A stretch of DNA of 64,000 nucleotides from Xanthobacteraceae bacterium (lineage in GTDB: Bacteria > Pseudomonadota > Alphaproteobacteria > Rhizobiales > Xanthobacteraceae), in the NCBI GenBank assembly GCA_019746355.1, contig JAIESC010000067.1:62001-126000 (forward strand), read 5' to 3'. Position 1 is the first letter of the stretch. The number at the start of each line of letters is the position of its first letter. Under the pieces are notes generated by a model. It worked only from the letters and a program-made list of their open reading frames with translations, made no database searches and was not told the DNA's origin. Positions 1 to 64,000 of the stretch are shown in pieces. The position numbers and the translations under genes were made by a program.

Positions 1-899
1 TGCGGAATACCGCTGGTGGTCAGCAGCCACGAGTACAGGCCCGCGGCGGTCACAATCAGGAGGATCTGCGCGTTCAGGAACACCGCGCTCTGAATGATGC
101 GCCAGAGCTCCTTCAGGCCCACCTCGCGGTGCACCACCATGGTGACGAACAGCGAATAGACCACGGCGACGCCGGCGGCCTCGGTCGGCGTGAACACACC
201 GCCATAGATACCGCCGAGAATGACCACGATGGTGCTGATCGACCAGCTCGCCTCCTTGGTCGACGTCCAGATCGCCGACCACCGCGCCTTCGAAGTCAGC
301 GGCACCGCCTTGATGCGGGCATAGATCATCACATAAAGGGCGTCGACCAGGCCGATCAGCAGGCTCGGCAGAATGCCCGCGGTGAACAGCGCGACCGCGG
401 ACTGCTGCGCCGACAGCGAGTAAAGGATCATGGCGATCGAGGGCGGGATCACCACCGCGATGGCACCGGATGAGGCGATCAGGCCGACGGCGAAGCGCTC
501 GTTGTAGCCGTTCTCGCGCAACGCGGGATAAAGCATGCGCCCGACGGCGACCACGGTGCCGACCGCGGTGTGGGCCATCGCGCCGAACACCTCGGACGCC
601 GCGACCGTCGTCACCGCGAGCGAGCCGCGCACGCCGCCCACGAGCGAGATCACCCACACCACCACCCGCCGGGCGATGCCGCCCTGCGCCATGATCTCGC
701 CGGCCAGCACGAAGAACGGCACGGCCAGCAGCGGGAAGTTATCAAGGCTGCTGAACAGGAAGGTCTGCACCGTCTCGGTCGGCACGTCGGCAACGAACAG
801 GATGACCACGAGACAGGTCACCAGCAGCACGAGGAAGATCGGCACGCCGAGAACGAGCAGCGCCGCGGGCAGAACGAAGTAGGCGAGGATCGCTGACAT
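1..899 (-). CDS. dctM: TRAP transporter large permease DctM (partial, C-terminus beyond left edge)
   Basis: This is the large membrane subunit of a tripartite ATP-independent periplasmic transporter. It drives ion-coupled import of an organic acid-like substrate delivered by the binding protein. Reading the reverse strand from the ATG at 897-899 gives an open frame of about 299 codons to the window edge. It is strongly hydrophobic, with segments typical of the DctM/ArsB-NhaD-like fold: an N-terminal LVLGVPIFLVLL-type helix, a DNFPLLAVPFFVLAGEIM stretch, and later a PPSIAMILYS motif characteristic of DctM. Roughly two thirds of a normal ~425-residue DctM is present. It lies 25 bases downstream of the DctQ gene, in the same direction, so it is the last visible gene of a dctP-dctQ-dctM operon. 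The substrate cannot be told from sequence. Confidence 0.93.
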   Translation of the reverse strand, partial: MSAILAYFVLPAALLVLGVPIFLVLLVTCLVVILFVADVPTETVQTFLFSSLDNFPLLAVPFFVLAGEIMAQGGIARRVVVWVISLVGGVRGSLAVTTVAASEVFGAMAHTAVGTVVAVGRMLYPALRENGYNERFAVGLIASSGAIAVVIPPSIAMILYSLSAQQSAVALFTAGILPSLLIGLVDALYVMIYARIKAVPLTSKARWSAIWTSTKEASWSISTIVVILGGIYGGVFTPTEAAGVAVVYSLFVTMVVHREVGLKELWRIIQSAVFLNAQILLIVTAAGLYSWLLTTSGIP

Positions 900-924
900 C
901 GGCGCCGGCTCCCGTGTCGATCCG

Positions 925-1428
925 TCAGTGACCCGAACCGGCGGGCTTCTCTGCCTCGCCGCCGGACAAGAGCCGGGTCACGACCAGCAGAACCATGAGC
1001 AGAAAGCCGATCGGGATCAGCGCCTGCGGAAAGACCAAAGGCACCTCGGCGGACTGGCTGCGCTGATCGAACGCCCACAGATCGCGGATCACCGGCCAGG
1101 CGAACCAGACGATCATCAGGGCGGTGACGATAAACAGAAGCTCGGAGAACAGATCGGCCGCCGCCCGCGCTTTCGGCGGCATCATGCCGACAATGACGTC
1201 CATCCTGATCTGCCGCCCCGACCAGGCCACCACGCCATTGCCGAGAAACACACAGCCAACCATCAGGAACAGCATCACCTCCTCGGCCCAATAGATCGAG
1301 ACGCCGAAGCAATAGCGGCCGACGACATTTGCGAAATTAATCGCGACGCTCAGCACCAGAAGGATGGCCGCAATTCCGCGGAGCATGGCAACGAGCCCGC
1401 GCACGCCCCGCAATACGGTCTCGGCCAT
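925..1428 (-). CDS. dctQ: TRAP transporter small permease DctQ
   Basis: This is the small four-helix membrane subunit that pairs with DctM. The 167-residue product has four hydrophobic segments (about residues 16-38, 47-65, 85-110 and 135-155). It carries the family pattern of a WAEEVMLF-type helix followed by G-R-Q-I-R-M-D-V-I, which is typical of DctQ. Length is normal for the family. It sits between dctP and dctM on the same strand and is probably cotranscribed with them. Confidence 0.93.
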   Translation of the reverse strand: MAETVLRGVRGLVAMLRGIAAILLVLSVAINFANVVGRYCFGVSIYWAEEVMLFLMVGCVFLGNGVVAWSGRQIRMDVIVGMMPPKARAAADLFSELLFIVTALMIVWFAWPVIRDLWAFDQRSQSAEVPLVFPQALIPIGFLLMVLLVVTRLLSGGEAEKPAGSGH

Positions 1429-1544
1429 TCATACGTCCGCGGTCGACGCGTCCCCCTGATTGAGCGCAAAGCTGCCGCGCCGGCGGCAGCCGGCCGCGGT
1501 ATCCTCCGCAGCCGGCGGCAAGATGGCCGGGGCAATGCCTGCCA

Positions 1545-2570
1545 TCATTTCCGGTTGGCCACCTCGAACATCATCTTGACGGCCTTGTTCAGCTCCGGCT
1601 TGTCCTTCGACAGGTCCTCACCGATCGTGCTGACTTTCTTAATCATGGCCGCTTGCTCGTCGGCCGGGAGTCTGTTCAGGACGCCGCCCCTCTTCTTCCA
1701 GACATCATACTGGTCGGCGAAGAAGGTCTTGACCCACGGGATCACCTCCTTGGAGGCCTTGCGGCCGTTGTCACGCACGACCTTCTGCAGGTCCGGCGGC
1801 AGCGTTGCGAGCCAGCGTTTGCTCATCACCACGATCGAGTTGATGTAGGGCTGGTCGTTTTCCAGCACGTACTTCGCGGCGTCCTGGAACTGCATCGTCG
1901 TATAGACGGTCAAGGTGGAGAGCGACCCGTCGATGGTGCCCTGCTGGATGCCCGGCAACACATCGGCCAGCGTCATGGCGACCGGATTTGCGTCCATCCG
2001 CCGGATGAGCTCGAGCTGGAAAGGCGAGGCCAGCACGCGGATCTTCATGCCCTTGAGGTCGGCGAGCTTCTTGACCTCTTTCTTGGTGATGATGGTCGAG
2101 GGGCCGATCGGCGCGAAGCCGACGCCTTCCAGGCCCTTGTTCTCGCCGAGGCCGAACATGAACTTCTCAACTTCGGGGGCGTAAAGCACCTTCACCATCT
2201 GGTCGAAGTCGTTCATCAGGCCCGGCGCGCTCAACGCCTCGTAGCGCACATCGACGCCGACCAGGAATTCGGGCGGGCCGATCCAGCCCTGGATCGAGCC
2301 GAACTGCACGCCTTCGATCATGCGCGGAATCGGCCCGAGCTGACTCGCCGGATAGATCTCGCCCTTGATTCGGCCGTTCGAATCCTTCTCGACCGCCGCG
2401 ACGAACCGCTTCAGCCACTCGTGCTGGGTGTCGTTGATCGTGGCGACACCGAGCTTCATGACGAAGGTCTTGTCGGCCTGCGCCCGTGCGGGCGATGCCG
2501 AAACTGCGATCGCTCCGGCCGCGAGCACGGCGCCGACCGCAGAAAGAAAAGCACCTCGCGTGATACGCAT
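1545..2570 (-). CDS. dctP: TRAP transporter substrate-binding protein DctP
   Basis: This is a periplasmic solute-binding protein for the TRAP system. From the ATG at 2568-2570 the product is 341 residues, with a basic N-terminus, a hydrophobic core and an Ala-rich signal peptide ending near SPARAQA (about residue 30). The mature part shows the DctP pattern: NDTQHEWLKRF near the start, a YPASQLG motif, a DLKGMKIRV motif where the conserved Arg would bind a substrate carboxylate, and ALADVLPGIQQGTIDG-like sequence. The open frame extends 32 codons further upstream. The chosen start has a GGGAGG ribosome site 6-7 bases before it and begins directly at the signal peptide. First gene of the dctPQM operon. 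Confidence 0.93.
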   Translation of the reverse strand: MRITRGAFLSAVGAVLAAGAIAVSASPARAQADKTFVMKLGVATINDTQHEWLKRFVAAVEKDSNGRIKGEIYPASQLGPIPRMIEGVQFGSIQGWIGPPEFLVGVDVRYEALSAPGLMNDFDQMVKVLYAPEVEKFMFGLGENKGLEGVGFAPIGPSTIITKKEVKKLADLKGMKIRVLASPFQLELIRRMDANPVAMTLADVLPGIQQGTIDGSLSTLTVYTTMQFQDAAKYVLENDQPYINSIVVMSKRWLATLPPDLQKVVRDNGRKASKEVIPWVKTFFADQYDVWKKRGGVLNRLPADEQAAMIKKVSTIGEDLSKDKPELNKAVKMMFEVANRK

Positions 2571-2738
2571 CTCAGAACCTCCCTTCGCGGCGCGGCAGCG
2601 CTCGATGCGGCGAACCTGGACGTTATTGTGCAGTGTTGTCGTCTGGTGCCGCAGCCGCAAAAGCATGGCATAGGGCAGAAACCCTGACCAGTACCCGGCA
2701 CCGAGCGCAAGGCGGCCATGTCGCCGCAGGATTGCAGG

Positions 2739-4208
2739 CTACATTCCAGGCCTCGCGCCGGGCGCATGGTAGCTTGCGAGCAACTCGTCCACCTGCGCTT
2801 CCCACTCGGCCCACGGCCCGGTGAGGTAGCTGTAGCTGTTCATCACGAAGCCCGGCCCGGCATAGAACTTCTCGTACTGCATGTGCCGCCCGGCGAAGTC
2901 GGAACCGAGCAGGTCCCAGGCGAGATTGAGCAGCTTCATACGCGCCTCAGCCTGCTGGCCCGGCACGGACCAGTAGGTTTCGAACAGCGCGCGCAACTTT
3001 TCGTCTTGAAGCACCGAGGCATCGGCGGGCATCTGGAACACGCCCGCGCCCATCAGCTCGCGCACGGTGTCGCAGATTTCGGCGTGGTGATTGGTGCACC
3101 AGTGCAGTGCCGCGTAGACATAACGGCGGTTGACGGTGTGATAACCGTTGGGATGAGCCTCGCCGGCGTTGATCTGACCCATGATCAGGCCTTCGAGCGT
3201 CGCCTCCATCGCCGCGAGCCGTCCGAGCGTGAACTGCACCGCCGGCACCGAGCGCGCGCCGTTCATGTCGGCGACCTTGCCGGCGACGCCGACGATCAGC
3301 TTGAGCTTTTCGAGAAACCGCACATTGGCCTGATGGTTCGCCATCGCGTGGCCGGGCGTGCGCACGTAGATCGCGCGCGTCATCTCCACGTTGTCGTGGC
3401 AGAACACCCGCTCCCACGGCACGCGCACGTTCTCGAACAGCACCGCGGCGTCGTTCTCGTCGAACCTCGAGGCGAGCGGATTGTCGAACTCGCTCACCGC
3501 ATATTTCTCGTAAGGCTTGCGCGACCAGATGCTGACGCCCGGCGCGTTGAGCGGCACGACGCAGGTGATCGACTCCTTCTCAGCGCCCGGCGCGACCGGC
3601 TGCAGGTTGCCGCACCACGTCTCATGACAGAATGCCGTCGCGGTGCCGAGCATCTTCAGCCCGTTGATGGTGACGCCCGCGTCGTCCTCGTCCACCACGC
3701 GCAAGGTCGGCGGCGTGCGCTTCTCGGCGTCCTTCGGATTGGGGAACCGCCAACCCTGCGGGTTGGTCACGGTGTGCGAGGCGAAGATGTCGTTCGCCCG
3801 CATGTGGCAATAGTATTTCTTGATGTTCTCGCCGAAACCCTGGCGGATGCCGTCGAACATCGCCGGATCCATCACCAGGCCACTCACGTAGCTCGGGAAG
3901 TTGTCGGGCGAGCGGCCGAGCAGGCCGTGCGTCCACGAGGCGATGCGCCGATGCGTCTCGAAGCGCTTGTGCAGGTCCTCGCGGCTACGCGGCAGGAGGA
4001 AGTAGCTGGAGAAGGTCTCGCCGTCCTCCTCCGCGGTCATGACGTCGCGGTTCTCCGGCGCGCGCTTTTTGTCATAGATCATGGCGAAGGACTGCGCGGC
4101 GTTGCGGAACGCCGGATGCGTCGTCACGTCCTCGACCAGCTCGCGGCCGACATAGACCCTGCGCCCATCGCGGATGCTTTCGAGATATTCCTTGCCGGTC
4201 AGCAGCAT
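2739..4208 (-). CDS. 4-hydroxyphenylacetate 3-monooxygenase-type flavin hydroxylase (HpaB family)
   Basis: The 489-residue product belongs to the HpaB/PvcC/4-hydroxybutyryl-CoA dehydratase family of FAD-dependent enzymes with an acyl-CoA dehydrogenase-like fold. Family features include the N-terminal LLTGKEYLESIRDGR motif, the YYCHMRANDIFASHTVTNPQ region, VPWERVFCHDN in the middle and a C-terminal DLLGSDFAGRHMQYEKFYAG block. Length is normal. Such enzymes usually hydroxylate phenols using reduced FAD from a separate reductase (HpaC). No HpaC-like gene is visible here, so the reductase must lie elsewhere or the reaction differs. The start has a GGAG site just upstream. It is divergent from the DapA-like gene and co-oriented with the TRAP genes, suggesting one catabolic locus for an aromatic or related acid. 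The exact substrate is unknown. Confidence 0.88.
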   Translation of the reverse strand: MLLTGKEYLESIRDGRRVYVGRELVEDVTTHPAFRNAAQSFAMIYDKKRAPENRDVMTAEEDGETFSSYFLLPRSREDLHKRFETHRRIASWTHGLLGRSPDNFPSYVSGLVMDPAMFDGIRQGFGENIKKYYCHMRANDIFASHTVTNPQGWRFPNPKDAEKRTPPTLRVVDEDDAGVTINGLKMLGTATAFCHETWCGNLQPVAPGAEKESITCVVPLNAPGVSIWSRKPYEKYAVSEFDNPLASRFDENDAAVLFENVRVPWERVFCHDNVEMTRAIYVRTPGHAMANHQANVRFLEKLKLIVGVAGKVADMNGARSVPAVQFTLGRLAAMEATLEGLIMGQINAGEAHPNGYHTVNRRYVYAALHWCTNHHAEICDTVRELMGAGVFQMPADASVLQDEKLRALFETYWSVPGQQAEARMKLLNLAWDLLGSDFAGRHMQYEKFYAGPGFVMNSYSYLTGPWAEWEAQVDELLASYHAPGARPGM

Positions 4209-4335
4209 TGGTGCTCCGCACTACGGTCGATGACTGCGCAGAAACGATAGCAGATGTCCGCCGAATGCATCGACGGCCATTTCGCATGGCCGTGTTGCCG
4301 CGCTAAGCTCGAGGTCGGTTGAGCAGGAGAAAGCC

Positions 4336-5247
4336 ATGCCGACGCCGGGACTGATTGTCGCGCCGCTCACGCCGTTCACCGCCGACCTTCAGGTCGACGA
4401 GCCGGCGCTCGCCCGCCAGATCGACTACGTCATCAAGGACTGCCGCGCGACCATGATCGTCGCAGCCGGCGTCGAGACGCAGGAATACACCTACCTGAGC
4501 TTCGAGCAGCGCAAGGACCTGATCCGCCGCACCGTCGAGCTCACCGCCGGCCGCGTGCCGGTGATGGTCGGCATCTCGCATCCCTCGTTCCAGACGGCGG
4601 TGGCGCTGGCGCATGAAGCCGAGCGGCTCGGCGCCGCGGCGGTGCAATTGCTCGCGCCGCTGCGGCCCTTCGCCGGCCCGCCGACCCAGGCCGATCTCCT
4701 TGCCTATTTCGAAGCCATCGGCCGCGAAACCAAACTGCCGATCACGCTCTATCTCAATCCCGGCCCTGGCGCCGATGTCTCCATTCCCGACACCATTGCG
4801 CTCGCCAAGCTGCCGCAGGTGCAACTGATCAAGGAAAGCTCACGCGATCTCGCCCGCGTCTCGCGGCTGATCGTCGAGATCGACCGCGCCGGTCACGCGC
4901 GCTATTTCACCACCATGCAGATGCTGCTGGCGACGCTTCAGCTCGGCGGCTCCGGCGCCACCATGCCGCCGCCCGGCTCGGAAATCGCGCGCGCCGTCAT
5001 CGATGCCTTTGTCGCGAAGGACCATGAACGCGCCGCTGAAATCCAGCTTCAGTTCGCGCTGTTCCCCTCGAAGTGGATGCACCGGGGGCTCGCGCCGGCG
5101 ATGAAGGCCGCGATGAACCTGATCGGGATCCCGGCGGGCGATCCCTACCCGCCTTATTCGCCGCTGACACGCGACGAGATCGCCGCGCTGGAAGCGACGC
5201 TGAAGGCCACCGCGCTCGCGCCGCGCTTCAAGGCCGCAGCCGCCTGA
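4336..5247 (+). CDS. Dihydrodipicolinate synthase (DapA)-family aldolase/lyase
   Basis: This is a class I, Schiff-base-forming TIM-barrel enzyme of the DapA/N-acetylneuraminate lyase superfamily (303 residues, normal size). The Schiff-base lysine is K166 in the LIKESS motif and the partner tyrosine is Y139 in YLNPGP. The usual GTTGE motif near residue 45 is replaced by AGVETQE, so it is unlikely to be the lysine-pathway DapA. It is more likely a catabolic 2-keto-acid aldolase or dehydratase. The start follows an AGGAG site. The GlcG/HbpS-like gene follows after 22 bases, probably in the same operon, and the HpaB-like gene is divergent. Confidence 0.87.
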   Translation: MPTPGLIVAPLTPFTADLQVDEPALARQIDYVIKDCRATMIVAAGVETQEYTYLSFEQRKDLIRRTVELTAGRVPVMVGISHPSFQTAVALAHEAERLGAAAVQLLAPLRPFAGPPTQADLLAYFEAIGRETKLPITLYLNPGPGADVSIPDTIALAKLPQVQLIKESSRDLARVSRLIVEIDRAGHARYFTTMQMLLATLQLGGSGATMPPPGSEIARAVIDAFVAKDHERAAEIQLQFALFPSKWMHRGLAPAMKAAMNLIGIPAGDPYPPYSPLTRDEIAALEATLKATALAPRFKAAAA

Positions 5248-5269
5248 CCGACAAAGAAGAGAGTACCGC

Positions 5270-5701
5270 ATGGCCCAGCAAGTCGCTCCGCCCAGCACGC
5301 CCTACGGCGCGCCGATCCCGCTCGATGCCGCCAAGAAGGCGATGGCGGCAGCGGAGGCCGAAGCCGCGCGGAACGGCTGGGGCGTCGCCATCGCCATTGT
5401 CGATTCCGGCGCGAATCTGGTCATGCTGCACCGCCTCGACAACGCACAGCTGTCCTCGGTCCGCATCGCCGAGGCCAAGGCGAAGACCGCCGCCGAATTC
5501 CGCCGGCCCACGAAAGTGTTCGAGGACGCGGTCGCGGGCGGCGGCGTGGGCCTTCGCGTGCTGACATTCGGGGCGAGCGTCGCCGAAGGCGGCGTGCCGA
5601 TCGTGTCGGGCGGCACGATCATCGGCGCGATCGGGGTGTCGGGCGTGCAATCGCATCAGGACGCGCAGGTCGCCCAGGCGGGCGCCGACGCGGTCAAGTA
5701 G
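5270..5701 (+). CDS. GlcG/HbpS-family heme-binding-like protein
   Basis: This is a 143-residue protein of the GlcG/HbpS (DUF336) family. The family pattern is clear: an N-terminal LDAAKKAMAAAEAEA helix, then VAIAIVDSGANLVMLHRLD, and a C-terminal GGTIIGAIGVSG motif followed by a short helix. Members of this family often accompany oxidoreductase or hydroxy-acid catabolic genes, and some bind heme; the role is generally unclear. It has no signal peptide. It lies 22 bases after the DapA-like gene on the same strand, so they are probably cotranscribed. Confidence 0.88.
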   Translation: MAQQVAPPSTPYGAPIPLDAAKKAMAAAEAEAARNGWGVAIAIVDSGANLVMLHRLDNAQLSSVRIAEAKAKTAAEFRRPTKVFEDAVAGGGVGLRVLTFGASVAEGGVPIVSGGTIIGAIGVSGVQSHQDAQVAQAGADAVK

Positions 5702-5710
5702 CGAAGCGCA

Positions 5711-6376
5711 TCAGCCGGCGATTTTGGCCTGCGGCCGCCGCGCGGCGACCGGCGCCGGCTCGGGGCGCTTGCCGGGCAAGAGCTGCAGCAGAAACGCGGC
5801 CAGCCGCTTCAGCGGATTTTTCCGCTCCGGCCGGGTCTGCAGCGCAGCCATCGCGTCGTTGTTGGATTCGGCAAGGCAACCGCGCAGGCGGATACCGAAC
5901 CAGAACAGCGGATTCCAGCTCCGCCACACCGCCGCGGCATCGCGATACATCAGGCCCGCGGAAATGTCGGGAGCCCGACCGAACACCTGCGGCATCACGT
6001 CGGAAATCTCGCGGTCGCTCAGCACGTCCCATTTCGAGAAGCCGCCCATCATCGGCGAGCTGATCGAATAGACCACGCGGCCGATCCGCGTCTCGCGGAT
6101 CGGAAACGAGCACATCGGGCACGGCTCGACGTTGGAATAAAGTGTGCAGTCGGAGAGGTTCTTGCGGCCGAGAACGCGCTGCGCCTCGGAGATCGCGATG
6201 ATCTCGGCATGGCGCGTGACGTCGGCATCGCGGCTCACGCGATTGGTCGTCTCCACGACGACCTCGCCGTCCTTGCAGATCACGCAGGCGAACGGCAGCT
6301 CGCGGGCGCGAACGGCTTCGGCCGACAGCGCAACGCATCGGCGCATCATTTTCAGATCAATCTCAGAAGGCTTCAT
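5711..6376 (-). CDS. Zinc-dependent nucleoside/cytosine deaminase family protein with C-terminal extension
   Basis: The N-terminal ~150 residues form a cytidine-deaminase-like domain with the complete zinc site: H56-A-E58, where the Glu is the proton shuttle, and P-C86-P-M-C89. The layout resembles guanine deaminase/TadA-type proteins rather than CDA. About 70 further residues at the C-terminus include a Trp-rich segment, a hydrophobic LKRLAAFLLQLL stretch and a basic Pro/Ala-rich tail, which a simple deaminase would not need. It converges with the HbpS-like gene, 9 bases away. The substrate (guanine, cytosine, tRNA adenosine or another) cannot be assigned. Confidence 0.85.
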   Translation of the reverse strand: MKPSEIDLKMMRRCVALSAEAVRARELPFACVICKDGEVVVETTNRVSRDADVTRHAEIIAISEAQRVLGRKNLSDCTLYSNVEPCPMCSFPIRETRIGRVVYSISSPMMGGFSKWDVLSDREISDVMPQVFGRAPDISAGLMYRDAAAVWRSWNPLFWFGIRLRGCLAESNNDAMAALQTRPERKNPLKRLAAFLLQLLPGKRPEPAPVAARRPQAKIAG

Positions 6377-6522
6377 TGCTCAGCACCAATGCCGCGCACA
6401 AAACGGCATTCCCAGCCCAACTGCCGCGGAATGCGACCCGCGGCAAAAATCCAATTATCTCGACGAGCCCCGCCATGCTCGAAATCAACAAGTCCAATTT
6501 AGGCGCAAAAGTTCCAAAAATC

Positions 6523-6576
6523 GTTACCTAAGTTACCGCCGATGCCCCTGCCCTTCCGGTACCGCCCGCAGGTAAC
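6523..6576. repeat. Clustered GTTACC / GGTAAC hexamers
   Basis: The 255-base gap between the deaminase start and the hpnN stop has no credible gene. It contains GTTACC at 6523-6528 and 6532-6537 (9-bp period), GGTACC at 6558-6563 and the inverse GGTAAC at 6571-6576. The set is about 150 bases upstream of the deaminase start. It could be an operator, but there is no independent support. Confidence 0.3.
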
Positions 6577-6631
6577 CGAACGATTATAGCGCATCGATGC
6601 CCGCATTGGTCGCGGATATCTGCGAGCAGGT

Positions 6632-9322
6632 TCAAGGCTTTGCCGGCTGAGGGTCGCCCGCATCGGTCGCGTTCGCTTCAGATTTGGCGGGCTCCGCTCC
6701 CTCGACCGTGCGGGGCTTGCCCATCAGCGCCGGCTGGAAGAGCACCGCCGCAAACATGGTGGTGACCAGCGACAGAGCAAGGAGCTTGCCCATGCTGGAG
6801 GTGCCGGGATGGCTCGACAGCCAAAGGCTGCCGAAGGCGGTCGCGGTGGTGAGCGCGCTCCAGACCACGGCGCGGGTCAGGCTGGACTGCAACAGATCGG
6901 TCTGCCCGGCCCGCCACGCCATGATGTAATAAATCTTGAAGGCGACGCCGACGCCGAGCAGCAGCGGCAGCGCGATGATGTTGGCGAAGTTGAGCGGCAT
7001 GCCGATCAGCACGCAGATCTCGAGGGTGATGAGGCCGGCGACCAAGAGCGGAATCAGCGTCAGCAGCACGTCGCCGAAGCGCTTGAGCACGATCCAGAGC
7101 AGGATCGCGATCGAGACCAGCGCGTAGACACCGGCCAGAATGAACGCGTTCACGATGGTCCGGCCCGACTCCAGGATCGACACCGGGGTCCCGACCGCGT
7201 CCGGGAATTGCGCCTGAATGGCGCGAGCGAAGGACCGCAGCGTTTCGTTGTCGTTGGGATCGCCCTTGGGCGAGGCCTGCACATGGGTGCGGCCGTCCTT
7301 CGTCACCCATTGCCGCAGCACGCTTTCGGAAAGATTTTGGATCGATATCGGCTCGGCCTTGAGATAATCGCGCAGCTGGCCGAGAGCGATCCGCAGCGGC
7401 ACGACGAACGCGGTCTCCGCCGCATCGCGTTGCGCCTTGCTCGCCTGTGCGAGCCGCGTCAGGCCGCGCGCCAGGCGGTTCGCCTCGTCCGCACCGCGCC
7501 CGCTCGCCGAGGCGGCGAGCCTGGCCAGCGTATCGGCCGCCCCGCGCAACGCCGCGATGTTCTGCTCGTCCAGCGGACCGCGCGCTCCGTGCTCCGCCGC
7601 AAGGCTCTGCTGCAATTGCCGCGACAGGCCGCGGATCAGCGCGAGCTTGCGCTCCTGATCGGCCGGCACCAGGTCCTTCACCGACGTGACGTGATCGGCC
7701 TCGGGGATCTTGCGGAGCTGATCGGCAACCTTGTCGATGTCGTTTGTGTTCGGCAGCATCACGCTGATCGAATTCACGCCCAACGTCGGGTCGTTGCGAA
7801 GATCGAGGAAGGTCGCAACCGACTCGACCTTGGGACTGCGCAGGTTGACCGGGTTGAAGTCGAAGGTCAGGTAGAACAAGAGCGGCAGGCCCGCGACCGC
7901 GACGAGGCCCGTGCCGCCGACCACTGCGATGCGGTGCTTTTCAAGAAACCGGTCGACCGGCGCAAGCGCGCGATAGCCGATCTCCTCGGGCTCCCCCGGC
8001 GGCTTGATGAGTGTCAGCAGCGCGGGCAGCACGGTGACGCTCGTGAAATAAGCGATCAGCATGCCGAGGCCGGCGACCTGGCCGAGCTCGGAGACGCCCT
8101 TGTAGTCGGTTGGAACGAACGACAGGAAGCCCGCGGCGACGGCCGCCGCCGCAAGCGTCAGCGGCGCGCCGATTTTCTGCGCGGTGCCCGCCAGCGCCGG
8201 CTGCAGCTCGCCGTTCTCGTGCCGTTCCGAGCGGTAGCGCACGGCGAATTGAATGCCGAAATCGACGCCCAGACCGACGAACAGCACGGCAAACGCCACC
8301 GAAATGAGATTGAGCGCGCCGACCATCATCAGGCCGGCGGCCGCGGTCACGGCAAGGCCGACGACCAGATTGAGAAACACCGCCAGGATGATCCGCCCCG
8401 AGCGCAGCGCAAACCACTGGATCAGCAGCACCACGGCCACGGTTGCGAGGGCGTTCACCAGCGCGCCCTCCTGCACCGTGCCGAACTCGTCGTCGGCCAT
8501 CGCCACCGGCCCGGTGAGCCGCACACGCGCGCGATAGTCCCGCTCCAGGTTGAGATCGAAGGCTGCGGTGCGAATGGCCTCGGTCGCGGCCCGGCCGGGC
8601 TCCAACGCGGTGAAGTCGAGCACCGGCCGCGTCTCGATCAGGCGGCGCAGATCCTTGGGCTTGGGCTGCTGCCCGCTGAGCAGCACATGCCAGGAAAAGC
8701 TCGCCGGCTGGCCGTTCAGCACCTGCTCGACCGTGTCCGCGGACATCGACAGCGGCCGCAGCATGTCGTCAAGCTTGGCACCGCCGGCCTGCACGCCGAG
8801 CAGCCCGAACGACAGCCCGCGCGTCAGCCCGCGCAGCGACGGGTCGCCGGCCAGCGCGCCGATGATCGGGCCCGCCTGTCCCAGCCCCCGCGTCGTACGC
8901 GCCAGCTCATCGGTGGACTGAAACAGCAGGCCGTTTTTCTTGAAGAACGGATCGCCATCGAGCGGCCGGACTTCGGTAAAATGCTTGGTGTCTTTTGCGA
9001 GCCTGCCCGCCAGCAATGACGCCGCCTCGGTGGCAAGCTCCGAGGTCGGCGCGTCGACCACGATCAGGATCGAGGAGACCGAACCGGGAAATGCGGTCTC
9101 GAACGCGTGTTCGCGCTGGCGCCAGCCGAGATCGGCCGACAGCAGTTTGTTGATGTCGGTGGTGATCGCAAAGTGCGAGGCGGCGTAAATGGCCGAGGCC
9201 ACGGTGATCACCGCGGCCGCAATCGCCACCAGCCAGGCGTGGTGGCTGCACAACCGGACGAGCCTGCTGACCGCGGATATCAGCATGGAGCGAACGCACC
9301 CTGCCGTTGAAGCCATTCGCAT
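6632..9322 (-). CDS. hpnN: Hopanoid-associated RND transporter HpnN
   Basis: This is an 896-residue inner-membrane protein of the MMPL/RND superfamily. HpnN proteins are thought to move hopanoids from the inner to the outer membrane. The sequence shows a short cytoplasmic N-terminus, a first transmembrane segment (about 32-50), a large periplasmic domain, a block of helices with FAVLFVGLGVDFGIQFAVRYR (the RND motif carrying the acidic residue of TM4), a second periplasmic domain and a second helix block. Length is normal for HpnN. An internal Met 13 residues in is an alternative start. It is divergent from hpnH across a 676-base gap, which supports the hopanoid assignment. Confidence 0.92.
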   Translation of the reverse strand: MRMASTAGCVRSMLISAVSRLVRLCSHHAWLVAIAAAVITVASAIYAASHFAITTDINKLLSADLGWRQREHAFETAFPGSVSSILIVVDAPTSELATEAASLLAGRLAKDTKHFTEVRPLDGDPFFKKNGLLFQSTDELARTTRGLGQAGPIIGALAGDPSLRGLTRGLSFGLLGVQAGGAKLDDMLRPLSMSADTVEQVLNGQPASFSWHVLLSGQQPKPKDLRRLIETRPVLDFTALEPGRAATEAIRTAAFDLNLERDYRARVRLTGPVAMADDEFGTVQEGALVNALATVAVVLLIQWFALRSGRIILAVFLNLVVGLAVTAAAGLMMVGALNLISVAFAVLFVGLGVDFGIQFAVRYRSERHENGELQPALAGTAQKIGAPLTLAAAAVAAGFLSFVPTDYKGVSELGQVAGLGMLIAYFTSVTVLPALLTLIKPPGEPEEIGYRALAPVDRFLEKHRIAVVGGTGLVAVAGLPLLFYLTFDFNPVNLRSPKVESVATFLDLRNDPTLGVNSISVMLPNTNDIDKVADQLRKIPEADHVTSVKDLVPADQERKLALIRGLSRQLQQSLAAEHGARGPLDEQNIAALRGAADTLARLAASASGRGADEANRLARGLTRLAQASKAQRDAAETAFVVPLRIALGQLRDYLKAEPISIQNLSESVLRQWVTKDGRTHVQASPKGDPNDNETLRSFARAIQAQFPDAVGTPVSILESGRTIVNAFILAGVYALVSIAILLWIVLKRFGDVLLTLIPLLVAGLITLEICVLIGMPLNFANIIALPLLLGVGVAFKIYYIMAWRAGQTDLLQSSLTRAVVWSALTTATAFGSLWLSSHPGTSSMGKLLALSLVTTMFAAVLFQPALMGKPRTVEGAEPAKSEANATDAGDPQPAKP

Positions 9323-9998
9323 TGGCGCGCGTTGGCTTCGGCCGACCGGCCCTCCCCCTCTGCGCGATTGCGTACCGACGTTTTCATTGCCGAAAATCCA
9401 ACAAATCCAAAGTGAGCTCCTTATGTTTCATCGCCGTCTCTGCGGCCAAGAAACGCGCGTCAATATCGTGTGATCATCCAATCAAATCTTACGGTCTGCG
9501 ATGCACCCGGCGTGCCCAGCCAACATCCGCACCGCACGCTCACGAAGCGGACTTGTGCAAAAGCTGCAAGACGCGCATCTGACGCAGGGGCCGGCGAGCG
9601 GCCATGCCGAGTAAAGCGAAGATATTGGGCCATAACGTCAAATTCCGAAGATGTGGGAGCCCTTGCACCCCCCGCCGAGCCATTTGCCTGGCCACCCCCG
9701 AACGGCCGCTGCGGCTATGTCACACAATCGGCCGCCGATGTCGATGACCTTGCCCGATAATCCCAATCCGATCAGACGGATGGCCGATCGTGGCCGAGAT
9801 GCCCCAGTGCGCGCCAAATGGGTGTTATCGGGCCATCCCGACCGGGGAACCGGCATTGCGAACGATTGCGGAAATGCTAGATATCTTCAGTTATGCCGCG
9901 CTGCGGTCGCTTACGGCTTGGCTTAAGAGGGCGATAAATCTTTGAGTTCGAAGGTCTGACCCGGCAAACACAAACTCCATCGAAATCAGGCGGTCATT
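9323..9998. other. Non-coding gap between divergent hpnN and hpnH
   Basis: These 676 bases separate two divergently transcribed hopanoid genes and should hold both promoters. Short open frames cross it, but none has a convincing start, family pattern or third-position GC bias. I do not see a repeat, tRNA or clear hairpin. Confidence 0.6.
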
Positions 9999-11144
9999 TT
10001 GAGCATCCCTCTCCTCCAGAAGCTTCACGTCGGCAGCTATCTCATTCGCCAGCACCTGTCGGGCCGCAAACGCTATCCGCTGGTGCTGATGCTCGAGCCG
10101 CTGTTTCGCTGCAATCTGGCCTGCGCGGGCTGCGGCAAGATCGATTATCCGGACGAGATCCTGAACCAGCGGATCTCGGTCGAGGACGCGCTTCAGGCGG
10201 TCGACGAGTGCGGCGCGCCGGTCGTCTCGATCGCCGGCGGCGAGCCGCTGCTGCATAAGGAACTGCCGAAGATCGTCCAGGGCATCATCGCCCGGAAGAA
10301 ATTCGTCTATCTCTGCACCAATGCGCTTTTGATGGAAAAGCGGATGAAGGACTACGAGCCTTCACCCTATTTCGTCTGGTCGGTGCATCTGGACGGCGAC
10401 AAGGAAGACCACGACAAGTCGGTGTGCCAGGCCGGCACCTACGACCGCGCCGTGTCCGCCATCAAGGCCGCCAAGGCGCGCGGCTTCCGCTGCAACATCA
10501 ACTGCACGCTGTTCAACAACGCCGATCCGGAGCGGATGGCGAAGTTCTTCGATGACGTGATGGCGATGGGCGTCGACGGCATCACCGTCTCGCCGGGCTA
10601 CGCCTATGAGCGCGCTCCGGACCAGCAGCACTTCCTCAACCGGCAGACCACCAAGCAGCTGTTCCGCAACATCTTCAAGCGCGGCAACGGCGGCAAGAAG
10701 TGGTCGTTCAGCCAGTCCGGGCTGTTCCTCGACTTCCTCGCCGGCAACCAGACCTATCACTGCACGCCGTGGGGCAATCCGACTCGCACGGTGTTCGGCT
10801 GGCAGAAGCCCTGCTATCTGGTCGGGGAAGGCTACGCCAAGACCTTCAAGGAGCTGATGGAAACCACCGACTGGGATTCCTACGGAGTCGGCAATTACGA
10901 AAAGTGTGCCGACTGCATGGTCCATTCGGGCTTCGAGGCGACTGCGGTGCAGGACACCTTCAAGCACCCGCTCAAGGCGCTGGTGTCCACCATGAAGGGC
11001 ATCAAGACCGAGGGCGACATGGCCCCGGAAATTCCGCTCGATCGCCAGCGGCCTGCACAATACGTCTTTTCACGTCACGTCGACCAAAAGCTCACTGAGA
11101 TTCGGGAGAACAAGACCCGTACCAAGCAACCCACGGCCGCATAG
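9999..11144 (+). CDS. hpnH: Adenosyl-hopene transferase HpnH (radical SAM)
   Basis: This radical SAM enzyme joins a 5'-deoxyadenosyl group to diploptene, the first step to extended (C35) hopanoids. The 381-residue product has the CxxxCxxC cluster motif (RCNLACAGCGKIDYP, about residues 37-49), a GGEP motif and a C-terminal Cys-containing region (KCADCM). The N-terminus MSIPLLQKLHVGSYLIRQ matches known HpnH starts closely. The start is TTG at 9999-10001, with a weak purine-rich site before it. Length is normal. The divergent neighbour is hpnN. Confidence 0.95.
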   Translation: MSIPLLQKLHVGSYLIRQHLSGRKRYPLVLMLEPLFRCNLACAGCGKIDYPDEILNQRISVEDALQAVDECGAPVVSIAGGEPLLHKELPKIVQGIIARKKFVYLCTNALLMEKRMKDYEPSPYFVWSVHLDGDKEDHDKSVCQAGTYDRAVSAIKAAKARGFRCNINCTLFNNADPERMAKFFDDVMAMGVDGITVSPGYAYERAPDQQHFLNRQTTKQLFRNIFKRGNGGKKWSFSQSGLFLDFLAGNQTYHCTPWGNPTRTVFGWQKPCYLVGEGYAKTFKELMETTDWDSYGVGNYEKCADCMVHSGFEATAVQDTFKHPLKALVSTMKGIKTEGDMAPEIPLDRQRPAQYVFSRHVDQKLTEIRENKTRTKQPTAA

Positions 11145-11264
11145 TCTCTTGGCCGGAGAATCTGTTATTGGGTTGCCGTCGGGCTGACACCGAACATCAG
11201 CCGGCAATTGCGAACGATGGCCTTGCTTGAACAGGCGCTTGAGGACCGTGTGATCGGACGATCC

Positions 11265-11762
11265 ATGAACGCGATGAAATCCGGAGCGGTTGCAATCACC
11301 CTGGGCGCTTTCCTCGGCCTCGCCTTCCTGGCGGGGCCCGCACATGCCCAGAGCCCATTCGCCGGTCTCACCGGAAGCTGGTCGGGCAACGGCAAGCTCA
11401 CCGCCAACAATGGCGGGAGCGAGCGCATCCGCTGTCGCGGCACCTACCGGGCCAGCGAGTCGGGCAGCACGTTGGCGCTCCGGCTGCGCTGCGCCGGCGA
11501 CAGCTACAAGTTCGAGATCGCAAGCGACATCAACTACGAGGGCGGCAACATCTCCGGCTCGTGGAGCGAAACCACTCGGCAGGTCCATGGCTCGATCTCG
11601 GGCCGCGCCACCGCCAACCACATCACGGCGCAGACTTCGGCGGTGGGCTTCAACGCCGCCGTGTCGATCTCGACGCGCGGCAACAGCCAGAGCGTCGTCA
11701 TCCGTTCACCGGGCAGCGAGATTTCCGAAGTCTCGGTTTCGATGGCTCGCGCCGGGCGCTGA
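11265..11762 (+). CDS. Small exported protein of unknown function
   Basis: From the ATG at 11265 the product is 165 residues. It has an N-terminal signal peptide (basic residues, a LGAFLGLAFLAG core and an A-H-A cleavage site before QSP). The mature domain is rich in Gly, Ser and Thr with alternating hydrophobic residues, and contains GSWSGNGKLTANNGGSERIRCRGTY and a later ISGSWSETTRQVHGSISG stretch. This suggests a small periplasmic beta-barrel or beta-sandwich. Proteins with this pattern are, as I recall, common and uncharacterised in Hyphomicrobiales. The open frame runs 19 codons upstream, but the chosen Met (or the one three codons later) begins the signal peptide. It follows hpnH by 120 bases. 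Confidence 0.72.
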   Translation: MNAMKSGAVAITLGAFLGLAFLAGPAHAQSPFAGLTGSWSGNGKLTANNGGSERIRCRGTYRASESGSTLALRLRCAGDSYKFEIASDINYEGGNISGSWSETTRQVHGSISGRATANHITAQTSAVGFNAAVSISTRGNSQSVVIRSPGSEISEVSVSMARAGR

Positions 11763-11916
11763 GCGCCATCTTTCGCGTTTGTAGCGTTTGATTCCGCAGT
11801 CTGCTGAAGGCTGACCCCGCCCGATATTTGGAACGGGCGGCTCCCGAGCGCATCGCTTGGGAGAAGGTTGGGACGATGCTTAGGGCGATCCTTGGGGGGC
11901 GTCCTTGGGGGATCGA

Positions 11917-12894
11917 TTGGATATTCTCGTGACCGGCGGCGCGGGCTTCGTTGGAAGTCACGTCTGCAAGCGGCTTGCCGCCAGCGGCTATCGACCTGTC
12001 GTGCTCGACGATCTGTCGCTCGGCCGCAGGGACGCTATCAAATGGGGCCCGCTGGAGCTTGGCAGCACGGGCGACAGTATCCGCGTCACGGAGATTCTCG
12101 ACAAGTATAAGCCCGCCGCGGTGATGCACTTCGCAAGCCTGACCTCGATCAGCGCATCCGTCACCAACCCGCTGCTCTATTACACCAACAACGTCGACCA
12201 TACTGCGACGCTGCTGCGTGCCGTCGCCGACCACAAGCCCATCCCGTTCATCTATTGCTCCAGCGCTTCGGTTTACGGGCTGCCGACGAAGGCTCCGGTT
12301 TCCGAGGACAGCCCGCTCGCCCCGATCAGCCCTTACGGGGCGAACAAGGTCGCGGTCGAGCGCATGCTGGCCGACACTGGCGCCGCCAAGGCAATGCCGT
12401 GGGCTGCACTTCGCTGCTTCAACGCGGCGGGCGCCGATCCCGACGGCGAGATCGGCGAGAACCACGATCCCGAGACGCACCTCATTCCGCTGACGATCCG
12501 CGCGGCACTCAGCGGCACGGCCGTGACGATCTTCGGCGAAAACTACGACACGCCCGACGGCACCTGCATTCGCGACTATGCTCACGTCGCAGACATCGCC
12601 GAAGCCCATGTGCTGGCGCTGAAATATCTGCTCAACGGCGGCAGAAGCGGACCGTTCAATGTCGCGAGCGCCCGCGGCCATTCGGTGAGGGAGGTCATCG
12701 GCGCCGCCACATCGATTTGCGGCCGCCCGATCGCTGCCAAGTCTGCGCCCCGCCGGGCGGGCGATCCGGCGGTCCTGATCGGCTCTGTGGAACGCGCCCG
12801 CGCGACGCTTGGCTGGACGCCTGCCCGCTCCAGCCTCGAACAGCAGATCCGCGACGCCTTGCACTGGCAGCAGACGCCGCAAGCTCTCCGTTAA
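11917..12894 (+). CDS. galE: UDP-glucose 4-epimerase GalE (copy 1)
   Basis: This is an NAD-dependent extended short-chain dehydrogenase interconverting UDP-glucose and UDP-galactose (or the N-acetyl forms) for glycan synthesis. The product (325 residues from the TTG at 11917) has the Rossmann motif GGAGFVG (7-13), a VMHFAS segment, SSASVYG, and the catalytic Y140xxxK144. NAAGADPDGEIGE and GTCIRDYAHVAD are GalE hallmarks. A TTG four codons upstream (11905) is possible. I prefer 11917 because GGGGGA lies just before it and the start then matches the paralogue at 19098-20057 (MNILVTGGAGF). It is the first gene of the glycan island, and its stop overlaps the convergent small gene by four bases. 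Confidence 0.9.
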   Translation: MDILVTGGAGFVGSHVCKRLAASGYRPVVLDDLSLGRRDAIKWGPLELGSTGDSIRVTEILDKYKPAAVMHFASLTSISASVTNPLLYYTNNVDHTATLLRAVADHKPIPFIYCSSASVYGLPTKAPVSEDSPLAPISPYGANKVAVERMLADTGAAKAMPWAALRCFNAAGADPDGEIGENHDPETHLIPLTIRAALSGTAVTIFGENYDTPDGTCIRDYAHVADIAEAHVLALKYLLNGGRSGPFNVASARGHSVREVIGAATSICGRPIAAKSAPRRAGDPAVLIGSVERARATLGWTPARSSLEQQIRDALHWQQTPQALR

Positions 12895-13136
12895 GGCGAT
12901 TCAATTGTCTTTGCGATCAGTCCGGCCATCCAACTGGCCTGCATCGCGTTCAGATCGTTCATCAGTTGCGCGGCGCTGGCCACGTCGATTCCCAGCGTCC
13001 GGTCCGAAAAACAAAACCAGACGCGCTCCTCGCCGTTCACGTTGAGGCGGCTGTACACCCTATGAAAGAACGGCTCGCGGACGCCGAACGTCGACCACAT
13101 CAATTCGCAAAGTTCGTCAGAAGGCTTGGTCGACAT
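12891..13136 (-). CDS. Small conserved-looking hypothetical protein (81 aa)
   Basis: I do not recognise a family. Starting at the ATG at 13134-13136, which has a GGAG site six bases upstream, the product is 81 residues. It is acidic and Trp/Met-containing with no signal peptide, and has a possible strand-rich middle (RVYSRLNVNGEERVWFCFSD) and a helical C-terminus (AAQLMNDLNAMQASWMAGLI). The open frame extends 37 codons further, but that part overlaps cysQ. It is co-oriented with cysQ, 79 bases downstream, so possibly cotranscribed. Confidence 0.55.
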   Translation of the reverse strand: MSTKPSDELCELMWSTFGVREPFFHRVYSRLNVNGEERVWFCFSDRTLGIDVASAAQLMNDLNAMQASWMAGLIAKTIESP

Positions 13137-13215
13137 TTTCGCTCCGCGGCCAGATCCTTCGCGGTGATGGTGTCGCGGCAATTTAGAATCAATTCGCGGG
13201 CAAAAACAAATCGAT

Positions 13216-14028
13216 TCACGAAACCGGCGCGCGCCCCCAGGCAACAAAGGCGGAATTGCGGAACGCCGCCGTCATTGTGCCATAACATAGTGGCGAGCCA
13301 TCGAGGCCGAGCACGCATCCGCCGGCGGCTTCGAGGATCGCATGACCGGCGGCCGTATCCCATTCCATCGTCGGCCCAAATCTCGGATAGACGTCGGCCT
13401 GCCCTTCGGCGATGGTGCAGAACTTCAGCGACGAGCCGGCGGAAACGACGCTCGCGATCTTTCGCTGCTCGAGCCAGCACTTGGTGTCGGGATCAAGGTG
13501 TGAGCGGCTGGCGACCGCGCGAAGCCCGCCGCCCGGCGCAGGACTGGTTTTCAGTTCGCGCCACATTGATGGCGCCGGCAGGTCATCTCCCGGCTTCACC
13601 TCCACGCGATACGCCCTGGCTGACGACATATACAAGCGAGACATCGCCGGCGCATAGACCGCGCCGACGACGGGCCGTCCGGCCTCGATCAGCGCGATAT
13701 TGACGGTGAACTCGTTCCGTCCCGCGACAAACTCGCGCGTGCCGTCGAGCGGGTCGACCAGAACGAACCGATCGAGCGATGCGGCATTTTTGTGATGCGG
13801 GGACCGCTCAAATGTCTCCTCGGTGATGAGGCGAACGTCCGGCAGAACGGCTGCAAGCTGCGACCTGATGAAATCGTCGGCCTCCCTGTCGGCACGGGTT
13901 ACCGGCGATCCGTCGGCCTTGTGCTGAACATCATTCAAAGCGTCCCGCGCAGACATGATGATTTTACCTGCGGCGACTGCGGTCCTCGCAAAGGCAAAAG
14001 CCAGATCGTCACGCGATAAAGCATTCAT
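13216..14028 (-). CDS. cysQ: 3'(2'),5'-bisphosphate nucleotidase CysQ
   Basis: This Mg-dependent phosphatase of the inositol monophosphatase superfamily converts PAP (3'-phosphoadenosine 5'-phosphate) to AMP. The product is 270 residues from the ATG at 14026-14028. It has the metal-site Glu pair (ITEET), the DPLDGTREF motif with the metal-binding aspartates, and [15 protein letters not shown], the second family motif. PAP is what sulfotransferases leave after using PAPS, and it inhibits them. A CysQ divergent from cysD/cysNC and beside several sulfotransferase genes therefore fits a PAPS/PAP cycle serving sulfation. Confidence 0.92.
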
Positions 14029-14407
14029 ACGGCATGACCACATTCAATTACCGAAATTCCGCTGCGCGGTTCCGGATTCGACGACACAGGCTTCGGGCAA
14101 GACGCCGGTTCTGCGTCAGTTCGATTGCAACATTGCAATACACGAAGTGCATGTCGGGAGCCCATCCAAATCTCATCATCGCGTGGAACGATTCTTTAGC
14201 AACACTCGCCGCACTTGGGAACTTTTGTTCGTGAACGTCGCCAAAGAGACAAAATCATACTTTCCACTTCGATTGTCTCGACCAAGTCATAGACCAGGAC
14301 TATGTGACTGCCTCGTGAGCATCGAATTCAATTCGCTTGGATCCGCACGCACCGGACGCCCGCCAACTGGAACGCGTAATCTGTCAACAAACATCCCCGG
14401 ACCTTTC
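14029..14407. other. Divergent cysQ/cysD intergenic region
   Basis: This 379-base stretch lies between the cysQ and cysD starts and is less GC-rich than the flanking genes. An open frame in phase with cysD runs through it, but the CysD family start is at 14408. It should carry both promoters, and the only strong structure I see is the inverted repeat at 14124-14139. Confidence 0.6.
14124..14139. promoter_or_regulatory. Inverted repeat, candidate LysR-type operator between cysQ and cysD
   Basis: ATTGCAA, a 2-base spacer, then TTGCAAT form a perfect 7-bp inverted repeat. It contains a T-N11-A dyad as in LysR-type regulator boxes; sulfur genes are often controlled by CysB/Cbl, which are LysR-type. 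The position, about 270 bases upstream of cysD and 100 upstream of cysQ, allows control of either gene. Assignment to a regulator is inference. Confidence 0.4.
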
Positions 14408-15346
14408 ATGAGCGTTGCGCAATCCGCCCCAACCGTATCGGTCAGCATTCTTCCGAAACATCTCAAGCGCCTCGAAGCCGAGTCGATCGAGATCATTCGC
14501 GAGGTGGTCGCCGAGTTCAAGAACCCGGTGATGCTCTACTCGATCGGCAAGGATTCGAGCGTCATGCTGCACCTCGCGGTGAAAGCATTTCATCCGGCGC
14601 CACTGCCGTTTCCGCTCATGCACGTGGACACCACGTGGAAGTTCCGCGACATGATCGCGTTCCGCGACGAGACGGCAAAGCGGCTCGGCCTCAACCTCAT
14701 CGTCTACATCAACCAGGAGGGCGTCGCGAACGGCATCAGCCCGATCGCGTCCGGCTCCTCCGTGCACACCCATGTGATGAAAACCGAAGCGCTGAAGAAG
14801 GCGCTCGATCTTCATGGCTTCGACGCAGCGTTCGGCGGCGCGCGCCGCGACGAGGAAAAGAGCCGCGCCAAGGAGCGCATCTTCTCGTTCCGCTCGCAGG
14901 GCCACGCGTGGGACCCGCGCAACCAGCGTCCGGAGCTGTGGAACCTGTTCAACACCCGCATTCGCCAGGGCGAAACGATCCGCGTGTTTCCGCTCTCGAA
15001 CTGGACCGAGCTCGACATCTGGCACTACGTCATGCTGGAGAACATTCCGGTCGTTCCGCTTTACTTCGCCAAGCAACGTCCTGTCGTCAAACGCAGCGGC
15101 ACCTGGATCATGGTGGACGATGACCGCCTGCCGCTCGAGCCCGGCGAGACGCCGGAAATGCGACTGGTGCGCTTCCGCACGCTCGGCTGCTATCCGCTGA
15201 GCGGCGCGATCGAGTCGGATGCGGCTTCAATCGAAGACATCGTCAACGAGATGAAAACCGCGCGCGTTTCCGAGCGGCAGGGCCGCCTGATCGACAGCGA
15301 CGAAGCCGCGTCGATGGAGAAGAAAAAGCGCGAGGGCTATTTCTGA
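14408..15346 (+). CDS. cysD: Sulfate adenylyltransferase subunit 2 (CysD/NodP)
   Basis: This is the ATP sulfurylase catalytic subunit, making adenylyl sulfate (APS) from ATP and sulfate with the GTPase partner CysN. The 312-residue product carries the PP-loop SIGKDSS (45-51), [11 protein letters not shown], and [15 protein letters not shown], all typical of CysD. The open frame extends about 150 codons upstream. The ATG at 14408 matches family length (about 300) and begins just before the conserved [16 protein letters not shown] helix. Its TGA overlaps the ATG of cysNC by one base, so the two are translationally coupled. Confidence 0.95.
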
Positions 15347-17235
15347 TGCACACGCCACTTGCCAGAAGCCATGTCGATGAGCAGCCGGCCAAGGACCTGC
15401 TGCGCTTTTTGACCTGCGGCTCGGTCGACGACGGGAAATCCACCCTGATCGGCCGCCTGCTGCACGATTCCAAGCTGATCTTCGAGGACCAGCTTTCGAC
15501 GCTCGCCAAGGATTCACGCAAGCACGGCACGACCGGCGACGAGATCGATTTCGCGCTGCTGGTCGACGGGCTGGAGGCCGAGCGCGAGCAGGGCATCACC
15601 ATCGACGTCGCCTACCGGTTCTTCACCACCCCGCGCCGCTCGTTCATCGTCGCCGACACGCCCGGCCACGAGCAGTACACCCGCAACATGGCGACCGGCG
15701 CCTCGAACGCCGATCTCGCCATCATCCTGATCGACGCTCGCAAGGGCGTGCTGGTGCAGACGCGACGGCATTCGCTGATCTGCTCGCTGCTCGGCATCCG
15801 CCACGTGGTCGTGGCGGTCAACAAGATCGACCTGGTCGACCACAGCAAGAAAACCTTCGACCGCATTGTCAGCGACTACACCGCGTTCGCCTCGGAGCTC
15901 GGCTTCGCCTCGATCATGCCGATCCCGATGTCGGCCCGCTACGGCGACAACGTGACCGAGCGCTCCGGCAACACCCCCTGGTATCGCGGACCAGCGCTGA
16001 TCCGGTATCTGGAAACCATCGACGTCGAGAGCGACGCGGCCGACAAGCCGTTCCGCTTTCCGGTGCAGTGGGTCAACCGCCCGAACCTCGATTTCCGCGG
16101 CTATGCCGGCACCGCCATCTCGGGCGCGATCAGGGTCGGCGAGCCGATCGTGGTCGCGAACTCCGGCAAGAGCTCAAAGATCAAGGAAATCCTTACCTAC
16201 GACGGCCCGCAGCCTGAGGCGCAGGCCGGCGACGCCGTCACCATCACCTTGACCGACGAAGTGGACGTCGCGCGCGGCGACCTCCTGGTGGCCCCGACCG
16301 ACCGGCCCGAGGTTTCGGACCAATTTGCCGCGCACGTGATCTGGATGAGCGAGACACAGCTCGTTCCGGGCCGCTCATATCTCGCCCGCATCGGCACCAA
16401 GACCGCGCCGCTCACCGTCACGGCGATCAAGCACAAGATCGACGTCAACACCCGGAAGCATCTCGCCGCCAATACGCTCGGCCTGAACGACATCGCCGTC
16501 TGCAACCTCAGCACCAGCGTCCCGGTGGCCTTCGACCCTTACGCGCAGAACCGGCGGACCGGCGCCTTCATCATCATCGACCGCTTCACCAATCACACGG
16601 TGGGTGCCGGGATGATCTCGTTCGGCCTGCGCCGCGGCACCAACATCCACTGGCAGCCGCTGCTGGTCGGCAAATCCGAGCGCGCCGCGCTCAAGCATCA
16701 GCGGCCGGCCGTGGTGTGGTTCACCGGCCTGTCAGGCGCCGGAAAGTCGACGATCGCCAATATCGTGGAGCAAAAGCTGCACGCCGCCGGCCATCACACG
16801 ATGATGCTCGATGGCGACAACGTCCGGCACGGCCTCAACCGCGACTTAGGCTTCACCGAGGCCGATCGCGTGGAGAACATCCGGCGTGTCGGCGAGGTCG
16901 CCAAGCTGATGGCCGAGTCCGGACTTCTGGTGCTGTGTTCGTTCATTTCGCCGTATCGCGCCGAGCGCGACATGGTGCGCGGCCTGGTTCCGGACGGCGA
17001 ATTCATCGAGGTGTTCGTCGACACCCCGATCGAGGAATGCGTCCGGCGCGATCCGAAGGGCCTCTACGCCAAGGCCAAGGCCGGCCAGATCAAGAATTTC
17101 ACCGGCTTCGATGCGCCCTATGAAGCGCCGCAGACGCCCGAGGTGCATTTGCATACGTCCGGTCATCAGCCGGAGGCGCTTGCCGAGCAGGTGGTCCAGG
17201 CGATGACCGCGCGAGGGATCGTCAGCGGCCATTAA
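15346..17235 (+). CDS. cysNC: Bifunctional sulfate adenylyltransferase subunit 1 / APS kinase (CysN-CysC fusion, NodQ-like)
   Basis: The protein has 629 residues. Residues ~20-440 are an elongation-factor-like GTPase with G1 GSVDDGKS (25-32), G3 DTPGHE (104-109) and G4 NKID (159-162), activating CysD. Residues ~452-629 are APS kinase, with the P-loop GLSGAGKST (461-469) and [11 protein letters not shown], which phosphorylates APS to PAPS. The N-to-C fusion is the form found in NodQ and many alphaproteobacterial CysN/C proteins. With CysD it makes PAPS from sulfate. The absence of cysH/cysI nearby and the presence of sulfotransferases suggest this copy feeds sulfation, though it could also serve cysteine synthesis. 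Confidence 0.95.
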
Positions 17236-17280
17236 AGGCCTGCCTCCCCGGGCACAGTTGCAGCAACTGGTCGCGCCTCG

Positions 17281-17838
17281 TCAGGCCCGCGCCGATTCCT
17301 GATTCGGTCGTGCGGAAACCGCGGGCGTGACGGAGCGCTGCAGTGTGGCGCGCGCCGCCTGCGCCTCCGGATTGAGCATCCGCCACGTCCGGGCGATCTG
17401 TTGCATGCCTTCGGCGTACAGGCCCTTCAGCTCGTCGCTGTCGCACTCCGGCCGAAGCTTGAAGCTGAGCGGACCGTTGGCGCTTGCGTTCGCCGACAGT
17501 ATTTCTTCGATCATGTCGTTTTTCGCATACAGCGATACGAGCTTTTCGAGGAGCTCGGCCTCGATCAGCGCGGTCAGCTTCGCCTGATTGCTCTTGTAGA
17601 TGATCATCGGCGCCCGGGTCGATATCAGGTAGCCCGCCTCGCTCTCCAGCAATTTGAGATTCTTTTGATAGAGCTCCCGCAGCGCCTTCAGCTCGGCGGT
17701 GAGCGCCGCCTTGAGCCTGGTTCCTTCCACATCCTCGCGCCGCCCGCTGCGATGATGCGTCAGCGCGTGATTGGCCACCAGAATGGCAACCATCATCGCG
17801 ACCGGCACGAAGTTGACCCAATGTCCTTCGATCATCAT
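17281..17838 (-). CDS. Hypothetical protein with one N-terminal membrane segment
   Basis: Not recognised. The 185-residue product has a single hydrophobic segment at about residues 8-24 (VNFVPVAMMVAILVANHAL). A basic stretch follows, then a long helical, probably coiled-coil region (about 43-130) and a polar tail. This looks like a single-pass inner-membrane protein with a cytoplasmic helical domain. It converges with cysNC (45-base gap). The sulfotransferase gene upstream on the same strand is 158 bases away. Confidence 0.6.
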   Translation of the reverse strand: MMIEGHWVNFVPVAMMVAILVANHALTHHRSGRREDVEGTRLKAALTAELKALRELYQKNLKLLESEAGYLISTRAPMIIYKSNQAKLTALIEAELLEKLVSLYAKNDMIEEILSANASANGPLSFKLRPECDSDELKGLYAEGMQQIARTWRMLNPEAQAARATLQRSVTPAVSARPNQESARA

Positions 17839-17996
17839 GTGCGTCTCCTTGCGTCGGCCGCAGGCCCCTCCGGCCGCAATTTATCCCGCGTATCGCGGCG
17901 TGACGACAAGAATTCGGCGCCGAAAGCCTGCCGTGCCCCAAAATGTCCACGACCGCCCAACGCCAAGGTTGCAGCCAGCGGACCAAGCGCCGCCTG

Positions 17997-18860
17997 TCAG
18001 GCCATGCCGATCATCTTCTGAAAGATGACGTTGCGATCGAACAGAGGCCAGATGTCGTTCGTCTGCTCGGACAGCTTTTCCCGGAAGTAGTCGTAGAGCC
18101 TGAAATCCAGGCTATTCAGACCAACGATCTCCTGGCTGTTGGCCTCGGCGATTTCATCGACCGATTTCTTCAGCGCTTCCGACTCGGGACGCGACGCACT
18201 TTCGCGAAGGCGCAGTTGCGGCTGCGCCCTCATGCCGAACAAGGCGAACAGCAGCCTGATGCTGATCGGGTACATTTCCTGCACGCCGACGAACGTGAAG
18301 CGATCTTCGACGAACTTGATCGTCTCAGTCACGTCCCGGTCATAGTCGCGGCATAGATACTTGTAGATGATGTTGTGATTGACCGGATCACGGTAGAATT
18401 CCTCGAAGGTCGGATATTTCGCCTTCACGGACGCGTGCAGAGGATTGTCCTCGGAGATCTGGTAGCGATAGTCGGACTTGAGCCGGTCCTTCGGCGCGCG
18501 CAACATGGTGATCAGACGCACGGAATCGAACGCGCTGTGCTGGGCGATGTCCTGGTATTTGAGGTGGCCGGAAAAGAACCGATAGAACGGAAAGTTCTCC
18601 GACGACGTGACCTCGCAAAGGCGTTCGCAGATCTTGCGGTCGAAGTCCTTGAACCAGTCCTGCGGGTCCAATGTCTTGTAGTTGACCTCGATGTTCAGGT
18701 CCGGCTGGATGACGTTGGCGATTTCCTCACGCAACGACGATCCGGCGGTCTTTGGAATGTGAACGAAGAACCATTGGTCCGTGCTGAACGCGCGTGAATC
18801 CCGGTTAAGCCGCAGGAATGTCAGAATGTCGCCGTGCCTGGTTATGTCGGCAACTGGCAT
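17997..18860 (-). CDS. PAPS-dependent sulfotransferase (Sulfotransfer_2 type)
   Basis: The 287-residue cytosolic protein has the 5'-phosphosulfate-binding loop HIPKTAGSS (34-42, catalytic-type K37) and the 3'-phosphate-binding motif LRAPKDRLKSDY (R121, S129). Both are hallmarks of carbohydrate sulfotransferases. It would transfer sulfate from PAPS to a sugar hydroxyl or amino group; the acceptor is unknown. The neighbouring galE2 and the cysD/cysNC/cysQ set support a glycan-sulfation role. Three related proteins occur nearby (20054, 25411 and 26365 starts). Confidence 0.87.
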   Translation of the reverse strand: MPVADITRHGDILTFLRLNRDSRAFSTDQWFFVHIPKTAGSSLREEIANVIQPDLNIEVNYKTLDPQDWFKDFDRKICERLCEVTSSENFPFYRFFSGHLKYQDIAQHSAFDSVRLITMLRAPKDRLKSDYRYQISEDNPLHASVKAKYPTFEEFYRDPVNHNIIYKYLCRDYDRDVTETIKFVEDRFTFVGVQEMYPISIRLLFALFGMRAQPQLRLRESASRPESEALKKSVDEIAEANSQEIVGLNSLDFRLYDYFREKLSEQTNDIWPLFDRNVIFQKMIGMA

Positions 18861-19097
18861 TTTTTCATCCCTCGCGTTTTTGCACCGGTCCGTGGACCGC
18901 GGCTGCTCCGTCGCATTGTCTCAACGACACTGGGGAGCCCACTCAATTCCATTCAAGTGCCACCAATATGCAGGCTTCACCGGCTCAGCACCGAGATACC
19001 TTCCGAATATTTCACACTCTCCTGTCCGCGGGACATGTCATATGAGTTTAAAAATGGGACCACTGCGTGGCGGCGCGCGCGACATCCCCGATGGGGG

Positions 19098-20057
19098 TCA
19101 TTTGAACCAGTTCCAGGCGTCCGCTATCTGCAGCCTCAGATCGGAGCGGGCCGGCTTCCAGCCCAGCAGCGCATGGGCACGGTCCGCCGCCCCGATCAAA
19201 ACCGCTGGATCGCCCGGCCGGCGCGCCGTCGTTTGCACCTTGATCTGTCGACCACAGACCCGTTCGGCGGCGGAAATCACCTCCCTCACCGAGAACCCCT
19301 GCGCATTGGCAAGGTTCAGCGCACAACTTTCTCCACCCAACATAAGATGGTCGAGCGCCCGAACGTGGGCATCAGCAATATCCATCACGTGGATATAGTC
19401 GCGAATGCAGGTGCCGTCGCTCGTATCGTAGTCCGTTCCAAAGACTTGAATGGCCGTGTTGCCCAGCGCCGCCTTGATCACCAGCGGGATCAGATGCGTC
19501 TCCGGATCGTGCTGCTCGCCGATCTCACCGTCGGGGTCCGAGCCCGCGGCATTGAAATACCGCAACGCGATCCATGGCAGTTTATGGGCCCGCCCGGCAT
19601 CGGCAAGCATCCGCTCCACGAACAGCTTGGACCAGCCGTACGGATTGATCGGCCGCAGCGGATGGTCCTCCGGTATCGGCACCGTCTCCGGCATGCCGTA
19701 GACCGCCGCCGTCGACGAGAACACAAATGGTATCGGCTTGTGGTCGATCAGCGTCTGCAGCAGCGACGCCGTCGCGGCGACGTTGTTGTAGTAATAAAGT
19801 ACCGGTTTCTGCACGGACTCGCCGACGTTGATGTAGGCGGCGAAATGCATCACGGCTGCCGGCTGGTATTTGTCCAGCACCTCACGCAGCCGCAGCGGAT
19901 CTGCGATCTCGCCGACCTCCAGCGGCCCCCACTTTACTGCCGCGCGGTGTCCGCGCGACAGATTGTCGTAAACGACGGGAACAAGCTTCCTGCGCGCCAG
20001 CGCCTTGCACACGTGGCTGCCGATGAAGCCCGCCCCACCGGTGACAAGAATGTTCAA
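19098..20057 (-). CDS. galE: UDP-glucose 4-epimerase GalE (copy 2)
   Basis: This 319-residue GalE has the GGAGFIG Rossmann motif (7-13), SSTAAVYG, the catalytic YGWSK (YxxxK), NAAGSDPDGEIGE and GTCIRDYIHVMD. It is clearly paralogous to the GalE at 11917-12894 but is the more canonical of the two. Its ATG overlaps the stop of the upstream sulfotransferase-like gene by four bases (ATGA type), showing they form one operon. It probably supplies UDP-galactose or UDP-GalNAc to the island's glycosyltransferases. Confidence 0.93.
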   Translation of the reverse strand: MNILVTGGAGFIGSHVCKALARRKLVPVVYDNLSRGHRAAVKWGPLEVGEIADPLRLREVLDKYQPAAVMHFAAYINVGESVQKPVLYYYNNVAATASLLQTLIDHKPIPFVFSSTAAVYGMPETVPIPEDHPLRPINPYGWSKLFVERMLADAGRAHKLPWIALRYFNAAGSDPDGEIGEQHDPETHLIPLVIKAALGNTAIQVFGTDYDTSDGTCIRDYIHVMDIADAHVRALDHLMLGGESCALNLANAQGFSVREVISAAERVCGRQIKVQTTARRPGDPAVLIGAADRAHALLGWKPARSDLRLQIADAWNWFK

Positions 20058-20869
20058 TGTCTTTCCCGCGCAGCAGGCGCCATCTGACGGAACATCCGCC
20101 CGTAATCATTGAGCTCGAAGAACTTCTCCTTCAGCGCAATGAAACGATCATGAAAGAAACGATAGATCTCGTAGTCGGCGCCGTTGAGCCGCGCGACGGT
20201 CCTGACCATATCGGGCGGCAAATCACCCTTCTGCAGGGCACTCTTCGCGGTATCCGGCTCCACCGGCTTCAGATTCCCGCGCATTCCCAACAGCGAATAG
20301 AACATTTTGAGCGAGAGGTTTGCATCCTCCCAGGAACCGATGAAGCTGTACCGGTCGAGCATGTATTCCATGCAGTCCTTCGGCTTCCAGAAGTTCTTGG
20401 GGCAGAGGTATTGCAGAAACACATTCTGGTTCATCGGCTTCTTGGCAAATTCAAGAAAGCCTGGAGCCGTGACCGCTTTCGGCTCCGACTGCGCCTTGAA
20501 GTCAGACAACAGCCGATCCACGGGGTCCCGGAGCATCGTCAGCCGATGCGAATTTTTCATGGCATCGACGGAATCGAGCTGAAACGCTTTGAAATGCCCG
20601 GTGATCAGGCGCGCTCGCCGGAAGTCGTCCGCTTCGCTGAATTTCCGAACAGCGTCTTGAACTTTTTCGTCGTAATTTCCGCCGCGCTCCGTGCCCTTCA
20701 ACGTCACCATATAGTCGGGCTGCAACGCATCGGCGATCTGCTCGCGAAATGACGCGCCGATCGCTTCGGGAACATGGACAAATACCCAGGGCGGCGTAGC
20801 TCTTCGTTCACGATTTTGTTCGACGTAGGCGATGATATCCCGATCTTCAAACAACGATCGAATACTCAC
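20054..20869 (-). CDS. Sulfotransferase-like protein with a degraded PAPS-binding loop
   Basis: The 271-residue product aligns along its length with the other sulfotransferases here: a WVFVHVP start, an LRDPVDRLLSDF 3'-phosphate motif around residues 113-124, and a FxxLLGMR C-terminal motif. The 5'-phosphosulfate loop, however, reads HVPEAIGAS (32-40) instead of HIPKTAGSS, so the loop lysine is replaced by Glu35. Activity as a PAPS sulfotransferase is therefore doubtful; it may bind a partner or substrate, or be decaying. The frame is intact and coupled to galE2, which argues against a pseudogene. Confidence 0.8.
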   Translation of the reverse strand: MSIRSLFEDRDIIAYVEQNRERRATPPWVFVHVPEAIGASFREQIADALQPDYMVTLKGTERGGNYDEKVQDAVRKFSEADDFRRARLITGHFKAFQLDSVDAMKNSHRLTMLRDPVDRLLSDFKAQSEPKAVTAPGFLEFAKKPMNQNVFLQYLCPKNFWKPKDCMEYMLDRYSFIGSWEDANLSLKMFYSLLGMRGNLKPVEPDTAKSALQKGDLPPDMVRTVARLNGADYEIYRFFHDRFIALKEKFFELNDYGRMFRQMAPAARERH

Positions 20870-20929
20870 CGTACTTCCCCTCTACACCTGCCTTGAGACC
20901 AACAAACAGCGCCACTACCTTGGAACTCG

Positions 20930-22294
20930 ATGGTGTATTGGTTCAAACGAAACACGTCAACGCCGGGCTCCGACTACGACTACGTTGCATCAGGCCTTCG
21001 CGACGTGAACGTGACCGACGCGTTTCCCAACATGGCAGTGGGAGACAAGTCGGCCGTGACATGGCCGCATTTTCGGCGTGACATCAGCCATCGCTGGTAC
21101 GTGGATCGGCGAGATCCGCTCACCGGGTTCCTGAGCAAGGACGAAGCGGTACTTCTGTACAACATCGCACTGCTGTTCCAGGGCAAGCACGCCCTCGAAA
21201 TCGGCTGCTGGAGAGGATGGTCGACGGCACACATGGCAAGCGCTGGTGTTACGTTGGATGTCATCGATCCGGTGTTGCAGAACCTGGAATGGAAATCGGA
21301 ACTCGAGAAGTCGCTGTCGGTGGCCGCGCCAAGCAGTCGAATGACCTTGCATTCGGACGCGAGTCCCAAGGCGGTGCTCGAGCTCGGCAAATTGGGCAAG
21401 AAATGGGCGCTGGCGTTTGTCGATGGCGATCACGTGGCCCCCGCGCCCTTGCGGGACGTTCAAACCTGCGCGCCGTTCATGGAACCGGCAGCGGCGATTG
21501 TGCTTCATGATCTCGCCTGCCCCGATGTTGCCGAAGCTTTGTTCTATTTGCGGTCGGCGGGCTGGGACGTCGCACTCTTTCAGACGATGCAGATCATGGG
21601 AGTTGCATACCGCGGCTTCAAGCTCGCCATCAATCATCAGGCCGATCGCAATCAGGAATGGTCCCTGCCGGACCATCTGCACTCGTTCGACGTCTGGGGT
21701 GAGGCTCCGGCCGATCGGGCGGCGCGCCTCAGCGCATATGTCACGCGGACATCCCGCCTGCCCCTGCCCCGGCCGATCGAGGACGACCGCGACCGCTGGG
21801 TGGCGATCGCCAACCAGACACGGGTGTTCGAGGCCAACGAATGGAGCCGACGGCAGGAGATCAACCTGCCGTGGCCGGGCGAGAGCAGCAGCGAGTTGAA
21901 CTCCGAACTGCTTGCGCCCAATCAATGGTCAAAGCGGGACGGCATCAAATTTGCGCTGCATGCCAACATGCCGGGAAAGCCGAACGCATCCATTCGCTGG
22001 CGAAACGTCACGCTTCAGGCCCGTCCGGAGCTGCACTCGAGCTATCTGGTCCCGTCGAAAGCGGCACCGGATCTGGTGCTGAGCATCGACGTCAGGAACC
22101 CCCAAGGTCCGATTTGCTCATTTGAAAGGTATCTGAAGGCCGGCGCCAGCGGCCCGTTGAACGTGCGCATCGACGGGATTGCGAACGAGCGCGTCGAAAT
22201 CGAGCTATCGCTTGCGGTCGCGGGTGAACACAAGACCGCGGACGCCGCGCTCGTCGTTCTCGACCCGGTCTTCCTCAGAAACGCAGCAGCCTAA
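20930..22294 (+). CDS. SAM-dependent methyltransferase with C-terminal beta-rich domain
   Basis: The protein has 454 residues. An N-terminal class I methyltransferase domain (about 70-250) has the SAM-binding motif ALEIGCWRGWST and the later AFVDGDH...LHDLACPDVAEAL pattern of the Methyltransf_24 group. About 180 residues follow with alternating hydrophobic strands and no recognised family, probably a beta-sandwich. It likely methylates a sugar in the island's product, but the acceptor is unknown. Start ATG at 20930. It is divergent from the sulfotransferase-like gene (60 bases) and leads a + strand operon with the next two genes. Confidence 0.75.
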   Translation: MVYWFKRNTSTPGSDYDYVASGLRDVNVTDAFPNMAVGDKSAVTWPHFRRDISHRWYVDRRDPLTGFLSKDEAVLLYNIALLFQGKHALEIGCWRGWSTAHMASAGVTLDVIDPVLQNLEWKSELEKSLSVAAPSSRMTLHSDASPKAVLELGKLGKKWALAFVDGDHVAPAPLRDVQTCAPFMEPAAAIVLHDLACPDVAEALFYLRSAGWDVALFQTMQIMGVAYRGFKLAINHQADRNQEWSLPDHLHSFDVWGEAPADRAARLSAYVTRTSRLPLPRPIEDDRDRWVAIANQTRVFEANEWSRRQEINLPWPGESSSELNSELLAPNQWSKRDGIKFALHANMPGKPNASIRWRNVTLQARPELHSSYLVPSKAAPDLVLSIDVRNPQGPICSFERYLKAGASGPLNVRIDGIANERVEIELSLAVAGEHKTADAALVVLDPVFLRNAAA

Positions 22295-22321
22295 CCCCGG
22301 GATTTGCCCAAGGATTTGCGC

Positions 22322-23986
22322 ATGATCGCCAATATGGATCTGGCACGAAGTCTGGGGCCGAACGTCATCGTCATGTCCGGCTGGGTCATCGCCGACGCGA
22401 CGGCTCCCCTGCGATGGCGCCTGGTCAGCAGCACCGGCGATGCCGACATCTCGTCCGCGGTGTACACCTTCGCGCGGCCGGACCTCGTGCAATCAAACGA
22501 ATATCTTTTGATGCAGGGCCAGGGGGGCACCGGCTTTCTTGCCGTCGTGTACGGCGAGTGGGGCGCAATCGAAGATTGGCGGCTGTCGATCGGAACAAGC
22601 GACGACCCCTCGCAAGCCGACCTCCCACTGGTGCAATACAGCGATACCACTCTCGAACAGTTCTTCTTCAACGCCTGGCAGCCGGTCCGGCTCAAGCTGC
22701 TTAACACCGTCTCCAATCTTCCCGATACCACCGAATACGCGGCGGTTCACGAACAGGTGGAAAAGCTTGCGGCAAACTGGGCGAACGAAATCTCGCTGTT
22801 CGAGCACAAGTTCAGTCCCAAGACTTCGGCCGGCATCGAGCACAGGGCCCGCACGCCGGACGGACAGTTCTACGTCGAGGGCTGGGCGATGACCCCGCCG
22901 AACGTGCCCAAGGCCGGCATCAGCGCCTGCCTGATCGGGCTGCGCGGCGGGCAGGTCCACGTCTTCCAATCCGCCTTCCGGCGCCCCGACCTTCCGAACG
23001 CACCGACGGCCGCCGAGCTTGCTCCCGGCTTTGCGATCATCTCGCAAGGCACACTGTCGCCATCGGCCCAATCGGCGACGATGATCATCGAGGCCCAGGT
23101 CGGCGACGAGATCGGATACAGCAAGATCCTGCTTCAACCGCGCAACAGCACCGAATTCACACAACTGTTCTGGACACGCGTGCTGGATCCGCAGACCGCG
23201 CTCGACAACATCGTCACGAGCATTGTCGGCACGATCAACCGACATCTTGAACCAAAGGCAGAACTCATGGCCGCGCCGCAAAGCGCGGCCGGAGATTTTG
23301 CAATCGAACTCATCGTTCACGGGCTCGACTCCCAATCGCATTTGACGCACATGCTGCGCTTGAGCCTGGCCAATCTGAGCCTTGCGCCGGCACGCGTCGG
23401 CGCTGTGCTGCCCGACAGCACACAATTCGATCCGGTCTGGATGATCGGCGCCGCGTGGCACAGGGTCGAGCTGTCCGCGTGCCTGAAGTCCTGCTTCGGC
23501 AAGCTGGCGGGCGAGCGGACACACACGCTGCTGCTGGACGCCTGCTGCATGCTCGATCCCGGCTTCGAGGCCGACTTGCAGGCCGCAAACGACCTGCTCG
23601 CGGCCGATCCGAGACTGCTCGCGGTCGCGCTCGCGCCGACGGACATGACCATGAAGAGAGACAGCCTCGTCGTCAGCCAGAAGGTTCGCGGTCGCTACGG
23701 CAAGAGGCAGCGCGGCGCCTTTGCGGAGGCCACGCTATGCCTCAACCGAGGCAATTCGGTCCCGCCGCTTCTGGTTCGCGCCGGCGCGCTGCGCGCGATC
23801 GCAGGCCAGCTCTGGACCTCGCCGCTCAGCACGCTCGACGTCAGGCGGCTGATCCGGGCGCTGCCGCCGCACGCGCTCGGGATTCTCGAGACGCCGAACG
23901 TCGCGGTGTTCTTCAACTCGGCCCGGCCGCTGTCGCTGTCACGCGAGCAGAGCGCTTCGATCCACAACATTTTCTGGTGGCGCTGA
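22322..23986 (+). CDS. Large hypothetical protein with GW-type beta domains and a degenerate GT-A-like C-terminus
   Basis: The 554-residue protein starts at the ATG at 22322, which has AAGGA eight bases before it. A TTG six codons upstream is in frame but less likely. Two segments resemble each other and domains in the other glycosyltransferase proteins here: around residues 17-45 (VMSGWVIADATAPLRWRL) and 165-205 (YVEGWAMTPP...). The C-terminal part (about 370-550) has LLLDACCMLDPGFEADL and LLVRAGALRAI, reminiscent of the core of a GT2 GT-A fold without a clear DxD. It may be an inactive or accessory glycosyltransferase. Its stop overlaps the start of the GT4 gene. Confidence 0.6.
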   Translation: MIANMDLARSLGPNVIVMSGWVIADATAPLRWRLVSSTGDADISSAVYTFARPDLVQSNEYLLMQGQGGTGFLAVVYGEWGAIEDWRLSIGTSDDPSQADLPLVQYSDTTLEQFFFNAWQPVRLKLLNTVSNLPDTTEYAAVHEQVEKLAANWANEISLFEHKFSPKTSAGIEHRARTPDGQFYVEGWAMTPPNVPKAGISACLIGLRGGQVHVFQSAFRRPDLPNAPTAAELAPGFAIISQGTLSPSAQSATMIIEAQVGDEIGYSKILLQPRNSTEFTQLFWTRVLDPQTALDNIVTSIVGTINRHLEPKAELMAAPQSAAGDFAIELIVHGLDSQSHLTHMLRLSLANLSLAPARVGAVLPDSTQFDPVWMIGAAWHRVELSACLKSCFGKLAGERTHTLLLDACCMLDPGFEADLQAANDLLAADPRLLAVALAPTDMTMKRDSLVVSQKVRGRYGKRQRGAFAEATLCLNRGNSVPPLLVRAGALRAIAGQLWTSPLSTLDVRRLIRALPPHALGILETPNVAVFFNSARPLSLSREQSASIHNIFWWR

Positions 23987-25383
23987 TGAGGAAGCCGGTC
24001 GTCGCGATATTTTCCCACTCCCATCCGTTCTACTCCAAGGGCGGCGGCGAGGTGGTCGCGTACAATTCGTTTCAAAGCATGCTGGATGCCGGCCAGGACG
24101 TGTACCTTTATTCGGCGATCAACACCAAGTCGAAACCCAATCTGAGCATTTTCCATCCCGGCGAATTCCTGCTGCCGTACGCAACGAGACAATACCTGTT
24201 CGCCGTGCACGGGCTCGAAGGCTTCACGTTCACCCACGAGAACCGTTCATTCTTCCCCCAGCTTCTGGCCCTGCTGAAGTCGCAGAAGATCGACGTCTTC
24301 CACTTCCATCATTTCTGGAATGTGGGCGTCGACACGATCTGCTATCTGATGAGCGCGTTTCCGGACGCGAAGTTCGTCATCACGCTGCATGAATTTCTGG
24401 CCATCTGCCACCGCGACGGCCAGATGACCAAGACCGGCAACAATGCCCTGTGCACCAAGGCGAACGACATCGATTGCCACATCTGCTTCCCGGAGATCGA
24501 CAAGCACGCGTTCCGGGCGCGCCGACGGCTGTTCAATCAGTTTCTGAGCCGGTTTGACCTGATCACCGCGCCGAGCGAATTTCTCGCCTCGCGCTTCGTC
24601 GAATGGGGACTGACCAAGGACATCTATGTCCTGGAGAACGGTTACGAGAGGTCCGCGGAGGAGGATGAGCGCACGCTTTCGCCGGCTCTCAGCCGGCGCT
24701 TTGCGTTTTTCGGCCAGCCCACCCGATTCAAGGGCGTCGATATCTTCGTCGCGGCGGCCCAACGCGCGGTGGCGAACGGTCCCAGCGACAGCTCGTTTGC
24801 GATCTATGGCTGCGACCAGGAGCAGTTTCTGCAGCAATTCGGCGAGCATTGGAAACCCGCGCTCGAACAGCTCGGCGCCCGCCTCCAGTTCATGGGCATG
24901 TACGAGCCGGGCCAGGTCTGCCAACTCATGCGCCAGAACGGCTGGATCGTCGTCCCGTCGATCTGGTGGGAGAACTCTCCTTTGGTCATTCAGGAGGCAT
25001 TTCTCGCAGGGCGCCCGCCGATCGTCGCCGACATCGGCGGCATGCGGGAAAAGGTGAAGCACGGAGTCACCGGTCTGCACTTCCTCGCGCGCAACATTGC
25101 CTCGCTTGCCGAGACATTCGTCACCGCATCGGGCGACGTGGAGCTCTGGACCCGGCTGCGTGCTGCGCGCGCGCTGCCGCCGACCATGGCAGAGATGAAC
25201 AATTACTTCCTGCAGCTTTACGAAACGGTCGAGAAGCCGCGCGGCGTGCAGGGTATTGTCGACGCGGCGGAAGAGCCCGTCCCTCAGGACTCTCCCAAGC
25301 AGGGCTCTCCCAAGCAAGCAGCTCCGAAAAAGGAGACTTCGAAGCGAGCAGCGTCGAGGAAAGAAGCCAAGGCAGCGATCTAA
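23986..25383 (+). CDS. Glycosyltransferase family 4 (GT-B)
   Basis: The 465-residue protein has the two Rossmann-like halves of GT-B enzymes. The N-terminal domain begins VAIFSHSHPFYSKGGGEVVAY with the acceptor-side Gly-rich loop, then FHFHHFWNVGVD and APSEFLASRF. The C-terminal domain has FFGQPTRFKGVDIFVAAAQRA, and WWENSPLVIQEAFLAGRPPIVADIGGMREKV carries the nucleotide-sugar Glu of the E-x7-E region. A Cys-rich insert (about 158-170) could bind metal. The tail (about 425-465) is a Lys/Pro/Ser repeat-like, low-complexity basic stretch. ATG overlaps the previous stop, so coupled. It transfers a sugar to the island's glycan in the cytosol. Confidence 0.85.
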   Translation: MRKPVVAIFSHSHPFYSKGGGEVVAYNSFQSMLDAGQDVYLYSAINTKSKPNLSIFHPGEFLLPYATRQYLFAVHGLEGFTFTHENRSFFPQLLALLKSQKIDVFHFHHFWNVGVDTICYLMSAFPDAKFVITLHEFLAICHRDGQMTKTGNNALCTKANDIDCHICFPEIDKHAFRARRRLFNQFLSRFDLITAPSEFLASRFVEWGLTKDIYVLENGYERSAEEDERTLSPALSRRFAFFGQPTRFKGVDIFVAAAQRAVANGPSDSSFAIYGCDQEQFLQQFGEHWKPALEQLGARLQFMGMYEPGQVCQLMRQNGWIVVPSIWWENSPLVIQEAFLAGRPPIVADIGGMREKVKHGVTGLHFLARNIASLAETFVTASGDVELWTRLRAARALPPTMAEMNNYFLQLYETVEKPRGVQGIVDAAEEPVPQDSPKQGSPKQAAPKKETSKRAASRKEAKAAI

Positions 25384-25410
25384 ACGCCCCAGGTCCGCAA
25401 AACGCGAGGA

Positions 25411-26241
25411 TCAATGGCTGCCGCCGACGGCCGCCGCGTCGGTCTGCGGGGCCCGCCGCCCTTTGCGCATTTCAATCCACTGCTCGCGCCGCGCGCGCAA
25501 CATTTCAGCGAAGTGCCGGTAGAGCGCCACGTCGAGCGCGTTGACCGCGAGGATCCGGTTGCGAAGTTCGGGCGTGTCGTCGACGGCGTTGTGCTCGGTC
25601 TGCGGCGTGGCGCGCTTGTGATCCCCGGGCATCAGGTCCATCCCGAACAGCCGGAACAGGATGTTGAACGACATCGGGTACATTTCCAGCGTTCCGACGA
25701 AGGTCAGGTCACGGGCGATCTGATCGATCCCTTCCTGCAACGGCATCGTCTCGTCGCGAACCAGCGTCCGATACATCCGGTTCTGCGATATCTCCGACGT
25801 CACATAGCTCTCGATCGTCGGAAATCTTTCGATGAACTCCTTATGGGGAGGATGCAGCGGGGTACGCTGATAGCGGAAATCCGAGATCAGCCGTTTGACG
25901 GGATGCCGCAGGAACGTGAAGGTCTTGGCCGCCGGCACCGCGTGGTGAATCTGGTCGACATGGCTGATGTTGATGTGCCCGGACGCCGATCGGAACTTGC
26001 CGGAGCCGCTCTCGGCGATGAACCGGTTCACCGCGTTCTGCACCTGCACGGCATGCTCGACGCCCTTCTCGTTGCTGTCGATATGGATATTGCGATAGGG
26101 CGTCAGCTCCCTCGATATTTCCGTACTGAGAGACGAGCCGGCGGTTTTCGGAATGTGGACGAACAGCCATAGATTCTGTTCGTCGCGATGGCTCTCCAGG
26201 AACTCGGCAAGAGACAGCCCGGCGAAGCTTGCCATTGACAT
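25411..26241 (-). CDS. PAPS-dependent sulfotransferase (tandem copy A)
   Basis: The 276-residue protein has the intact 5'-phosphosulfate loop HIPKTAGSS (29-37, K32) and the 3'-phosphate motif FLRHPVKRLISDF. It is very similar throughout to the protein of 26365-27162 (shared MSMASF start, YRNIHID, RSASGHI, RYQRTPLHPP and PMSFNI). The pair therefore arose by tandem duplication. The frame extends 20 codons upstream, but the chosen ATG aligns exactly with the start of the paralogue. Acceptor unknown. Confidence 0.87.
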   Translation of the reverse strand: MSMASFAGLSLAEFLESHRDEQNLWLFVHIPKTAGSSLSTEISRELTPYRNIHIDSNEKGVEHAVQVQNAVNRFIAESGSGKFRSASGHINISHVDQIHHAVPAAKTFTFLRHPVKRLISDFRYQRTPLHPPHKEFIERFPTIESYVTSEISQNRMYRTLVRDETMPLQEGIDQIARDLTFVGTLEMYPMSFNILFRLFGMDLMPGDHKRATPQTEHNAVDDTPELRNRILAVNALDVALYRHFAEMLRARREQWIEMRKGRRAPQTDAAAVGGSH

Positions 26242-26364
26242 CGTAATCAGACCCCGAACCGCATCACGCGCGCGCAAACACGTCCGTTCGCGCGTCAGCA
26301 ATCAGCAACACTCCGAGATTTCCGTCCGGTCGCGCAAGCACCGCTTTTCGTGTCGGCCTCTGAA

Positions 26365-27162
26365 CTAGGCCGCCTTGCTCGTGGCCTGCAGATCGCTCCA
26401 TTCCCGTTCGCGCGCTTGCAGCAGACCTGAGAAATGGTCGTACAGCCCGGTGTCCAGCTTGTTCACGTCGAGAATGAGCTTGCGAAGCTCAGCGGTCTCC
26501 GCGACTTCGTTGTCCTCGGTTTTGGGCGTGGCGCGCTTGTGCTGCTCCGGCATGACGTCGCGGCCGAACAGACGGAAGATGATATTGAACGACATCGGGT
26601 ACTTCTCGACCGTGCCGACGAAGGTGAACTCGCGGCCGATGCGGTCGAGCCCCTGCTGCAACGGCGTTTTCCGGTCGCCGACGAGAAACCGGTACATCTT
26701 GTCCTGCGACTGCGGCGCGCTGACGTAGTCCTCGATGCGCGGAAACCTCGCAATGAAGTCCTTATAGGGCGGATGCAGCGGCGTGCGCTGATAGCGGAAA
26801 TCCGAGATCACCCGCGCGATCGGGTCGCGCAGAAAGGTGAAGGCCCTGGTCCGCGAAATCGCACTACGAATCTGCGCGGCGTGCTGCATCGTGATGTGGC
26901 CGGACGCGGAGCGGAACCGGGTCGTTGTCGCGTCCGCGAGAAAGCGGTCCACGGCGTCCTGGATCTGCGTCGGACGGCCGACGTCCTTCCTGGTGTAGTC
27001 GATGTGGATGTTGCGGTAGGGCGCGAGCTCGCGGCTGAGCTCCGTGCTCAACGACGATCCTGCGGTCTTGGGAATGTGCAGAAACAGCCAGAGATTCTGG
27101 TCGTCACGATTCTGCTCGAGATATTCGGAAAGCGACAGTTGGCCGAAGCTCGCCATTGACAT
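26365..27162 (-). CDS. PAPS-dependent sulfotransferase (tandem copy B)
   Basis: The 265-residue paralogue of the preceding gene has LHIPKTAGSS (K32) and FLRDPIARVISDF intact. The two genes point the same way with 123 bases between them. Retention of both active-site motifs in both copies suggests they sulfate different positions or sugars rather than being redundant, but this is inference. Confidence 0.87.
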   Translation of the reverse strand: MSMASFGQLSLSEYLEQNRDDQNLWLFLHIPKTAGSSLSTELSRELAPYRNIHIDYTRKDVGRPTQIQDAVDRFLADATTTRFRSASGHITMQHAAQIRSAISRTRAFTFLRDPIARVISDFRYQRTPLHPPYKDFIARFPRIEDYVSAPQSQDKMYRFLVGDRKTPLQQGLDRIGREFTFVGTVEKYPMSFNIIFRLFGRDVMPEQHKRATPKTEDNEVAETAELRKLILDVNKLDTGLYDHFSGLLQAREREWSDLQATSKAA

Positions 27163-27329
27163 TGATGAACCGCCCCAATTGAACGTGAGAACCTAGTCAG
27201 CTTTACCTCAGCGATGTGACGGGATAGAGGCCCCATCGCAGCCAAGTAAGTAAGTCAGTACCTTCAGCCGGTTCGACGCGCCGGAACCAACGCGTCGGCA
27301 TGGCCCGGGTTCCAGTCATTGGACTGTCG

Positions 27330-28427
27330 TCAGGCCGGATCGCCCAACGGGCGCGCTTTCTTCCGAGCCTGCTCCGACCGGGCCCGCTTCTGATTTTTTC
27401 GCTCGGCAAGACGTTCGGCCCGTGCCGCCAGGCGGCGATCGTCGTCGTCGCGCTTGCGAAAGACGCGGACCTCGTTTCTGTGCCGGCCCGGCGCAGCGCC
27501 GGCACCGGCATCGTCGGCCTCAGCGCGGTCCTCCTGCTCCACGGCGGCGGCCAATGGCCTGCGCTGCGCGCGAACGACCTTGACGTGGTCGGAAGCCGGA
27601 CCGGGCTCCCCAAGATCGCGGCCGAACCGCGCCGGCACGGCGGCGACAAGTTGTCCGCCACTGTTGCGATCCGACCGCTCGATGGCGAGCCGAAGACCAA
27701 CCATTGGCTCCCGTCCGGTCGGCCCGGACAAAACCACATGCTGTCCCGCGACGCGCATCTGCGGCGCGCCAAGAAACATCGCATCAGCGACGAGTTGATA
27801 ACCGCCGGCGCTGGGACCGGCGATATCGAGTGTTGCACCGACCAGAGGCGCTGCGCGGCCGCGCGTGCCGGCAAATCCGCCGACATCGATCGGCCGGGTC
27901 GCTCCTGGTATCTGGCCACCGATGCGGACCGCGTAGCGCAGGTCGATGCCACGGGGCTTGTTGGGCCATTCGATGGCGATGCCTTCGATCCGCGACGGCG
28001 ACGCCGGGCCGGCGATCCATTCGCCGAAGCGAACCACCTTGTCGCCGACGCCGGCAACGTGCCCGAGAAGCTGGATGCGCGACGCGTCCAGCCGTTCCGC
28101 CGAGGCGCCGGGCTCTTCTCTGGCAGCCGCCGGATCGTTGGAAAGCGGCACCAGCTTGATCCTGGCACCGACAGAACCGTTGGCCTGTGCCGGAGATACC
28201 GCCACCTCGAGGCGACCGCCCCGGTTCGCCAGCACCACAAGGCACGCGCCCGGCGACCACAGCACCGGATCGCCCACTCCGGGCGGAAGAACGAACCGGA
28301 CGCTCTTGGAGCCGGTTGAAACCATCACCCGCGGCGGCTGAACCGGATCGTCAGCGGAGTCATAGCGGACAAGAAACAAGCCCTGCTGAATCTCCAGCGA
28401 TTTGGTCTGTTGCGCGATCAGATCCAT
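27330..28427 (-). CDS. Hypothetical protein with three ChW-like repeats and a basic tail
   Basis: The 365-residue protein starts at the ATG at 28425-28427; an upstream extension of 51 codons lacks coding character. I see no signal peptide. The first ~110 residues look like a beta-rich domain. Residues ~120-270 contain three similar units with the pattern G-x-[ASG]-G-x-x-[GS]-x-x-x-[LI]-x-G: FGEWIAGPASPSRIEGI, GGFAGTRGRAAPLVGA and VVLSGPTGREPMVGL. This recalls the clostridial hydrophobic-W repeat layout. The last ~90 residues are highly charged and Arg/Lys-rich. It lies upstream of the tandem sulfotransferases on the same strand (167-base gap). Function unknown; a carbohydrate- or wall-associated role is a guess. 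Confidence 0.6.
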   Translation of the reverse strand: MDLIAQQTKSLEIQQGLFLVRYDSADDPVQPPRVMVSTGSKSVRFVLPPGVGDPVLWSPGACLVVLANRGGRLEVAVSPAQANGSVGARIKLVPLSNDPAAAREEPGASAERLDASRIQLLGHVAGVGDKVVRFGEWIAGPASPSRIEGIAIEWPNKPRGIDLRYAVRIGGQIPGATRPIDVGGFAGTRGRAAPLVGATLDIAGPSAGGYQLVADAMFLGAPQMRVAGQHVVLSGPTGREPMVGLRLAIERSDRNSGGQLVAAVPARFGRDLGEPGPASDHVKVVRAQRRPLAAAVEQEDRAEADDAGAGAAPGRHRNEVRVFRKRDDDDRRLAARAERLAERKNQKRARSEQARKKARPLGDPA

Positions 28428-28883
28428 GCGGCCCCATTTTCGGCGTTGGCTGCTACAATTTTCGTCGATGTGTTCGCTCAAGTCGGTCGACGTCGTGCCG
28501 ACCAGGCTCCGGCGAGAAAATTCCGGCCTTGCGTGCTGCCGATGCGCTCTTGCCAAGCGGAGGTCATCCAAGACGCACACTGTTCCGGAACTTTTGGGTT
28601 TCGTGACTCCATCATGTTAAGTCCCGGTGACAGCTTCGGAAGAAGCCGCACAAGCGCATGGAGAATCTTCCTGCCGACTCCGGGTTCCCGGCGGCGGCTG
28701 GCTGATTTCGTTTCAAGGTCCGTGCGCAAAGGCTCTCATCGAAAAATGGCTTTTGTCTGCGCAGCGTCATACAAAAATACCGGCGACGAAAATTCCGCCG
28801 ACAGGCGAAGCGTCACAGATTGTTCCCGATGGCCGCGATAGGCTCGGCGACAACCCGAGCAAGCTGGCGGTCACAGACACGCA
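28428..28883. other. Divergent intergenic region upstream of the GT4/GT2 operon
   Basis: This 456-base gap should hold promoters for the ChW-like gene (reverse) and the GT4 gene (forward). A copy of TCCATCATGTTA at 28608-28619 matches the repeats upstream of tolC. A GTG-started frame of 86 codons (28627-28887) ends in an ATGA overlap with the GT4 gene, but its codon third positions are only about half G/C, unlike genes here, so I do not call it. Confidence 0.55.
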
Positions 28884-30155
28884 ATGAAGAAAGTTTTATT
28901 CGTTCACAACAACTTCCCCGCTCAGTTCGTGCATATCGCACGCGCGCTTGCCCGACGGCCCGACGTCCAGCTCGCGGCGATCGGAACCAGCACCGCGCGG
29001 GCGATGCCGGGCGTGAAGCTTCGCAAGTACACGGTCGCGGATCAGGGCGTCACCGCCACCCATCCGTTTGCCAGACGCTTCGATCTGGAGTGCCGCAGGG
29101 CGGAAGAGGTCCTCTACGCCGCGTCCAACATCAGCTCGTCCGGTTTCATTCCGGATCTCATTCTCGCGCACCCCGGCTGGGGCGAAACGCTGCCGCTGCG
29201 GTCGATCTTTCCGAAAGCACGGATCGTGACCTACTGCGAGATGTTCTATCGGACCAAAGGGCAGGACGTCGGATTTGATCGCGAGTTCCCCAAAGTCGGG
29301 CTCGACGGCGACGTCAACATCCAACTGAAGAATGCCGCAACGCTACTGGCCTTGACGGATTGCGACGCTGGCCTCTCGCCCACGCAGTGGCAGAAATCGA
29401 CGTTTCCGGCCGAGTATCATGACAAGATCGAGGTCATCCATGACGGCGTCAACGTCAACGCGGTGAAGCCCGCGAGCGACGCCAAATTCAGATTGCCGAA
29501 CGGCCGGGTTTTGACGCGAGCCGATCAGGTTCTGACATTTGTCGGACGAAGCTTTGAGCCGCTCAGAGGCTTTCACATCTTCATGCGGGCCTTGCCGCGC
29601 ATTCTGGCAAAACAAAAGAAAGCACAGGTTGTGATCGTGGGCGGCGCGGGCAAGCCTTACGGCTTTTCGCCGCCGCAAGGCCGAACGTGGCGCTCGGTCT
29701 TTGTCGACGAAATTGCCGATCAGGTCGATGCGAGCCGAATCCATTTCACCGGACCGTTAGCGTACGCGGACTACCTGCGCGTCCTGCAGGTCTCGACGGC
29801 GCATGTGTATCTCACCTATCCGTTCGTACTCTCCTGGTCGCTGCTGGAAGCGATGAGCGCCGGCTGCCTGGTGATCGGCTCCGATACGCCTCCGGTTCGG
29901 GAGGTCATGGACTCGACAAACGGAATTCTGGTGCCCTTTCACGACGCCAACAAGCTGGCCAACGCCGCCATCGAAGCGCTGGCGCATCCGCGGCGATTCG
30001 ACAGGCACCGGGCCCGCGCACGTGAAATGGTGGTCGAACGCTTCGACCTGAAACGTGTCTGTCTGCCGAAGCTGCTGGACTTCCTGGAGTTCGATGCAGG
30101 CGAAAAGCCCACGGCCGCAGACGAGCCTGTCTCGTTCCACAAAGAAGCAGTCTAA
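28884..30155 (+). CDS. Glycosyltransferase family 4 (GT-B)
   Basis: The 423-residue protein begins MKKVLFVHNNFPAQF, the usual first strand and loop of a GT-B N-domain. It has LSPTQWQKSTFPAEYHDKIEVIHDGVN in the linker region, then FVGRSFEPLRGFHIFMRALP and VYLTYPFVLSWSLLEAMSAGCLVIGSDTPPVREV, in which the E of LLEAM lies in the donor-binding E-x7-E region. The context suggests a sugar transferase for the same glycan. It is followed 11 bases later by the GT2 multidomain gene, so cotranscribed. Confidence 0.88.
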   Translation: MKKVLFVHNNFPAQFVHIARALARRPDVQLAAIGTSTARAMPGVKLRKYTVADQGVTATHPFARRFDLECRRAEEVLYAASNISSSGFIPDLILAHPGWGETLPLRSIFPKARIVTYCEMFYRTKGQDVGFDREFPKVGLDGDVNIQLKNAATLLALTDCDAGLSPTQWQKSTFPAEYHDKIEVIHDGVNVNAVKPASDAKFRLPNGRVLTRADQVLTFVGRSFEPLRGFHIFMRALPRILAKQKKAQVVIVGGAGKPYGFSPPQGRTWRSVFVDEIADQVDASRIHFTGPLAYADYLRVLQVSTAHVYLTYPFVLSWSLLEAMSAGCLVIGSDTPPVREVMDSTNGILVPFHDANKLANAAIEALAHPRRFDRHRARAREMVVERFDLKRVCLPKLLDFLEFDAGEKPTAADEPVSFHKEAV

Positions 30156-30166
30156 GGCGGGCGGTT

Positions 30167-32845
30167 ATGGCAGCTCGTCGACGCAAACATGCGGCCACGA
30201 AAGACCGTTCGACGGACCCATTTGCCCCCGTATTGCTGGACGACGAGCGGCATCACGAGGCGCTCGAGAAGCTTGCCGTACAGGCAATGTCTTCCGGAAA
30301 TTTCCGGGACGCCTTCAAGTACGCCGACCGCCGCTGCCGCATTCCCCCGCTGGCGCAAGCCTATCACTATGTGCTGCGGGCCGAGGCTTCCTATCAGATG
30401 GGCGAGCGCGATGCCGCGATTGGCGACATTTCGCGTGCGCTGGAGCTCTTGCCCGAAGACCTCACCGCCAATCGGCGAATGCTGGCCTGGGCGGAGGGCG
30501 CCGAGCAACGCCAGGCCGCGCAGGTTCTTGTTCGCTGCGAGCAGGATCTCAAGGTCCTGGCGAAGGCCGTTTCGTTGCTGCGCAAGGGCCGCAAGCGCGC
30601 GGCTTTTGGCGCGATCCGTTATACGGACACCGAAATCTTCGGATGGGCTTCGTGGCCGGGCCGCAGCTTGCCGAAATTGCGGATCGAGGGTGACAGCACG
30701 GTCATCGAGACGCTTGCGGCCGATCCCCGGCATCCGCTGCGGACGCCGGACAGCCATGCCGTGACCTTTTCGCGATCGCGACCGCGATCCAATGCGACGC
30801 AGACCGTGTCCCTTTCCGTGCGCCAGAAGGCGTTTTGTGAACTGCGGCTGCCGCCCAACCATCGGGACGGGCACCCTGCCGATCGAATTCACCGGCGCAA
30901 CACTTCGGCACAGGGCAGCGACGCCAGAACGCAAAACCCAGCCGCCAAGCGCTCGTCAGATCAAGACGATCCCCTGACGGTCATCGTGCCCATCTACGAC
31001 GACTACGAGGCGACCAAGGACTGTCTGGAGAGCTTGCTGGCGGCGTTTCGCGGAGAGCCGCAGGCCCGCGCCGTTTTGGTGAACGACGCCTCCCCCGACC
31101 CACGGATCGCCGATCTCGTTCGCAAGCTTGCGAACAATAAATTTGTGCGGCTCGTTGAGAACGAGCGAAACCTCGGCTTCGTCCACTCCGTCAATCTTGC
31201 GTTTTCGAAGGTCGCCGAGGGCGACGTCATCCTGTTGAACGCGGACACGATCGTGCCGGATGGCTTCATAACGCGCCTGCGATCGGCCGCACGCGCGTTC
31301 CCCGATATCGGCACCGTCGTACCGCTTTCCAACAACGGCGAGTTCACCAGCTTTCCGACGCCGAACAAGCCCAATCCGGTGCGGTCACCGCAGGATGTCA
31401 GTCTTCTCGACGCCATTGCCGCGGACGTGAACAAAGACAAGATCATCGACATCCCCAACGGGACGGGATTTTGTCTCTACATCACCCGCGAATGCCTGGA
31501 CGCCGCAGGCCCGCTATCAGACGCGTTCGAGCGCGGATATCTGGAGGATGCCGATTTCTGCCTGCGCGCACGCGAACTGGGTTTTCGCAATGTCTGCGCG
31601 CCGTCGGTCTATGTCGGCCACGTGGGCTCGCGCTCGTTCGGCGCCGAGAAGCGCTCGCTGGTGATGCGAAATATCGGAAAACTCGAAGCCCGGTTCAGCG
31701 ACTACCGTGCGGAATGCGCCGCGTTCATCAAGGCTGACCCGCTCAAGCAAAGCCGCGCGGCCATCGAGCGGCGGAGCCCGTCGCTGAGCGACGGCGTGGT
31801 GCTGTTGGTTGGAGGCAGGCTTGCAGACGGAGCCGTTGTCGAGGCGCGCGCCGAACAACTCGCAAACGACGGGCAAAAGGTTCTGATCGTGTCGGGCAAC
31901 GCCTTGTCGCCGGACCAGACCGTCAAAATCGCCCATCCATTCGAGGACATTCCTCAATCGCTCCAGTTCGAGATCGCAAGGCCCGAAGAGCGAAGCGCAC
32001 TGGCCGAATATGTTGCAATGCTGCGTCCCTCCCGGGTCGAGATCGCGGAGCCGGCCTGTGCGCCGGACGCACTGCTCGACCTTCTGCGGGCCGCCGGAAC
32101 GCCAATCGACATCCTTGTCAGCGATGGTGGACTGATCTGCCCCCGCGGCACATGTCTCGGCAGCAACGGCACGGCTTGCGAGGCGCTGCAAGGAGCCCCC
32201 TGCTCGGGATGCCTATCCACGCCGGATATTGCAACGCACCCCGTCTGGGTGAATTCCTGGCGATCCAAGTGGCAGGACGTTGTCTGCCGGGCTGACCACG
32301 TCCTCGCGCCTTGCCCGCACGCACGACAATTCGCGAAGCAGTTTCTCCCGCGCGCCGCCAAGATTGTCGAACTCGACATCCGTCAAACGGCGCAGGTTGA
32401 GGCCATCGCCAGTCCCGACCGTGACGCGAAGGCGTTGGGGTTTCTAGCGATGGATGCCGACGTGCACGACCACCGCATGATGGGCCAGGTCGTGCGCGCC
32501 CTGACGCGCGATCTGCCCGGAACCGAAGTCGTGACGATCGGTCACACGCTCAATGACCTGGATCTGATGAAGCTCGACAACGTCTCCGTCACCGGCCGCG
32601 TCGAGTTCAAGGAACTGGGCCGCGTTCTGCGGCAATACGGTGTCAGGGCTGTGTTCGCGGCCATGCGCCGGCCACTGTTCGGGCATCCGATGATCGCTGC
32701 GCTCGCCGCAGCAGGCTTTCCCGTGGCGCTATTCGACTGGTCCTTCGGCAAGGCTCCGGTCCCCGCATCCAATCTGGCCATCGATCCCGGTGCGCCGGAC
32801 GAAGCGGTGGCGGCCAAATTGAAGCGCTGGTTTTCCAGGCTTTGA
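30167..32845 (+). CDS. Multidomain glycosyltransferase: TPR-like, GW-type beta domain, GT2, C-terminal domain
   Basis: The protein has 892 residues. Residues ~28-130 are helical pairs resembling TPR units. Residues ~147-230 form a beta domain containing IFGWASWPGRSLPKLRIEG, like the GW domains in two other island proteins. Residues ~270-500 are a family 2 glycosyltransferase (TVIVPIYDDYEATKDCLESLL, ILLNADTIVPDGF with the DxD-equivalent NAD, and YLEDADFCLRARELGF with the ED catalytic region). Residues ~530-892 are a GT-B-like or regulatory domain with a Cys-rich patch (GTCLGSNGTACEALQGAPC) that may bind a metal. Rhamnosyltransferase-like GT2s have similar cores; the donor sugar is unknown. Probably cytosolic. 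Confidence 0.82.
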   Translation: MAARRRKHAATKDRSTDPFAPVLLDDERHHEALEKLAVQAMSSGNFRDAFKYADRRCRIPPLAQAYHYVLRAEASYQMGERDAAIGDISRALELLPEDLTANRRMLAWAEGAEQRQAAQVLVRCEQDLKVLAKAVSLLRKGRKRAAFGAIRYTDTEIFGWASWPGRSLPKLRIEGDSTVIETLAADPRHPLRTPDSHAVTFSRSRPRSNATQTVSLSVRQKAFCELRLPPNHRDGHPADRIHRRNTSAQGSDARTQNPAAKRSSDQDDPLTVIVPIYDDYEATKDCLESLLAAFRGEPQARAVLVNDASPDPRIADLVRKLANNKFVRLVENERNLGFVHSVNLAFSKVAEGDVILLNADTIVPDGFITRLRSAARAFPDIGTVVPLSNNGEFTSFPTPNKPNPVRSPQDVSLLDAIAADVNKDKIIDIPNGTGFCLYITRECLDAAGPLSDAFERGYLEDADFCLRARELGFRNVCAPSVYVGHVGSRSFGAEKRSLVMRNIGKLEARFSDYRAECAAFIKADPLKQSRAAIERRSPSLSDGVVLLVGGRLADGAVVEARAEQLANDGQKVLIVSGNALSPDQTVKIAHPFEDIPQSLQFEIARPEERSALAEYVAMLRPSRVEIAEPACAPDALLDLLRAAGTPIDILVSDGGLICPRGTCLGSNGTACEALQGAPCSGCLSTPDIATHPVWVNSWRSKWQDVVCRADHVLAPCPHARQFAKQFLPRAAKIVELDIRQTAQVEAIASPDRDAKALGFLAMDADVHDHRMMGQVVRALTRDLPGTEVVTIGHTLNDLDLMKLDNVSVTGRVEFKELGRVLRQYGVRAVFAAMRRPLFGHPMIAALAAAGFPVALFDWSFGKAPVPASNLAIDPGAPDEAVAAKLKRWFSRL

Positions 32846-32969
32846 TCGGCCGCTCTCGCACGAAACGCTCGCGAAAATCTGACGAGTGGCAATGCCCGCT
32901 GAAGCGCAACGCCACATTTCAGCCGTTGCATCGCAGCACAAAGCGCGGGTCGTAACCTGAGGGAATCCG

Positions 32970-34193
32970 ATGAGGCCATCGAGACTGCTGATTCCAACAG
33001 AACGCCCCTCGCCGCTGAGCCGGAGCAGCACCATCCTGACGCGCGTCATTGCCGCTGGACTGTTGTGCCTCGCCGGCGCTACAGCCGCGCACGCGGAACG
33101 CGATCTCACGCTCACCATCGCCGGCCAGGAAGAAATCGTCGCCACAGCCGAGCAGATGAACTGCAAGCCCAACAGGGGACGGGGGATCGACGTCACCGAC
33201 ATGCCGGTCAGCGCGTTTCGGCGCGCCGACGGATCGGTGGTCCTGCTCGCCGGAAACCGCTTCAACTGGTTCTTCGAGGGGCCGAACCTCGACCAGGTTC
33301 GCCGCAAGAGTTGCGACCAGATCCTGGAGTCGGCCGAAAGCAGCGACCCATCGCAGTATCGCGACAAGGAGTGGGTCACCGCGCTCTACTCCAAGGACGG
33401 CAAATACGTGCTCGGGTTCGTGCACAACGAATACCACGGCGAGGATCACGGCCAGAGCGAATGCGTCATCCGCAGCGCCAGCGACCGCGTCTGCTGGTAC
33501 GCCTCCTCGACCATGATCGAATCCCGTGACGGCGGCCGCAGCTTCAGCCGCCCGCCGGTACCAGCCAGCGTGCTGATCTCGCTGCCCTATGAGTACAAGC
33601 CCGGCATGCGCCGCGGCGGCGTCTCCGTGCCGAAGGCGGTCGGCAATCCCAAAGACGGCAAGGTGTATGTCTTCGCAAGCTACGTCGACCGCAACACGGG
33701 CGCGAGGATCGGCCAGTGCGTGTTCCGCAACGCGGGGACCGAACTCACCGGATGGGAGATGTGGAGCGGCAACGAGTTCAAAAAATACGATTCCAACCCT
33801 TATGCCTGCAACGGCGCCTGCACCGGCAATCGCTCCCCCTGCGAGCCGGTCATGGATGACAACATTTTCAGCATCCGATACGTCCCGGCGAAGCAGATGT
33901 TCGTGGCGCTCGGCTTTCGCCAGAACAAGGTGATCTACCGATCATCGACCGACCTCACGAACTGGAGCGAGCGCAAGGTTCTGCTGGAAGCGCCGCAATT
34001 CATGCAATGGAAGCAAGGCGACGCAGGCCGGCCGCAGTGGTACTACTCGCTGCTCGACCCGACGAGCGGCAGCCGCAATTTCGATACGTTGGAGTCCCGG
34101 CCCTATCTGTATTTTACCAGGTTCCGGGTCGACAACGGCAGGATCAACAATGGGCGGCGCGACCTCGTCCGGGCGCCGCTGCGCCTCGAGTAG
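32970..34193 (+). CDS. Exported protein, possible beta-propeller glycan-binding or glycosidase-like
   Basis: The 407-residue protein has an N-terminal signal sequence (ILTRVIAAGLLCLAGATAAHA, cleavage after AHA near residue 42). The mature part has repeated Gly/Asp/Trp-rich strands (SKDGKYVLGFVHNEYHG, SRDGGRSFSRPP and STDLTNWSERKVLLE). The S/T-x-D-G/L-x-x-W pattern resembles the Asp-box or propeller blades of sialidases and GH43-like enzymes. Several Cys pairs suggest disulfides in the periplasm. No catalytic triad can be assigned. Its place between glycosyltransferase genes and the beta-helix gene points to glycan processing or binding. Confidence 0.65.
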   Translation: MRPSRLLIPTERPSPLSRSSTILTRVIAAGLLCLAGATAAHAERDLTLTIAGQEEIVATAEQMNCKPNRGRGIDVTDMPVSAFRRADGSVVLLAGNRFNWFFEGPNLDQVRRKSCDQILESAESSDPSQYRDKEWVTALYSKDGKYVLGFVHNEYHGEDHGQSECVIRSASDRVCWYASSTMIESRDGGRSFSRPPVPASVLISLPYEYKPGMRRGGVSVPKAVGNPKDGKVYVFASYVDRNTGARIGQCVFRNAGTELTGWEMWSGNEFKKYDSNPYACNGACTGNRSPCEPVMDDNIFSIRYVPAKQMFVALGFRQNKVIYRSSTDLTNWSERKVLLEAPQFMQWKQGDAGRPQWYYSLLDPTSGSRNFDTLESRPYLYFTRFRVDNGRINNGRRDLVRAPLRLE

Positions 34194-34255
34194 AATTTGC
34201 CGCAGTGTCCGGAAGGCCGCTTGGCGAAACTCTGCGTTGAACGCGGGAGACGGCA

Positions 34256-36424
34256 ATGGCCGGCAAGCGGGCGCAGTTGATCACGCGACGCGCCTTTCTC
34301 GGATCGCTCTCCGCCGCCCCGTTCGGCGGCCCGGGCAGGGCTGCGTTGGCCGCTTCCGGCTGGTTCGCCACAGGCTTCGCCCCGCTCACCACGAAAGGTC
34401 TTGTGAGAGCGTGGGACCCCGACGCACCCGCGGCATTGGGTCGTTTCGAGACGATGGAAATTCCCGGCGCATGGGGGACCAAAGCGTCGCTTGCTGCCGC
34501 GCCGACAGGCGGCCCCGCCCTGGTGACGGATCTCGGGCCGCTGGGACAGAGCGCTCTCAAATTCGAAGCCGTGGCACCGGCCTGTTGCCAATTTGCGCAA
34601 GTCGCGCTTCGCGGCTTCACGATCGCGATGGCGATCGCGCCAAGGTCGTTCGAGCGCGAGATGACACTGTTGAGCACGCGCGGCCTCGCGACTTCATTCA
34701 TCCAGCTGGCGGCCGGTGACCACGACATCTGCAGAAAAGTCGAGATCAGGTTTCACGGCCTGGGCAAGAGCATCGAGCTGGTCACGGCCGATCCCATCAA
34801 CACCAACATGCAGGTCGTCATCCTGTCTTACGACCCATCGGTGAACGACGGGACGGCGGAGATCCATCTCGACGGCGCGCGGGGAACGTCCGTCTCGCGC
34901 ATCGGCGCACAATCTCTGGTGCTGGACAGCATGGCGGCCGATGCCGGCCGTGCATCGCTGTCCGGCATTGTCGGACCGGTCCTGATCTATGACCGGGCGC
35001 TGCCCGAATCAGAACTCAAGGCGCTTTCCGTCCAGCTTGGGCAGACGTGGAGCGGCCGGACGCTCTACGTCGCCGCCGATGGCGACGATCAGAGCGACGC
35101 GCCGTGGAGCCAGCGAACGCCATGGGCGAGCCTGCAACGGGCGCTTCGTTTCAACTACCACGGCGGCGAAACCATTGCGCCCAAAGGCGGCGACATCTTC
35201 AGACCGGCGGGAACGCTGGCGCCGGCTGTGGCGGGGGCGGGCAACGACAAGCGGATCATCGTCGACGGCGCGCTCTGGGGCACGGGCAAGGCGCAGCTCC
35301 GGTGGTCGACAACCCCGGCGCTCACCCCGGTCTCCGGAACGGTCTACTCGGCTGGAACGCTCGCCAGCGATCCGGCCGGATACGTATTCTACGTCCCCAG
35401 CGGCGCGGTCGCCTTCAAGGAGCGGTATTCGACCAACGTCGTGCGCCTGACGCGCGACACGCAGGCGTTGCCCGGCCCCGGGAAATGGACGCGAGACGAA
35501 CGCACCAACACTCTCTATGTGAATGCGGGTGTCGCGCTCGCCGCGGGCGAGATCGAGGTGTCTACCCCGACCCGGCGGCTGCAGATGGTGATCAACAAGC
35601 AATACTGGACCTGGCGCAACATCGTCAGCGCGTTCGCGGACGGCCGCGGCTGGAGCGTCGCAGCCCAAAGCACAGGCGACATTACGCTGGACGGACTGGA
35701 GGCCTGGTTCTGCCAGAGCGACGGCTTCGACACGTTCGGAAACCTCGCGAACGTCAAGCTGATCGGGTGCAAGGCGCTCTACAACGGCAATGGTCCGGCC
35801 GTTGGCGGCGCCCCGGGAGACGGCTTCTCCCATCACGGCACGTCGCAAGTGGACCATGTCCGGTGCGAGGCCTGGTGGAACGACAAGGCCGGTTTCCACC
35901 ATCAAACCGGCACCAGGACGACACACGATCGCTGCATCGCCGTCGGCACCAGTCCCTACCGCACGACGACAGGCCCTCGCGAGGCACAGGACAACGGCGG
36001 CTTCATGAGCGTGACGAACTCGGTCGCGGTGGTGCCGGTGGGGGCGGCTTCGCCTTATGCCATCGAGGCAAAGACAAACACCGGAACGTCCTTCTCGGCG
36101 TTCAACAATATTCTCTATTCTCTTTCCAAAGGGTCGCAGGGGATTGGCATCTGGCAGGTGCATGCCTCCGGCACGGTCACCGCACGCGACAACGTCGTGG
36201 TGGGTTTCGAGATCGGCGTGCGCAAGCCCGACGGGCCGGGGCGATTGGTGCACGGCCGCAACTGCTATCACGGCAACGGCAGAAACTATGCCGGAACGGC
36301 CCCCGACGTTTCCGACATCGTGGCGGACCCGCAGTTTGTCGACGAGGCGCGCTACGATTTCAGGCTTGCACCGTCTTCGCCGTGCCTGCACGGATCGGCC
36401 GTGATCGGACCGAAAGTCCGATAA
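34256..36424 (+). CDS. Tat-exported right-handed beta-helix protein with LamG-like domain
   Basis: The 722-residue protein has a twin-arginine signal (TRRAFLGSLSAAP, residues ~10-22). Residues ~110-265 form a LamG/concanavalin-like domain (MTLLSTRG, AEIHLDGARGTSVSRIGAQ and LIYDRALPESELKAL, a typical last strand). The C-terminal ~400 residues contain parallel beta-helix rungs with Asn/Asp turns (ITLDGLEAWFCQSDGFDTFGNLANVKLIGCKALYNGNGP, and NKAGFHHQTGTRTTHDRCIAVGT). Such proteins are often polysaccharide lyases or hydrolases, so it may trim or release the island's exopolymer. It follows the exported propeller-like gene by 62 bases. Confidence 0.8.
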   Translation: MAGKRAQLITRRAFLGSLSAAPFGGPGRAALAASGWFATGFAPLTTKGLVRAWDPDAPAALGRFETMEIPGAWGTKASLAAAPTGGPALVTDLGPLGQSALKFEAVAPACCQFAQVALRGFTIAMAIAPRSFEREMTLLSTRGLATSFIQLAAGDHDICRKVEIRFHGLGKSIELVTADPINTNMQVVILSYDPSVNDGTAEIHLDGARGTSVSRIGAQSLVLDSMAADAGRASLSGIVGPVLIYDRALPESELKALSVQLGQTWSGRTLYVAADGDDQSDAPWSQRTPWASLQRALRFNYHGGETIAPKGGDIFRPAGTLAPAVAGAGNDKRIIVDGALWGTGKAQLRWSTTPALTPVSGTVYSAGTLASDPAGYVFYVPSGAVAFKERYSTNVVRLTRDTQALPGPGKWTRDERTNTLYVNAGVALAAGEIEVSTPTRRLQMVINKQYWTWRNIVSAFADGRGWSVAAQSTGDITLDGLEAWFCQSDGFDTFGNLANVKLIGCKALYNGNGPAVGGAPGDGFSHHGTSQVDHVRCEAWWNDKAGFHHQTGTRTTHDRCIAVGTSPYRTTTGPREAQDNGGFMSVTNSVAVVPVGAASPYAIEAKTNTGTSFSAFNNILYSLSKGSQGIGIWQVHASGTVTARDNVVVGFEIGVRKPDGPGRLVHGRNCYHGNGRNYAGTAPDVSDIVADPQFVDEARYDFRLAPSSPCLHGSAVIGPKVR

Positions 36425-36426
36425 CG

Positions 36427-36441
36427 GCCGGCAAAGCCGGC
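36427..36441. terminator. GC-rich hairpin after the beta-helix gene
   Basis: GCCGGC-AAA-GCCGGC forms a 6-bp perfect stem three bases after the beta-helix stop codon, in the 34-base convergent gap before the ACP stop. There is no T-run, so it may stabilise ends or act with Rho rather than terminate alone. Confidence 0.4.
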
Positions 36442-36458
36442 GGGTCCAGCCATCGCGC

Positions 36459-36710
36459 CTATGCTTGCTGCGAAACCGCCGACGAGCACAGGTCGATGAT
36501 GTCGCCAACGTTCTGGACCGAGCCGACTTTGGCAACGTCGAATTCGACGCCGAAGGTCTCTTCCAGTCCGAGTATGAGGCTGACATGCGTCGTGGAGTCC
36601 CAGCCGTTCAGACCACCCACAGCCGTTGTCTCGGAAACCTTTTCGGCTCCAATCGAAAAGTGATCCGCGACGCATCCGATCACTTTATCGGCGACGATTT
36701 TACGATCCAT
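36459..36710 (-). CDS. Acyl carrier protein
   Basis: This is an 83-residue acidic four-helix carrier protein. The phosphopantetheine attachment serine is S39 in the GWDSTTH motif (the DSL-equivalent), followed by the helix HVSLILGLEETFGVEF typical of ACP/PCP proteins. Not the fatty-acid AcpP by sequence. It is the last gene of the reverse operon with the adenylation enzyme, GNAT and LpxL-like genes, so it is the probable carrier for the activated acid. Confidence 0.9.
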   Translation of the reverse strand: MDRKIVADKVIGCVADHFSIGAEKVSETTAVGGLNGWDSTTHVSLILGLEETFGVEFDVAKVGSVQNVGDIIDLCSSAVSQQA

Positions 36711-36773
36711 CCACCTGCTCCGCTGAAGTTGCGCTGGTTTTCGGTATGGGCCAGGCTCTGCCCTGCCTGCCTG

Positions 36774-37391
36774 CTATGCCGCTTGGCTCCGATCGAGCAC
36801 CATCGCGCGAAAGAGATGTGGCCCATCGGATAAGAAGGAAAATCCAAGCTTTGAATAGAAGCGAATTGCCGTCGTGTTATCCTTGTGAACGTGCAGGGTG
36901 CAGAAGCGCGGCCTCTTCGCTTCCAGGAAACCCTGCATGATTTCGGTTCCGGCGCCGCTGCCGCGAACGCCGCCATCGACGGCGAGCCGCGACACATACG
37001 TGCTCTCGATCTTCAGCGGCTCCAACGAGGCGCTGAACGCCTTGACGGCAGCCGTGAATTTTACCGCCCGATCCCTGTCGAGCGAACGCAAAATTGCAAG
37101 AAGACTGCCCTTTTGCGCGGCCGGCAACGTCGCCGTGCCCACAGCAGACAGTGACGCGACGTCCACCTGATCTCTACGGAGCGCGTAGGTGTTCTCCAAT
37201 TCGGTGCCCGGCAGAGCGATCTGCCGGGCGACGATTTGCAGCATCTCGGGCTCCGGCACCGGGATGAGGTCATAGAACTCGGGGGACGCGGCGTATGTGA
37301 GCTTCGCAAACGCAAACGCCTTTCCAGCGTCTTTCTCGATCTCCTCGCGGCTAAGCCTGCGAAGGTTGGTGTCCATGCCTTGACTGGTCAT
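36774..37391 (-). CDS. GNAT-family acyltransferase
   Basis: The 205-residue GNAT-fold protein has the acyl-CoA/pantetheine loop VRGSGAGTEIM (Q/R-x-x-G-x-G/A, around 141-151) and the terminal strand pair TLHVHKDNTTAIRFYSKLGF typical of the family. It would transfer an acyl group from CoA or a carrier protein to an amine. The location between the adenylation and ACP genes suggests it modifies the acid or sugar handled by this operon. The ATG at 37391 is used; the alternative at Met6 is possible. Confidence 0.8.
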   Translation of the reverse strand: MTSQGMDTNLRRLSREEIEKDAGKAFAFAKLTYAASPEFYDLIPVPEPEMLQIVARQIALPGTELENTYALRRDQVDVASLSAVGTATLPAAQKGSLLAILRSLDRDRAVKFTAAVKAFSASLEPLKIESTYVSRLAVDGGVRGSGAGTEIMQGFLEAKRPRFCTLHVHKDNTTAIRFYSKLGFSFLSDGPHLFRAMVLDRSQAA

Positions 37392-37456
37392 TGCTTGTCA
37401 TTGCCGTCGCACGGACAGGCTTTTCCTCGCGACGCCGATGCTCCTCGGGCTTGTTG

Positions 37457-38998
37457 TCACGCCGCTTCTCCGGCCTGCGCATAGGTCCGCGCCAGCGTGA
37501 CATAGTCGATCTTGTCATTGCTGTTTTTTGGCATGTCATGGAGCTCAACAATCCGCTCCGGAACCATGTAGGCCGGCAGAATCTTTTTCATTCCTTCGAT
37601 GATTTCTTCCGGCGCCCGATCGGCCCTGCATACTATTCCGACAAGATCGTCATACGTGCTCGGCCCGACCTGCTTTGTCGGCAGCACGGCGATCAGCTCG
37701 GTACCGGCGCATGTCCGGAGCGCGCTCTCGACCTCGCCGATTTCCACGCGATACCCTCGCACCTTGACTTGCGAATCCAGTCTGCCTTTGAAGATAAATC
37801 CAAAGTCTTCGTCGAAGCTTGCGAGGTCCCCCGTGCGATACCAGGTCCTGCCGTCCAACTCGACGAGAACCGGCCGCCCCGGCTTTCGGCTTTCATCCTT
37901 GATGTAGCCCGCAAACACCTGCGCTCCGCTCAGCAGCAATTCGCCGCTCTCGTCCACCCTCATCTCCTGCGCACCGATCGGGAAGCCGAGCGGGACCACG
38001 GAATACGGGTTCGATCGATTTTCTTTCCAGTTGAAGGTGCTGAAGGCGATCGTCGCCTCCGTAGGCCCATAGATGTTGTGGATCTCGCTGGCCGGCGCAG
38101 CCGCCGCCCAGCTTTCCGCCAATGACGTCGGCAGCGCTTCGCCACAAAAGAACGACGTCTTCAACGTCGGCATCGAGCCCGCCTTCAGGAGCCCTAGGGA
38201 CTTGGCCTGCGCTGCGGCTGACGGAACCGACAAGCAGCGCGTCACCCCGAGCTGTCGGATGAAACGCGGCGCCATGGGCGCGTTTCCGGTCGGAACCACG
38301 ACCAGCATCCCGCCATTGGCCCAACACAGCAGCGTGTCGTGAACCGAAAGATCGAACGTCAACTCGACGCTTTGAATAAATCGGTCATTCTCATCAAAGC
38401 GGTACTGCTTCGTCATTTCGACGACGTAGTGACTCACGTTCGCCGCGCCGATCGGCACGCCCTTGGGGACACCCGTCGATCCTGACGTGAACATCACGTA
38501 CAGAAGGTCATTTTTGCCGCGACCACGACCGTCCGGCCCCGGGCTCGTGCTGACCTGCTTCGATCCCGCCGGCGTTGGCGTCAGCGTCTTCTGCTGGGGC
38601 GTCACGGCGACGATGCAGGTGGGACAGGCCTGCTGATCAGCCAAGTCCTTCCCCAAGTCGGAACGGCCCGCTTCCTCATCCAGCAAGAGAAAATCGGGGC
38701 GCGCGAGCGCCAAAATCCGCTGGATACGCTCGGCCGGCCATTGTGAGTTGATCGGGACGTAGCAGGCGCCATTGACGATGCTGCCAAAGATCGAAAAGTA
38801 GGAGCCGGCCGGTCGGCCGCTGACGATAGCGATCGTTGCCCCGTCCAAGTCCCCGAGCGTCTTCTTCATGGCGATCGAGAAATCGGACAGCTCCTGGTAC
38901 GTATAGAAACTGCCCGCAATCCAAAGCGCCTGCCTTGCGGATTCGGACTTCGCCCGCGCCAGTACGAGGTCTCGTACACTTGCGTTCATCGTCGTCAA
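37457..38998 (-). CDS. Stand-alone amino-acid adenylation enzyme (NRPS A-domain/DltA-like)
   Basis: This 513-residue ANL-superfamily enzyme activates a carboxylic acid as an acyl-adenylate and loads it on a carrier protein. Motifs: A3 MFTSGSTGVPKG (169-180), FDLSVHD with the amino-group-binding Asp216, A5 YGPTEAT (310-316), A7 YRTGD, A8 KVRGYRVEIGEVE and A10 NDKIDY with the catalytic lysine near residue 500. Asp216 in the FDxSV motif indicates an alpha-amino acid rather than a fatty acid. No condensation or thioesterase domain is fused. Its ATG overlaps the LpxL-like stop by four bases, and the ACP is two genes downstream. Amino-acid identity cannot be read reliably. Confidence 0.88.
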   Translation of the reverse strand: MTTMNASVRDLVLARAKSESARQALWIAGSFYTYQELSDFSIAMKKTLGDLDGATIAIVSGRPAGSYFSIFGSIVNGACYVPINSQWPAERIQRILALARPDFLLLDEEAGRSDLGKDLADQQACPTCIVAVTPQQKTLTPTPAGSKQVSTSPGPDGRGRGKNDLLYVMFTSGSTGVPKGVPIGAANVSHYVVEMTKQYRFDENDRFIQSVELTFDLSVHDTLLCWANGGMLVVVPTGNAPMAPRFIRQLGVTRCLSVPSAAAQAKSLGLLKAGSMPTLKTSFFCGEALPTSLAESWAAAAPASEIHNIYGPTEATIAFSTFNWKENRSNPYSVVPLGFPIGAQEMRVDESGELLLSGAQVFAGYIKDESRKPGRPVLVELDGRTWYRTGDLASFDEDFGFIFKGRLDSQVKVRGYRVEIGEVESALRTCAGTELIAVLPTKQVGPSTYDDLVGIVCRADRAPEEIIEGMKKILPAYMVPERIVELHDMPKNSNDKIDYVTLARTYAQAGEAA

Positions 38999-40248
38999 AC
39001 CTGTCGATGATTGATGAGTTCGGCGTCGAGCTTAGACTTGCCCGCGCTTTCCTTTAGGCTCTGGCCCGAAAGCCACCAGAGCCCGCCGCCTCGGCCGCGA
39101 ACATTTCGCGGATCTCCCGTGATGATGCGTCGAAGCTGGCCGGCATAGAATTCGAACCATCTCGCAAGCCAGTCCTGGTACTTTTCGCCGGCGCGCGCCA
39201 CCGGACCGAGTGCATAGTTGAATGCCAGACGATCACCGTTCCATCCGAGGTAGTACCAGATCGGCTGGCATTTGGCGTGGAACGCCGCAAACGGTGCTCC
39301 GAGCCGAAAGTCGACTTCGCTGCCGAACAGGTTGATCGAGTACTTTCCCGTTCCGTAAGGACCGTCGCCACCTATCAGCACGACATTGCCGCTGCCTCTC
39401 AGTTTTTTGACAATCTGGTACAGGACCGCTTCCGGATTTTCCTTCAGCGAGATGGCAGCGTCATCGCTTGGCCGCGCGTGCGCACCGACTCTGATGGCGT
39501 TGGGAAAGGCGCGCTGTATCAAATCCACGCCCAACCGGAACAATCCGGCATGCGCGCCGACCATCAGCACTGAGCCGCCCGACTTTGTTACGTTGTGAAC
39601 GTCCGCGGACAGCTCATCCAGCCGGTCCGCCTGCAATTTCCGAATCCATTCCGATCCGTTTGCGCTGAGGACGGTGGCGATATCCAGATACAGCAGCTCA
39701 GCAACGGCGCCCCACAGGATGACTTCCTTGTAGGCCTCCTTCCCGTCGTCGGCGACGCCGTTGGCTTGGTAAAGATAGTTCAAAATGACTTCGGGAACGA
39801 TATCCGGCTTCCTGAGCTGCCCGAGCAAGCCAACACCCGCGTGAAAATCGAGCGGAAACCCGGGCCACTTGAAGCCGAAGACTAACTTGGCACGAGCCCC
39901 CCGCCGCGCCGCGGGCAAACCTCGGCCGGAAAGTGTTTTCGGCAGGATCGGAAGCGCGAAAGCCCTCGCGTAAAGCGCGTCGATACTCTTGTCCAGCAAT
40001 CCGCAACGTTCGATCTCGCGAAACAGCCCGAAAAAGCGAAAGGTCGCGTGAGAGGCCAAAAATCGCCTCAGCGCGGAATACAACGTTTTCGTCCTGGAGG
40101 CGGCGTCCAGCCCGTTCGCGACCTCCAGAGCGCTTTTGTAATCGCCTGCTCGACAATGAGCGTGCACCAACTGGTGCTGCGACGCCAATGTGCGTCGCAG
40201 CTGTGCATGCATAGTCGAGCGCGCGTCAATCCCGGCCGAAGGACGCAT
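38995..40248 (-). CDS. LpxL/HtrB-like acyltransferase homologue with altered active site
   Basis: The protein has 417 residues. Residues ~220-375 resemble the lipid A late acyltransferase fold: VLMVGAHAGLFRLGVDLI, where the catalytic His would be H233, then VVLIGGDGPYGTGKYSI (293-304) and PFAAFHAKCQPIWYY. The usual H-x4-D/E signature is replaced by H233-A-G-L-F-R238, so the acid is missing or supplied elsewhere. The N-terminal ~200 residues are helical and unlike LpxL. It may use the operon's ACP-bound acid as donor. Translationally coupled to the adenylation gene. An alternative Met is at residue 13. The assignment rests on pattern only. Confidence 0.62.
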   Translation of the reverse strand: MRPSAGIDARSTMHAQLRRTLASQHQLVHAHCRAGDYKSALEVANGLDAASRTKTLYSALRRFLASHATFRFFGLFREIERCGLLDKSIDALYARAFALPILPKTLSGRGLPAARRGARAKLVFGFKWPGFPLDFHAGVGLLGQLRKPDIVPEVILNYLYQANGVADDGKEAYKEVILWGAVAELLYLDIATVLSANGSEWIRKLQADRLDELSADVHNVTKSGGSVLMVGAHAGLFRLGVDLIQRAFPNAIRVGAHARPSDDAAISLKENPEAVLYQIVKKLRGSGNVVLIGGDGPYGTGKYSINLFGSEVDFRLGAPFAAFHAKCQPIWYYLGWNGDRLAFNYALGPVARAGEKYQDWLARWFEFYAGQLRRIITGDPRNVRGRGGGLWWLSGQSLKESAGKSKLDAELINHRQV

Positions 40249-40293
40249 GAATGCGTATTGCTTTCTAGATTTCTAGCTTTCTCGCTCTCTAGT

Positions 40294-40620
40294 CTAGCGA
40301 GCGCCCTTCATTTGCACGGCGATCGTCTTCTTTTCAGTCTGCAGGTGCTGCCGCTCCGCACGCAAAGCATCGATTCGCGCGGTGACATAGATTCGGCGCT
40401 GCAGAAGGTTTTTGAGCTGATCGCCCGCCGCTGGTTTCGATCTGAGTTTTTCACCGAAGCTCTTCTTTTCGCTCACGAGCGACTTCATCTCCTCCTGCGA
40501 CTCAACAAGACGCATACGCACGTAGATGTCACGATGCCGCAGCCCGGCTCGGGCGGCAGCGCCGGGATTGGCTGCCATCTTCTTGTCTGAACCCACATGT
40601 GTGCTGGTATTGGCCATCAT
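40294..40620 (-). CDS. Small coiled-coil protein of unknown function
   Basis: Not recognised. The 108-residue product is highly charged and predominantly helical, with heptad-like repeats (SQEEMKSLVSEKKSFGEKL, RIDALRAERQHLQTEKKTI) and no membrane segment or signal. The ATG at 40618-40620 has AGGAG eight bases upstream, so I prefer it over a start seven codons earlier. It lies between the double methyltransferase and the LpxL-like gene (45 bases), so it probably belongs to the same operon. Confidence 0.6.
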   Translation of the reverse strand: MMANTSTHVGSDKKMAANPGAAARAGLRHRDIYVRMRLVESQEEMKSLVSEKKSFGEKLRSKPAAGDQLKNLLQRRIYVTARIDALRAERQHLQTEKKTIAVQMKGAR

Positions 40621-40762
40621 CGTCTTTTCTCCTGAATGCACGTATCAGATCCCATGGTTCGGGCCGTCGAATGCCCCGGCGCCCGCAACGCCGCGCATCG
40701 CTGGATGACAGGGCGGGCAAGCCCCGGCAAAGAACGACACGGCGACGGGTCAATGCTTCCGG

Positions 40763-42673
40763 TCAAGCAGCGTCGCCGGCTCTTCGATCCGGCCGGGCTT
40801 TTCCACCAGCCTCCTGCTTGATGCTGTAGCCCATGCCTTCGAGCTGCTTCAGAACAGCCAGCCCGAGGCGGGTATACTCGCGCCGCGCGCCGCCCCAGCT
40901 CTCCTTCATCTGTTCCTGCATCTGGTCCCTGGTGATGTCCGGATTGCTCTGCACCAGGAGCCTGCGCCAATAAGCGAGGCCCAGCGCACGGGCGATATTC
41001 CGGCGTTCTTCAGTCACGGATGCCACCACGTCATCGTCTCCTTGCATCTTGGGATCGTCAGTCTTGGCCAGCATGGGAATGAGGCCGGTCGAAATCGCAG
41101 AACGGAACCTTTCGGCGCGCTGCGGATCCTTCAACCGCGCGATCAGATAAAGATCGCGAGCCGGCTCGCCCTTTCGCGGCGACCATTGCTCGAGAAGCTC
41201 GATTTCGAAGCCGAGTTTCTCCAGGATCAAGCTGACCATCCCGGCGCTCTGGTATTCGCCGCGCGGACACGCGCGCCCCTGGTGCCTGTAGAACCTGCCG
41301 ATGTCGCCGATCAGCTTTTCGAAGCCGGCCTCGGACGTCGCGTCGCAAAGCGTCATGATGATCCGGCCGCCTTCGCGAAGGATCAGCGCCGCGTTGACCC
41401 AGTACGTCGTGATGTATTGCAGGTCGACGTGGATCATCGAGTCGACGCTGAACAAGGCATCGACCTTGCGGACCAGATCCTCCTTTTCGAAATGGCGGAA
41501 CATGGCGTCCGGCTTCGTCCCGTCGATCTCAACCGAGCTCACGCGATCCGAGAAGCGGCTCAGCCGCTTCTCGGCCGCGTCAAGAAACTTTCGGCTGACG
41601 TCGAAGCGCGAAAGCTTCACCTCGGGATTGGCGGCAAGCATGCGTTCCGCATACTTGCCGTCGGCGCCGCCGATCTCGATCGCCTGGCGCCACGTCTTCA
41701 CGTCGCCCGGTTCGAACAGGCGCTTGAAGACCGCATTGAGGCTGGCCGAGTCGTCCGAGGCCCCGGACGCCAGCAGCTTCGTCGCATAACGGTCCCACAT
41801 CTCGCCGTAGGTTTCCGCGCCGGACAGTCCGAGGCCAGCGATTGGATCGTTGTCGCCGTTCGAGCTCTGAATCGCACGGAGGAAGCGCTCGGCCTTCTCG
41901 GGTAGGTCGAGCCGCGCGATCAGATAGATGTCGCGCGGGGCCGCGCCCGGACGTTGCGCCCAGTGCTCCAGCTTCTCCATGGTGAAGCCGAGGCTCTCCA
42001 GCACGTGCCTGACGATCGGGATGCTGAGGTACTCGAACTTCGGGCACATCCGGCCCTGGAACTTGTAGAATTTGGCGATATCACGAATGATCTTCTGGAA
42101 CCCCGCCTCCGAGGTCGGATCGGCGAGCGTCATCAGGATACGTCCGCCCTTCTTCAACACCTGAGCGGCATTGATCCAGTAGGTGACCAGATACTGCAGG
42201 TCGACGTGGACCATGGCGTCGATGCTGAACATTGCATCGACCTTCCGCGTCAGGCCGGCATCCTCGAAGATCTGCATCATCGCGTCGGCGCGCTCGCCGT
42301 CGATCTCGTTCAGCGACAGGCGATCGGTATCGACGTACTCATGAAGGCGCCTTGCCGTCGATTCCAGGAAGTTGCGGCTGACGTCGAAGCCCCATACCCG
42401 GACATCGTCGTTGGCGCGAAGCACGCGCTCGGTGTACTTGCCGCCGCCGCCGCCGATCTCGATGGCGTATTTCCACTTGGCGACGTCCGACGGAACAAAC
42501 AGGTGATTGAAGATCGACAGCCACGACCCCTCGTTGCCCCACTCCTCGCCGGGATAGGTCAACTCACCACCGGAATCCTCCTGGAGCTTCGGGAACGCCT
42601 GAGCCACGTAGCGGTCCCACAGCTCTCCGTAGGTCTCCTTGAGCTTTGGCCGATCGACACGCGTGTCACTCAT
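40763..42673 (-). CDS. Double-domain SAM-dependent methyltransferase (internal duplication)
   Basis: The 636-residue protein contains two homologous class I methyltransferase units. Unit 1 (about 10-270) has AIEIGGGGGKYTERVLRAN and VDLQYLVTYWINAAQVLKKGGRILMTL. Unit 2 (about 285-530) has AIEIGGADGKYAERMLAAN and VDLQYITTYWVNAALILREGGRIIMTL. Both begin with a GEMWDRY-like motif (ETYGELWDRY and ETYGEMWDRY), so each duplicated unit is complete with its SAM loop. A ~100-residue helical tail follows. It probably methylates a sugar at two positions or acts as a fused dimer. It is first in the reverse operon. Start ATG at 42671-42673 has GGAG upstream. Confidence 0.8.
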   Translation of the reverse strand: MSDTRVDRPKLKETYGELWDRYVAQAFPKLQEDSGGELTYPGEEWGNEGSWLSIFNHLFVPSDVAKWKYAIEIGGGGGKYTERVLRANDDVRVWGFDVSRNFLESTARRLHEYVDTDRLSLNEIDGERADAMMQIFEDAGLTRKVDAMFSIDAMVHVDLQYLVTYWINAAQVLKKGGRILMTLADPTSEAGFQKIIRDIAKFYKFQGRMCPKFEYLSIPIVRHVLESLGFTMEKLEHWAQRPGAAPRDIYLIARLDLPEKAERFLRAIQSSNGDNDPIAGLGLSGAETYGEMWDRYATKLLASGASDDSASLNAVFKRLFEPGDVKTWRQAIEIGGADGKYAERMLAANPEVKLSRFDVSRKFLDAAEKRLSRFSDRVSSVEIDGTKPDAMFRHFEKEDLVRKVDALFSVDSMIHVDLQYITTYWVNAALILREGGRIIMTLCDATSEAGFEKLIGDIGRFYRHQGRACPRGEYQSAGMVSLILEKLGFEIELLEQWSPRKGEPARDLYLIARLKDPQRAERFRSAISTGLIPMLAKTDDPKMQGDDDVVASVTEERRNIARALGLAYWRRLLVQSNPDITRDQMQEQMKESWGGARREYTRLGLAVLKQLEGMGYSIKQEAGGKARPDRRAGDAA

Positions 42674-43076
42674 CTTCACGAACTCCGGATCGCATTTCAA
42701 TTTCGACCGACAGTCTTATGTCGAATGGAGCAGCATTGTGACCTTAGCTCTGCGTCCATGTGAATTTTCGTGTCCGAATTTTCGGGTGGCGCTTCGCAAA
42801 ATTGCAACAATCCGGAGCGTCCGCGGATGTGAGCCACATGCATCGCGTGCGTGAGCGCAGGCAACACGATACCTCGCAAAATAGTTCCAGGTTCCGTTTG
42901 AATTTTACCGATATTGTGTCATCAGTCGGACGCAGGAAATCGCCGTGGTCTGTTCAGCGAGCGGGTTTCCGGCCATGATGCCGCCATTCAACATTGTTGC
43001 GAGTAGATCTCTCACGCACCCGCGCCGTCATCGACGGCTCCCTCGTGTTCCTGCGTTCGGCAGAAGCGTCTGATTG
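42674..43076. other. Divergent intergenic region before the methyltransferase and GT2 genes
   Basis: This 403-base gap lies between two divergent genes and is relatively AT-rich for this genome. It contains a direct repeat of GAATTTTCG at 42762-42770 and 42776-42784 (14-bp period), about 100 bases upstream of the methyltransferase start. No gene-like frame. Confidence 0.5.
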
Positions 43077-45521
43077 ATGGCGAAACGCGCCAAGCCACCG
43101 ACAAACAAGACATCGGCCGACAGGTCACCGGCAAAAGCACGAGCGACGCGCCGGTCGCGCAAACGCTCGCCAAGCGGCGGCAAGACCGCGTCTGCTGACG
43201 CAACCTTGCAGTGCGCGCTATTTCGAATCGGAACAGACAGTTTCGCCGGTTACGCCTACGACATGTCGGACCTCGATTGCCGTTTCGCCATCGAGCTGCT
43301 GCTCGACGGCGTTCCGGTCAAGCTCGCCCGGGCGGACGGTTTTGTGCAGGAGCTTGCGCGCAAGAAAGTGGGCGACGGTTGTTATGGGTTCACCTTCACG
43401 CTGTCGAATTCCACCCTCTGCATGGGCGTCGTCGAAGCACGGCTCGCCAATAGCGGGGTACCGCTGGCTGCGCCGATCGTGCTCAACGCCCCCGTCGCCA
43501 CCGCCGCAGCATGGCCGGAATTCGGCGAGGTGCACTGGCTCGGCGGGCTTCGCTACAACGGATGGTGTAACGCCGACGGCAACCGCGTCCCCGTCGTAAC
43601 GGCCATGATCGATGGCGAGACCGTGGCGCGAACCGAGGCCACTTTGTGGTCGCATCAGGGCTCGGGCGCGAGCGCCAGGGCTGTCCGTGGCTTTGATCTG
43701 CACTTGCCGGACCGATTCGCCGATGGACGCGTGCGCCGCGTGCGTTTCTTCAAGAACAACGAAACCGAGATCGGGCGTGAGCCGCTGGCGCATGTTGCAT
43801 TTCCAGACGGCCTCGCGCGCACGCTGGAAGCGCTCGGTGGTGTTGAATCCGAACGATTGCGGGGCGCGCTGTTCGACCGTCTGGTTCCGATGTCCCTGCC
43901 ACTTTCGGATTACCGCCGCTGGAGCGAGCGCTTTCCGATCGAGACCAAGAAACGCACCGCTTCCACCAGCGCCATCGCCGTCGTCCTGGTTGGCGCGGGC
44001 TCCGAGGCGCAATCGCTGCAAAGCATCGAGAGCCAGGGCTATGCGGAATGGCTGGCCGCCGCGATGCCCGATACGGACGAGCCGGTCGGGTTCGACCCGG
44101 AGCTTCTGGCCGCTTTTTTGGAGAACGAAGCAGGCGGGAGTGAAATCATTGTTTTTTCACTCAACGGGACGCGATTCGCAGCGCACTCCCTGCAACGCAT
44201 CGCCAACGCTTTCGCCGAATTTGCGGATGCCGATGCGCTTTACTCTGACGTCGAGATCGAGCGCGAGGACGGCACGGTCTGGCCGGTCGCCTTCACCGCA
44301 TTCGACTACGAGCGGATGCTCGAGCAAGGCTATTGCGCGCATCTGTTCGCGCTGCGCCGCAGAGTTGTGGAGGCCGCGCTCAAAACGGGAACGTCGACCC
44401 TCTACAGGTTATTCAACTATGCTCTCGACGGTTACGACGGTGTCGCAACCAATGTTGTCCATATCCCCGGCTCCCTCGGCGTGTTGCGCAACGTCCCCGT
44501 TGCCTCCGCCCGATCCGCGCTTGCGGCAGCAACGCGGGAGCATCTGAAGGCGCGCGGCATTGCCGCACGGGTCGCCGAGGGCCGCGGAACCCTGTTCCCT
44601 GCCGTGCGTGTCGCGCGGCCGATACCGCGCGGTTCGACCACCGTCGTCATCCCGGTGCGTGACAAACCCGAGCTTCTGCAGACCTGTCTGAATTCGATCC
44701 GCCATGCCGTCGCGAAAGCGCGGGCGGAGATCATGATCATCGACAACGATTCGTCCGATCCCGCGATGCTCGAATATCTCGAGACGCTGGAAGGAAGGAC
44801 CGCGCTGGTGGTGCGGGTCCCCGGCTATTTCAACTTCTCCCGCCTCAACAACATCGCCGCCGAGAAAGCGCAGAGCGACTACCTCTGCCTCCTCAACAAC
44901 GATATCGAGGCGCGTGACGATGCCTGGCTTGGCGAAATGCTGGGGCGTATCGCCGAGCCGGACGTCGGCGCGGTCGGCGCGCTGCTGCTCTGGCCGAGCG
45001 GCGTGGTGCAGCATGGCGGAGTTGCGCTCGGGCCACGGTTTGCCGCCGCGCATGCGTTCAACGAACGACTCGAGACCGATCCCGGCTATGCCGATGCGCT
45101 TCGCGTCGCGCATGAAGGCAGCGCCGTCACCGCCGCCTGCCTGCTCACCAGGCGCAGTGACTACCTCGCGGCCGGCGGCATGGACGAGCTGCGATTTCCG
45201 GTGAACTTCAACGACGTCGACTATTGCCTGAAGCTTCGCGCCGCCGGCAAACGCGTAGTGTTCACGCCGCATGCGCGGCTCATCCACCACGAATCGGCGA
45301 GCCGCGGCACCGACCGCGCGCCGGATCGCGCCGGACGTTTCGAGCGCGAGCTGCGGACGCTACGCGCCCGCTGGGGCGACACGCTGGTCAACGATCCGTA
45401 CTACAGCCCGATGCTGTCGCTCGATGCGGTTCCATTCTCGGGCTTGGCCTGGCCGCCACGGCCGATGACACCGAGAACCAATGGCAAGCCTGTTGCGGTC
45501 GAGACCCCGCCGGGCTTCTAA
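43077..45521 (+). CDS. Multidomain family 2 glycosyltransferase
   Basis: The 814-residue protein has a basic Ala/Ser/Lys-rich N-terminus (1-42). A beta domain (about 45-140) contains FAGYAYDMSDLDCRFAIELLLDG, and a second (about 150-245) contains LRYNGWCNADG. Residues ~298-470 resemble a decayed GT2 unit (DADALYSDVEIEREDGTVW and ALRRR). Residues ~520-770 are a complete GT2 domain: TTVVIPVRDKPELLQTCLNSI, CLLNNDIEARDDAWL (NND in place of DxD), and FNDVDYCLKLRAAGKRVVFTPHARLIHHE. Tandem GT2 proteins of this type build O-antigen- or adhesin-type glycans. A TTG one codon before is possible; the ATG is preferred. It is monocistronic and converges with the Sel1 gene. Confidence 0.83.
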   Translation: MAKRAKPPTNKTSADRSPAKARATRRSRKRSPSGGKTASADATLQCALFRIGTDSFAGYAYDMSDLDCRFAIELLLDGVPVKLARADGFVQELARKKVGDGCYGFTFTLSNSTLCMGVVEARLANSGVPLAAPIVLNAPVATAAAWPEFGEVHWLGGLRYNGWCNADGNRVPVVTAMIDGETVARTEATLWSHQGSGASARAVRGFDLHLPDRFADGRVRRVRFFKNNETEIGREPLAHVAFPDGLARTLEALGGVESERLRGALFDRLVPMSLPLSDYRRWSERFPIETKKRTASTSAIAVVLVGAGSEAQSLQSIESQGYAEWLAAAMPDTDEPVGFDPELLAAFLENEAGGSEIIVFSLNGTRFAAHSLQRIANAFAEFADADALYSDVEIEREDGTVWPVAFTAFDYERMLEQGYCAHLFALRRRVVEAALKTGTSTLYRLFNYALDGYDGVATNVVHIPGSLGVLRNVPVASARSALAAATREHLKARGIAARVAEGRGTLFPAVRVARPIPRGSTTVVIPVRDKPELLQTCLNSIRHAVAKARAEIMIIDNDSSDPAMLEYLETLEGRTALVVRVPGYFNFSRLNNIAAEKAQSDYLCLLNNDIEARDDAWLGEMLGRIAEPDVGAVGALLLWPSGVVQHGGVALGPRFAAAHAFNERLETDPGYADALRVAHEGSAVTAACLLTRRSDYLAAGGMDELRFPVNFNDVDYCLKLRAAGKRVVFTPHARLIHHESASRGTDRAPDRAGRFERELRTLRARWGDTLVNDPYYSPMLSLDAVPFSGLAWPPRPMTPRTNGKPVAVETPPGF

Positions 45522-45563
45522 GCGACCCTCGGCTGGTTTGCGGCTCGCCGTCCCTGATGCTGC

Positions 45564-47576
45564 CTAACCGAGGGCCTGCAGCCGTTTCTCGGCCACCGGG
45601 CTTCCGGCGCGCAGGGCCGCGCGGTACCAGCGCCGCGCCGCTTCGTCATCGCGCGACACGCCGTTGCCGGCACGGCACATGTCGCCGGCGGCGATCTGCG
45701 CCTCCGCCATGCCCTGTGCGGCCGCCTTCTCGAACCAGTAGTAGCCGCGAGCGGGATCAGGCTCGCAGCCTTGACCGCCAGCGAGCATCACCGCGAGATT
45801 GTACTGGGAGACGCGATGGCCCAGCTCGGCGGCGAGGCCATACCAGATGACGGCCTGGTGAAGATCCTTGGGCACCCCCTGCCCGGTGCAATACATCACC
45901 GCCAATTGAAACTGCGCGGCGGGATGGTCGGCATGTGCGGCGCGTTCGAGCCATGTGGCGGCGTTCCTGGCATCCGCGGGCACGCCGGTGCCGTTGAGAT
46001 AGATCGAGCCGAGGTTGAATTGCGCCTCAGCGCTGCCCGCATCGGCCGCCTTCTTGTACCAGACAACGGCCTCTGCCGGATTTGCCGAGGTGCCCGTGTT
46101 GTGCCTGCCGGAGAACAGATGACCGAGTTGCAGCGCGGCCGGCGTATGACCGGAATTGGCCGCCTCGATCAGCAATTCCGTGGCGCGCAGTGCGACATGC
46201 GTTTCACCCTGGAGATTGAGCATGGCCAGCGTCGTCATCGCTTCCGGATCGCCGGCTTCCGCCGCCGGCAGCAGCCAGTCGGTGGCGCGATCCAAATCGC
46301 GCGGCACGCCTTCACCTGTTGCGTAGAGCCGCCCGAGATGGGTCCGCGCCGTGCTGATGCCGCCAGTAGCAGCAACTTCGTACCAGCGGACCGCCTGTTT
46401 GACATCCTGCTCGACGCCGGTGCCTTTCGAGTAGAACACGGCGACGTTGTGCGCGGCGGTGGCGTGGCCGTTCTCCGCCGCACGCAAAAACCAGTGCGCC
46501 GCGTCCCGCATGCTCACCGGAACGCCGGTCCCCGTGGCGCTCATTCTGCCGATGATAAACTGCGACGGCACGTCGCCGCGCTCCGCGGCCTCCCGGTACC
46601 AGCTTGCGGCCTGCCGCAAGTCCGGTTCAATGCCGTCGCCCCGCGCATAGAACTCGGCGAGCTTGACGATCGCAGGCAGATAGCCGCGCTTGGCTGCGCG
46701 CCGCAGATAGGTTTCCGCCCGCTCGATATTTTTCTTCACGCCTTCGCCGCTTTGGTAGAGCAGCGCGAGATTGAACAATGCACGCGGCTCGCCCTGCTCC
46801 GCAGCCTGCTTGAACAGCTTGGCTGCGTGCTTTGCGTCGACCGGCCGGCCCTTGCCGGTCTGGTAGATGCTGGCCAGCGCCACCAGCGCCCTGGCATCGT
46901 CCTGCTCCGCGGCCTTGCTGTAATGGTCAGCGCCGCGTTCGAGGTCGACCGGCACGCCGAGGCCCTGGAAGTAGATGTCGCCGAGACCGAATTCGGCGCC
47001 GGCAACGCCTTGCTGGGCGGCCTGTTCATACCAGTGCCGCGCCTCGGCGATGTCCTGGTCGCAGCCGCGGCCCTGACGGTACATTTCGGCCACGACCAGT
47101 TGCGCTTCGGCTTTTCCCGCTTTGGCAGCGCTCAGAATCCAGCGTTGCGCCCGTTCGGCGTCCTTCGGCACCGTGATGCCGAACGGGAACATGGCATTCA
47201 CCGCCTGTTCCGCACGATCGCCGACATGATCCTTCGCCGACCGCAGCCACGCCGCAATCGAAGGATGCGCGCCCGCGCCGTAAAGATAGGTCAACCCGAG
47301 CTGGAACTGCGCTTCGACATGGCCTGCTTCCGCAGCGGAATTGTACCAGGCCACCGCATCGGGCGAGCTTCGCAACACGCCTTCGCCACGGGCATAGAGC
47401 GCGCCGATACGGTAGCAGGCATCGGCCGAGCCCTTCTCGCCCGCAAGCTTCCAGAGGCGCAACGCCTCCAGCGGCTGTCCCTTCTCCTGATAGGCGATGC
47501 CACGCTTCACCAGCGCCCCCGGACCGCCCCGGTCGAGGGTCGGCAGGACCACGCGCGTAAGCAGCGACGAGATCAC
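45564..47576 (-). CDS. Sel1-repeat (SLR) scaffold protein
   Basis: The 670-residue protein is composed almost wholly of about 16-17 Sel1-like repeats (~36 residues each, pattern A-x-x-W-Y-x-x-A-A-x-x-G-x-x-x-A-x-x-x-L-G-x-x-Y-x-x-G-x-G-V). These form an alpha-solenoid for protein binding. It has a short hydrophobic N-terminus (ISSLLTRVVLPTL) but no clear cleavage site. It starts five bases after the HlyD stop, so it belongs to the type I secretion operon. It may organise the exporter, or the substrate or modifying enzymes. Sel1 proteins in exopolysaccharide systems have comparable scaffold roles; the partner here is unknown. Confidence 0.87.
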   Translation of the reverse strand: MISSLLTRVVLPTLDRGGPGALVKRGIAYQEKGQPLEALRLWKLAGEKGSADACYRIGALYARGEGVLRSSPDAVAWYNSAAEAGHVEAQFQLGLTYLYGAGAHPSIAAWLRSAKDHVGDRAEQAVNAMFPFGITVPKDAERAQRWILSAAKAGKAEAQLVVAEMYRQGRGCDQDIAEARHWYEQAAQQGVAGAEFGLGDIYFQGLGVPVDLERGADHYSKAAEQDDARALVALASIYQTGKGRPVDAKHAAKLFKQAAEQGEPRALFNLALLYQSGEGVKKNIERAETYLRRAAKRGYLPAIVKLAEFYARGDGIEPDLRQAASWYREAAERGDVPSQFIIGRMSATGTGVPVSMRDAAHWFLRAAENGHATAAHNVAVFYSKGTGVEQDVKQAVRWYEVAATGGISTARTHLGRLYATGEGVPRDLDRATDWLLPAAEAGDPEAMTTLAMLNLQGETHVALRATELLIEAANSGHTPAALQLGHLFSGRHNTGTSANPAEAVVWYKKAADAGSAEAQFNLGSIYLNGTGVPADARNAATWLERAAHADHPAAQFQLAVMYCTGQGVPKDLHQAVIWYGLAAELGHRVSQYNLAVMLAGGQGCEPDPARGYYWFEKAAAQGMAEAQIAAGDMCRAGNGVSRDDEAARRWYRAALRAGSPVAEKRLQALG

Positions 47577-47581
47577 GGCGG

Positions 47582-48931
47582 TCAGGGCTCGCGCATCGCT
47601 TCGCTGAAGCCGCGGGCGGCGCCGCGCAGCATGTACATGGCGACCGAACGGCTGCCGACCTTGATGTCGGCGGACATCGTCATGCCGGGAATGAGCCGGA
47701 AGTTCTCGGGTACGTTTCTGAAATTGGTCTGTTCGATCGTGCAGCGAAGCTTGTAATAAGCCTCGACGTCCTTGTTGTTTTCGTCGACGGTGAAGGCGCC
47801 TTCACTGATCCAGCGCACCTTGCCCTCCGCCCAGCCGTGCTCGATGAACTGGAAGGCGTCGACCTTCAGCGTGCACGGATCGCCGACGCGGACGAAGCCG
47901 ATATCACGCGTGGAGATGCGAGCCTCGCCTTCCAGCGGCGCGTTGAGCGGCATCAACGTGAACAGCACCTCGCCTTCCTTGAGCACCGATCCGACCGACA
48001 GCTTGGATTTGGTCAGGACGATCGCCGCTTCCTGTGCCGTCCAGCGAACCAGATCCTGCTTCCGCGCCGCCTTCTCGAGCTGCGAGCGGGCGGTGTCGAG
48101 ACTATTTCTCGACGTTACGAGGTCCTGGCTGAGCGCGGCATACCACTGCTGGGTAAAAGCCTCGCGGTCGCTCTTTGTCGCGTCCAACTGATGCTGCGCC
48201 TCGATAATGCTGTTCCTCGTGCTCTCCAGGGCGCGCGTCACTTCCAATCGTGAATCCTGCGAGATCAGCATGTTGAGCTGCGAACCCGTACCATTGTCGG
48301 CAAGCATCGTCCGCATGTCCTCGATCTTGAGCGCGATTTTCTCTCGATTAAGATACGTGCCGACGTCCGTCTTCAGTTTGACCAGCGTCGCCTGAAGCTG
48401 CCTGCTTTTCGCGTCGTAGCTGTTGACCTGCTCCTTGTACTGCGCCATGCGCTGCTCGTAATATGCAAGCTGCAGCGCCTGGTACTTCTTCGTCTCGGGA
48501 TCGGATGCCTCGGCAAACACCAGCGGCTTGCCGGCCAGCTCCGCCTCGTCGCGCGCGATCTGCGCTTCCAGGCTGGCAATCTGGCTCTTGAACTGCTGCA
48601 CGTCGGCCGCGGCAAAGGTGGGATCGAGCGTGGCCAGAATCTGCCCGGCTTCGACCCGATCGCCTTCGCGCACGTCGACGGTCTTGATGATCGACGCATC
48701 GAGCGCCTGATACACATTGACGGCGCGCAGCGGCACGATGGTGCTGCCGGTCTGACTGATCACCACGCGATCCATGGTGGTCACAAACGACACCACCAGC
48801 AGGCTTGCGAGCATGCCGCCGAGCAGGAACACAGTCATGCGCGCCCACACCGGCTCCGGCGCCTCGCGAATGGCGTCGGTCTCGGACTGGAACTGTTTGA
48901 TGGCCGCCTGGGCCGATTCGTCAAGAGACAA
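47582..48931 (-). CDS. HlyD-family membrane fusion protein of a type I secretion system
   Basis: The 449-residue protein bridges the inner-membrane exporter to TolC. It has a short cytosolic N-terminus, one transmembrane helix (about 32-52), a split lipoyl domain (VREGDRVEAGQILATLDP near residue 86 and the matching SVGSVLKEGEVLFTLMPL at the far end), a long coiled coil (about 110-290) and a C-terminal beta-barrel. The order of domains and length match HlyD/PrtE. Its start overlaps the ABC gene's end by 11 bases, so coupled. The T1SS substrate is not in the window. Confidence 0.92.
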   Translation of the reverse strand: MSLDESAQAAIKQFQSETDAIREAPEPVWARMTVFLLGGMLASLLVVSFVTTMDRVVISQTGSTIVPLRAVNVYQALDASIIKTVDVREGDRVEAGQILATLDPTFAAADVQQFKSQIASLEAQIARDEAELAGKPLVFAEASDPETKKYQALQLAYYEQRMAQYKEQVNSYDAKSRQLQATLVKLKTDVGTYLNREKIALKIEDMRTMLADNGTGSQLNMLISQDSRLEVTRALESTRNSIIEAQHQLDATKSDREAFTQQWYAALSQDLVTSRNSLDTARSQLEKAARKQDLVRWTAQEAAIVLTKSKLSVGSVLKEGEVLFTLMPLNAPLEGEARISTRDIGFVRVGDPCTLKVDAFQFIEHGWAEGKVRWISEGAFTVDENNKDVEAYYKLRCTIEQTNFRNVPENFRLIPGMTMSADIKVGSRSVAMYMLRGAARGFSEAMREP

Positions 48932-51275
48932 GGGTCGGGTTCCTCACGGGAGGCTTGCGCGGGATGGCTATGGTCAGATGAGCGTTCTGCTCGTTCCAAA
49001 GCCGGCTGTAGATGTCGCAACGGTCGAGCAGCTCCGGATGCCGCCCGAGATCGGCCACCTTGCCGCGCTCAAGCACCAGGATCGAATCCGCCGACACCAG
49101 CGAGCCGAGCCGGTGTGACACCACGATCAGCGTCCGGCCTTGGGCGATCCGCGCAAGGTTCGCATTGATGATCGCTTCGCTTTCCGGATCGAGCGCGCTG
49201 GTCGCCTCGTCGAGGATCAGGATCGGCGGATCGACGATCAGAGCGCGCGCGATCGCGAGCCGTTGCCTCTGGCCGCCTGACAGGTTCGGCGAACCTTCAT
49301 AGATGTAGGTTTCATAGCCGCGCGGCAACCGGTCGATGAATTCCTCGGCCCCGGCGAGTCTTGCCGCGCGCACCACATCGTCGAAGGTCGCGTCGATCTT
49401 GGCGGCCGCGATATTCTCGCGAATCGTTCCGCTGAACAGGAAGTTCTCCTGGAGCACCACGCCGACGCTTCGGCGCAGGTGATCAAGGTCGTATTCGCGC
49501 ACGTCGATGCCGTCAATCTTGATCAGGCCTTCATATTCGGAATGCAGGCGCTGCAGAAGCCGCGTGATGGTGGTCTTGCCGGAACCGCTTCGGCCCATGA
49601 TGCCGAGCGTCCGGCCCTGCGGCACTTCGAACGAAACTTTCTCCAACGCCGGCGACGAAGCGCCCTTGTATTTGAAGGTCACGCCCGCGAACTCAACATG
49701 GCCTTTCACGGGGGTCTGCACGCCGTGGTCGCCGCGCCCCTCTTCCGACTGCTGGTTGACGAGCTTGCTGATCAACTCGACGGCAAGCCGCGCTTCGTCG
49801 TACTGGTTGACGAGCTGGGCGATCTGCACGAGGGGTTGCACCACCCGCCGCGACAGCATCAGGAAGGCAAATAGCGCGCCGACATAGACCGGATCGTTGG
49901 TGGTAACGGCAAAGTACACGCCGAGCGCGAGCGTGCCGCTGATCGCGAGCTGCTCAAACGGCAATACGACAGATTGAATGGTATTGGCCCGCATACCCTC
50001 GGCCAGACGGCGCTTGGCGACCCGCGCGACCTGCACGTCCCACAGGTGCCGCTGCCGCGCATCGAGGGCCAGCGATTTGACGGTACGAATGCCCGTAATG
50101 TTCTGCACAAGAAATCCGCCGCGATACGAGTCGGCATGGTCGGCAGCGCTCGACCTTCGCCGATAGCCCGGCAGCATGAGGACAAGCCACAGTGCGATAA
50201 CCGCGCAGCAGGCGAGCACGATCGCAGTCAGCAGCGGACTGAAGAAGAACATGACAGGGATGAACACGATCAGCGTGGTCGAATCCAGCACCGTGCCGAA
50301 CACTTGTCCCCTGAGAAACTGCTGGATCTTCCGCAGGTGATTGATGTCGTGCGTAACCTGGCCGACGGTCGTATGCTCGAAGAAATCGATCGGCAGCTTC
50401 AAGACCTTGTCGAATACATAGGTCGACAGCTTCACATCGATCCGTGTTGTCAGGACAAGGATCAGATAGCGGCGCAGCCAGGCAAACACCGTCTCGAATG
50501 CAAGCAGGATCACGAATCCGATGCACAGAACCGCAAACGTGCCGAGCGCCTTATAGTAGAGTACGAAATCCGTCAGCATGCGCCAGAACAGGATCGGCGA
50601 CAGCGCCAGGAACGCCAATATGAAGGCCGCGATGGCAAGGTCGCGCACGATCCAACGTTCGCGAAAGACCAGCGCCCGAATGAGCCCGAAGCCGAACGGC
50701 TGCTCCTCGTCGGCGATGTCGTAGTCGCGCTTGATCAGCACGACCTCGCCGGTCCACACGTCCTCGAACCTGACGCGGTCGATCACCAGAGCCGCATCTT
50801 CGTCGGCGTGGGGATCCTGCAGAACGATGCGCGGTGTTTCCGAATCCTGGTCGATCTGGCGCAGCAGCACCATGCTTCCGCCGTGCTTCAACCGCACTAT
50901 CGCCGGCAGCGCTTTGCCAAGATCGGCAAGTCCGTCCCAGTTCAATTGCAGCGGCTTCGCCTTGAGCCCCGCCGACTCGGCGCATTTCACCAGCTCGGCC
51001 GTCGTGACCTCTCGCGCCGGCAAGACGTTCTCGTGAACGAGCTGCTGAACCGACAGATGCACGCCGTGCTGCCGCGCGACGACGACGAGGCATTTCAGTG
51101 CGGAGCATTCGTCGGTATCGTCCGGTTCGAATGCCGGGACGACATTGGTCAGGTTCGCTATCTGTCCGTTGTCTGTTTCGTATCGCATCATGCGCCGAAT
51201 GAACTGCGGGCTTCGCAAATCAGCGCCAATACTCGCCGATGATTGTGGCACTGGCTTGTCGTCGGCCAGGCGCAC
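48921..51275 (-). CDS. Type I secretion ABC exporter with C39-like domain
   Basis: The 784-residue inner-membrane ABC transporter has three parts. Residues ~45-185 are a C39-like domain (ECSALKCLVVVARQHGV, and LKHGGSMVLLRQ...VLQDPHAD), residues ~205-500 contain six transmembrane helices, and residues ~530-760 are the ATPase with GRSGSGKTT (Walker A), NLSGGQRQRLAIARA (signature) and ILILDEATSALD (Walker B). The C39 histidine position reads GGSMVLL rather than HFVVL, and the Cys alignment needs a one-residue shift. Peptidase activity is therefore doubtful, and it resembles the HlyB-type C39-like domain that docks unfolded RTX substrates. First gene of the operon with HlyD and the Sel1 protein. 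Confidence 0.93.
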   Translation of the reverse strand: MRLADDKPVPQSSASIGADLRSPQFIRRMMRYETDNGQIANLTNVVPAFEPDDTDECSALKCLVVVARQHGVHLSVQQLVHENVLPAREVTTAELVKCAESAGLKAKPLQLNWDGLADLGKALPAIVRLKHGGSMVLLRQIDQDSETPRIVLQDPHADEDAALVIDRVRFEDVWTGEVVLIKRDYDIADEEQPFGFGLIRALVFRERWIVRDLAIAAFILAFLALSPILFWRMLTDFVLYYKALGTFAVLCIGFVILLAFETVFAWLRRYLILVLTTRIDVKLSTYVFDKVLKLPIDFFEHTTVGQVTHDINHLRKIQQFLRGQVFGTVLDSTTLIVFIPVMFFFSPLLTAIVLACCAVIALWLVLMLPGYRRRSSAADHADSYRGGFLVQNITGIRTVKSLALDARQRHLWDVQVARVAKRRLAEGMRANTIQSVVLPFEQLAISGTLALGVYFAVTTNDPVYVGALFAFLMLSRRVVQPLVQIAQLVNQYDEARLAVELISKLVNQQSEEGRGDHGVQTPVKGHVEFAGVTFKYKGASSPALEKVSFEVPQGRTLGIMGRSGSGKTTITRLLQRLHSEYEGLIKIDGIDVREYDLDHLRRSVGVVLQENFLFSGTIRENIAAAKIDATFDDVVRAARLAGAEEFIDRLPRGYETYIYEGSPNLSGGQRQRLAIARALIVDPPILILDEATSALDPESEAIINANLARIAQGRTLIVVSHRLGSLVSADSILVLERGKVADLGRHPELLDRCDIYSRLWNEQNAHLTIAIPRKPPVRNPTLVS

Positions 51276-51668
51276 GGAACTGCGCCCTCATCAATCAATG
51301 CCGTCCCGACGCCACATCGAAGCGTTGATGAAATTTTCTTTGCAATTTAGTGAGGAGATTCCATTGTCATCCGATCGACCAAAATCGAAAACCAGTTTTC
51401 ACACGCGCGCGGCCGATCGGTGAGATGCCCCTGGAACTTGCAGCTTTGGCATTCGTCACAAACGGCAGGCGTGCGACTCAGCCGCATAACAAATTGTGGC
51501 TGCCGGCAACGGTCTCCATATACCTGCTTGACGTTGGCGAAGCGTCGGCTTCCATCAGCCACTTGATGTCAGGTTGTCAGGCATCCGCATCCCAGCGCGA
51601 GCTCCTGATCACAGGGCTCGCGCGAAAATCATGAAAGCCGAGGGTGGCCGCTCGATACCGACGCAATC

Positions 51669-51699
51669 CATCATGTTACCGTGCAGCATCATGTTACCG
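51669..51699. repeat. 13-bp direct repeat CATCATGTTACCG (two copies)
   Basis: Copies occupy 51669-51681 and 51687-51699, an 18-bp period that would place them on nearly the same helix face. They are about 180-210 bases upstream of tolC. A 12-base match (TCCATCATGTTA) to the first copy occurs in the promoter region of the GT4/GT2 operon at 28608-28619, suggesting a common regulator. Confidence 0.5.
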
Positions 51700-51772
51700 C
51701 GTTGCTGCGCTGTGTTGCCCAGATGACATAGAAGGGCTCGGAACTTTCTCGCCCACTCCGCGTTCAGTCACC

Positions 51773-51805
51773 GCACCAATTGGTCCTTTTTTTTTCCATT
51801 GGTGC
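51773..51805. promoter_or_regulatory. Palindromic operator-like element upstream of tolC
   Basis: GCACCAAT at 51773-51780 and ATTGGTGC at 51798-51805 are perfect inverse copies. The left arm also forms a 10-bp palindrome ACCAATTGGT (51775-51784), and a run of nine T lies between. The element is 74 bases before the tolC ATG, suitable for an operator or an upstream promoter element. Confidence 0.45.
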
Positions 51806-51879
51806 TATAGGGGCCAGGGGACTATCCACCTGTCAGTTTTGTACCTGTGGCGTTCGAGTAAGCGGGTCTTGTCTGCGTA

Positions 51880-53301
51880 ATGACGACGCGTTACACACGC
51901 ATTGGGTCGTGCCTTATCGGCATGGCTGCGGTGGTGGGATGGGTGTGTATCCCGCCGGGCGCTCAGGCTGATACGCTTCGCGGAGCGCTTACCCAGGCCT
52001 ACCGGAACAACCCGCAGCTCAACGCCCAGCGCGCAGCCGTACGCGCCACCGACGAGACGGTGCCGCAGGCTCTGTCCGGCTACCGTCCGCGCATCAGCCT
52101 CTCGGCCTCGGCCGGCGAAGCCTATTCCGACGTGACCACGAAATCAGTTTCCAACACCGGCGCCGCGATTTATCCGCGCACGATCGGCCACAACGCCGTG
52201 CAGACCTACGGCGCGACCTACTCGCAGAGACTGCTCGATGGTTTCGGCACAGCTTCCCGCACGCGGCAGGCCGAGCAGCAGGTGTCGGCGGCGCGCGAGA
52301 CCTTGCGGCTGACCGAGCAGACGGTGCTGCTGGCGGCTGCGACCGCCTACATGAATCTCATTCGCGACGCCGCGATCCTTACCCTGCAACGCAGCAACGT
52401 CGAAGTGTTGCAGGAGCAGTTGCGCCAGACGCAGGACCGCTTTCGCATCGGCGAAGTCACGCGCACTGACGTCGCCCAGGCAGAATCTCGCTTGGCTTCC
52501 GGAAGGTCGACGCTGCTGCAAGCGGAGTCGAACTATGTCACGTCCAAGGCAACTTACCGGCAGGTGATCGGCGTGGAGCCGGGCAATCTCGAAGCGGCTG
52601 CGCCGGTCGACCGGCTCTCTCCGTCAAACCTTCAGGCCGCGGTCCAGTCGGCGCGCGCGGCACATCCGTCGGTCACCACCGCGATGTTCAGCATCGATGC
52701 GGCGCAGTTTCAGGTCAAGATCGCGGAGAGCTCGCTCTATCCGACACTTGACGCCGTGGCCAGCGTGCAGAAGTCGTATGGCTCGCAGGTTCAGCTCTCC
52801 ACCCTCGAGTCGTTCACCGCCTCGGGCGTCGCCCAGCTCAACGTTCCAATCTATCAGGGCGGCGGTGAATACGCGACGATCCGGGCGGCCAAGGAGACGC
52901 TGCAGCAGCGCCGCGTCGATCTCGACACCGCGCGCGATCAGGCGCAGCAGACGCTGGTGCAGTCCTGGGGCCAGCTCGAAGCCGCCAAGGCGCAGATCCA
53001 GGCAACGCAGCAGCAGGTGACCGCCGCCGAGATCGCGCTCAACGGCGTGCGCGAAGAAGCGCTGGTCGGCCAGCGCACCACGCTCGACGTGCTCAACGCG
53101 CAGCAGGAATTGGTCAACGCCCGGGTCGCGCTCGTGACCGCGCAGCGCGACCGGGTGGTCGCGTCCTACACCTTGCTCGGCGCCGCGGGCCGGCTGTCCG
53201 TGCAGGTCCTGCAGCTGCCGGTCCAGGTCTACGACCCGAGCGTGCACTATCACCAGGTTCGCGACACCTGGATCGGCGTTCGCACACCCGACGGCAAATA
53301 G
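51880..53301 (+). CDS. tolC: TolC-family outer membrane channel
   Basis: The 473-residue outer membrane efflux protein has a signal peptide (about 1-30, hydrophobic core and AQA site) and then two OEP repeats. Repeat 1 begins TLRGALTQAYRNNPQLNAQRAAVRA. Repeat 2 begins LQAAVQSARAAHPSVTTAMFSID. Helical regions are rich in Gln/Ala, as in TolC, and the C-terminus has VYDPSVHYHQVRDTWIG, typical of alphaproteobacterial TolC. It forms the trimeric exit duct for the divergent ABC/HlyD pair, completing a type I secretion system. Confidence 0.94.
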   Translation: MTTRYTRIGSCLIGMAAVVGWVCIPPGAQADTLRGALTQAYRNNPQLNAQRAAVRATDETVPQALSGYRPRISLSASAGEAYSDVTTKSVSNTGAAIYPRTIGHNAVQTYGATYSQRLLDGFGTASRTRQAEQQVSAARETLRLTEQTVLLAAATAYMNLIRDAAILTLQRSNVEVLQEQLRQTQDRFRIGEVTRTDVAQAESRLASGRSTLLQAESNYVTSKATYRQVIGVEPGNLEAAAPVDRLSPSNLQAAVQSARAAHPSVTTAMFSIDAAQFQVKIAESSLYPTLDAVASVQKSYGSQVQLSTLESFTASGVAQLNVPIYQGGGEYATIRAAKETLQQRRVDLDTARDQAQQTLVQSWGQLEAAKAQIQATQQQVTAAEIALNGVREEALVGQRTTLDVLNAQQELVNARVALVTAQRDRVVASYTLLGAAGRLSVQVLQLPVQVYDPSVHYHQVRDTWIGVRTPDGK

Positions 53302-53358
53302 TCATCATCCTGCGCGGCGTGCACGGCTGTCGCGCGGCATCGCCAGGCCGCAATCCCA

Positions 53359-54978
53359 TCAACCCGACGCGGCTTGTTTCGGCAGAGGCAACTCGTCCGT
53401 CGGAGCCTGCTGACCGATGCGGTGGATGAAGTCCGGCAGCCCCTGTCCCATCGAGTGCTCGTAGCGCAGCGCCGGCGCGCCCGGATTGAACGGGATGTTC
53501 AGCGTCCAGCGCACATCGCGCTCGACCATGTCGCGAAGCTCGACCAGCCGCTCGGCGCTGAGGTGATCCGTATAGACAAATGAGCGGTAACCGCCGTTCG
53601 GATCGCCCTTGTAATAGTCGGCGCAGACCGTGTAGTCGACCTCGCGCGCATGCAGCCGGTCGCCGGTCTTTGGATGCGTATAGGTCCACACGTCACGCTC
53701 GGTCGCGTGCGGCACGGCGAGATCGTAATACGGCGTGCCGGGATAGGTGGTGATGACCGTGCAGTCGAAATCGTCGACCTGGTTGCGGATGAGCCAGTCG
53801 CGAATGTCGGTGACGGTCTCCTCCGACTCGCCCGGATGGCCGCAGGACATCAGCGCCTTGATCTTCAGCCCCGCCTGCTTGGCGTAACCGACGCAGCGGT
53901 CGTTGTCGGCGAGCTTTGCCCGCTTGTCGATGTTGACGAGGATGCGCTCATTCGCGGCCTCGAAGCCGCAGAGGAGCCAGCGGAAGCCGGCGCGAAACAT
54001 CGCCGTCGCCTGTTCGAGCGTGAGCAGCTCGGACTTCACGAAGCCGCGCAGCCGGAACTCGGCGCCGAGCCGCGATTGCAGATCGGACAGCCCGTTCATC
54101 AGCGCGACGAAACCTTTGCTGACGTTGAGCTCGTCGTCATAGAACATGAACCCGGTGAAGCCGTGCTCGCGATGCAGATGCTCGACCTCGGTCAGGATCG
54201 ACTCCACCGAGCGGTTGCGGATCTGCCGCAGACTCTTGCTGTTGCGCCCACCGCAGAAGCCGCAGCCGAACGGACAGCCCAATTGGGCGATGAGGCTCGT
54301 CGCGCGGTGGCCTTCGATGCTGTAGCGATAGGATTTCAGATCGACCAGATGCCGCGCCGGTCGCGGGCTTTCGGTGAACATCTGATCGGTCAGGAACAAT
54401 CCGCCCTTGGGATCGTCGCCGTCGACCAGCTTCGGCGCGTTCTCCTTCAGCGCCTCGAAGATCGCAAGCTCGCCGTCGCCGCTGCACAGTACGTCGAACG
54501 CGGCTTCGAGCTGCGCTGCCGAGCGGTGGCCGCGGCCGTTCGTGACGCCGCGTTTCAGCTCGAGCTTCTTTGCCGAATAGACCAGCGTGACATGCGGTCC
54601 GCCGAGAATGAGCCTGAGGTCGGGACGCAATCTCCGGATCGTCGCCGCGATCTGCATCACCGCCGGCAGTTGCGGCGTCGTCGTGGTGATGCCGATGGCA
54701 AGGTCCTGACAACTGGTCAGATAGTCTTCGAGCGGAGCGAGAAAGTTCTCGACGCCGGAGAGGTCGAGCAGGTTGACCCGGTAGCGCTGCGCCTCCAGGC
54801 TCGCCGCGACCTTCAGCACACCGAGGCTGACGAACACCCGCTCGTCGAGCAGGAACGCCGACGGGGGAATGATCAGGCAGACGGACCGTGCCTGCTCGGC
54901 CCACGACCGCAACGCGTCCCGAACCGCCGGCTCGTTCCATTGCAGTGAGCCGCAGTTATGAGGTGCGAGCGTGGTCAC
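53359..54978 (-). CDS. B12-binding-domain radical SAM protein
   Basis: The 539-residue protein has an N-terminal cobalamin-binding-like Rossmann domain (about 33-175; ITTTTPQLPAVMQIAATIRR, ILGGPHVT). A radical SAM domain follows with the cluster motif C235-x3-C239-x2-C242 in GCPFGCGFC. The DxHxxG motif that coordinates cobalamin from below is absent, so B12 may bind base-off without a His ligand. Family members catalyse methylations or rearrangements on lipids, peptides or natural products. No partner gene identifies the substrate: it sits between tolC (convergent, 57-base gap) and nasT. Possibly linked to hopanoid or glycan modification, but this is a guess. Confidence 0.85.
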   Translation of the reverse strand: MTTLAPHNCGSLQWNEPAVRDALRSWAEQARSVCLIIPPSAFLLDERVFVSLGVLKVAASLEAQRYRVNLLDLSGVENFLAPLEDYLTSCQDLAIGITTTTPQLPAVMQIAATIRRLRPDLRLILGGPHVTLVYSAKKLELKRGVTNGRGHRSAAQLEAAFDVLCSGDGELAIFEALKENAPKLVDGDDPKGGLFLTDQMFTESPRPARHLVDLKSYRYSIEGHRATSLIAQLGCPFGCGFCGGRNSKSLRQIRNRSVESILTEVEHLHREHGFTGFMFYDDELNVSKGFVALMNGLSDLQSRLGAEFRLRGFVKSELLTLEQATAMFRAGFRWLLCGFEAANERILVNIDKRAKLADNDRCVGYAKQAGLKIKALMSCGHPGESEETVTDIRDWLIRNQVDDFDCTVITTYPGTPYYDLAVPHATERDVWTYTHPKTGDRLHAREVDYTVCADYYKGDPNGGYRSFVYTDHLSAERLVELRDMVERDVRWTLNIPFNPGAPALRYEHSMGQGLPDFIHRIGQQAPTDELPLPKQAASG

Positions 54979-54999
54979 GCGCGTGCTGGCCCTTCCAGG

Positions 55000-55020
55000 T
55001 GGACCGCCGATGGCGGTCCA
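55000..55020. promoter_or_regulatory. Perfect 9-bp hairpin upstream of the radical SAM gene
   Basis: TGGACCGCC-GAT-GGCGGTCCA is a perfect stem of nine pairs with a three-base loop. It begins 22 bases upstream of the radical SAM start. No T-run follows in either direction, so an operator or mRNA leader structure is more likely than a terminator. Confidence 0.45.
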
Positions 55021-55104
55021 ACGGATAAGCTTTTCAATTGTTTGGTTAATTTTTCCTTAAAATTGCGCCGGGCAGCCGAATGCACCGCCACTGGCTGTTC
55101 TTTC

Positions 55105-55116
55105 TGCACTGCACAA
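55105..55116 (+). promoter_or_regulatory. Candidate upstream activator site of nasT
   Basis: TGCACTGCACAA matches TGCAATGCACAA upstream of nrtA at 11 of 12 bases. It lies 129 bases upstream of the nasT promoter-like motif, against 128 at nrtA. The distance suits an enhancer-type activator such as NtrC. The sequence resembles but does not equal the NtrC dyad, so the regulator is inferred. Confidence 0.45.
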
Positions 55117-55233
55117 TTTTCGGGCGACTGCGGTCCAAGCGGGCATTGCCGCTGCGGAGGGCCCGGTTCCGCCGAAGGTCCTCGCAACACCACAAGGTGT
55201 TGATCCTCATCGTAAATCTCCGAATTCCGCGCT

Positions 55234-55252
55234 TTGGCACGTTGCTTGAATT
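55234..55252 (+). promoter_or_regulatory. Sigma-54-like promoter of nasT
   Basis: TTGGCACG-TTGC-TTGAATT has the -24 element TGGCACG and correct spacing to a -12-like TTGAA. A canonical -12 would be TTGC(A/T), so the C is replaced by A. The same motif precedes nrtA. The predicted transcript would start near 55261, only about four bases before the GTG at 55265. Confidence 0.45.
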
Positions 55253-55264
55253 TTGATCACTGCC

Positions 55265-55849
55265 GTGGACCCCTCTTTCAAGATCGTCATCGTCGACAAG
55301 AACCCGATCCGGGCAGCGATCCTGGAGGACGGGTTGCGCGAGGCTGGCCACGTGCAGGTGGTCCGCATCGGTGAGACCTCGAACCTGCTTCAGCGCATCT
55401 ACATCATCGACCCCGACGTCATCCTGATCGACCTGGAGAACCCGAGCCGCGACGTGCTCGAGCAGATGTTCCAGGTGAGCCGTGCGGTGAAGCGACCGGT
55501 CGCCATGTTCGTCGACCAGAGCGACCGCGCCTCGATCGAGGCCGCGGTCGATGCCGGCGTCTCTGCCTACATCGTCGGCGGCCTGCGCAAGGACCGCGTG
55601 CAGAACATCCTCGATCTCTGCATCTCGCGCTTCAACGCATTCTCGCGGCTCGAAACCGAGCTGGAGAAGACGCGGTCGGCGCTCGAAGAGCGCAAGGTCA
55701 TCGACCGCGCCAAGGGAGTTCTGATGAAGGCGAAGAACCTGAGCGAAGAGAAGGCCTATGCACTGCTGCGTAAGACGGCCATGAACGAAAACAAAAAAAT
55801 TGCCGAGGTCGCACAATCGGTGATCACCGCTGCGGAGTTGTTCAAATGA
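55265..55849 (+). CDS. nasT: Nitrate-responsive antiterminator NasT (receiver-like + ANTAR)
   Basis: The protein has about 194 residues. A response-regulator receiver-like fold (about 5-120; KIVIVDKNPIRAAILEDGL, PDVILIDLENPSR) lies N-terminal. A C-terminal ANTAR RNA-binding domain (about 135-190; ERKVIDRAKGVLMKAKNLSEEKAYALLRKTAMN) matches the NasT/NasR/AmiR consensus. NasT binds a paired-hairpin leader RNA and prevents termination, so genes for nitrate assimilation are made only when nitrate is present. An in-frame TTG at 55253 is an alternative start. I prefer GTG 55265 because the predicted promoter covers the TTG. The stop overlaps nasS by four bases. Confidence 0.9.
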   Translation: MDPSFKIVIVDKNPIRAAILEDGLREAGHVQVVRIGETSNLLQRIYIIDPDVILIDLENPSRDVLEQMFQVSRAVKRPVAMFVDQSDRASIEAAVDAGVSAYIVGGLRKDRVQNILDLCISRFNAFSRLETELEKTRSALEERKVIDRAKGVLMKAKNLSEEKAYALLRKTAMNENKKIAEVAQSVITAAELFK

Positions 55850-56511
55850 CCGACAAGCGCCTGCGCATCGGCTTCATCCCGCTTTGCGACGCGACCGCGC
55901 TGATCATTGCGGTCGATAAGGGCTTCACTGCTGCCGAAGGCCTCGACATCGATCTCGTGCGCGAGGTTTCGTGGTCGAACATGCGCGACAAGCTCAACAT
56001 CGGCCTGTTCGACGCCGCGCATCTGATCGCGCCGGTGGCAATCGCATCGAGCCTCGGCCTGGGCCACGTCAGGGTGCCGATCGTGGCTCCCTTTGCGCTC
56101 GGCGTGAACGGCAACGCCATCACTGTCTCGCCTGCGCTCTATGCCTCGATCGCAGCCGCCGCCGAAGGAAACGTCACCGATCCGCTGGCAACGGCGAAAG
56201 CGCTCGCCAAGGTCGTTGCCCCCCGCAAGGCGCGCGGCCAGGAGCCGCTGACCTTCGGCATGACGTTTCCGTTCTCCACGCACAACTATCACCTGCGATT
56301 CTGGATGGCGGCGGGCGGCGTCGATCCTGACGAGGACGTACGGCTTGTGGTGCTGCCGCCGCCCTACATGGTGGAGAGCCTCGCCGCGCTCGGATCAGCC
56401 GACGCGGTTCTGCCGGCCGCAATCGGCGCGTTCACCGGACCCCTCTTCGACCCCGGCGACATTGCCGGTCATCTCTCGTCATGGCGGATCGGCCGCGTGC
56501 CGGCGAGCTGA
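55846..56511 (+). CDS. nasS: Shortened NasS-like nitrate sensor
   Basis: The 221-residue product matches the NrtA/NasS solute-binding fold without a signal peptide. It begins LRIGFIPLCDATALIIAVDKGF and continues through THNYHLRFWMAAGGVDPDEDV and PPPYMVESL, then ends about 40 residues later in unrelated sequence. NasS proteins usually run ~370-400 residues, so roughly the C-terminal half is missing. Neither other frame of the downstream DNA clearly restores the family pattern, so deletion is more likely than a simple frameshift. NasS normally holds NasT inactive until nitrate binds. A truncated protein may have lost this, giving constitutive NasT, or a second NasS may exist elsewhere. ATGA overlap couples it to nasT. 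Confidence 0.78.
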   Translation: MTDKRLRIGFIPLCDATALIIAVDKGFTAAEGLDIDLVREVSWSNMRDKLNIGLFDAAHLIAPVAIASSLGLGHVRVPIVAPFALGVNGNAITVSPALYASIAAAAEGNVTDPLATAKALAKVVAPRKARGQEPLTFGMTFPFSTHNYHLRFWMAAGGVDPDEDVRLVVLPPPYMVESLAALGSADAVLPAAIGAFTGPLFDPGDIAGHLSSWRIGRVPAS

Positions 56512-56536
56512 AAAAATTTGCATTTGCCTATTCTTT

Positions 56537-56548
56537 TGCAATGCACAA
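56537..56548 (+). promoter_or_regulatory. Candidate upstream activator site of nrtA
   Basis: TGCAATGCACAA matches the nasT upstream element at 11 of 12 bases and lies 128 bases before the nrtA promoter-like motif. It is flanked by TTTT and AAAA, giving a TTTTG...CAAAA dyad. Candidate enhancer for an NtrC-like activator. Confidence 0.45.
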
Positions 56549-56664
56549 AAAACCGACAGAGCAAGCTGCGGATTTGTCCTTCGATCCCGTCCTCACACGA
56601 GCCGAGCGAATCGCTGCTTTGGCCCATCGTTCTGATTTTATTGCTTTTCCCGATGCCCCCTGAT

Positions 56665-56683
56665 TTGGCACGACACTTGAATT
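56665..56683 (+). promoter_or_regulatory. Sigma-54-like promoter of the nrtA operon
   Basis: TTGGCACG-ACAC-TTGAATT has the same -24 element, spacing and downstream TTGAATT as the motif before nasT. The -12 position has GA instead of GC. Predicted transcription start is near 56691, so the antitermination leader begins with the transcript. Confidence 0.5.
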
Positions 56684-56690
56684 GAACGCT

Positions 56691-56737
56691 TCCAACGATG
56701 TCGGGCGATCCCCGGCATTGAGGTCCAACGACGGGCC
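56691..56737 (+). promoter_or_regulatory. ANTAR-type antiterminator leader upstream of nrtA
   Basis: The second hairpin is GGTCC-AACGAC-GGGCC (56722-56737), with a 6-nt loop having A at position 1 and G at position 4, as the ANTAR consensus requires. TCCAACGA occurs both at 56691-56698 and inside this hairpin at 56724-56731. Between them ATGTCGGG/CCCCGGCAT can form an 8-bp stem with a five-base loop (56698-56718). The first hairpin does not show a clean hexaloop, so the tandem structure is only half confirmed by eye. NasT should bind here. Confidence 0.6.
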
Positions 56738-56747
56738 GCAAAGCAAC

Positions 56748-56794
56748 GCCGCTGTCCTGGGGAGGTCATTCACGCCTCGGGGCACGGCTTTTTT
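56748..56794 (+). terminator. Intrinsic attenuator terminator before nrtA
   Basis: Arms GCCGCTGTCCTGGGG (56748-56762) and CCTCGGGGCACGGC (56775-56788), with one bulge and three wobble pairs, enclose a 12-base loop and are followed directly by TTTTTT (56789-56794). It ends 70 bases before the nrtA ATG, so without antitermination the operon would not be transcribed. It is placed immediately after the ANTAR hairpin. Confidence 0.8.
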
Positions 56795-56863
56795 GTCGCC
56801 TGAAACCGACGCGTTCCGGGTGCGTCAGCAGCGAGCTTCGAACCAGAGAGGACAGAAGGGACA

Positions 56864-58174
56864 ATGACCGCACGCCGCAACAACGGCATCAGCCGCCGGA
56901 AATTCCTGAAAGCCAGCGCCGGCACCGCGGCGCTCCTCGCCGCCGCGAAGGCGCAACTGCCGTCGGGCGCGTTCGCGCAAGGCGACGGCCCCGAGGTGAA
57001 GGGCGCCAAGCTCGGCTTCATCGCGCTGACTGACGCTGCCGCGCTGTTCGTCGCCAAGGACAAGGGCTTTTTCGCCAAGCACGGCATGCCCGACACCGAA
57101 GTGCTGAAGCAGGCCTCGTGGGGGGCAACACGCGACAACATCGTGCTTGGCGGCGAAGCCAACGGCATCGACGGCGCACATATTCTTTCGCCCATGCCCT
57201 ACCTGATCTCGGCCGGCAAAGTGACGCAGAACAACGTACCGACGCCCATGTACATCCTGGCGCGGCTCAACCTCGACAGCCAATGCATCTCGGTCGCCAA
57301 GGAGCATGCCGAGCTGCGCTTAGGCCTCGACACCAAGGAGTTCAAGGTCGCATTGGAAAAGAAGAAGGCCTCCGGCAAGGCCGTAAAGGCCGCCAACACA
57401 TTCCCCGGCGGCACGCACGATCTCTGGATCCGCTACTGGCTCGCCGCCGGCGGCATCGACCCGGACAAGGACATCGAGACCATCACCGTTCCACCGCCGC
57501 AGATGGTGGCGAACATGAAGGTCGGCACGATGGACTGCTTCTGCGTCTGTGAGCCGTGGAATCTCCAGCTCGTGCATCAAGGCATCGGCTACACCGCAAT
57601 CACCACCGGCGAGCTCTGGAACAAGCATCCGGAAAAATCGCTCGGCATGCGCGCTGCCTGGGTCGACAAGTATCCGAACGCGTCCAAGGCGCTGCTGATG
57701 GCGGTGATGGATGCGCAACAGTGGGCCGACAAGCCCGAGAACCACGAAGAGCTCGCGCGCATCATGGCCAAGCGTCAATGGATCAACGCGCCCTACGAGG
57801 ACATCATCGAGCGCACCAAGGGCAAGTTCGACTACGGCATCCCCGGCAAAGTGGTCGAGAACTCGCCGCACATCATGAAGTACTGGATGAATCACGCCTC
57901 CTATCCGTTCCAGAGCCATGATTTGTGGTTCATCACGGAAGACATCCGCTGGGGCAAGCTCGAGCCGAACACCGACGCCAAAGGTCTTGTCGCCAAGGTC
58001 AACCGCGAGGAGATCTGGCGCGACGCCGCCAAGACGCTGGGCGTCAAGACAGAAGACATCCCGACCTCGAAGTCGCGCGGCAAGGAGGCGTTCTTCGACG
58101 GCAAGGTGTTCGATCCGGACAATCCGGCCGCCTACCTGAAAAGCCTCGCGATCAAGCGCGCAGAGATCGGCTGA
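56864..58174 (+). CDS. nrtA: Nitrate ABC transporter substrate-binding protein NrtA
   Basis: The 436-residue protein has a twin-arginine signal peptide (SRRKFLKASAG, residues 10-20) ending near FAQGD. The mature domain is the NrtA-type nitrate-binding fold: KLGFIALTDAAALFVAKDKGFF, FPGGTHDLWIRYWLAAGG, PPPQMVANMKVGTMDCFCVCEPWN and EDIRWGK. Related to CmpA and NasS. The Tat export signal is shared with other nitrate and cyanate binding proteins. Start ATG has AAGGGA just upstream and follows the attenuator leader. First gene of nrtABC-nirA-(reductase)-nasA. Confidence 0.95.
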   Translation: MTARRNNGISRRKFLKASAGTAALLAAAKAQLPSGAFAQGDGPEVKGAKLGFIALTDAAALFVAKDKGFFAKHGMPDTEVLKQASWGATRDNIVLGGEANGIDGAHILSPMPYLISAGKVTQNNVPTPMYILARLNLDSQCISVAKEHAELRLGLDTKEFKVALEKKKASGKAVKAANTFPGGTHDLWIRYWLAAGGIDPDKDIETITVPPPQMVANMKVGTMDCFCVCEPWNLQLVHQGIGYTAITTGELWNKHPEKSLGMRAAWVDKYPNASKALLMAVMDAQQWADKPENHEELARIMAKRQWINAPYEDIIERTKGKFDYGIPGKVVENSPHIMKYWMNHASYPFQSHDLWFITEDIRWGKLEPNTDAKGLVAKVNREEIWRDAAKTLGVKTEDIPTSKSRGKEAFFDGKVFDPDNPAAYLKSLAIKRAEIG

Positions 58175-58242
58175 AGCCCGGGGCCGCCGACAACTGGCCC
58201 TGTCTGGCGGCCTCACTTCATTTCCACTGGAGCGAGACCGAA

Positions 58243-59142
58243 ATGAACATGCCCGTGCTCAAGACCGAGACCACCGCGGTGCCGTTTCCCTCTGCCGCGC
58301 CGGCCAAGGTGTTGGCGATCACGCCGAAGAAGGCTCCGTTTGTCGCGCGCACCATCGCGCGAGCGAGGTCGTTCGCGGTCGCCGTCGTTCCTCCGCTCGT
58401 CGTGATCGCCCTGGGTCTGGTTGTCTGGGAGATGCTTTGCCGCAGGACGGGCGCAACACTACCGCCGCCAACCAAAGTGCTGGCTGACACCTGGGAGCTG
58501 ATCGTCGATCCGTTCTTCGACCGCGGCGGTATCGACAAGGGCCTGTTCTGGCACATGTCGGCAAGCCTGCAGCGCGTCGCGTTCGGCTACGCGCTCGCCG
58601 CGATCGCGGGCGTGGCGCTCGGCACGCTGGTCGGCCAGTCGACCTGGGCGATGCGCGGGCTCGACCCGATCTTTCAGGTGCTGCGCACGGTGCCGCCGCT
58701 CGCCTGGCTGCCGCTGTCGCTGGCGGCCTTCCGCAACGGCCAGCCGTCGGCGATCTTCGTGATCTTCATCACCGCGATCTGGCCGATCATCATCAACACC
58801 GCGGTCGGCATCCGCAACATTCCGCAGGACTATCGCAACGTGGCGCAGGTGCTGCGGCTCAATCAGCTCGAGTTCTTCTTCAAGATCATGGTGCCGGCGG
58901 CCGCGCCCTACATCTTCACCGGTCTGCGTATCGGCATCGGCCTGTCCTGGCTCGCCATCGTCGCGGCCGAGATGCTGATCGGCGGCGTCGGCATCGGCTT
59001 CTTCATCTGGGACGCGTGGAACTCGTCCCAGATCAGCGAAATCATCCTCGCGCTCGTCTATGTCGGCCTCGTCGGCTTCATCCTCGACCGGATCGTTGCG
59101 GGCGCCGCCACCATCGTCACCCGTGGCACTGCGGCGAACTGA
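58243..59142 (+). CDS. nrtB: Nitrate ABC transporter permease NrtB
   Basis: The 299-residue inner-membrane protein has five or six hydrophobic segments and the permease EAA-like region (NVAQVLRLNQLEFFFKIMVPAAAPYIFTGLRIGIG), as in NrtB/SsuC. The ATG at 58243 has GGAG about 10 bases before it. An open frame reaches back into nrtA, but its sequence there is non-family. It provides the channel for NrtA-delivered nitrate. Confidence 0.93.
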   Translation: MNMPVLKTETTAVPFPSAAPAKVLAITPKKAPFVARTIARARSFAVAVVPPLVVIALGLVVWEMLCRRTGATLPPPTKVLADTWELIVDPFFDRGGIDKGLFWHMSASLQRVAFGYALAAIAGVALGTLVGQSTWAMRGLDPIFQVLRTVPPLAWLPLSLAAFRNGQPSAIFVIFITAIWPIIINTAVGIRNIPQDYRNVAQVLRLNQLEFFFKIMVPAAAPYIFTGLRIGIGLSWLAIVAAEMLIGGVGIGFFIWDAWNSSQISEIILALVYVGLVGFILDRIVAGAATIVTRGTAAN

Positions 59143-59147
59143 GGACA

Positions 59148-59954
59148 ATGTCGATGACACACATTCCGTATCTCAAGCTCGATCACATCGACAAGAGCTT
59201 CAGCCGCGGCTCGACCGAGACCGAGGTTCTGAAGGATGTCACGCTCGGAATCGAGAAGGGTGAATTCGTCTCGATCATCGGCCATTCCGGCTGTGGCAAG
59301 AGCACGCTCTTGAACCTCGTCGCCGGACTCCTGCCAGTCACGCGCGGCTGCGTGCTGCTGGAGAACAAGGAGGTCAACGACCCGGGCCCCGACCGCGCGG
59401 TGGTGTTCCAGAACCATTCGCTGCTCCCCTGGCTCACGGTCTACGCCAACGTGAAGATCGCGGTCGACAAGGTGTTCGCTTCGACGAAGTCGCGCCAGGA
59501 GCGCCATGACTGGATCATGCACAACCTCGATCTGGTGCAGATGGCGCATGCCAGGGACAGGCGGCCCGCGGAAATCTCCGGCGGCATGAAGCAGCGCGTC
59601 GGCCTGGCTCGGGCGCTGGCCATGGAGCCGAAGGTCCTCCTTCTCGACGAGCCGTTCGGCGCGCTCGACGCGCTCACCCGCGCGCACCTGCAGGACTCGG
59701 TGATGGCGATCCACGCCAAGCTCGGCAACACCGTGGTGATGATCACCCACGACGTCGACGAGGCGGTGCTGCTCTCGGACCGCATCGTGATGATGACCAA
59801 CGGGCCAGCGGCGCATATCGGTGAGGTGCTCGACGTGCCGCTGGCGCGGCCGCGCAAGCGCCTCGCGCTCGCCGGCGACGTGACGTATCTCAAGTCCCGC
59901 CAGCGCGTGCTCGAGTTCCTCTACGAACGGCATCACTTCGTCGAAGCGGCGTGA
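59148..59954 (+). CDS. nrtC: Nitrate ABC transporter ATP-binding protein
   Basis: The 268-residue ATPase has Walker A GHSGCGKST, Q-loop VVFQNHS, signature ISGGMKQRVGLARA, Walker B VLLLDEPFGALDALTR, and the H-loop THDVDEAV. Length matches single-domain NrtD/SsuB-like subunits; it lacks the NrtA-like C-terminal domain of cyanobacterial NrtC, so the exact letter (C or D) is uncertain. ATG at 59148 or 59154; GAGG lies just before. It energises the NrtAB importer. Confidence 0.93.
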   Translation: MSMTHIPYLKLDHIDKSFSRGSTETEVLKDVTLGIEKGEFVSIIGHSGCGKSTLLNLVAGLLPVTRGCVLLENKEVNDPGPDRAVVFQNHSLLPWLTVYANVKIAVDKVFASTKSRQERHDWIMHNLDLVQMAHARDRRPAEISGGMKQRVGLARALAMEPKVLLLDEPFGALDALTRAHLQDSVMAIHAKLGNTVVMITHDVDEAVLLSDRIVMMTNGPAAHIGEVLDVPLARPRKRLALAGDVTYLKSRQRVLEFLYERHHFVEAA

Positions 59955-59961
59955 GACGTCC

Positions 59962-61719
59962 ATGTCCGGGGATTTCTCGCCAGAGCAGAAGCGCTACCTG
60001 GAGGGGTTCACCTCCGGCCTGCAGATCGCACGCGCAGCGCGCGGCGCGAGCAAGCCTGTGCCGGGCGCGCCGTCGGGTCCCGACGCCGAGCATGTGCTGG
60101 CGCAGGACCAGACGGTGGCCGGTGGCGGCCAGCTCTCGGAGCAGGAAAAATTCAAGCGCGAGCAGCACCCGTTCGAAGCCTATTCCCGGCTCAAGGACCA
60201 GGCGGACAAGAACGAACCACCCAAGCCCGCCGACAATTTCCGCTGGCGCTACTACGGCCTGTTTTACGTCGCCCCGGCGCAAGCCTCCTACATGTGCCGG
60301 CTGCGCATCCCGAACGGCATCCTCACCCATTGGCAGCTTGCGGGCCTGGCCGACCTCGCCGAGAAATTCGCCGGCGGCTATTCGCACGTGACGACGCGCG
60401 CGAACTTTCAGATCCGCGAGATCGAGCCGAAGAACGCGATCAATGTGCTCGAGGGCATTCTCGCGCTCGGCCTTTGCTCGCGCGGCACCGGCGCCGACAA
60501 CATCCGCAATGTCACCGGCACGCCGACCGCCGGCATCGACCCGCAGGAATTGCTGGATACGCGGCCCTGCGCCCGCGAGTGGCACCATCACATCCTCAAC
60601 GAGCGCGGCCTCTACGGGCTTCCCCGCAAGTTCAACGTCGCCTTCGACGGTGCGGGGATGATCCCGGTGCTCGAGGACACCAACGACATCGGTTTTCAGG
60701 CCGTCGAGGTGAAGGAAGGCTTCGGCGCCGAGCCCGGCGTCTGGTTCAAGCTCGCGCTCGGCGGCATCACCGGCCACCGCGATTTCGCCCGCGACACCGG
60801 CGTGATCGTCAGACCGGCCGACGCGACGAAGGTGGCCGACGCCATCGTCCGCGTGTTCAGCGCCCATGGCGACCGCACCAACCGCAACAAGGCGCGGATG
60901 AAGTACGTGCTCGACGCCATGGGCTTCGACAAATATCTCGCGCTGGTCGAAGAGAAGCTTGGTTCAAAGCTCACGCGCGTTCCGGCCGAGGCGCTCGCGC
61001 CACGGCCGGCATTCGACCGCGCCGCCCACATCGGCGTTCACGCGCAGAAGCAGGAGGGGCTCAACTGGATCGGCGTCGTGCTGCCGGTCGGCAAGCTCAC
61101 CTGCGCGCAGATGCGCGGTCTTGCCGCGGTCGCGCAGCAGTTCGGCGACGGCGATATCCGGCTGACGGTCTGGCAGAACCTGCTGATTTCCGGCGTGCCG
61201 GCCGCGAAAGTCACGGCCGCCGAAGCCGCAATAGAGCAACTCGGGCTGACGACCAAGGCGAGCTCGATCCGCTCCGGCCTCGTCGCCTGCACCGGCAACG
61301 CCGGCTGCCGCTTCGCAGCCTCCGACACCAAGCGCCATGCCGAGGACATCGCCCGCTGGTGCGAGGCGCGCGTCGAGATCGACGGCCCGGTGAACATCCA
61401 CCTGACCGGCTGCCATCATTCCTGCGCGCAGCACTACATCGGCGACATCGGGCTGATCGCCTGCAAGGTGCCAATCAATGACGATGGCGACACGGTCGAG
61501 GGCTACCACATCCTGGTCGGCGGCGGCTTTGGGCCGGACGCCGGCCTTGCCCGCGAGATCTACCAGGACGTGAAGGCCGAGGATGCGCCGCCGATCGTCG
61601 AGCGCATGCTGAAGGGATACCTCGCTCGCCGCGCCTCGCCCGCCGAGACCTTCCAGGCCTTCACCCGCCGTCACGAGATTGCCGCGCTGACGCAGATGTT
61701 CGCGGAGATCGCCGCATGA
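59962..61719 (+). CDS. nirA: Assimilatory nitrite reductase (siroheme/4Fe-4S, NirA type)
   Basis: The 585-residue enzyme reduces nitrite to ammonium. It has two nitrite/sulfite reductase ferredoxin-like half domains and the siroheme-4Fe4S ligands C443-x5-C449 (ACTGNAGC) and C484-x3-C488 (GCHHSC). Arginines around VTTRANFQIR and SGL are typical of the nitrite pocket. It lacks a fused FAD/NAD domain, so it needs an outside electron donor, probably the reductase encoded next. It overlaps that gene by four bases (ATGA). Confidence 0.93.
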   Translation: MSGDFSPEQKRYLEGFTSGLQIARAARGASKPVPGAPSGPDAEHVLAQDQTVAGGGQLSEQEKFKREQHPFEAYSRLKDQADKNEPPKPADNFRWRYYGLFYVAPAQASYMCRLRIPNGILTHWQLAGLADLAEKFAGGYSHVTTRANFQIREIEPKNAINVLEGILALGLCSRGTGADNIRNVTGTPTAGIDPQELLDTRPCAREWHHHILNERGLYGLPRKFNVAFDGAGMIPVLEDTNDIGFQAVEVKEGFGAEPGVWFKLALGGITGHRDFARDTGVIVRPADATKVADAIVRVFSAHGDRTNRNKARMKYVLDAMGFDKYLALVEEKLGSKLTRVPAEALAPRPAFDRAAHIGVHAQKQEGLNWIGVVLPVGKLTCAQMRGLAAVAQQFGDGDIRLTVWQNLLISGVPAAKVTAAEAAIEQLGLTTKASSIRSGLVACTGNAGCRFAASDTKRHAEDIARWCEARVEIDGPVNIHLTGCHHSCAQHYIGDIGLIACKVPINDDGDTVEGYHILVGGGFGPDAGLAREIYQDVKAEDAPPIVERMLKGYLARRASPAETFQAFTRRHEIAALTQMFAEIAA

Positions 61720-63320
61720 ACTCGCCTGTCCGCCCTCCGCTCTCATCGATCGTGCCGGAGAATGCGCCGTTCACCGCCGAGCAGCGCGTCTGGCTGAACG
61801 GTTTCTTCGCTGGGCTGCTGGACGGCGACACCGCCGCACTGTCGTCGCAACAGGCATCGGCACTCGGGGTGCCGATGGGCGGCATCGCTGAAGCAGACGA
61901 CGGCGCGCCCTGGCACGACCAGACCATGCCGCTTGCCGAGCGCATGAAGCTCGCCGAGGGCCGCCCGCTCAACCGCCGCATGATGGCGGCGATGGGCCAG
62001 CAGGACTGCGGCCAGTGCGGCTACGATTGCAAGGATTACGCGGAGGCGATTTTCGCCAAGACCGAAGAGCGGCTGAACCTGTGCGTACCGGGCGGCAAGG
62101 AAACCAACCGGATGCTGAAGTCGCTCCATGCCGAGTTGGGTTCGGCTCCGGCGACGGCCAAGCCGGCAAAGGCCACGGAAGCCCCGGCGGCAAGACCCGA
62201 GGGTGCGCCGGGCACGTCGCGCGACAATCCCGCACTCGCGACCTTCGTCTCGCGCACGCGTCTCAACAAGCCGGGCTCGGCGAAGGAAACCTGGCACATC
62301 GAGTTCGATCTGACCGAAAGCAATCTCAACTATATGGCCGGCGACTCCTTCGGCCTGTTTCCCACCAATGATCCCGCGCTGGTCGAAGCGGTGCTGAAGG
62401 CCCTGCAGGCCCCCGCCGACTTCCCGGTCGGCGGGCGCACGCTGCGCGAGGTGCTGACCGACGGTGTTTCGCTGTCGCCTGCGCCCGACATGCTGTTTCA
62501 GCTGTTCTCTTACATCACCGGCGGCGACCGGCGGAAAAAGGCGCAGGCGCTGGCCGCAGGCGAGGACCCCGACGGCGACGCCGCCACGCTCGACGTGCTT
62601 GCCGCGATCGAGAAATTCAGCGGCGTGCGGCCCGATCCCGAGGCGTTCATCGAAGCGCTCGATCCGCTGCAGCCGCGGCTCTATTCGATCTCCTCGTCGC
62701 CCAAGGTGCATAAGGGCCGCGTGTCGCTGACGGTCGACGCCGTGCGCTACGACATCGGCAAGCGCACTCGCCTCGGCGTCGCCTCGACCTTCCTGGCCGG
62801 CCGGATCAACCCCGGCGACCGGCTCCGGGTCTATGTGCAGAAGGCGCATGCCTTCGGCCTGCCCGCCGATCCGAACGTGGCGGTCATCATGATCGGCCCC
62901 GGCACCGGCGTGGCTCCGTTCCGCGCCTTTCTGCACGAGCGCATGGCGACCAAAGCACCGGGCCGGAACTGGCTGTTCTTCGGCCACCAGAAGCGCGACT
63001 ACGACTTTTTCTACGAGGACGAGCTCAACGGCATGAAGGCGGCCGGCGTCCTCACCCGCCTCTCGCTCGCCTGGTCGCGCGACGGCGAGGAAAAATTCTA
63101 CGTCCAGGACCGCATGCTGCAGACCGGCCGCGAGCTGTGGTCGTGGATCGCCGAAGGCGCGCACATCTACGTCTGTGGCGACGCGCAGCGGATGGCGAAG
63201 GACGTGGAACGCGCCCTGATCGACATCACCGCCGCGCACGGTGCGCGCTCGACCAACGAGGCCGTGCAGTTCGTCACTGAGCTGAAGAAGAGCGGCCGCT
63301 ACCAGACGGACGTGTATTGA
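61716..63320 (+). CDS. Fe-S/flavin reductase (CysJ-like, without FMN domain)
   Basis: The protein has 534 residues. Residues ~90-130 have four cysteines (C98-x2-C101-x3-C105-x17-C123) resembling the Fe-S domain of RnfB-type electron carriers. Residues ~170-534 are a ferredoxin-NADP reductase/CysJ-like unit, with the FAD motif RLYS (321-324), the NADP loop GPGTGVAPFR (394-403) and the C-terminal YVCGDA. The flavodoxin-like FMN domain of CysJ is missing, and the Fe-S domain takes its place. It probably moves electrons from NADPH to NirA and/or NasA. Often annotated as a sulfite reductase flavoprotein, but the context here is nitrate. Confidence 0.88.
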   Translation: MNSPVRPPLSSIVPENAPFTAEQRVWLNGFFAGLLDGDTAALSSQQASALGVPMGGIAEADDGAPWHDQTMPLAERMKLAEGRPLNRRMMAAMGQQDCGQCGYDCKDYAEAIFAKTEERLNLCVPGGKETNRMLKSLHAELGSAPATAKPAKATEAPAARPEGAPGTSRDNPALATFVSRTRLNKPGSAKETWHIEFDLTESNLNYMAGDSFGLFPTNDPALVEAVLKALQAPADFPVGGRTLREVLTDGVSLSPAPDMLFQLFSYITGGDRRKKAQALAAGEDPDGDAATLDVLAAIEKFSGVRPDPEAFIEALDPLQPRLYSISSSPKVHKGRVSLTVDAVRYDIGKRTRLGVASTFLAGRINPGDRLRVYVQKAHAFGLPADPNVAVIMIGPGTGVAPFRAFLHERMATKAPGRNWLFFGHQKRDYDFFYEDELNGMKAAGVLTRLSLAWSRDGEEKFYVQDRMLQTGRELWSWIAEGAHIYVCGDAQRMAKDVERALIDITAAHGARSTNEAVQFVTELKKSGRYQTDVY

Positions 63321-64000
63321 TGCACGCGCCGCTGCCGCTCCCGCCGGCCGTCCGCACCGCCTGCCCCTACTGCGGGGTCGGCTGCGGCGTGCTGGCGCGG
63401 CCGGACGGCCAGGGCGGCGCGATCACCACCGGCGATCCCGACCATCCCGCCAATTTCGGCAAGCTGTGCTCCAAGGGCTTCGCGCTGGAGGACACGCTGG
63501 GGCTCAGCGGCCGCCTGCTCGATCCGCAACTGCGGCGCGCTGACGGGACCTACGCCAAGGTCGACTGGGATACTGCGCTCACAACCGTCGCCGATGGCTT
63601 CCGCCGCGTCGTCGATCGCGACGGGCCGGGCGCCATCGCCTTCTATCTCTCGGGCCAGCTCCTCACCGAGGATTACTACGTCGCCAACAAGCTCGCGAAG
63701 GGCTTCCTCGGCTCGGCCAATGTCGACACCAATTCCCGGCTGTGCATGGCCTCCACGGTCGCGGGCCACCGCCGCGCGTTCGGCGAGGACGTGGTGCCGG
63801 GCAGCTACGAGGACCTCGATCAGGCGAACCTCGTGGTTCTCGTGGGCTCCAACGCCGCCTGGTGCCATCCGGTGCTGTTTCAGCGCATGACACGCAACCG
63901 GCAGGAGCGTGGCGCAAAAATCGTCGTGATCGATCCGCGCCGCACCGTGACAGGCGACGAAGCCGATCTTTTTCTGGCGATTGCGCCGGGCAGCGACACC
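63320..64000 (+). CDS. nasA: Assimilatory nitrate reductase catalytic subunit NasA (partial)
   Basis: About 227 codons are visible. The N-terminal 4Fe-4S motif C15-x2-C18-x3-C22...C50 (TACPYCGVGCGV and KLCSKG) and the molybdopterin-binding sequence (FYLSGQLLTEDYYVANKLAKGFLGSANVDTNSRLCMAS and VLVGSNAAWCHPV) are those of NasA/NarB. The enzyme reduces nitrate to nitrite in the cytosol. Its ATG overlaps the preceding stop by one base. The rest lies beyond the right edge. Confidence 0.94.
   Translation, partial: MHAPLPLPPAVRTACPYCGVGCGVLARPDGQGGAITTGDPDHPANFGKLCSKGFALEDTLGLSGRLLDPQLRRADGTYAKVDWDTALTTVADGFRRVVDRDGPGAIAFYLSGQLLTEDYYVANKLAKGFLGSANVDTNSRLCMASTVAGHRRAFGEDVVPGSYEDLDQANLVVLVGSNAAWCHPVLFQRMTRNRQERGAKIVVIDPRRTVTGDEADLFLAIAPGSDT

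Follow-up and report, generated by a model that had tools for sequence, protein, structure and literature searches.

The window analysed here is a 64,000-nucleotide stretch of a Xanthobacteraceae genome with a GC content of 63%. Six genes lie on its minus strand between positions 42673 and 36459. A sequence-only reading had proposed that they form one operon, and this operon proved to be real, with its genes at these positions. In order of transcription they encode a tandem class I SAM methyltransferase (40763..42673, 636 aa, with 51% identity between its halves), a small charged protein (40294..40641, 115 aa, coiled-coil-like by eye), a VexE-type LPLAT acyltransferase (38995..40248, 417 aa), a stand-alone amino-acid adenylation (A) enzyme (37457..38998), a GNAT protein (36774..37391, 205 aa) and an ACP (36459..36710, 83 aa). 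The successive intergenic gaps are 121, 45, -4, 65 and 63 bp. The A enzyme has 513 aa if translated from a TTG codon and 510 aa if translated from the ATG at 38989, which turns the 4-bp overlap with the LPLAT gene into a gap of 5 bp; its database copy (P0006) has 510 aa, consistent with the ATG start. The GNAT signature covers residues 129-187 of a protein whose N-terminal half is unusual. The ACP carries Ser39 within GWDSTTHV and is similar to ACPs of FkbH-linked and A-linked relatives. None of the six operon proteins gave a condensation, thioesterase, NRPS or PKS domain in the family scan, and the 115-aa protein matched no family above the cut-off.

The A enzyme matched Pfam AMP-binding (E 1.4e-51), the NCBIfam model AA-adenyl-dom (E 1.2e-79, under the model cut-off) and the NCBIfam DltA models (E 1.2e-65 and 1.2e-68, both under cut-off). 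The best solved chains for A2, a profile of 17 rows, were the linear gramicidin synthetase LgrA (478 bits), a peptide synthetase (395) and 4oxi (357), followed by 6akd (316), 8k4r (306) and a DltA-type chain (289), so that LgrA, 4oxi and DltA chains all stood within the ten best. We take 4oxi to be AlmE; the entry itself says EntF-related. In a single-sequence comparison the second LgrA domain, which presumably activates glycine, scored 134.7 bits, and the first, presumably a valine domain, 101.2. The ten pocket residues were mapped by alignment to what we take to be the gramicidin synthetase pocket numbering. They read DLHSFCIIAK, with Asp216 at the alpha-amine position. D-L-H, C, I, A and K are kept in all 17 rows of A2, while position four is S in 11 rows, T in two, M in three and C in one. 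The DltA of B. subtilis presumably agrees with this code at six of the ten positions. An amino acid had been suggested as the likely substrate, and the Asp at the alpha-amine position, together with an identical ten-letter code in an independent genome (locus L119, below), upholds this suggestion. From the nearest solved chains and the pocket code, alanine or glycine would be expected, without certainty.

The protein encoded immediately before the A enzyme had been labelled LpxL-like. VexE-like fits better. The protein matched the NCBIfam VexE model (34.6 bits, below the curated cut-off of 1200) and has no predicted membrane helix, the maximal Kyte-Doolittle value over 19 residues being 1.88. 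It is made of a helical N-terminal part (about residues 1-130, low model confidence) and an LPLAT domain (about 145-400). A weak TPR-like match (E 0.02) covers residues 12-74, where the helices are of low confidence. His233 and Asp295 are kept, and Arg238 replaces the Asp/Glu of HX4D/E. In an alignment of 20 LPLAT rows, near-identical rows counted, the first column is H in 20 of 20 and the second D in 17, E in two and T in one; this alignment is without VexE, and H233 and D295 were equated with VexE H466 and D532 by motif. VexE, a soluble relative from the Vi antigen system, is a UDP-GlcNAc 6-O-hydroxyacyltransferase whose substrates are acyl-ACP, namely hydroxyacyl-ACP, and UDP-GlcNAc, and which depends on the corresponding His and Asp, its catalytic H466 and D532 (PMC9597891). 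Both proteins combine a helical N-terminal part with an LPLAT domain, keep the His and Asp, have no membrane helix and have lost the D/E of HX4D/E, which is Arg in the window protein and Tyr in VexE. However, the N-terminal part is much shorter in the window LPLAT, and the window operon comes with an ACP and an A enzyme of its own. No Vi export gene was found among the window proteins scanned.

On one side the operon borders on a convergent gene (34256-36424) that gave a weak beta-helix match, and on the other on a divergent plus-strand gene for a GT2 glycosyltransferase of 815 aa (43074..45521). Further glycosyltransferase genes, all on the plus strand, are found at 23455-25383, 28884-30155 (GT4-type) and 30167-32845 (GT2-type). 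The window also contains an inositol-phosphatase/CysQ-like gene (13216-14043, minus strand), a PAPS_reduct-family (CysD-like) gene (13955-15346, plus strand), a CysN/C gene (15346-17235, plus strand) and four sulfotransferase-like genes, all on the minus strand (17997-18860, 20054-20869, 25411-26301 and 26365-27162).

We searched 385 alphaproteobacterial genomes for the A enzyme at E <= 1e-100. Four contained it, one of which (G003, locus L010) was inspected. At E <= 1e-130, it was found in two of 228 genomes in the family of G001 (G001 and G1266) and, with the G1266 enzyme as query, in two of 13 genomes of a genus, G1266 and G1315. The three genomes were reached by different routes: G1266 through its LPLAT, G001 through the A2 scan and G1315 through the G1266 enzyme. 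Locus L119 of G1266 contains A (4509-6029), GNAT (6035-6505), ACP (about 6537-6782), then genes for a protein of 558 aa and a sulfotransferase (8479-9129) and, 2.4 kb past the ACP, an LPLAT (9142-10218). The A enzymes of L119 and the window share 40.5% identity. Locus L122 of G1315, on a contig of 7.4 kb that begins inside the A gene, has the order A, GNAT, ACP and FkbM-type methyltransferase, with a weak sulfotransferase match (E 0.0021) farther along; its A code is DVMSFCLIAK. The window, L119 and L122 enzymes form one clade with the database P-rows (support 100/99), and L001 stands beside it (93/93). P0007 is among the nearest relatives of the window A enzyme. By eye, L001 shows no sulfotransferase. 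A, GNAT and ACP occur together in four of the four loci inspected in or next to the clade (window, L119, L122 and L001), and the proposed pairing of A enzyme and ACP is thereby supported. The sequence-only reading had also made its case depend on a gene order kept in relatives. This holds for the A-GNAT-ACP core, which has that order in G1266 and G1315 and the opposite one (ACP, GNAT, A) in L001; the complete six-gene set was not seen outside the window. L119, L122 and L001 have GNATs that are clearly related to each other (E 8e-44 and 4e-8), and the window GNAT is weakly similar to them (E 0.0047). More distant stand-alone A enzymes with the same type of code are accompanied by an ACP in L011 and L102 and by a fused carrier in the Phaeobacter locus L103, where the A-PCP protein adjoins two genes annotated as sulfotransferases; no match to the operon GNAT or LPLAT profiles was found in these three loci.

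The LPLAT profile was searched in large genome draws in which four to seven candidates were scored per genome, so that the counts are lower bounds. Hits were obtained in at least two of 397 genomes in the order of a Rhizobium genome, at least three of 385 in the class, at least one of 248 in the family of G245 (G245 itself), at least four of 69 in the family of G315 (G315 among them) and at least five of 248 in the family of G001. Seven further single genomes gave none. LPLATs were also detected on plasmids of Paroceanicella and Marinibacterium, and on two Mesorhizobium plasmids (E 5e-4 and 1e-3 with the Paroceanicella query, 2e-16 and 2e-15 with the profile). After removal of G1298, whose contig is as long as the Marinibacterium plasmid and whose LPLAT scored the same, 16 non-window loci were left. 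Half of them (8/16) contain their own ACP and an acid-activating enzyme, which is FkbH in L083, L084 and L096, an AMP-ligase in L089, L106, L107 and L090, and an amino-acid A enzyme in L119. L090 resembles by eye an aryl-polyene-type cluster. Three loci are partial: L117 has an ACP alone without activator, L118 an AMP-ligase overlapping by 4 bp and no ACP found, and L115 an AMP-binding domain fused to the LPLAT in one 999-aa frame. Neither ACP nor activator was seen in the remaining five (L088, L097, L105, L108 and L109), the gene calls of L105 being poor. L088 looks by eye like an ABC-type capsule locus.

FkbH proteins put a glyceryl group from 1,3-bisphosphoglycerate onto ACPs. The FkbH cassettes of G245 (L083), G315 (L084) and Paroceanicella profunda plasmid pD4M1C (L096) each contain an ACP, FkbH, a class I methyltransferase, a VOC-type protein and an LPLAT, in three distinct arrangements. 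All components are clearly homologous among the three except the VOC proteins, which have a common family name and little sequence likeness (E 0.0014-0.003 between L083 and L084; L096 matches neither). The cassette ACPs have WDSxxHV in common with the window ACP. The LPLAT motif GP-x4-GE(K/R)Y is present in seven of 20 rows, namely the window, its three nearest relatives (P0001, P0003 and P0004, 87-89% identical) and the three FkbH-linked proteins; TGxP occurs in the same seven and in L115 and L117. In a tree from which L115 and L117-L119 are excluded, the window clade groups with the FkbH-linked rows and an APE-type row (87/85), a placement that is suggestive, not firm. The window operon thus resembles FkbH-ACP systems in its LPLAT motif and its ACP, but has an A enzyme in place of FkbH: the FkbH profile matched no window ORF at E 0.05. 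The LPLATs of the window and L119 are very distant from each other (E 1.1e-4 in direct comparison, 3e-11 against the family profile), and that of L119 has neither motif. LPLATs may therefore have been recruited twice.

The sequence-only reading knew of no described system with this gene set. This does not stand, as AlmE/AlmF/AlmG of V. cholerae are built on the same three-part logic, their glycyl transferase having an LPLAT domain. AlmG moves glycine from a carrier to lipid A (PMC12930378, PMC3783018, PMC4790380), and PMC3783018 assigns the roles of AlmE and AlmF the reverse way. Shared elements are a stand-alone amino-acid A enzyme (judged here by sequence), a separate carrier with a modifiable serine, here Ser39, and an LPLAT-superfamily transferase. 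The window differs by its additional GNAT, tandem methyltransferase and small protein, by an LPLAT that matches the VexE model (AlmG being known here by description, not sequence) and by a glycan-island setting. A DltA-like A enzyme and a small carrier also resemble DltA/DltC, which together with DltB/DltD D-alanylate teichoic acids; no family match to DltB (an MBOAT transferase) or DltD was found among the six proteins. A literature search covering few subscription journals found no paper on such a gene set. Since AlmE/AlmF/AlmG carry out chemistry of this type on lipid A, the system is not categorically new. It is set apart from AlmEFG by a transferase of the VexE type, by a GNAT that recurs as a partner, by its sulfated-glycan surroundings and by loaders that are interchangeable.

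What the sequences show is an A enzyme of the amino-acid type, an ACP that carries its serine, an LPLAT fold in which the catalytic pair is present, and two recurring gene sets, A-GNAT-ACP and LPLAT-ACP-activator. We tentatively propose, at somewhat less than even confidence, that the operon produces an aminoacyl group bound to a carrier and that this group is passed on, in the cytoplasm, either to a glycan of the cell surface or to a nucleotide-sugar or lipid-linked precursor of that glycan. Judging from its family and code, the A enzyme would adenylate a small amino acid of the alanine or glycine type and load the Ser39-phosphopantetheine of the operon ACP. The GNAT and, less surely, the tandem methyltransferase would modify the group, most simply by N-acylation or N-methylation of the exposed amine. 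By analogy with VexE and from the co-occurrence of the genes, the LPLAT would take the group from the ACP by means of His233 and Asp295 and esterify or amidate a sugar; such a transfer is plausible because eight of the 16 non-window LPLAT loci hold their own ACP and activator. The context and VexE lead us to infer a glycan, or a precursor of one, as the acceptor. As sulfotransferase genes occur in the same loci, a sulfated glycan would be the likeliest final bearer, and the operon may therefore set the charge or the capping of the polymer.

An AlmEFG-like transfer to lipid A or another membrane lipid, rather than to a glycan, is a rather unlikely outcome in our estimation. Its appeal lies in the shared three-part logic and in the acceptor of AlmG, and also in the Paroceanicella FkbH cassette, which adjoins mprF and a lysyl-PG hydrolase gene. 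For the FkbH cassettes themselves a lipid acceptor is indeed spoken for, because their surroundings do not look like glycan islands and one lies beside mprF. Against this, no membrane helix is predicted for the window LPLAT, and the protein that it matches, VexE, acts on a nucleotide sugar; the window, L119 and L122 all lie in loci with glycan-type genes. The sulfotransferase genes of these three loci and those beside the A-PCP protein of L103 would likewise favour a glycan.

The LPLAT could also have a separate job, acylating a sugar with a fatty acid from a housekeeping ACP, as in a VexE-like lipid anchor, while the GNAT itself transfers the aminoacyl group made by A, GNAT and ACP. The core is present in four of four loci and an LPLAT in two (window and L119), a count that is not independent as L119 was found by its LPLAT; in L001 no LPLAT was detected within 8 kb at the sensitivity used, and L122 could be read over its 7.4 kb. 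VexE uses hydroxyacyl-ACP (PMC9597891), and five of 16 LPLAT loci are without a nearby ACP or activator. However, the LPLAT and A genes of the window directly adjoin, half of the LPLAT loci have a dedicated ACP and activator, and motif-sharing LPLATs are linked to FkbH, which we take to load an acyl group that is small and polar. We consider this division of labour unlikely. Finally, the operon might yield an N-acyl or N-methyl amino-acid product, its position in a glycan island being incidental. Genes for A, ACP, methyltransferase and GNAT proteins are common in secondary metabolism, for example beside NRPS and PKS genes on an Azospirillum plasmid (L104), but the absence of NRPS and PKS domains from the six proteins and the recurrence of sulfotransferase genes around the A clade make such a pathway improbable.

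The proposed aminoacyl transfer to a glycan may be one case of a general and as yet undescribed class of cytoplasmic carrier-protein systems. In these, an LPLAT of the VexE type would transfer a small polar acyl group from a dedicated ACP to a surface glycan or a precursor of it, and the loaders would be interchangeable: A enzyme and GNAT in the window, FkbH with its glyceryl group in three loci and other AMP-ligases in four. This wider reading is possible, although we regard it with more doubt than the proposal for the operon itself. Under it, the window operon would represent the Gram-negative equivalent of D-alanylation, directed at sulfated glycans. As the proteins are mostly small and predicted to be soluble, the claim is open to in vitro testing. 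Should it hold, a fold so far associated with the transfer of fatty acyl chains to lipid A, PIMs and UDP-GlcNAc would also attach amino acids from a carrier, perhaps glycerate as well, to glycans of the envelope, and the adjoining loader gene would predict the decoration. AlmEFG would then belong to a family instead of being a single lipid A case, and aminoacylation would be tied to sulfated bacterial glycans.

A five-gene cassette encoding an ACP, an FkbH protein, a methyltransferase, a VOC-type protein and an acyltransferase (LPLAT) was observed in three alphaproteobacteria, with a different gene arrangement at each locus (locus-internal positions 7.1-12.5 kb in L083, 5.0-9.9 kb in L084 and 7.8-12.9 kb in L096, on the Paroceanicella profunda plasmid pD4M1C). 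In L096, mprF and a lysyl-PG hydrolase gene adjoin the cassette, of which we found no description in the literature. At another locus, L115, an AMP-binding domain (residues 182-339) and a VexE-type LPLAT domain (residues 734-977) lie within a single 999-aa frame (7201-10200). Two Mesorhizobium plasmids each encode a 523-aa LPLAT-type protein (L108, 8398-9969; L109, 8170-9741), one of them annotated as "TPR protein"; three glycosyltransferase genes directly precede both genes, and glmS lies nearby.

Stand-alone amino-acid adenylation (A) enzymes with the code type of the window enzyme are followed by a 500-aa protein without Pfam family at two loci, L010 (7866-11008) and L011 (7935-11331, including an ACP gene that comes next). 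The A-PCP protein of a Phaeobacter sp. G2 plasmid (L103, 6941-9676) carries the ten-residue code DLHSLCWIAK, and its C-terminal third is SGNH-like in appearance; neighbouring genes encode UDP-galactopyranose mutase and two sulfotransferases.

In the window, an HlyD-type protein and a C39-peptidase ABC exporter (Pfam) are encoded at 45564-53301, adjoining glycan genes; reading by eye added a Sel1-repeat-like protein there and, at 51880-53301, a TolC-like gene. Four sulfotransferase-like genes occur together with PAPS-synthesis genes at 11905-27162. These are accompanied by two epimerase genes (11905-12894, Pfam; 19098-20057, by eye), and the region is, as read from its gene content, a sulfated-glycan island.
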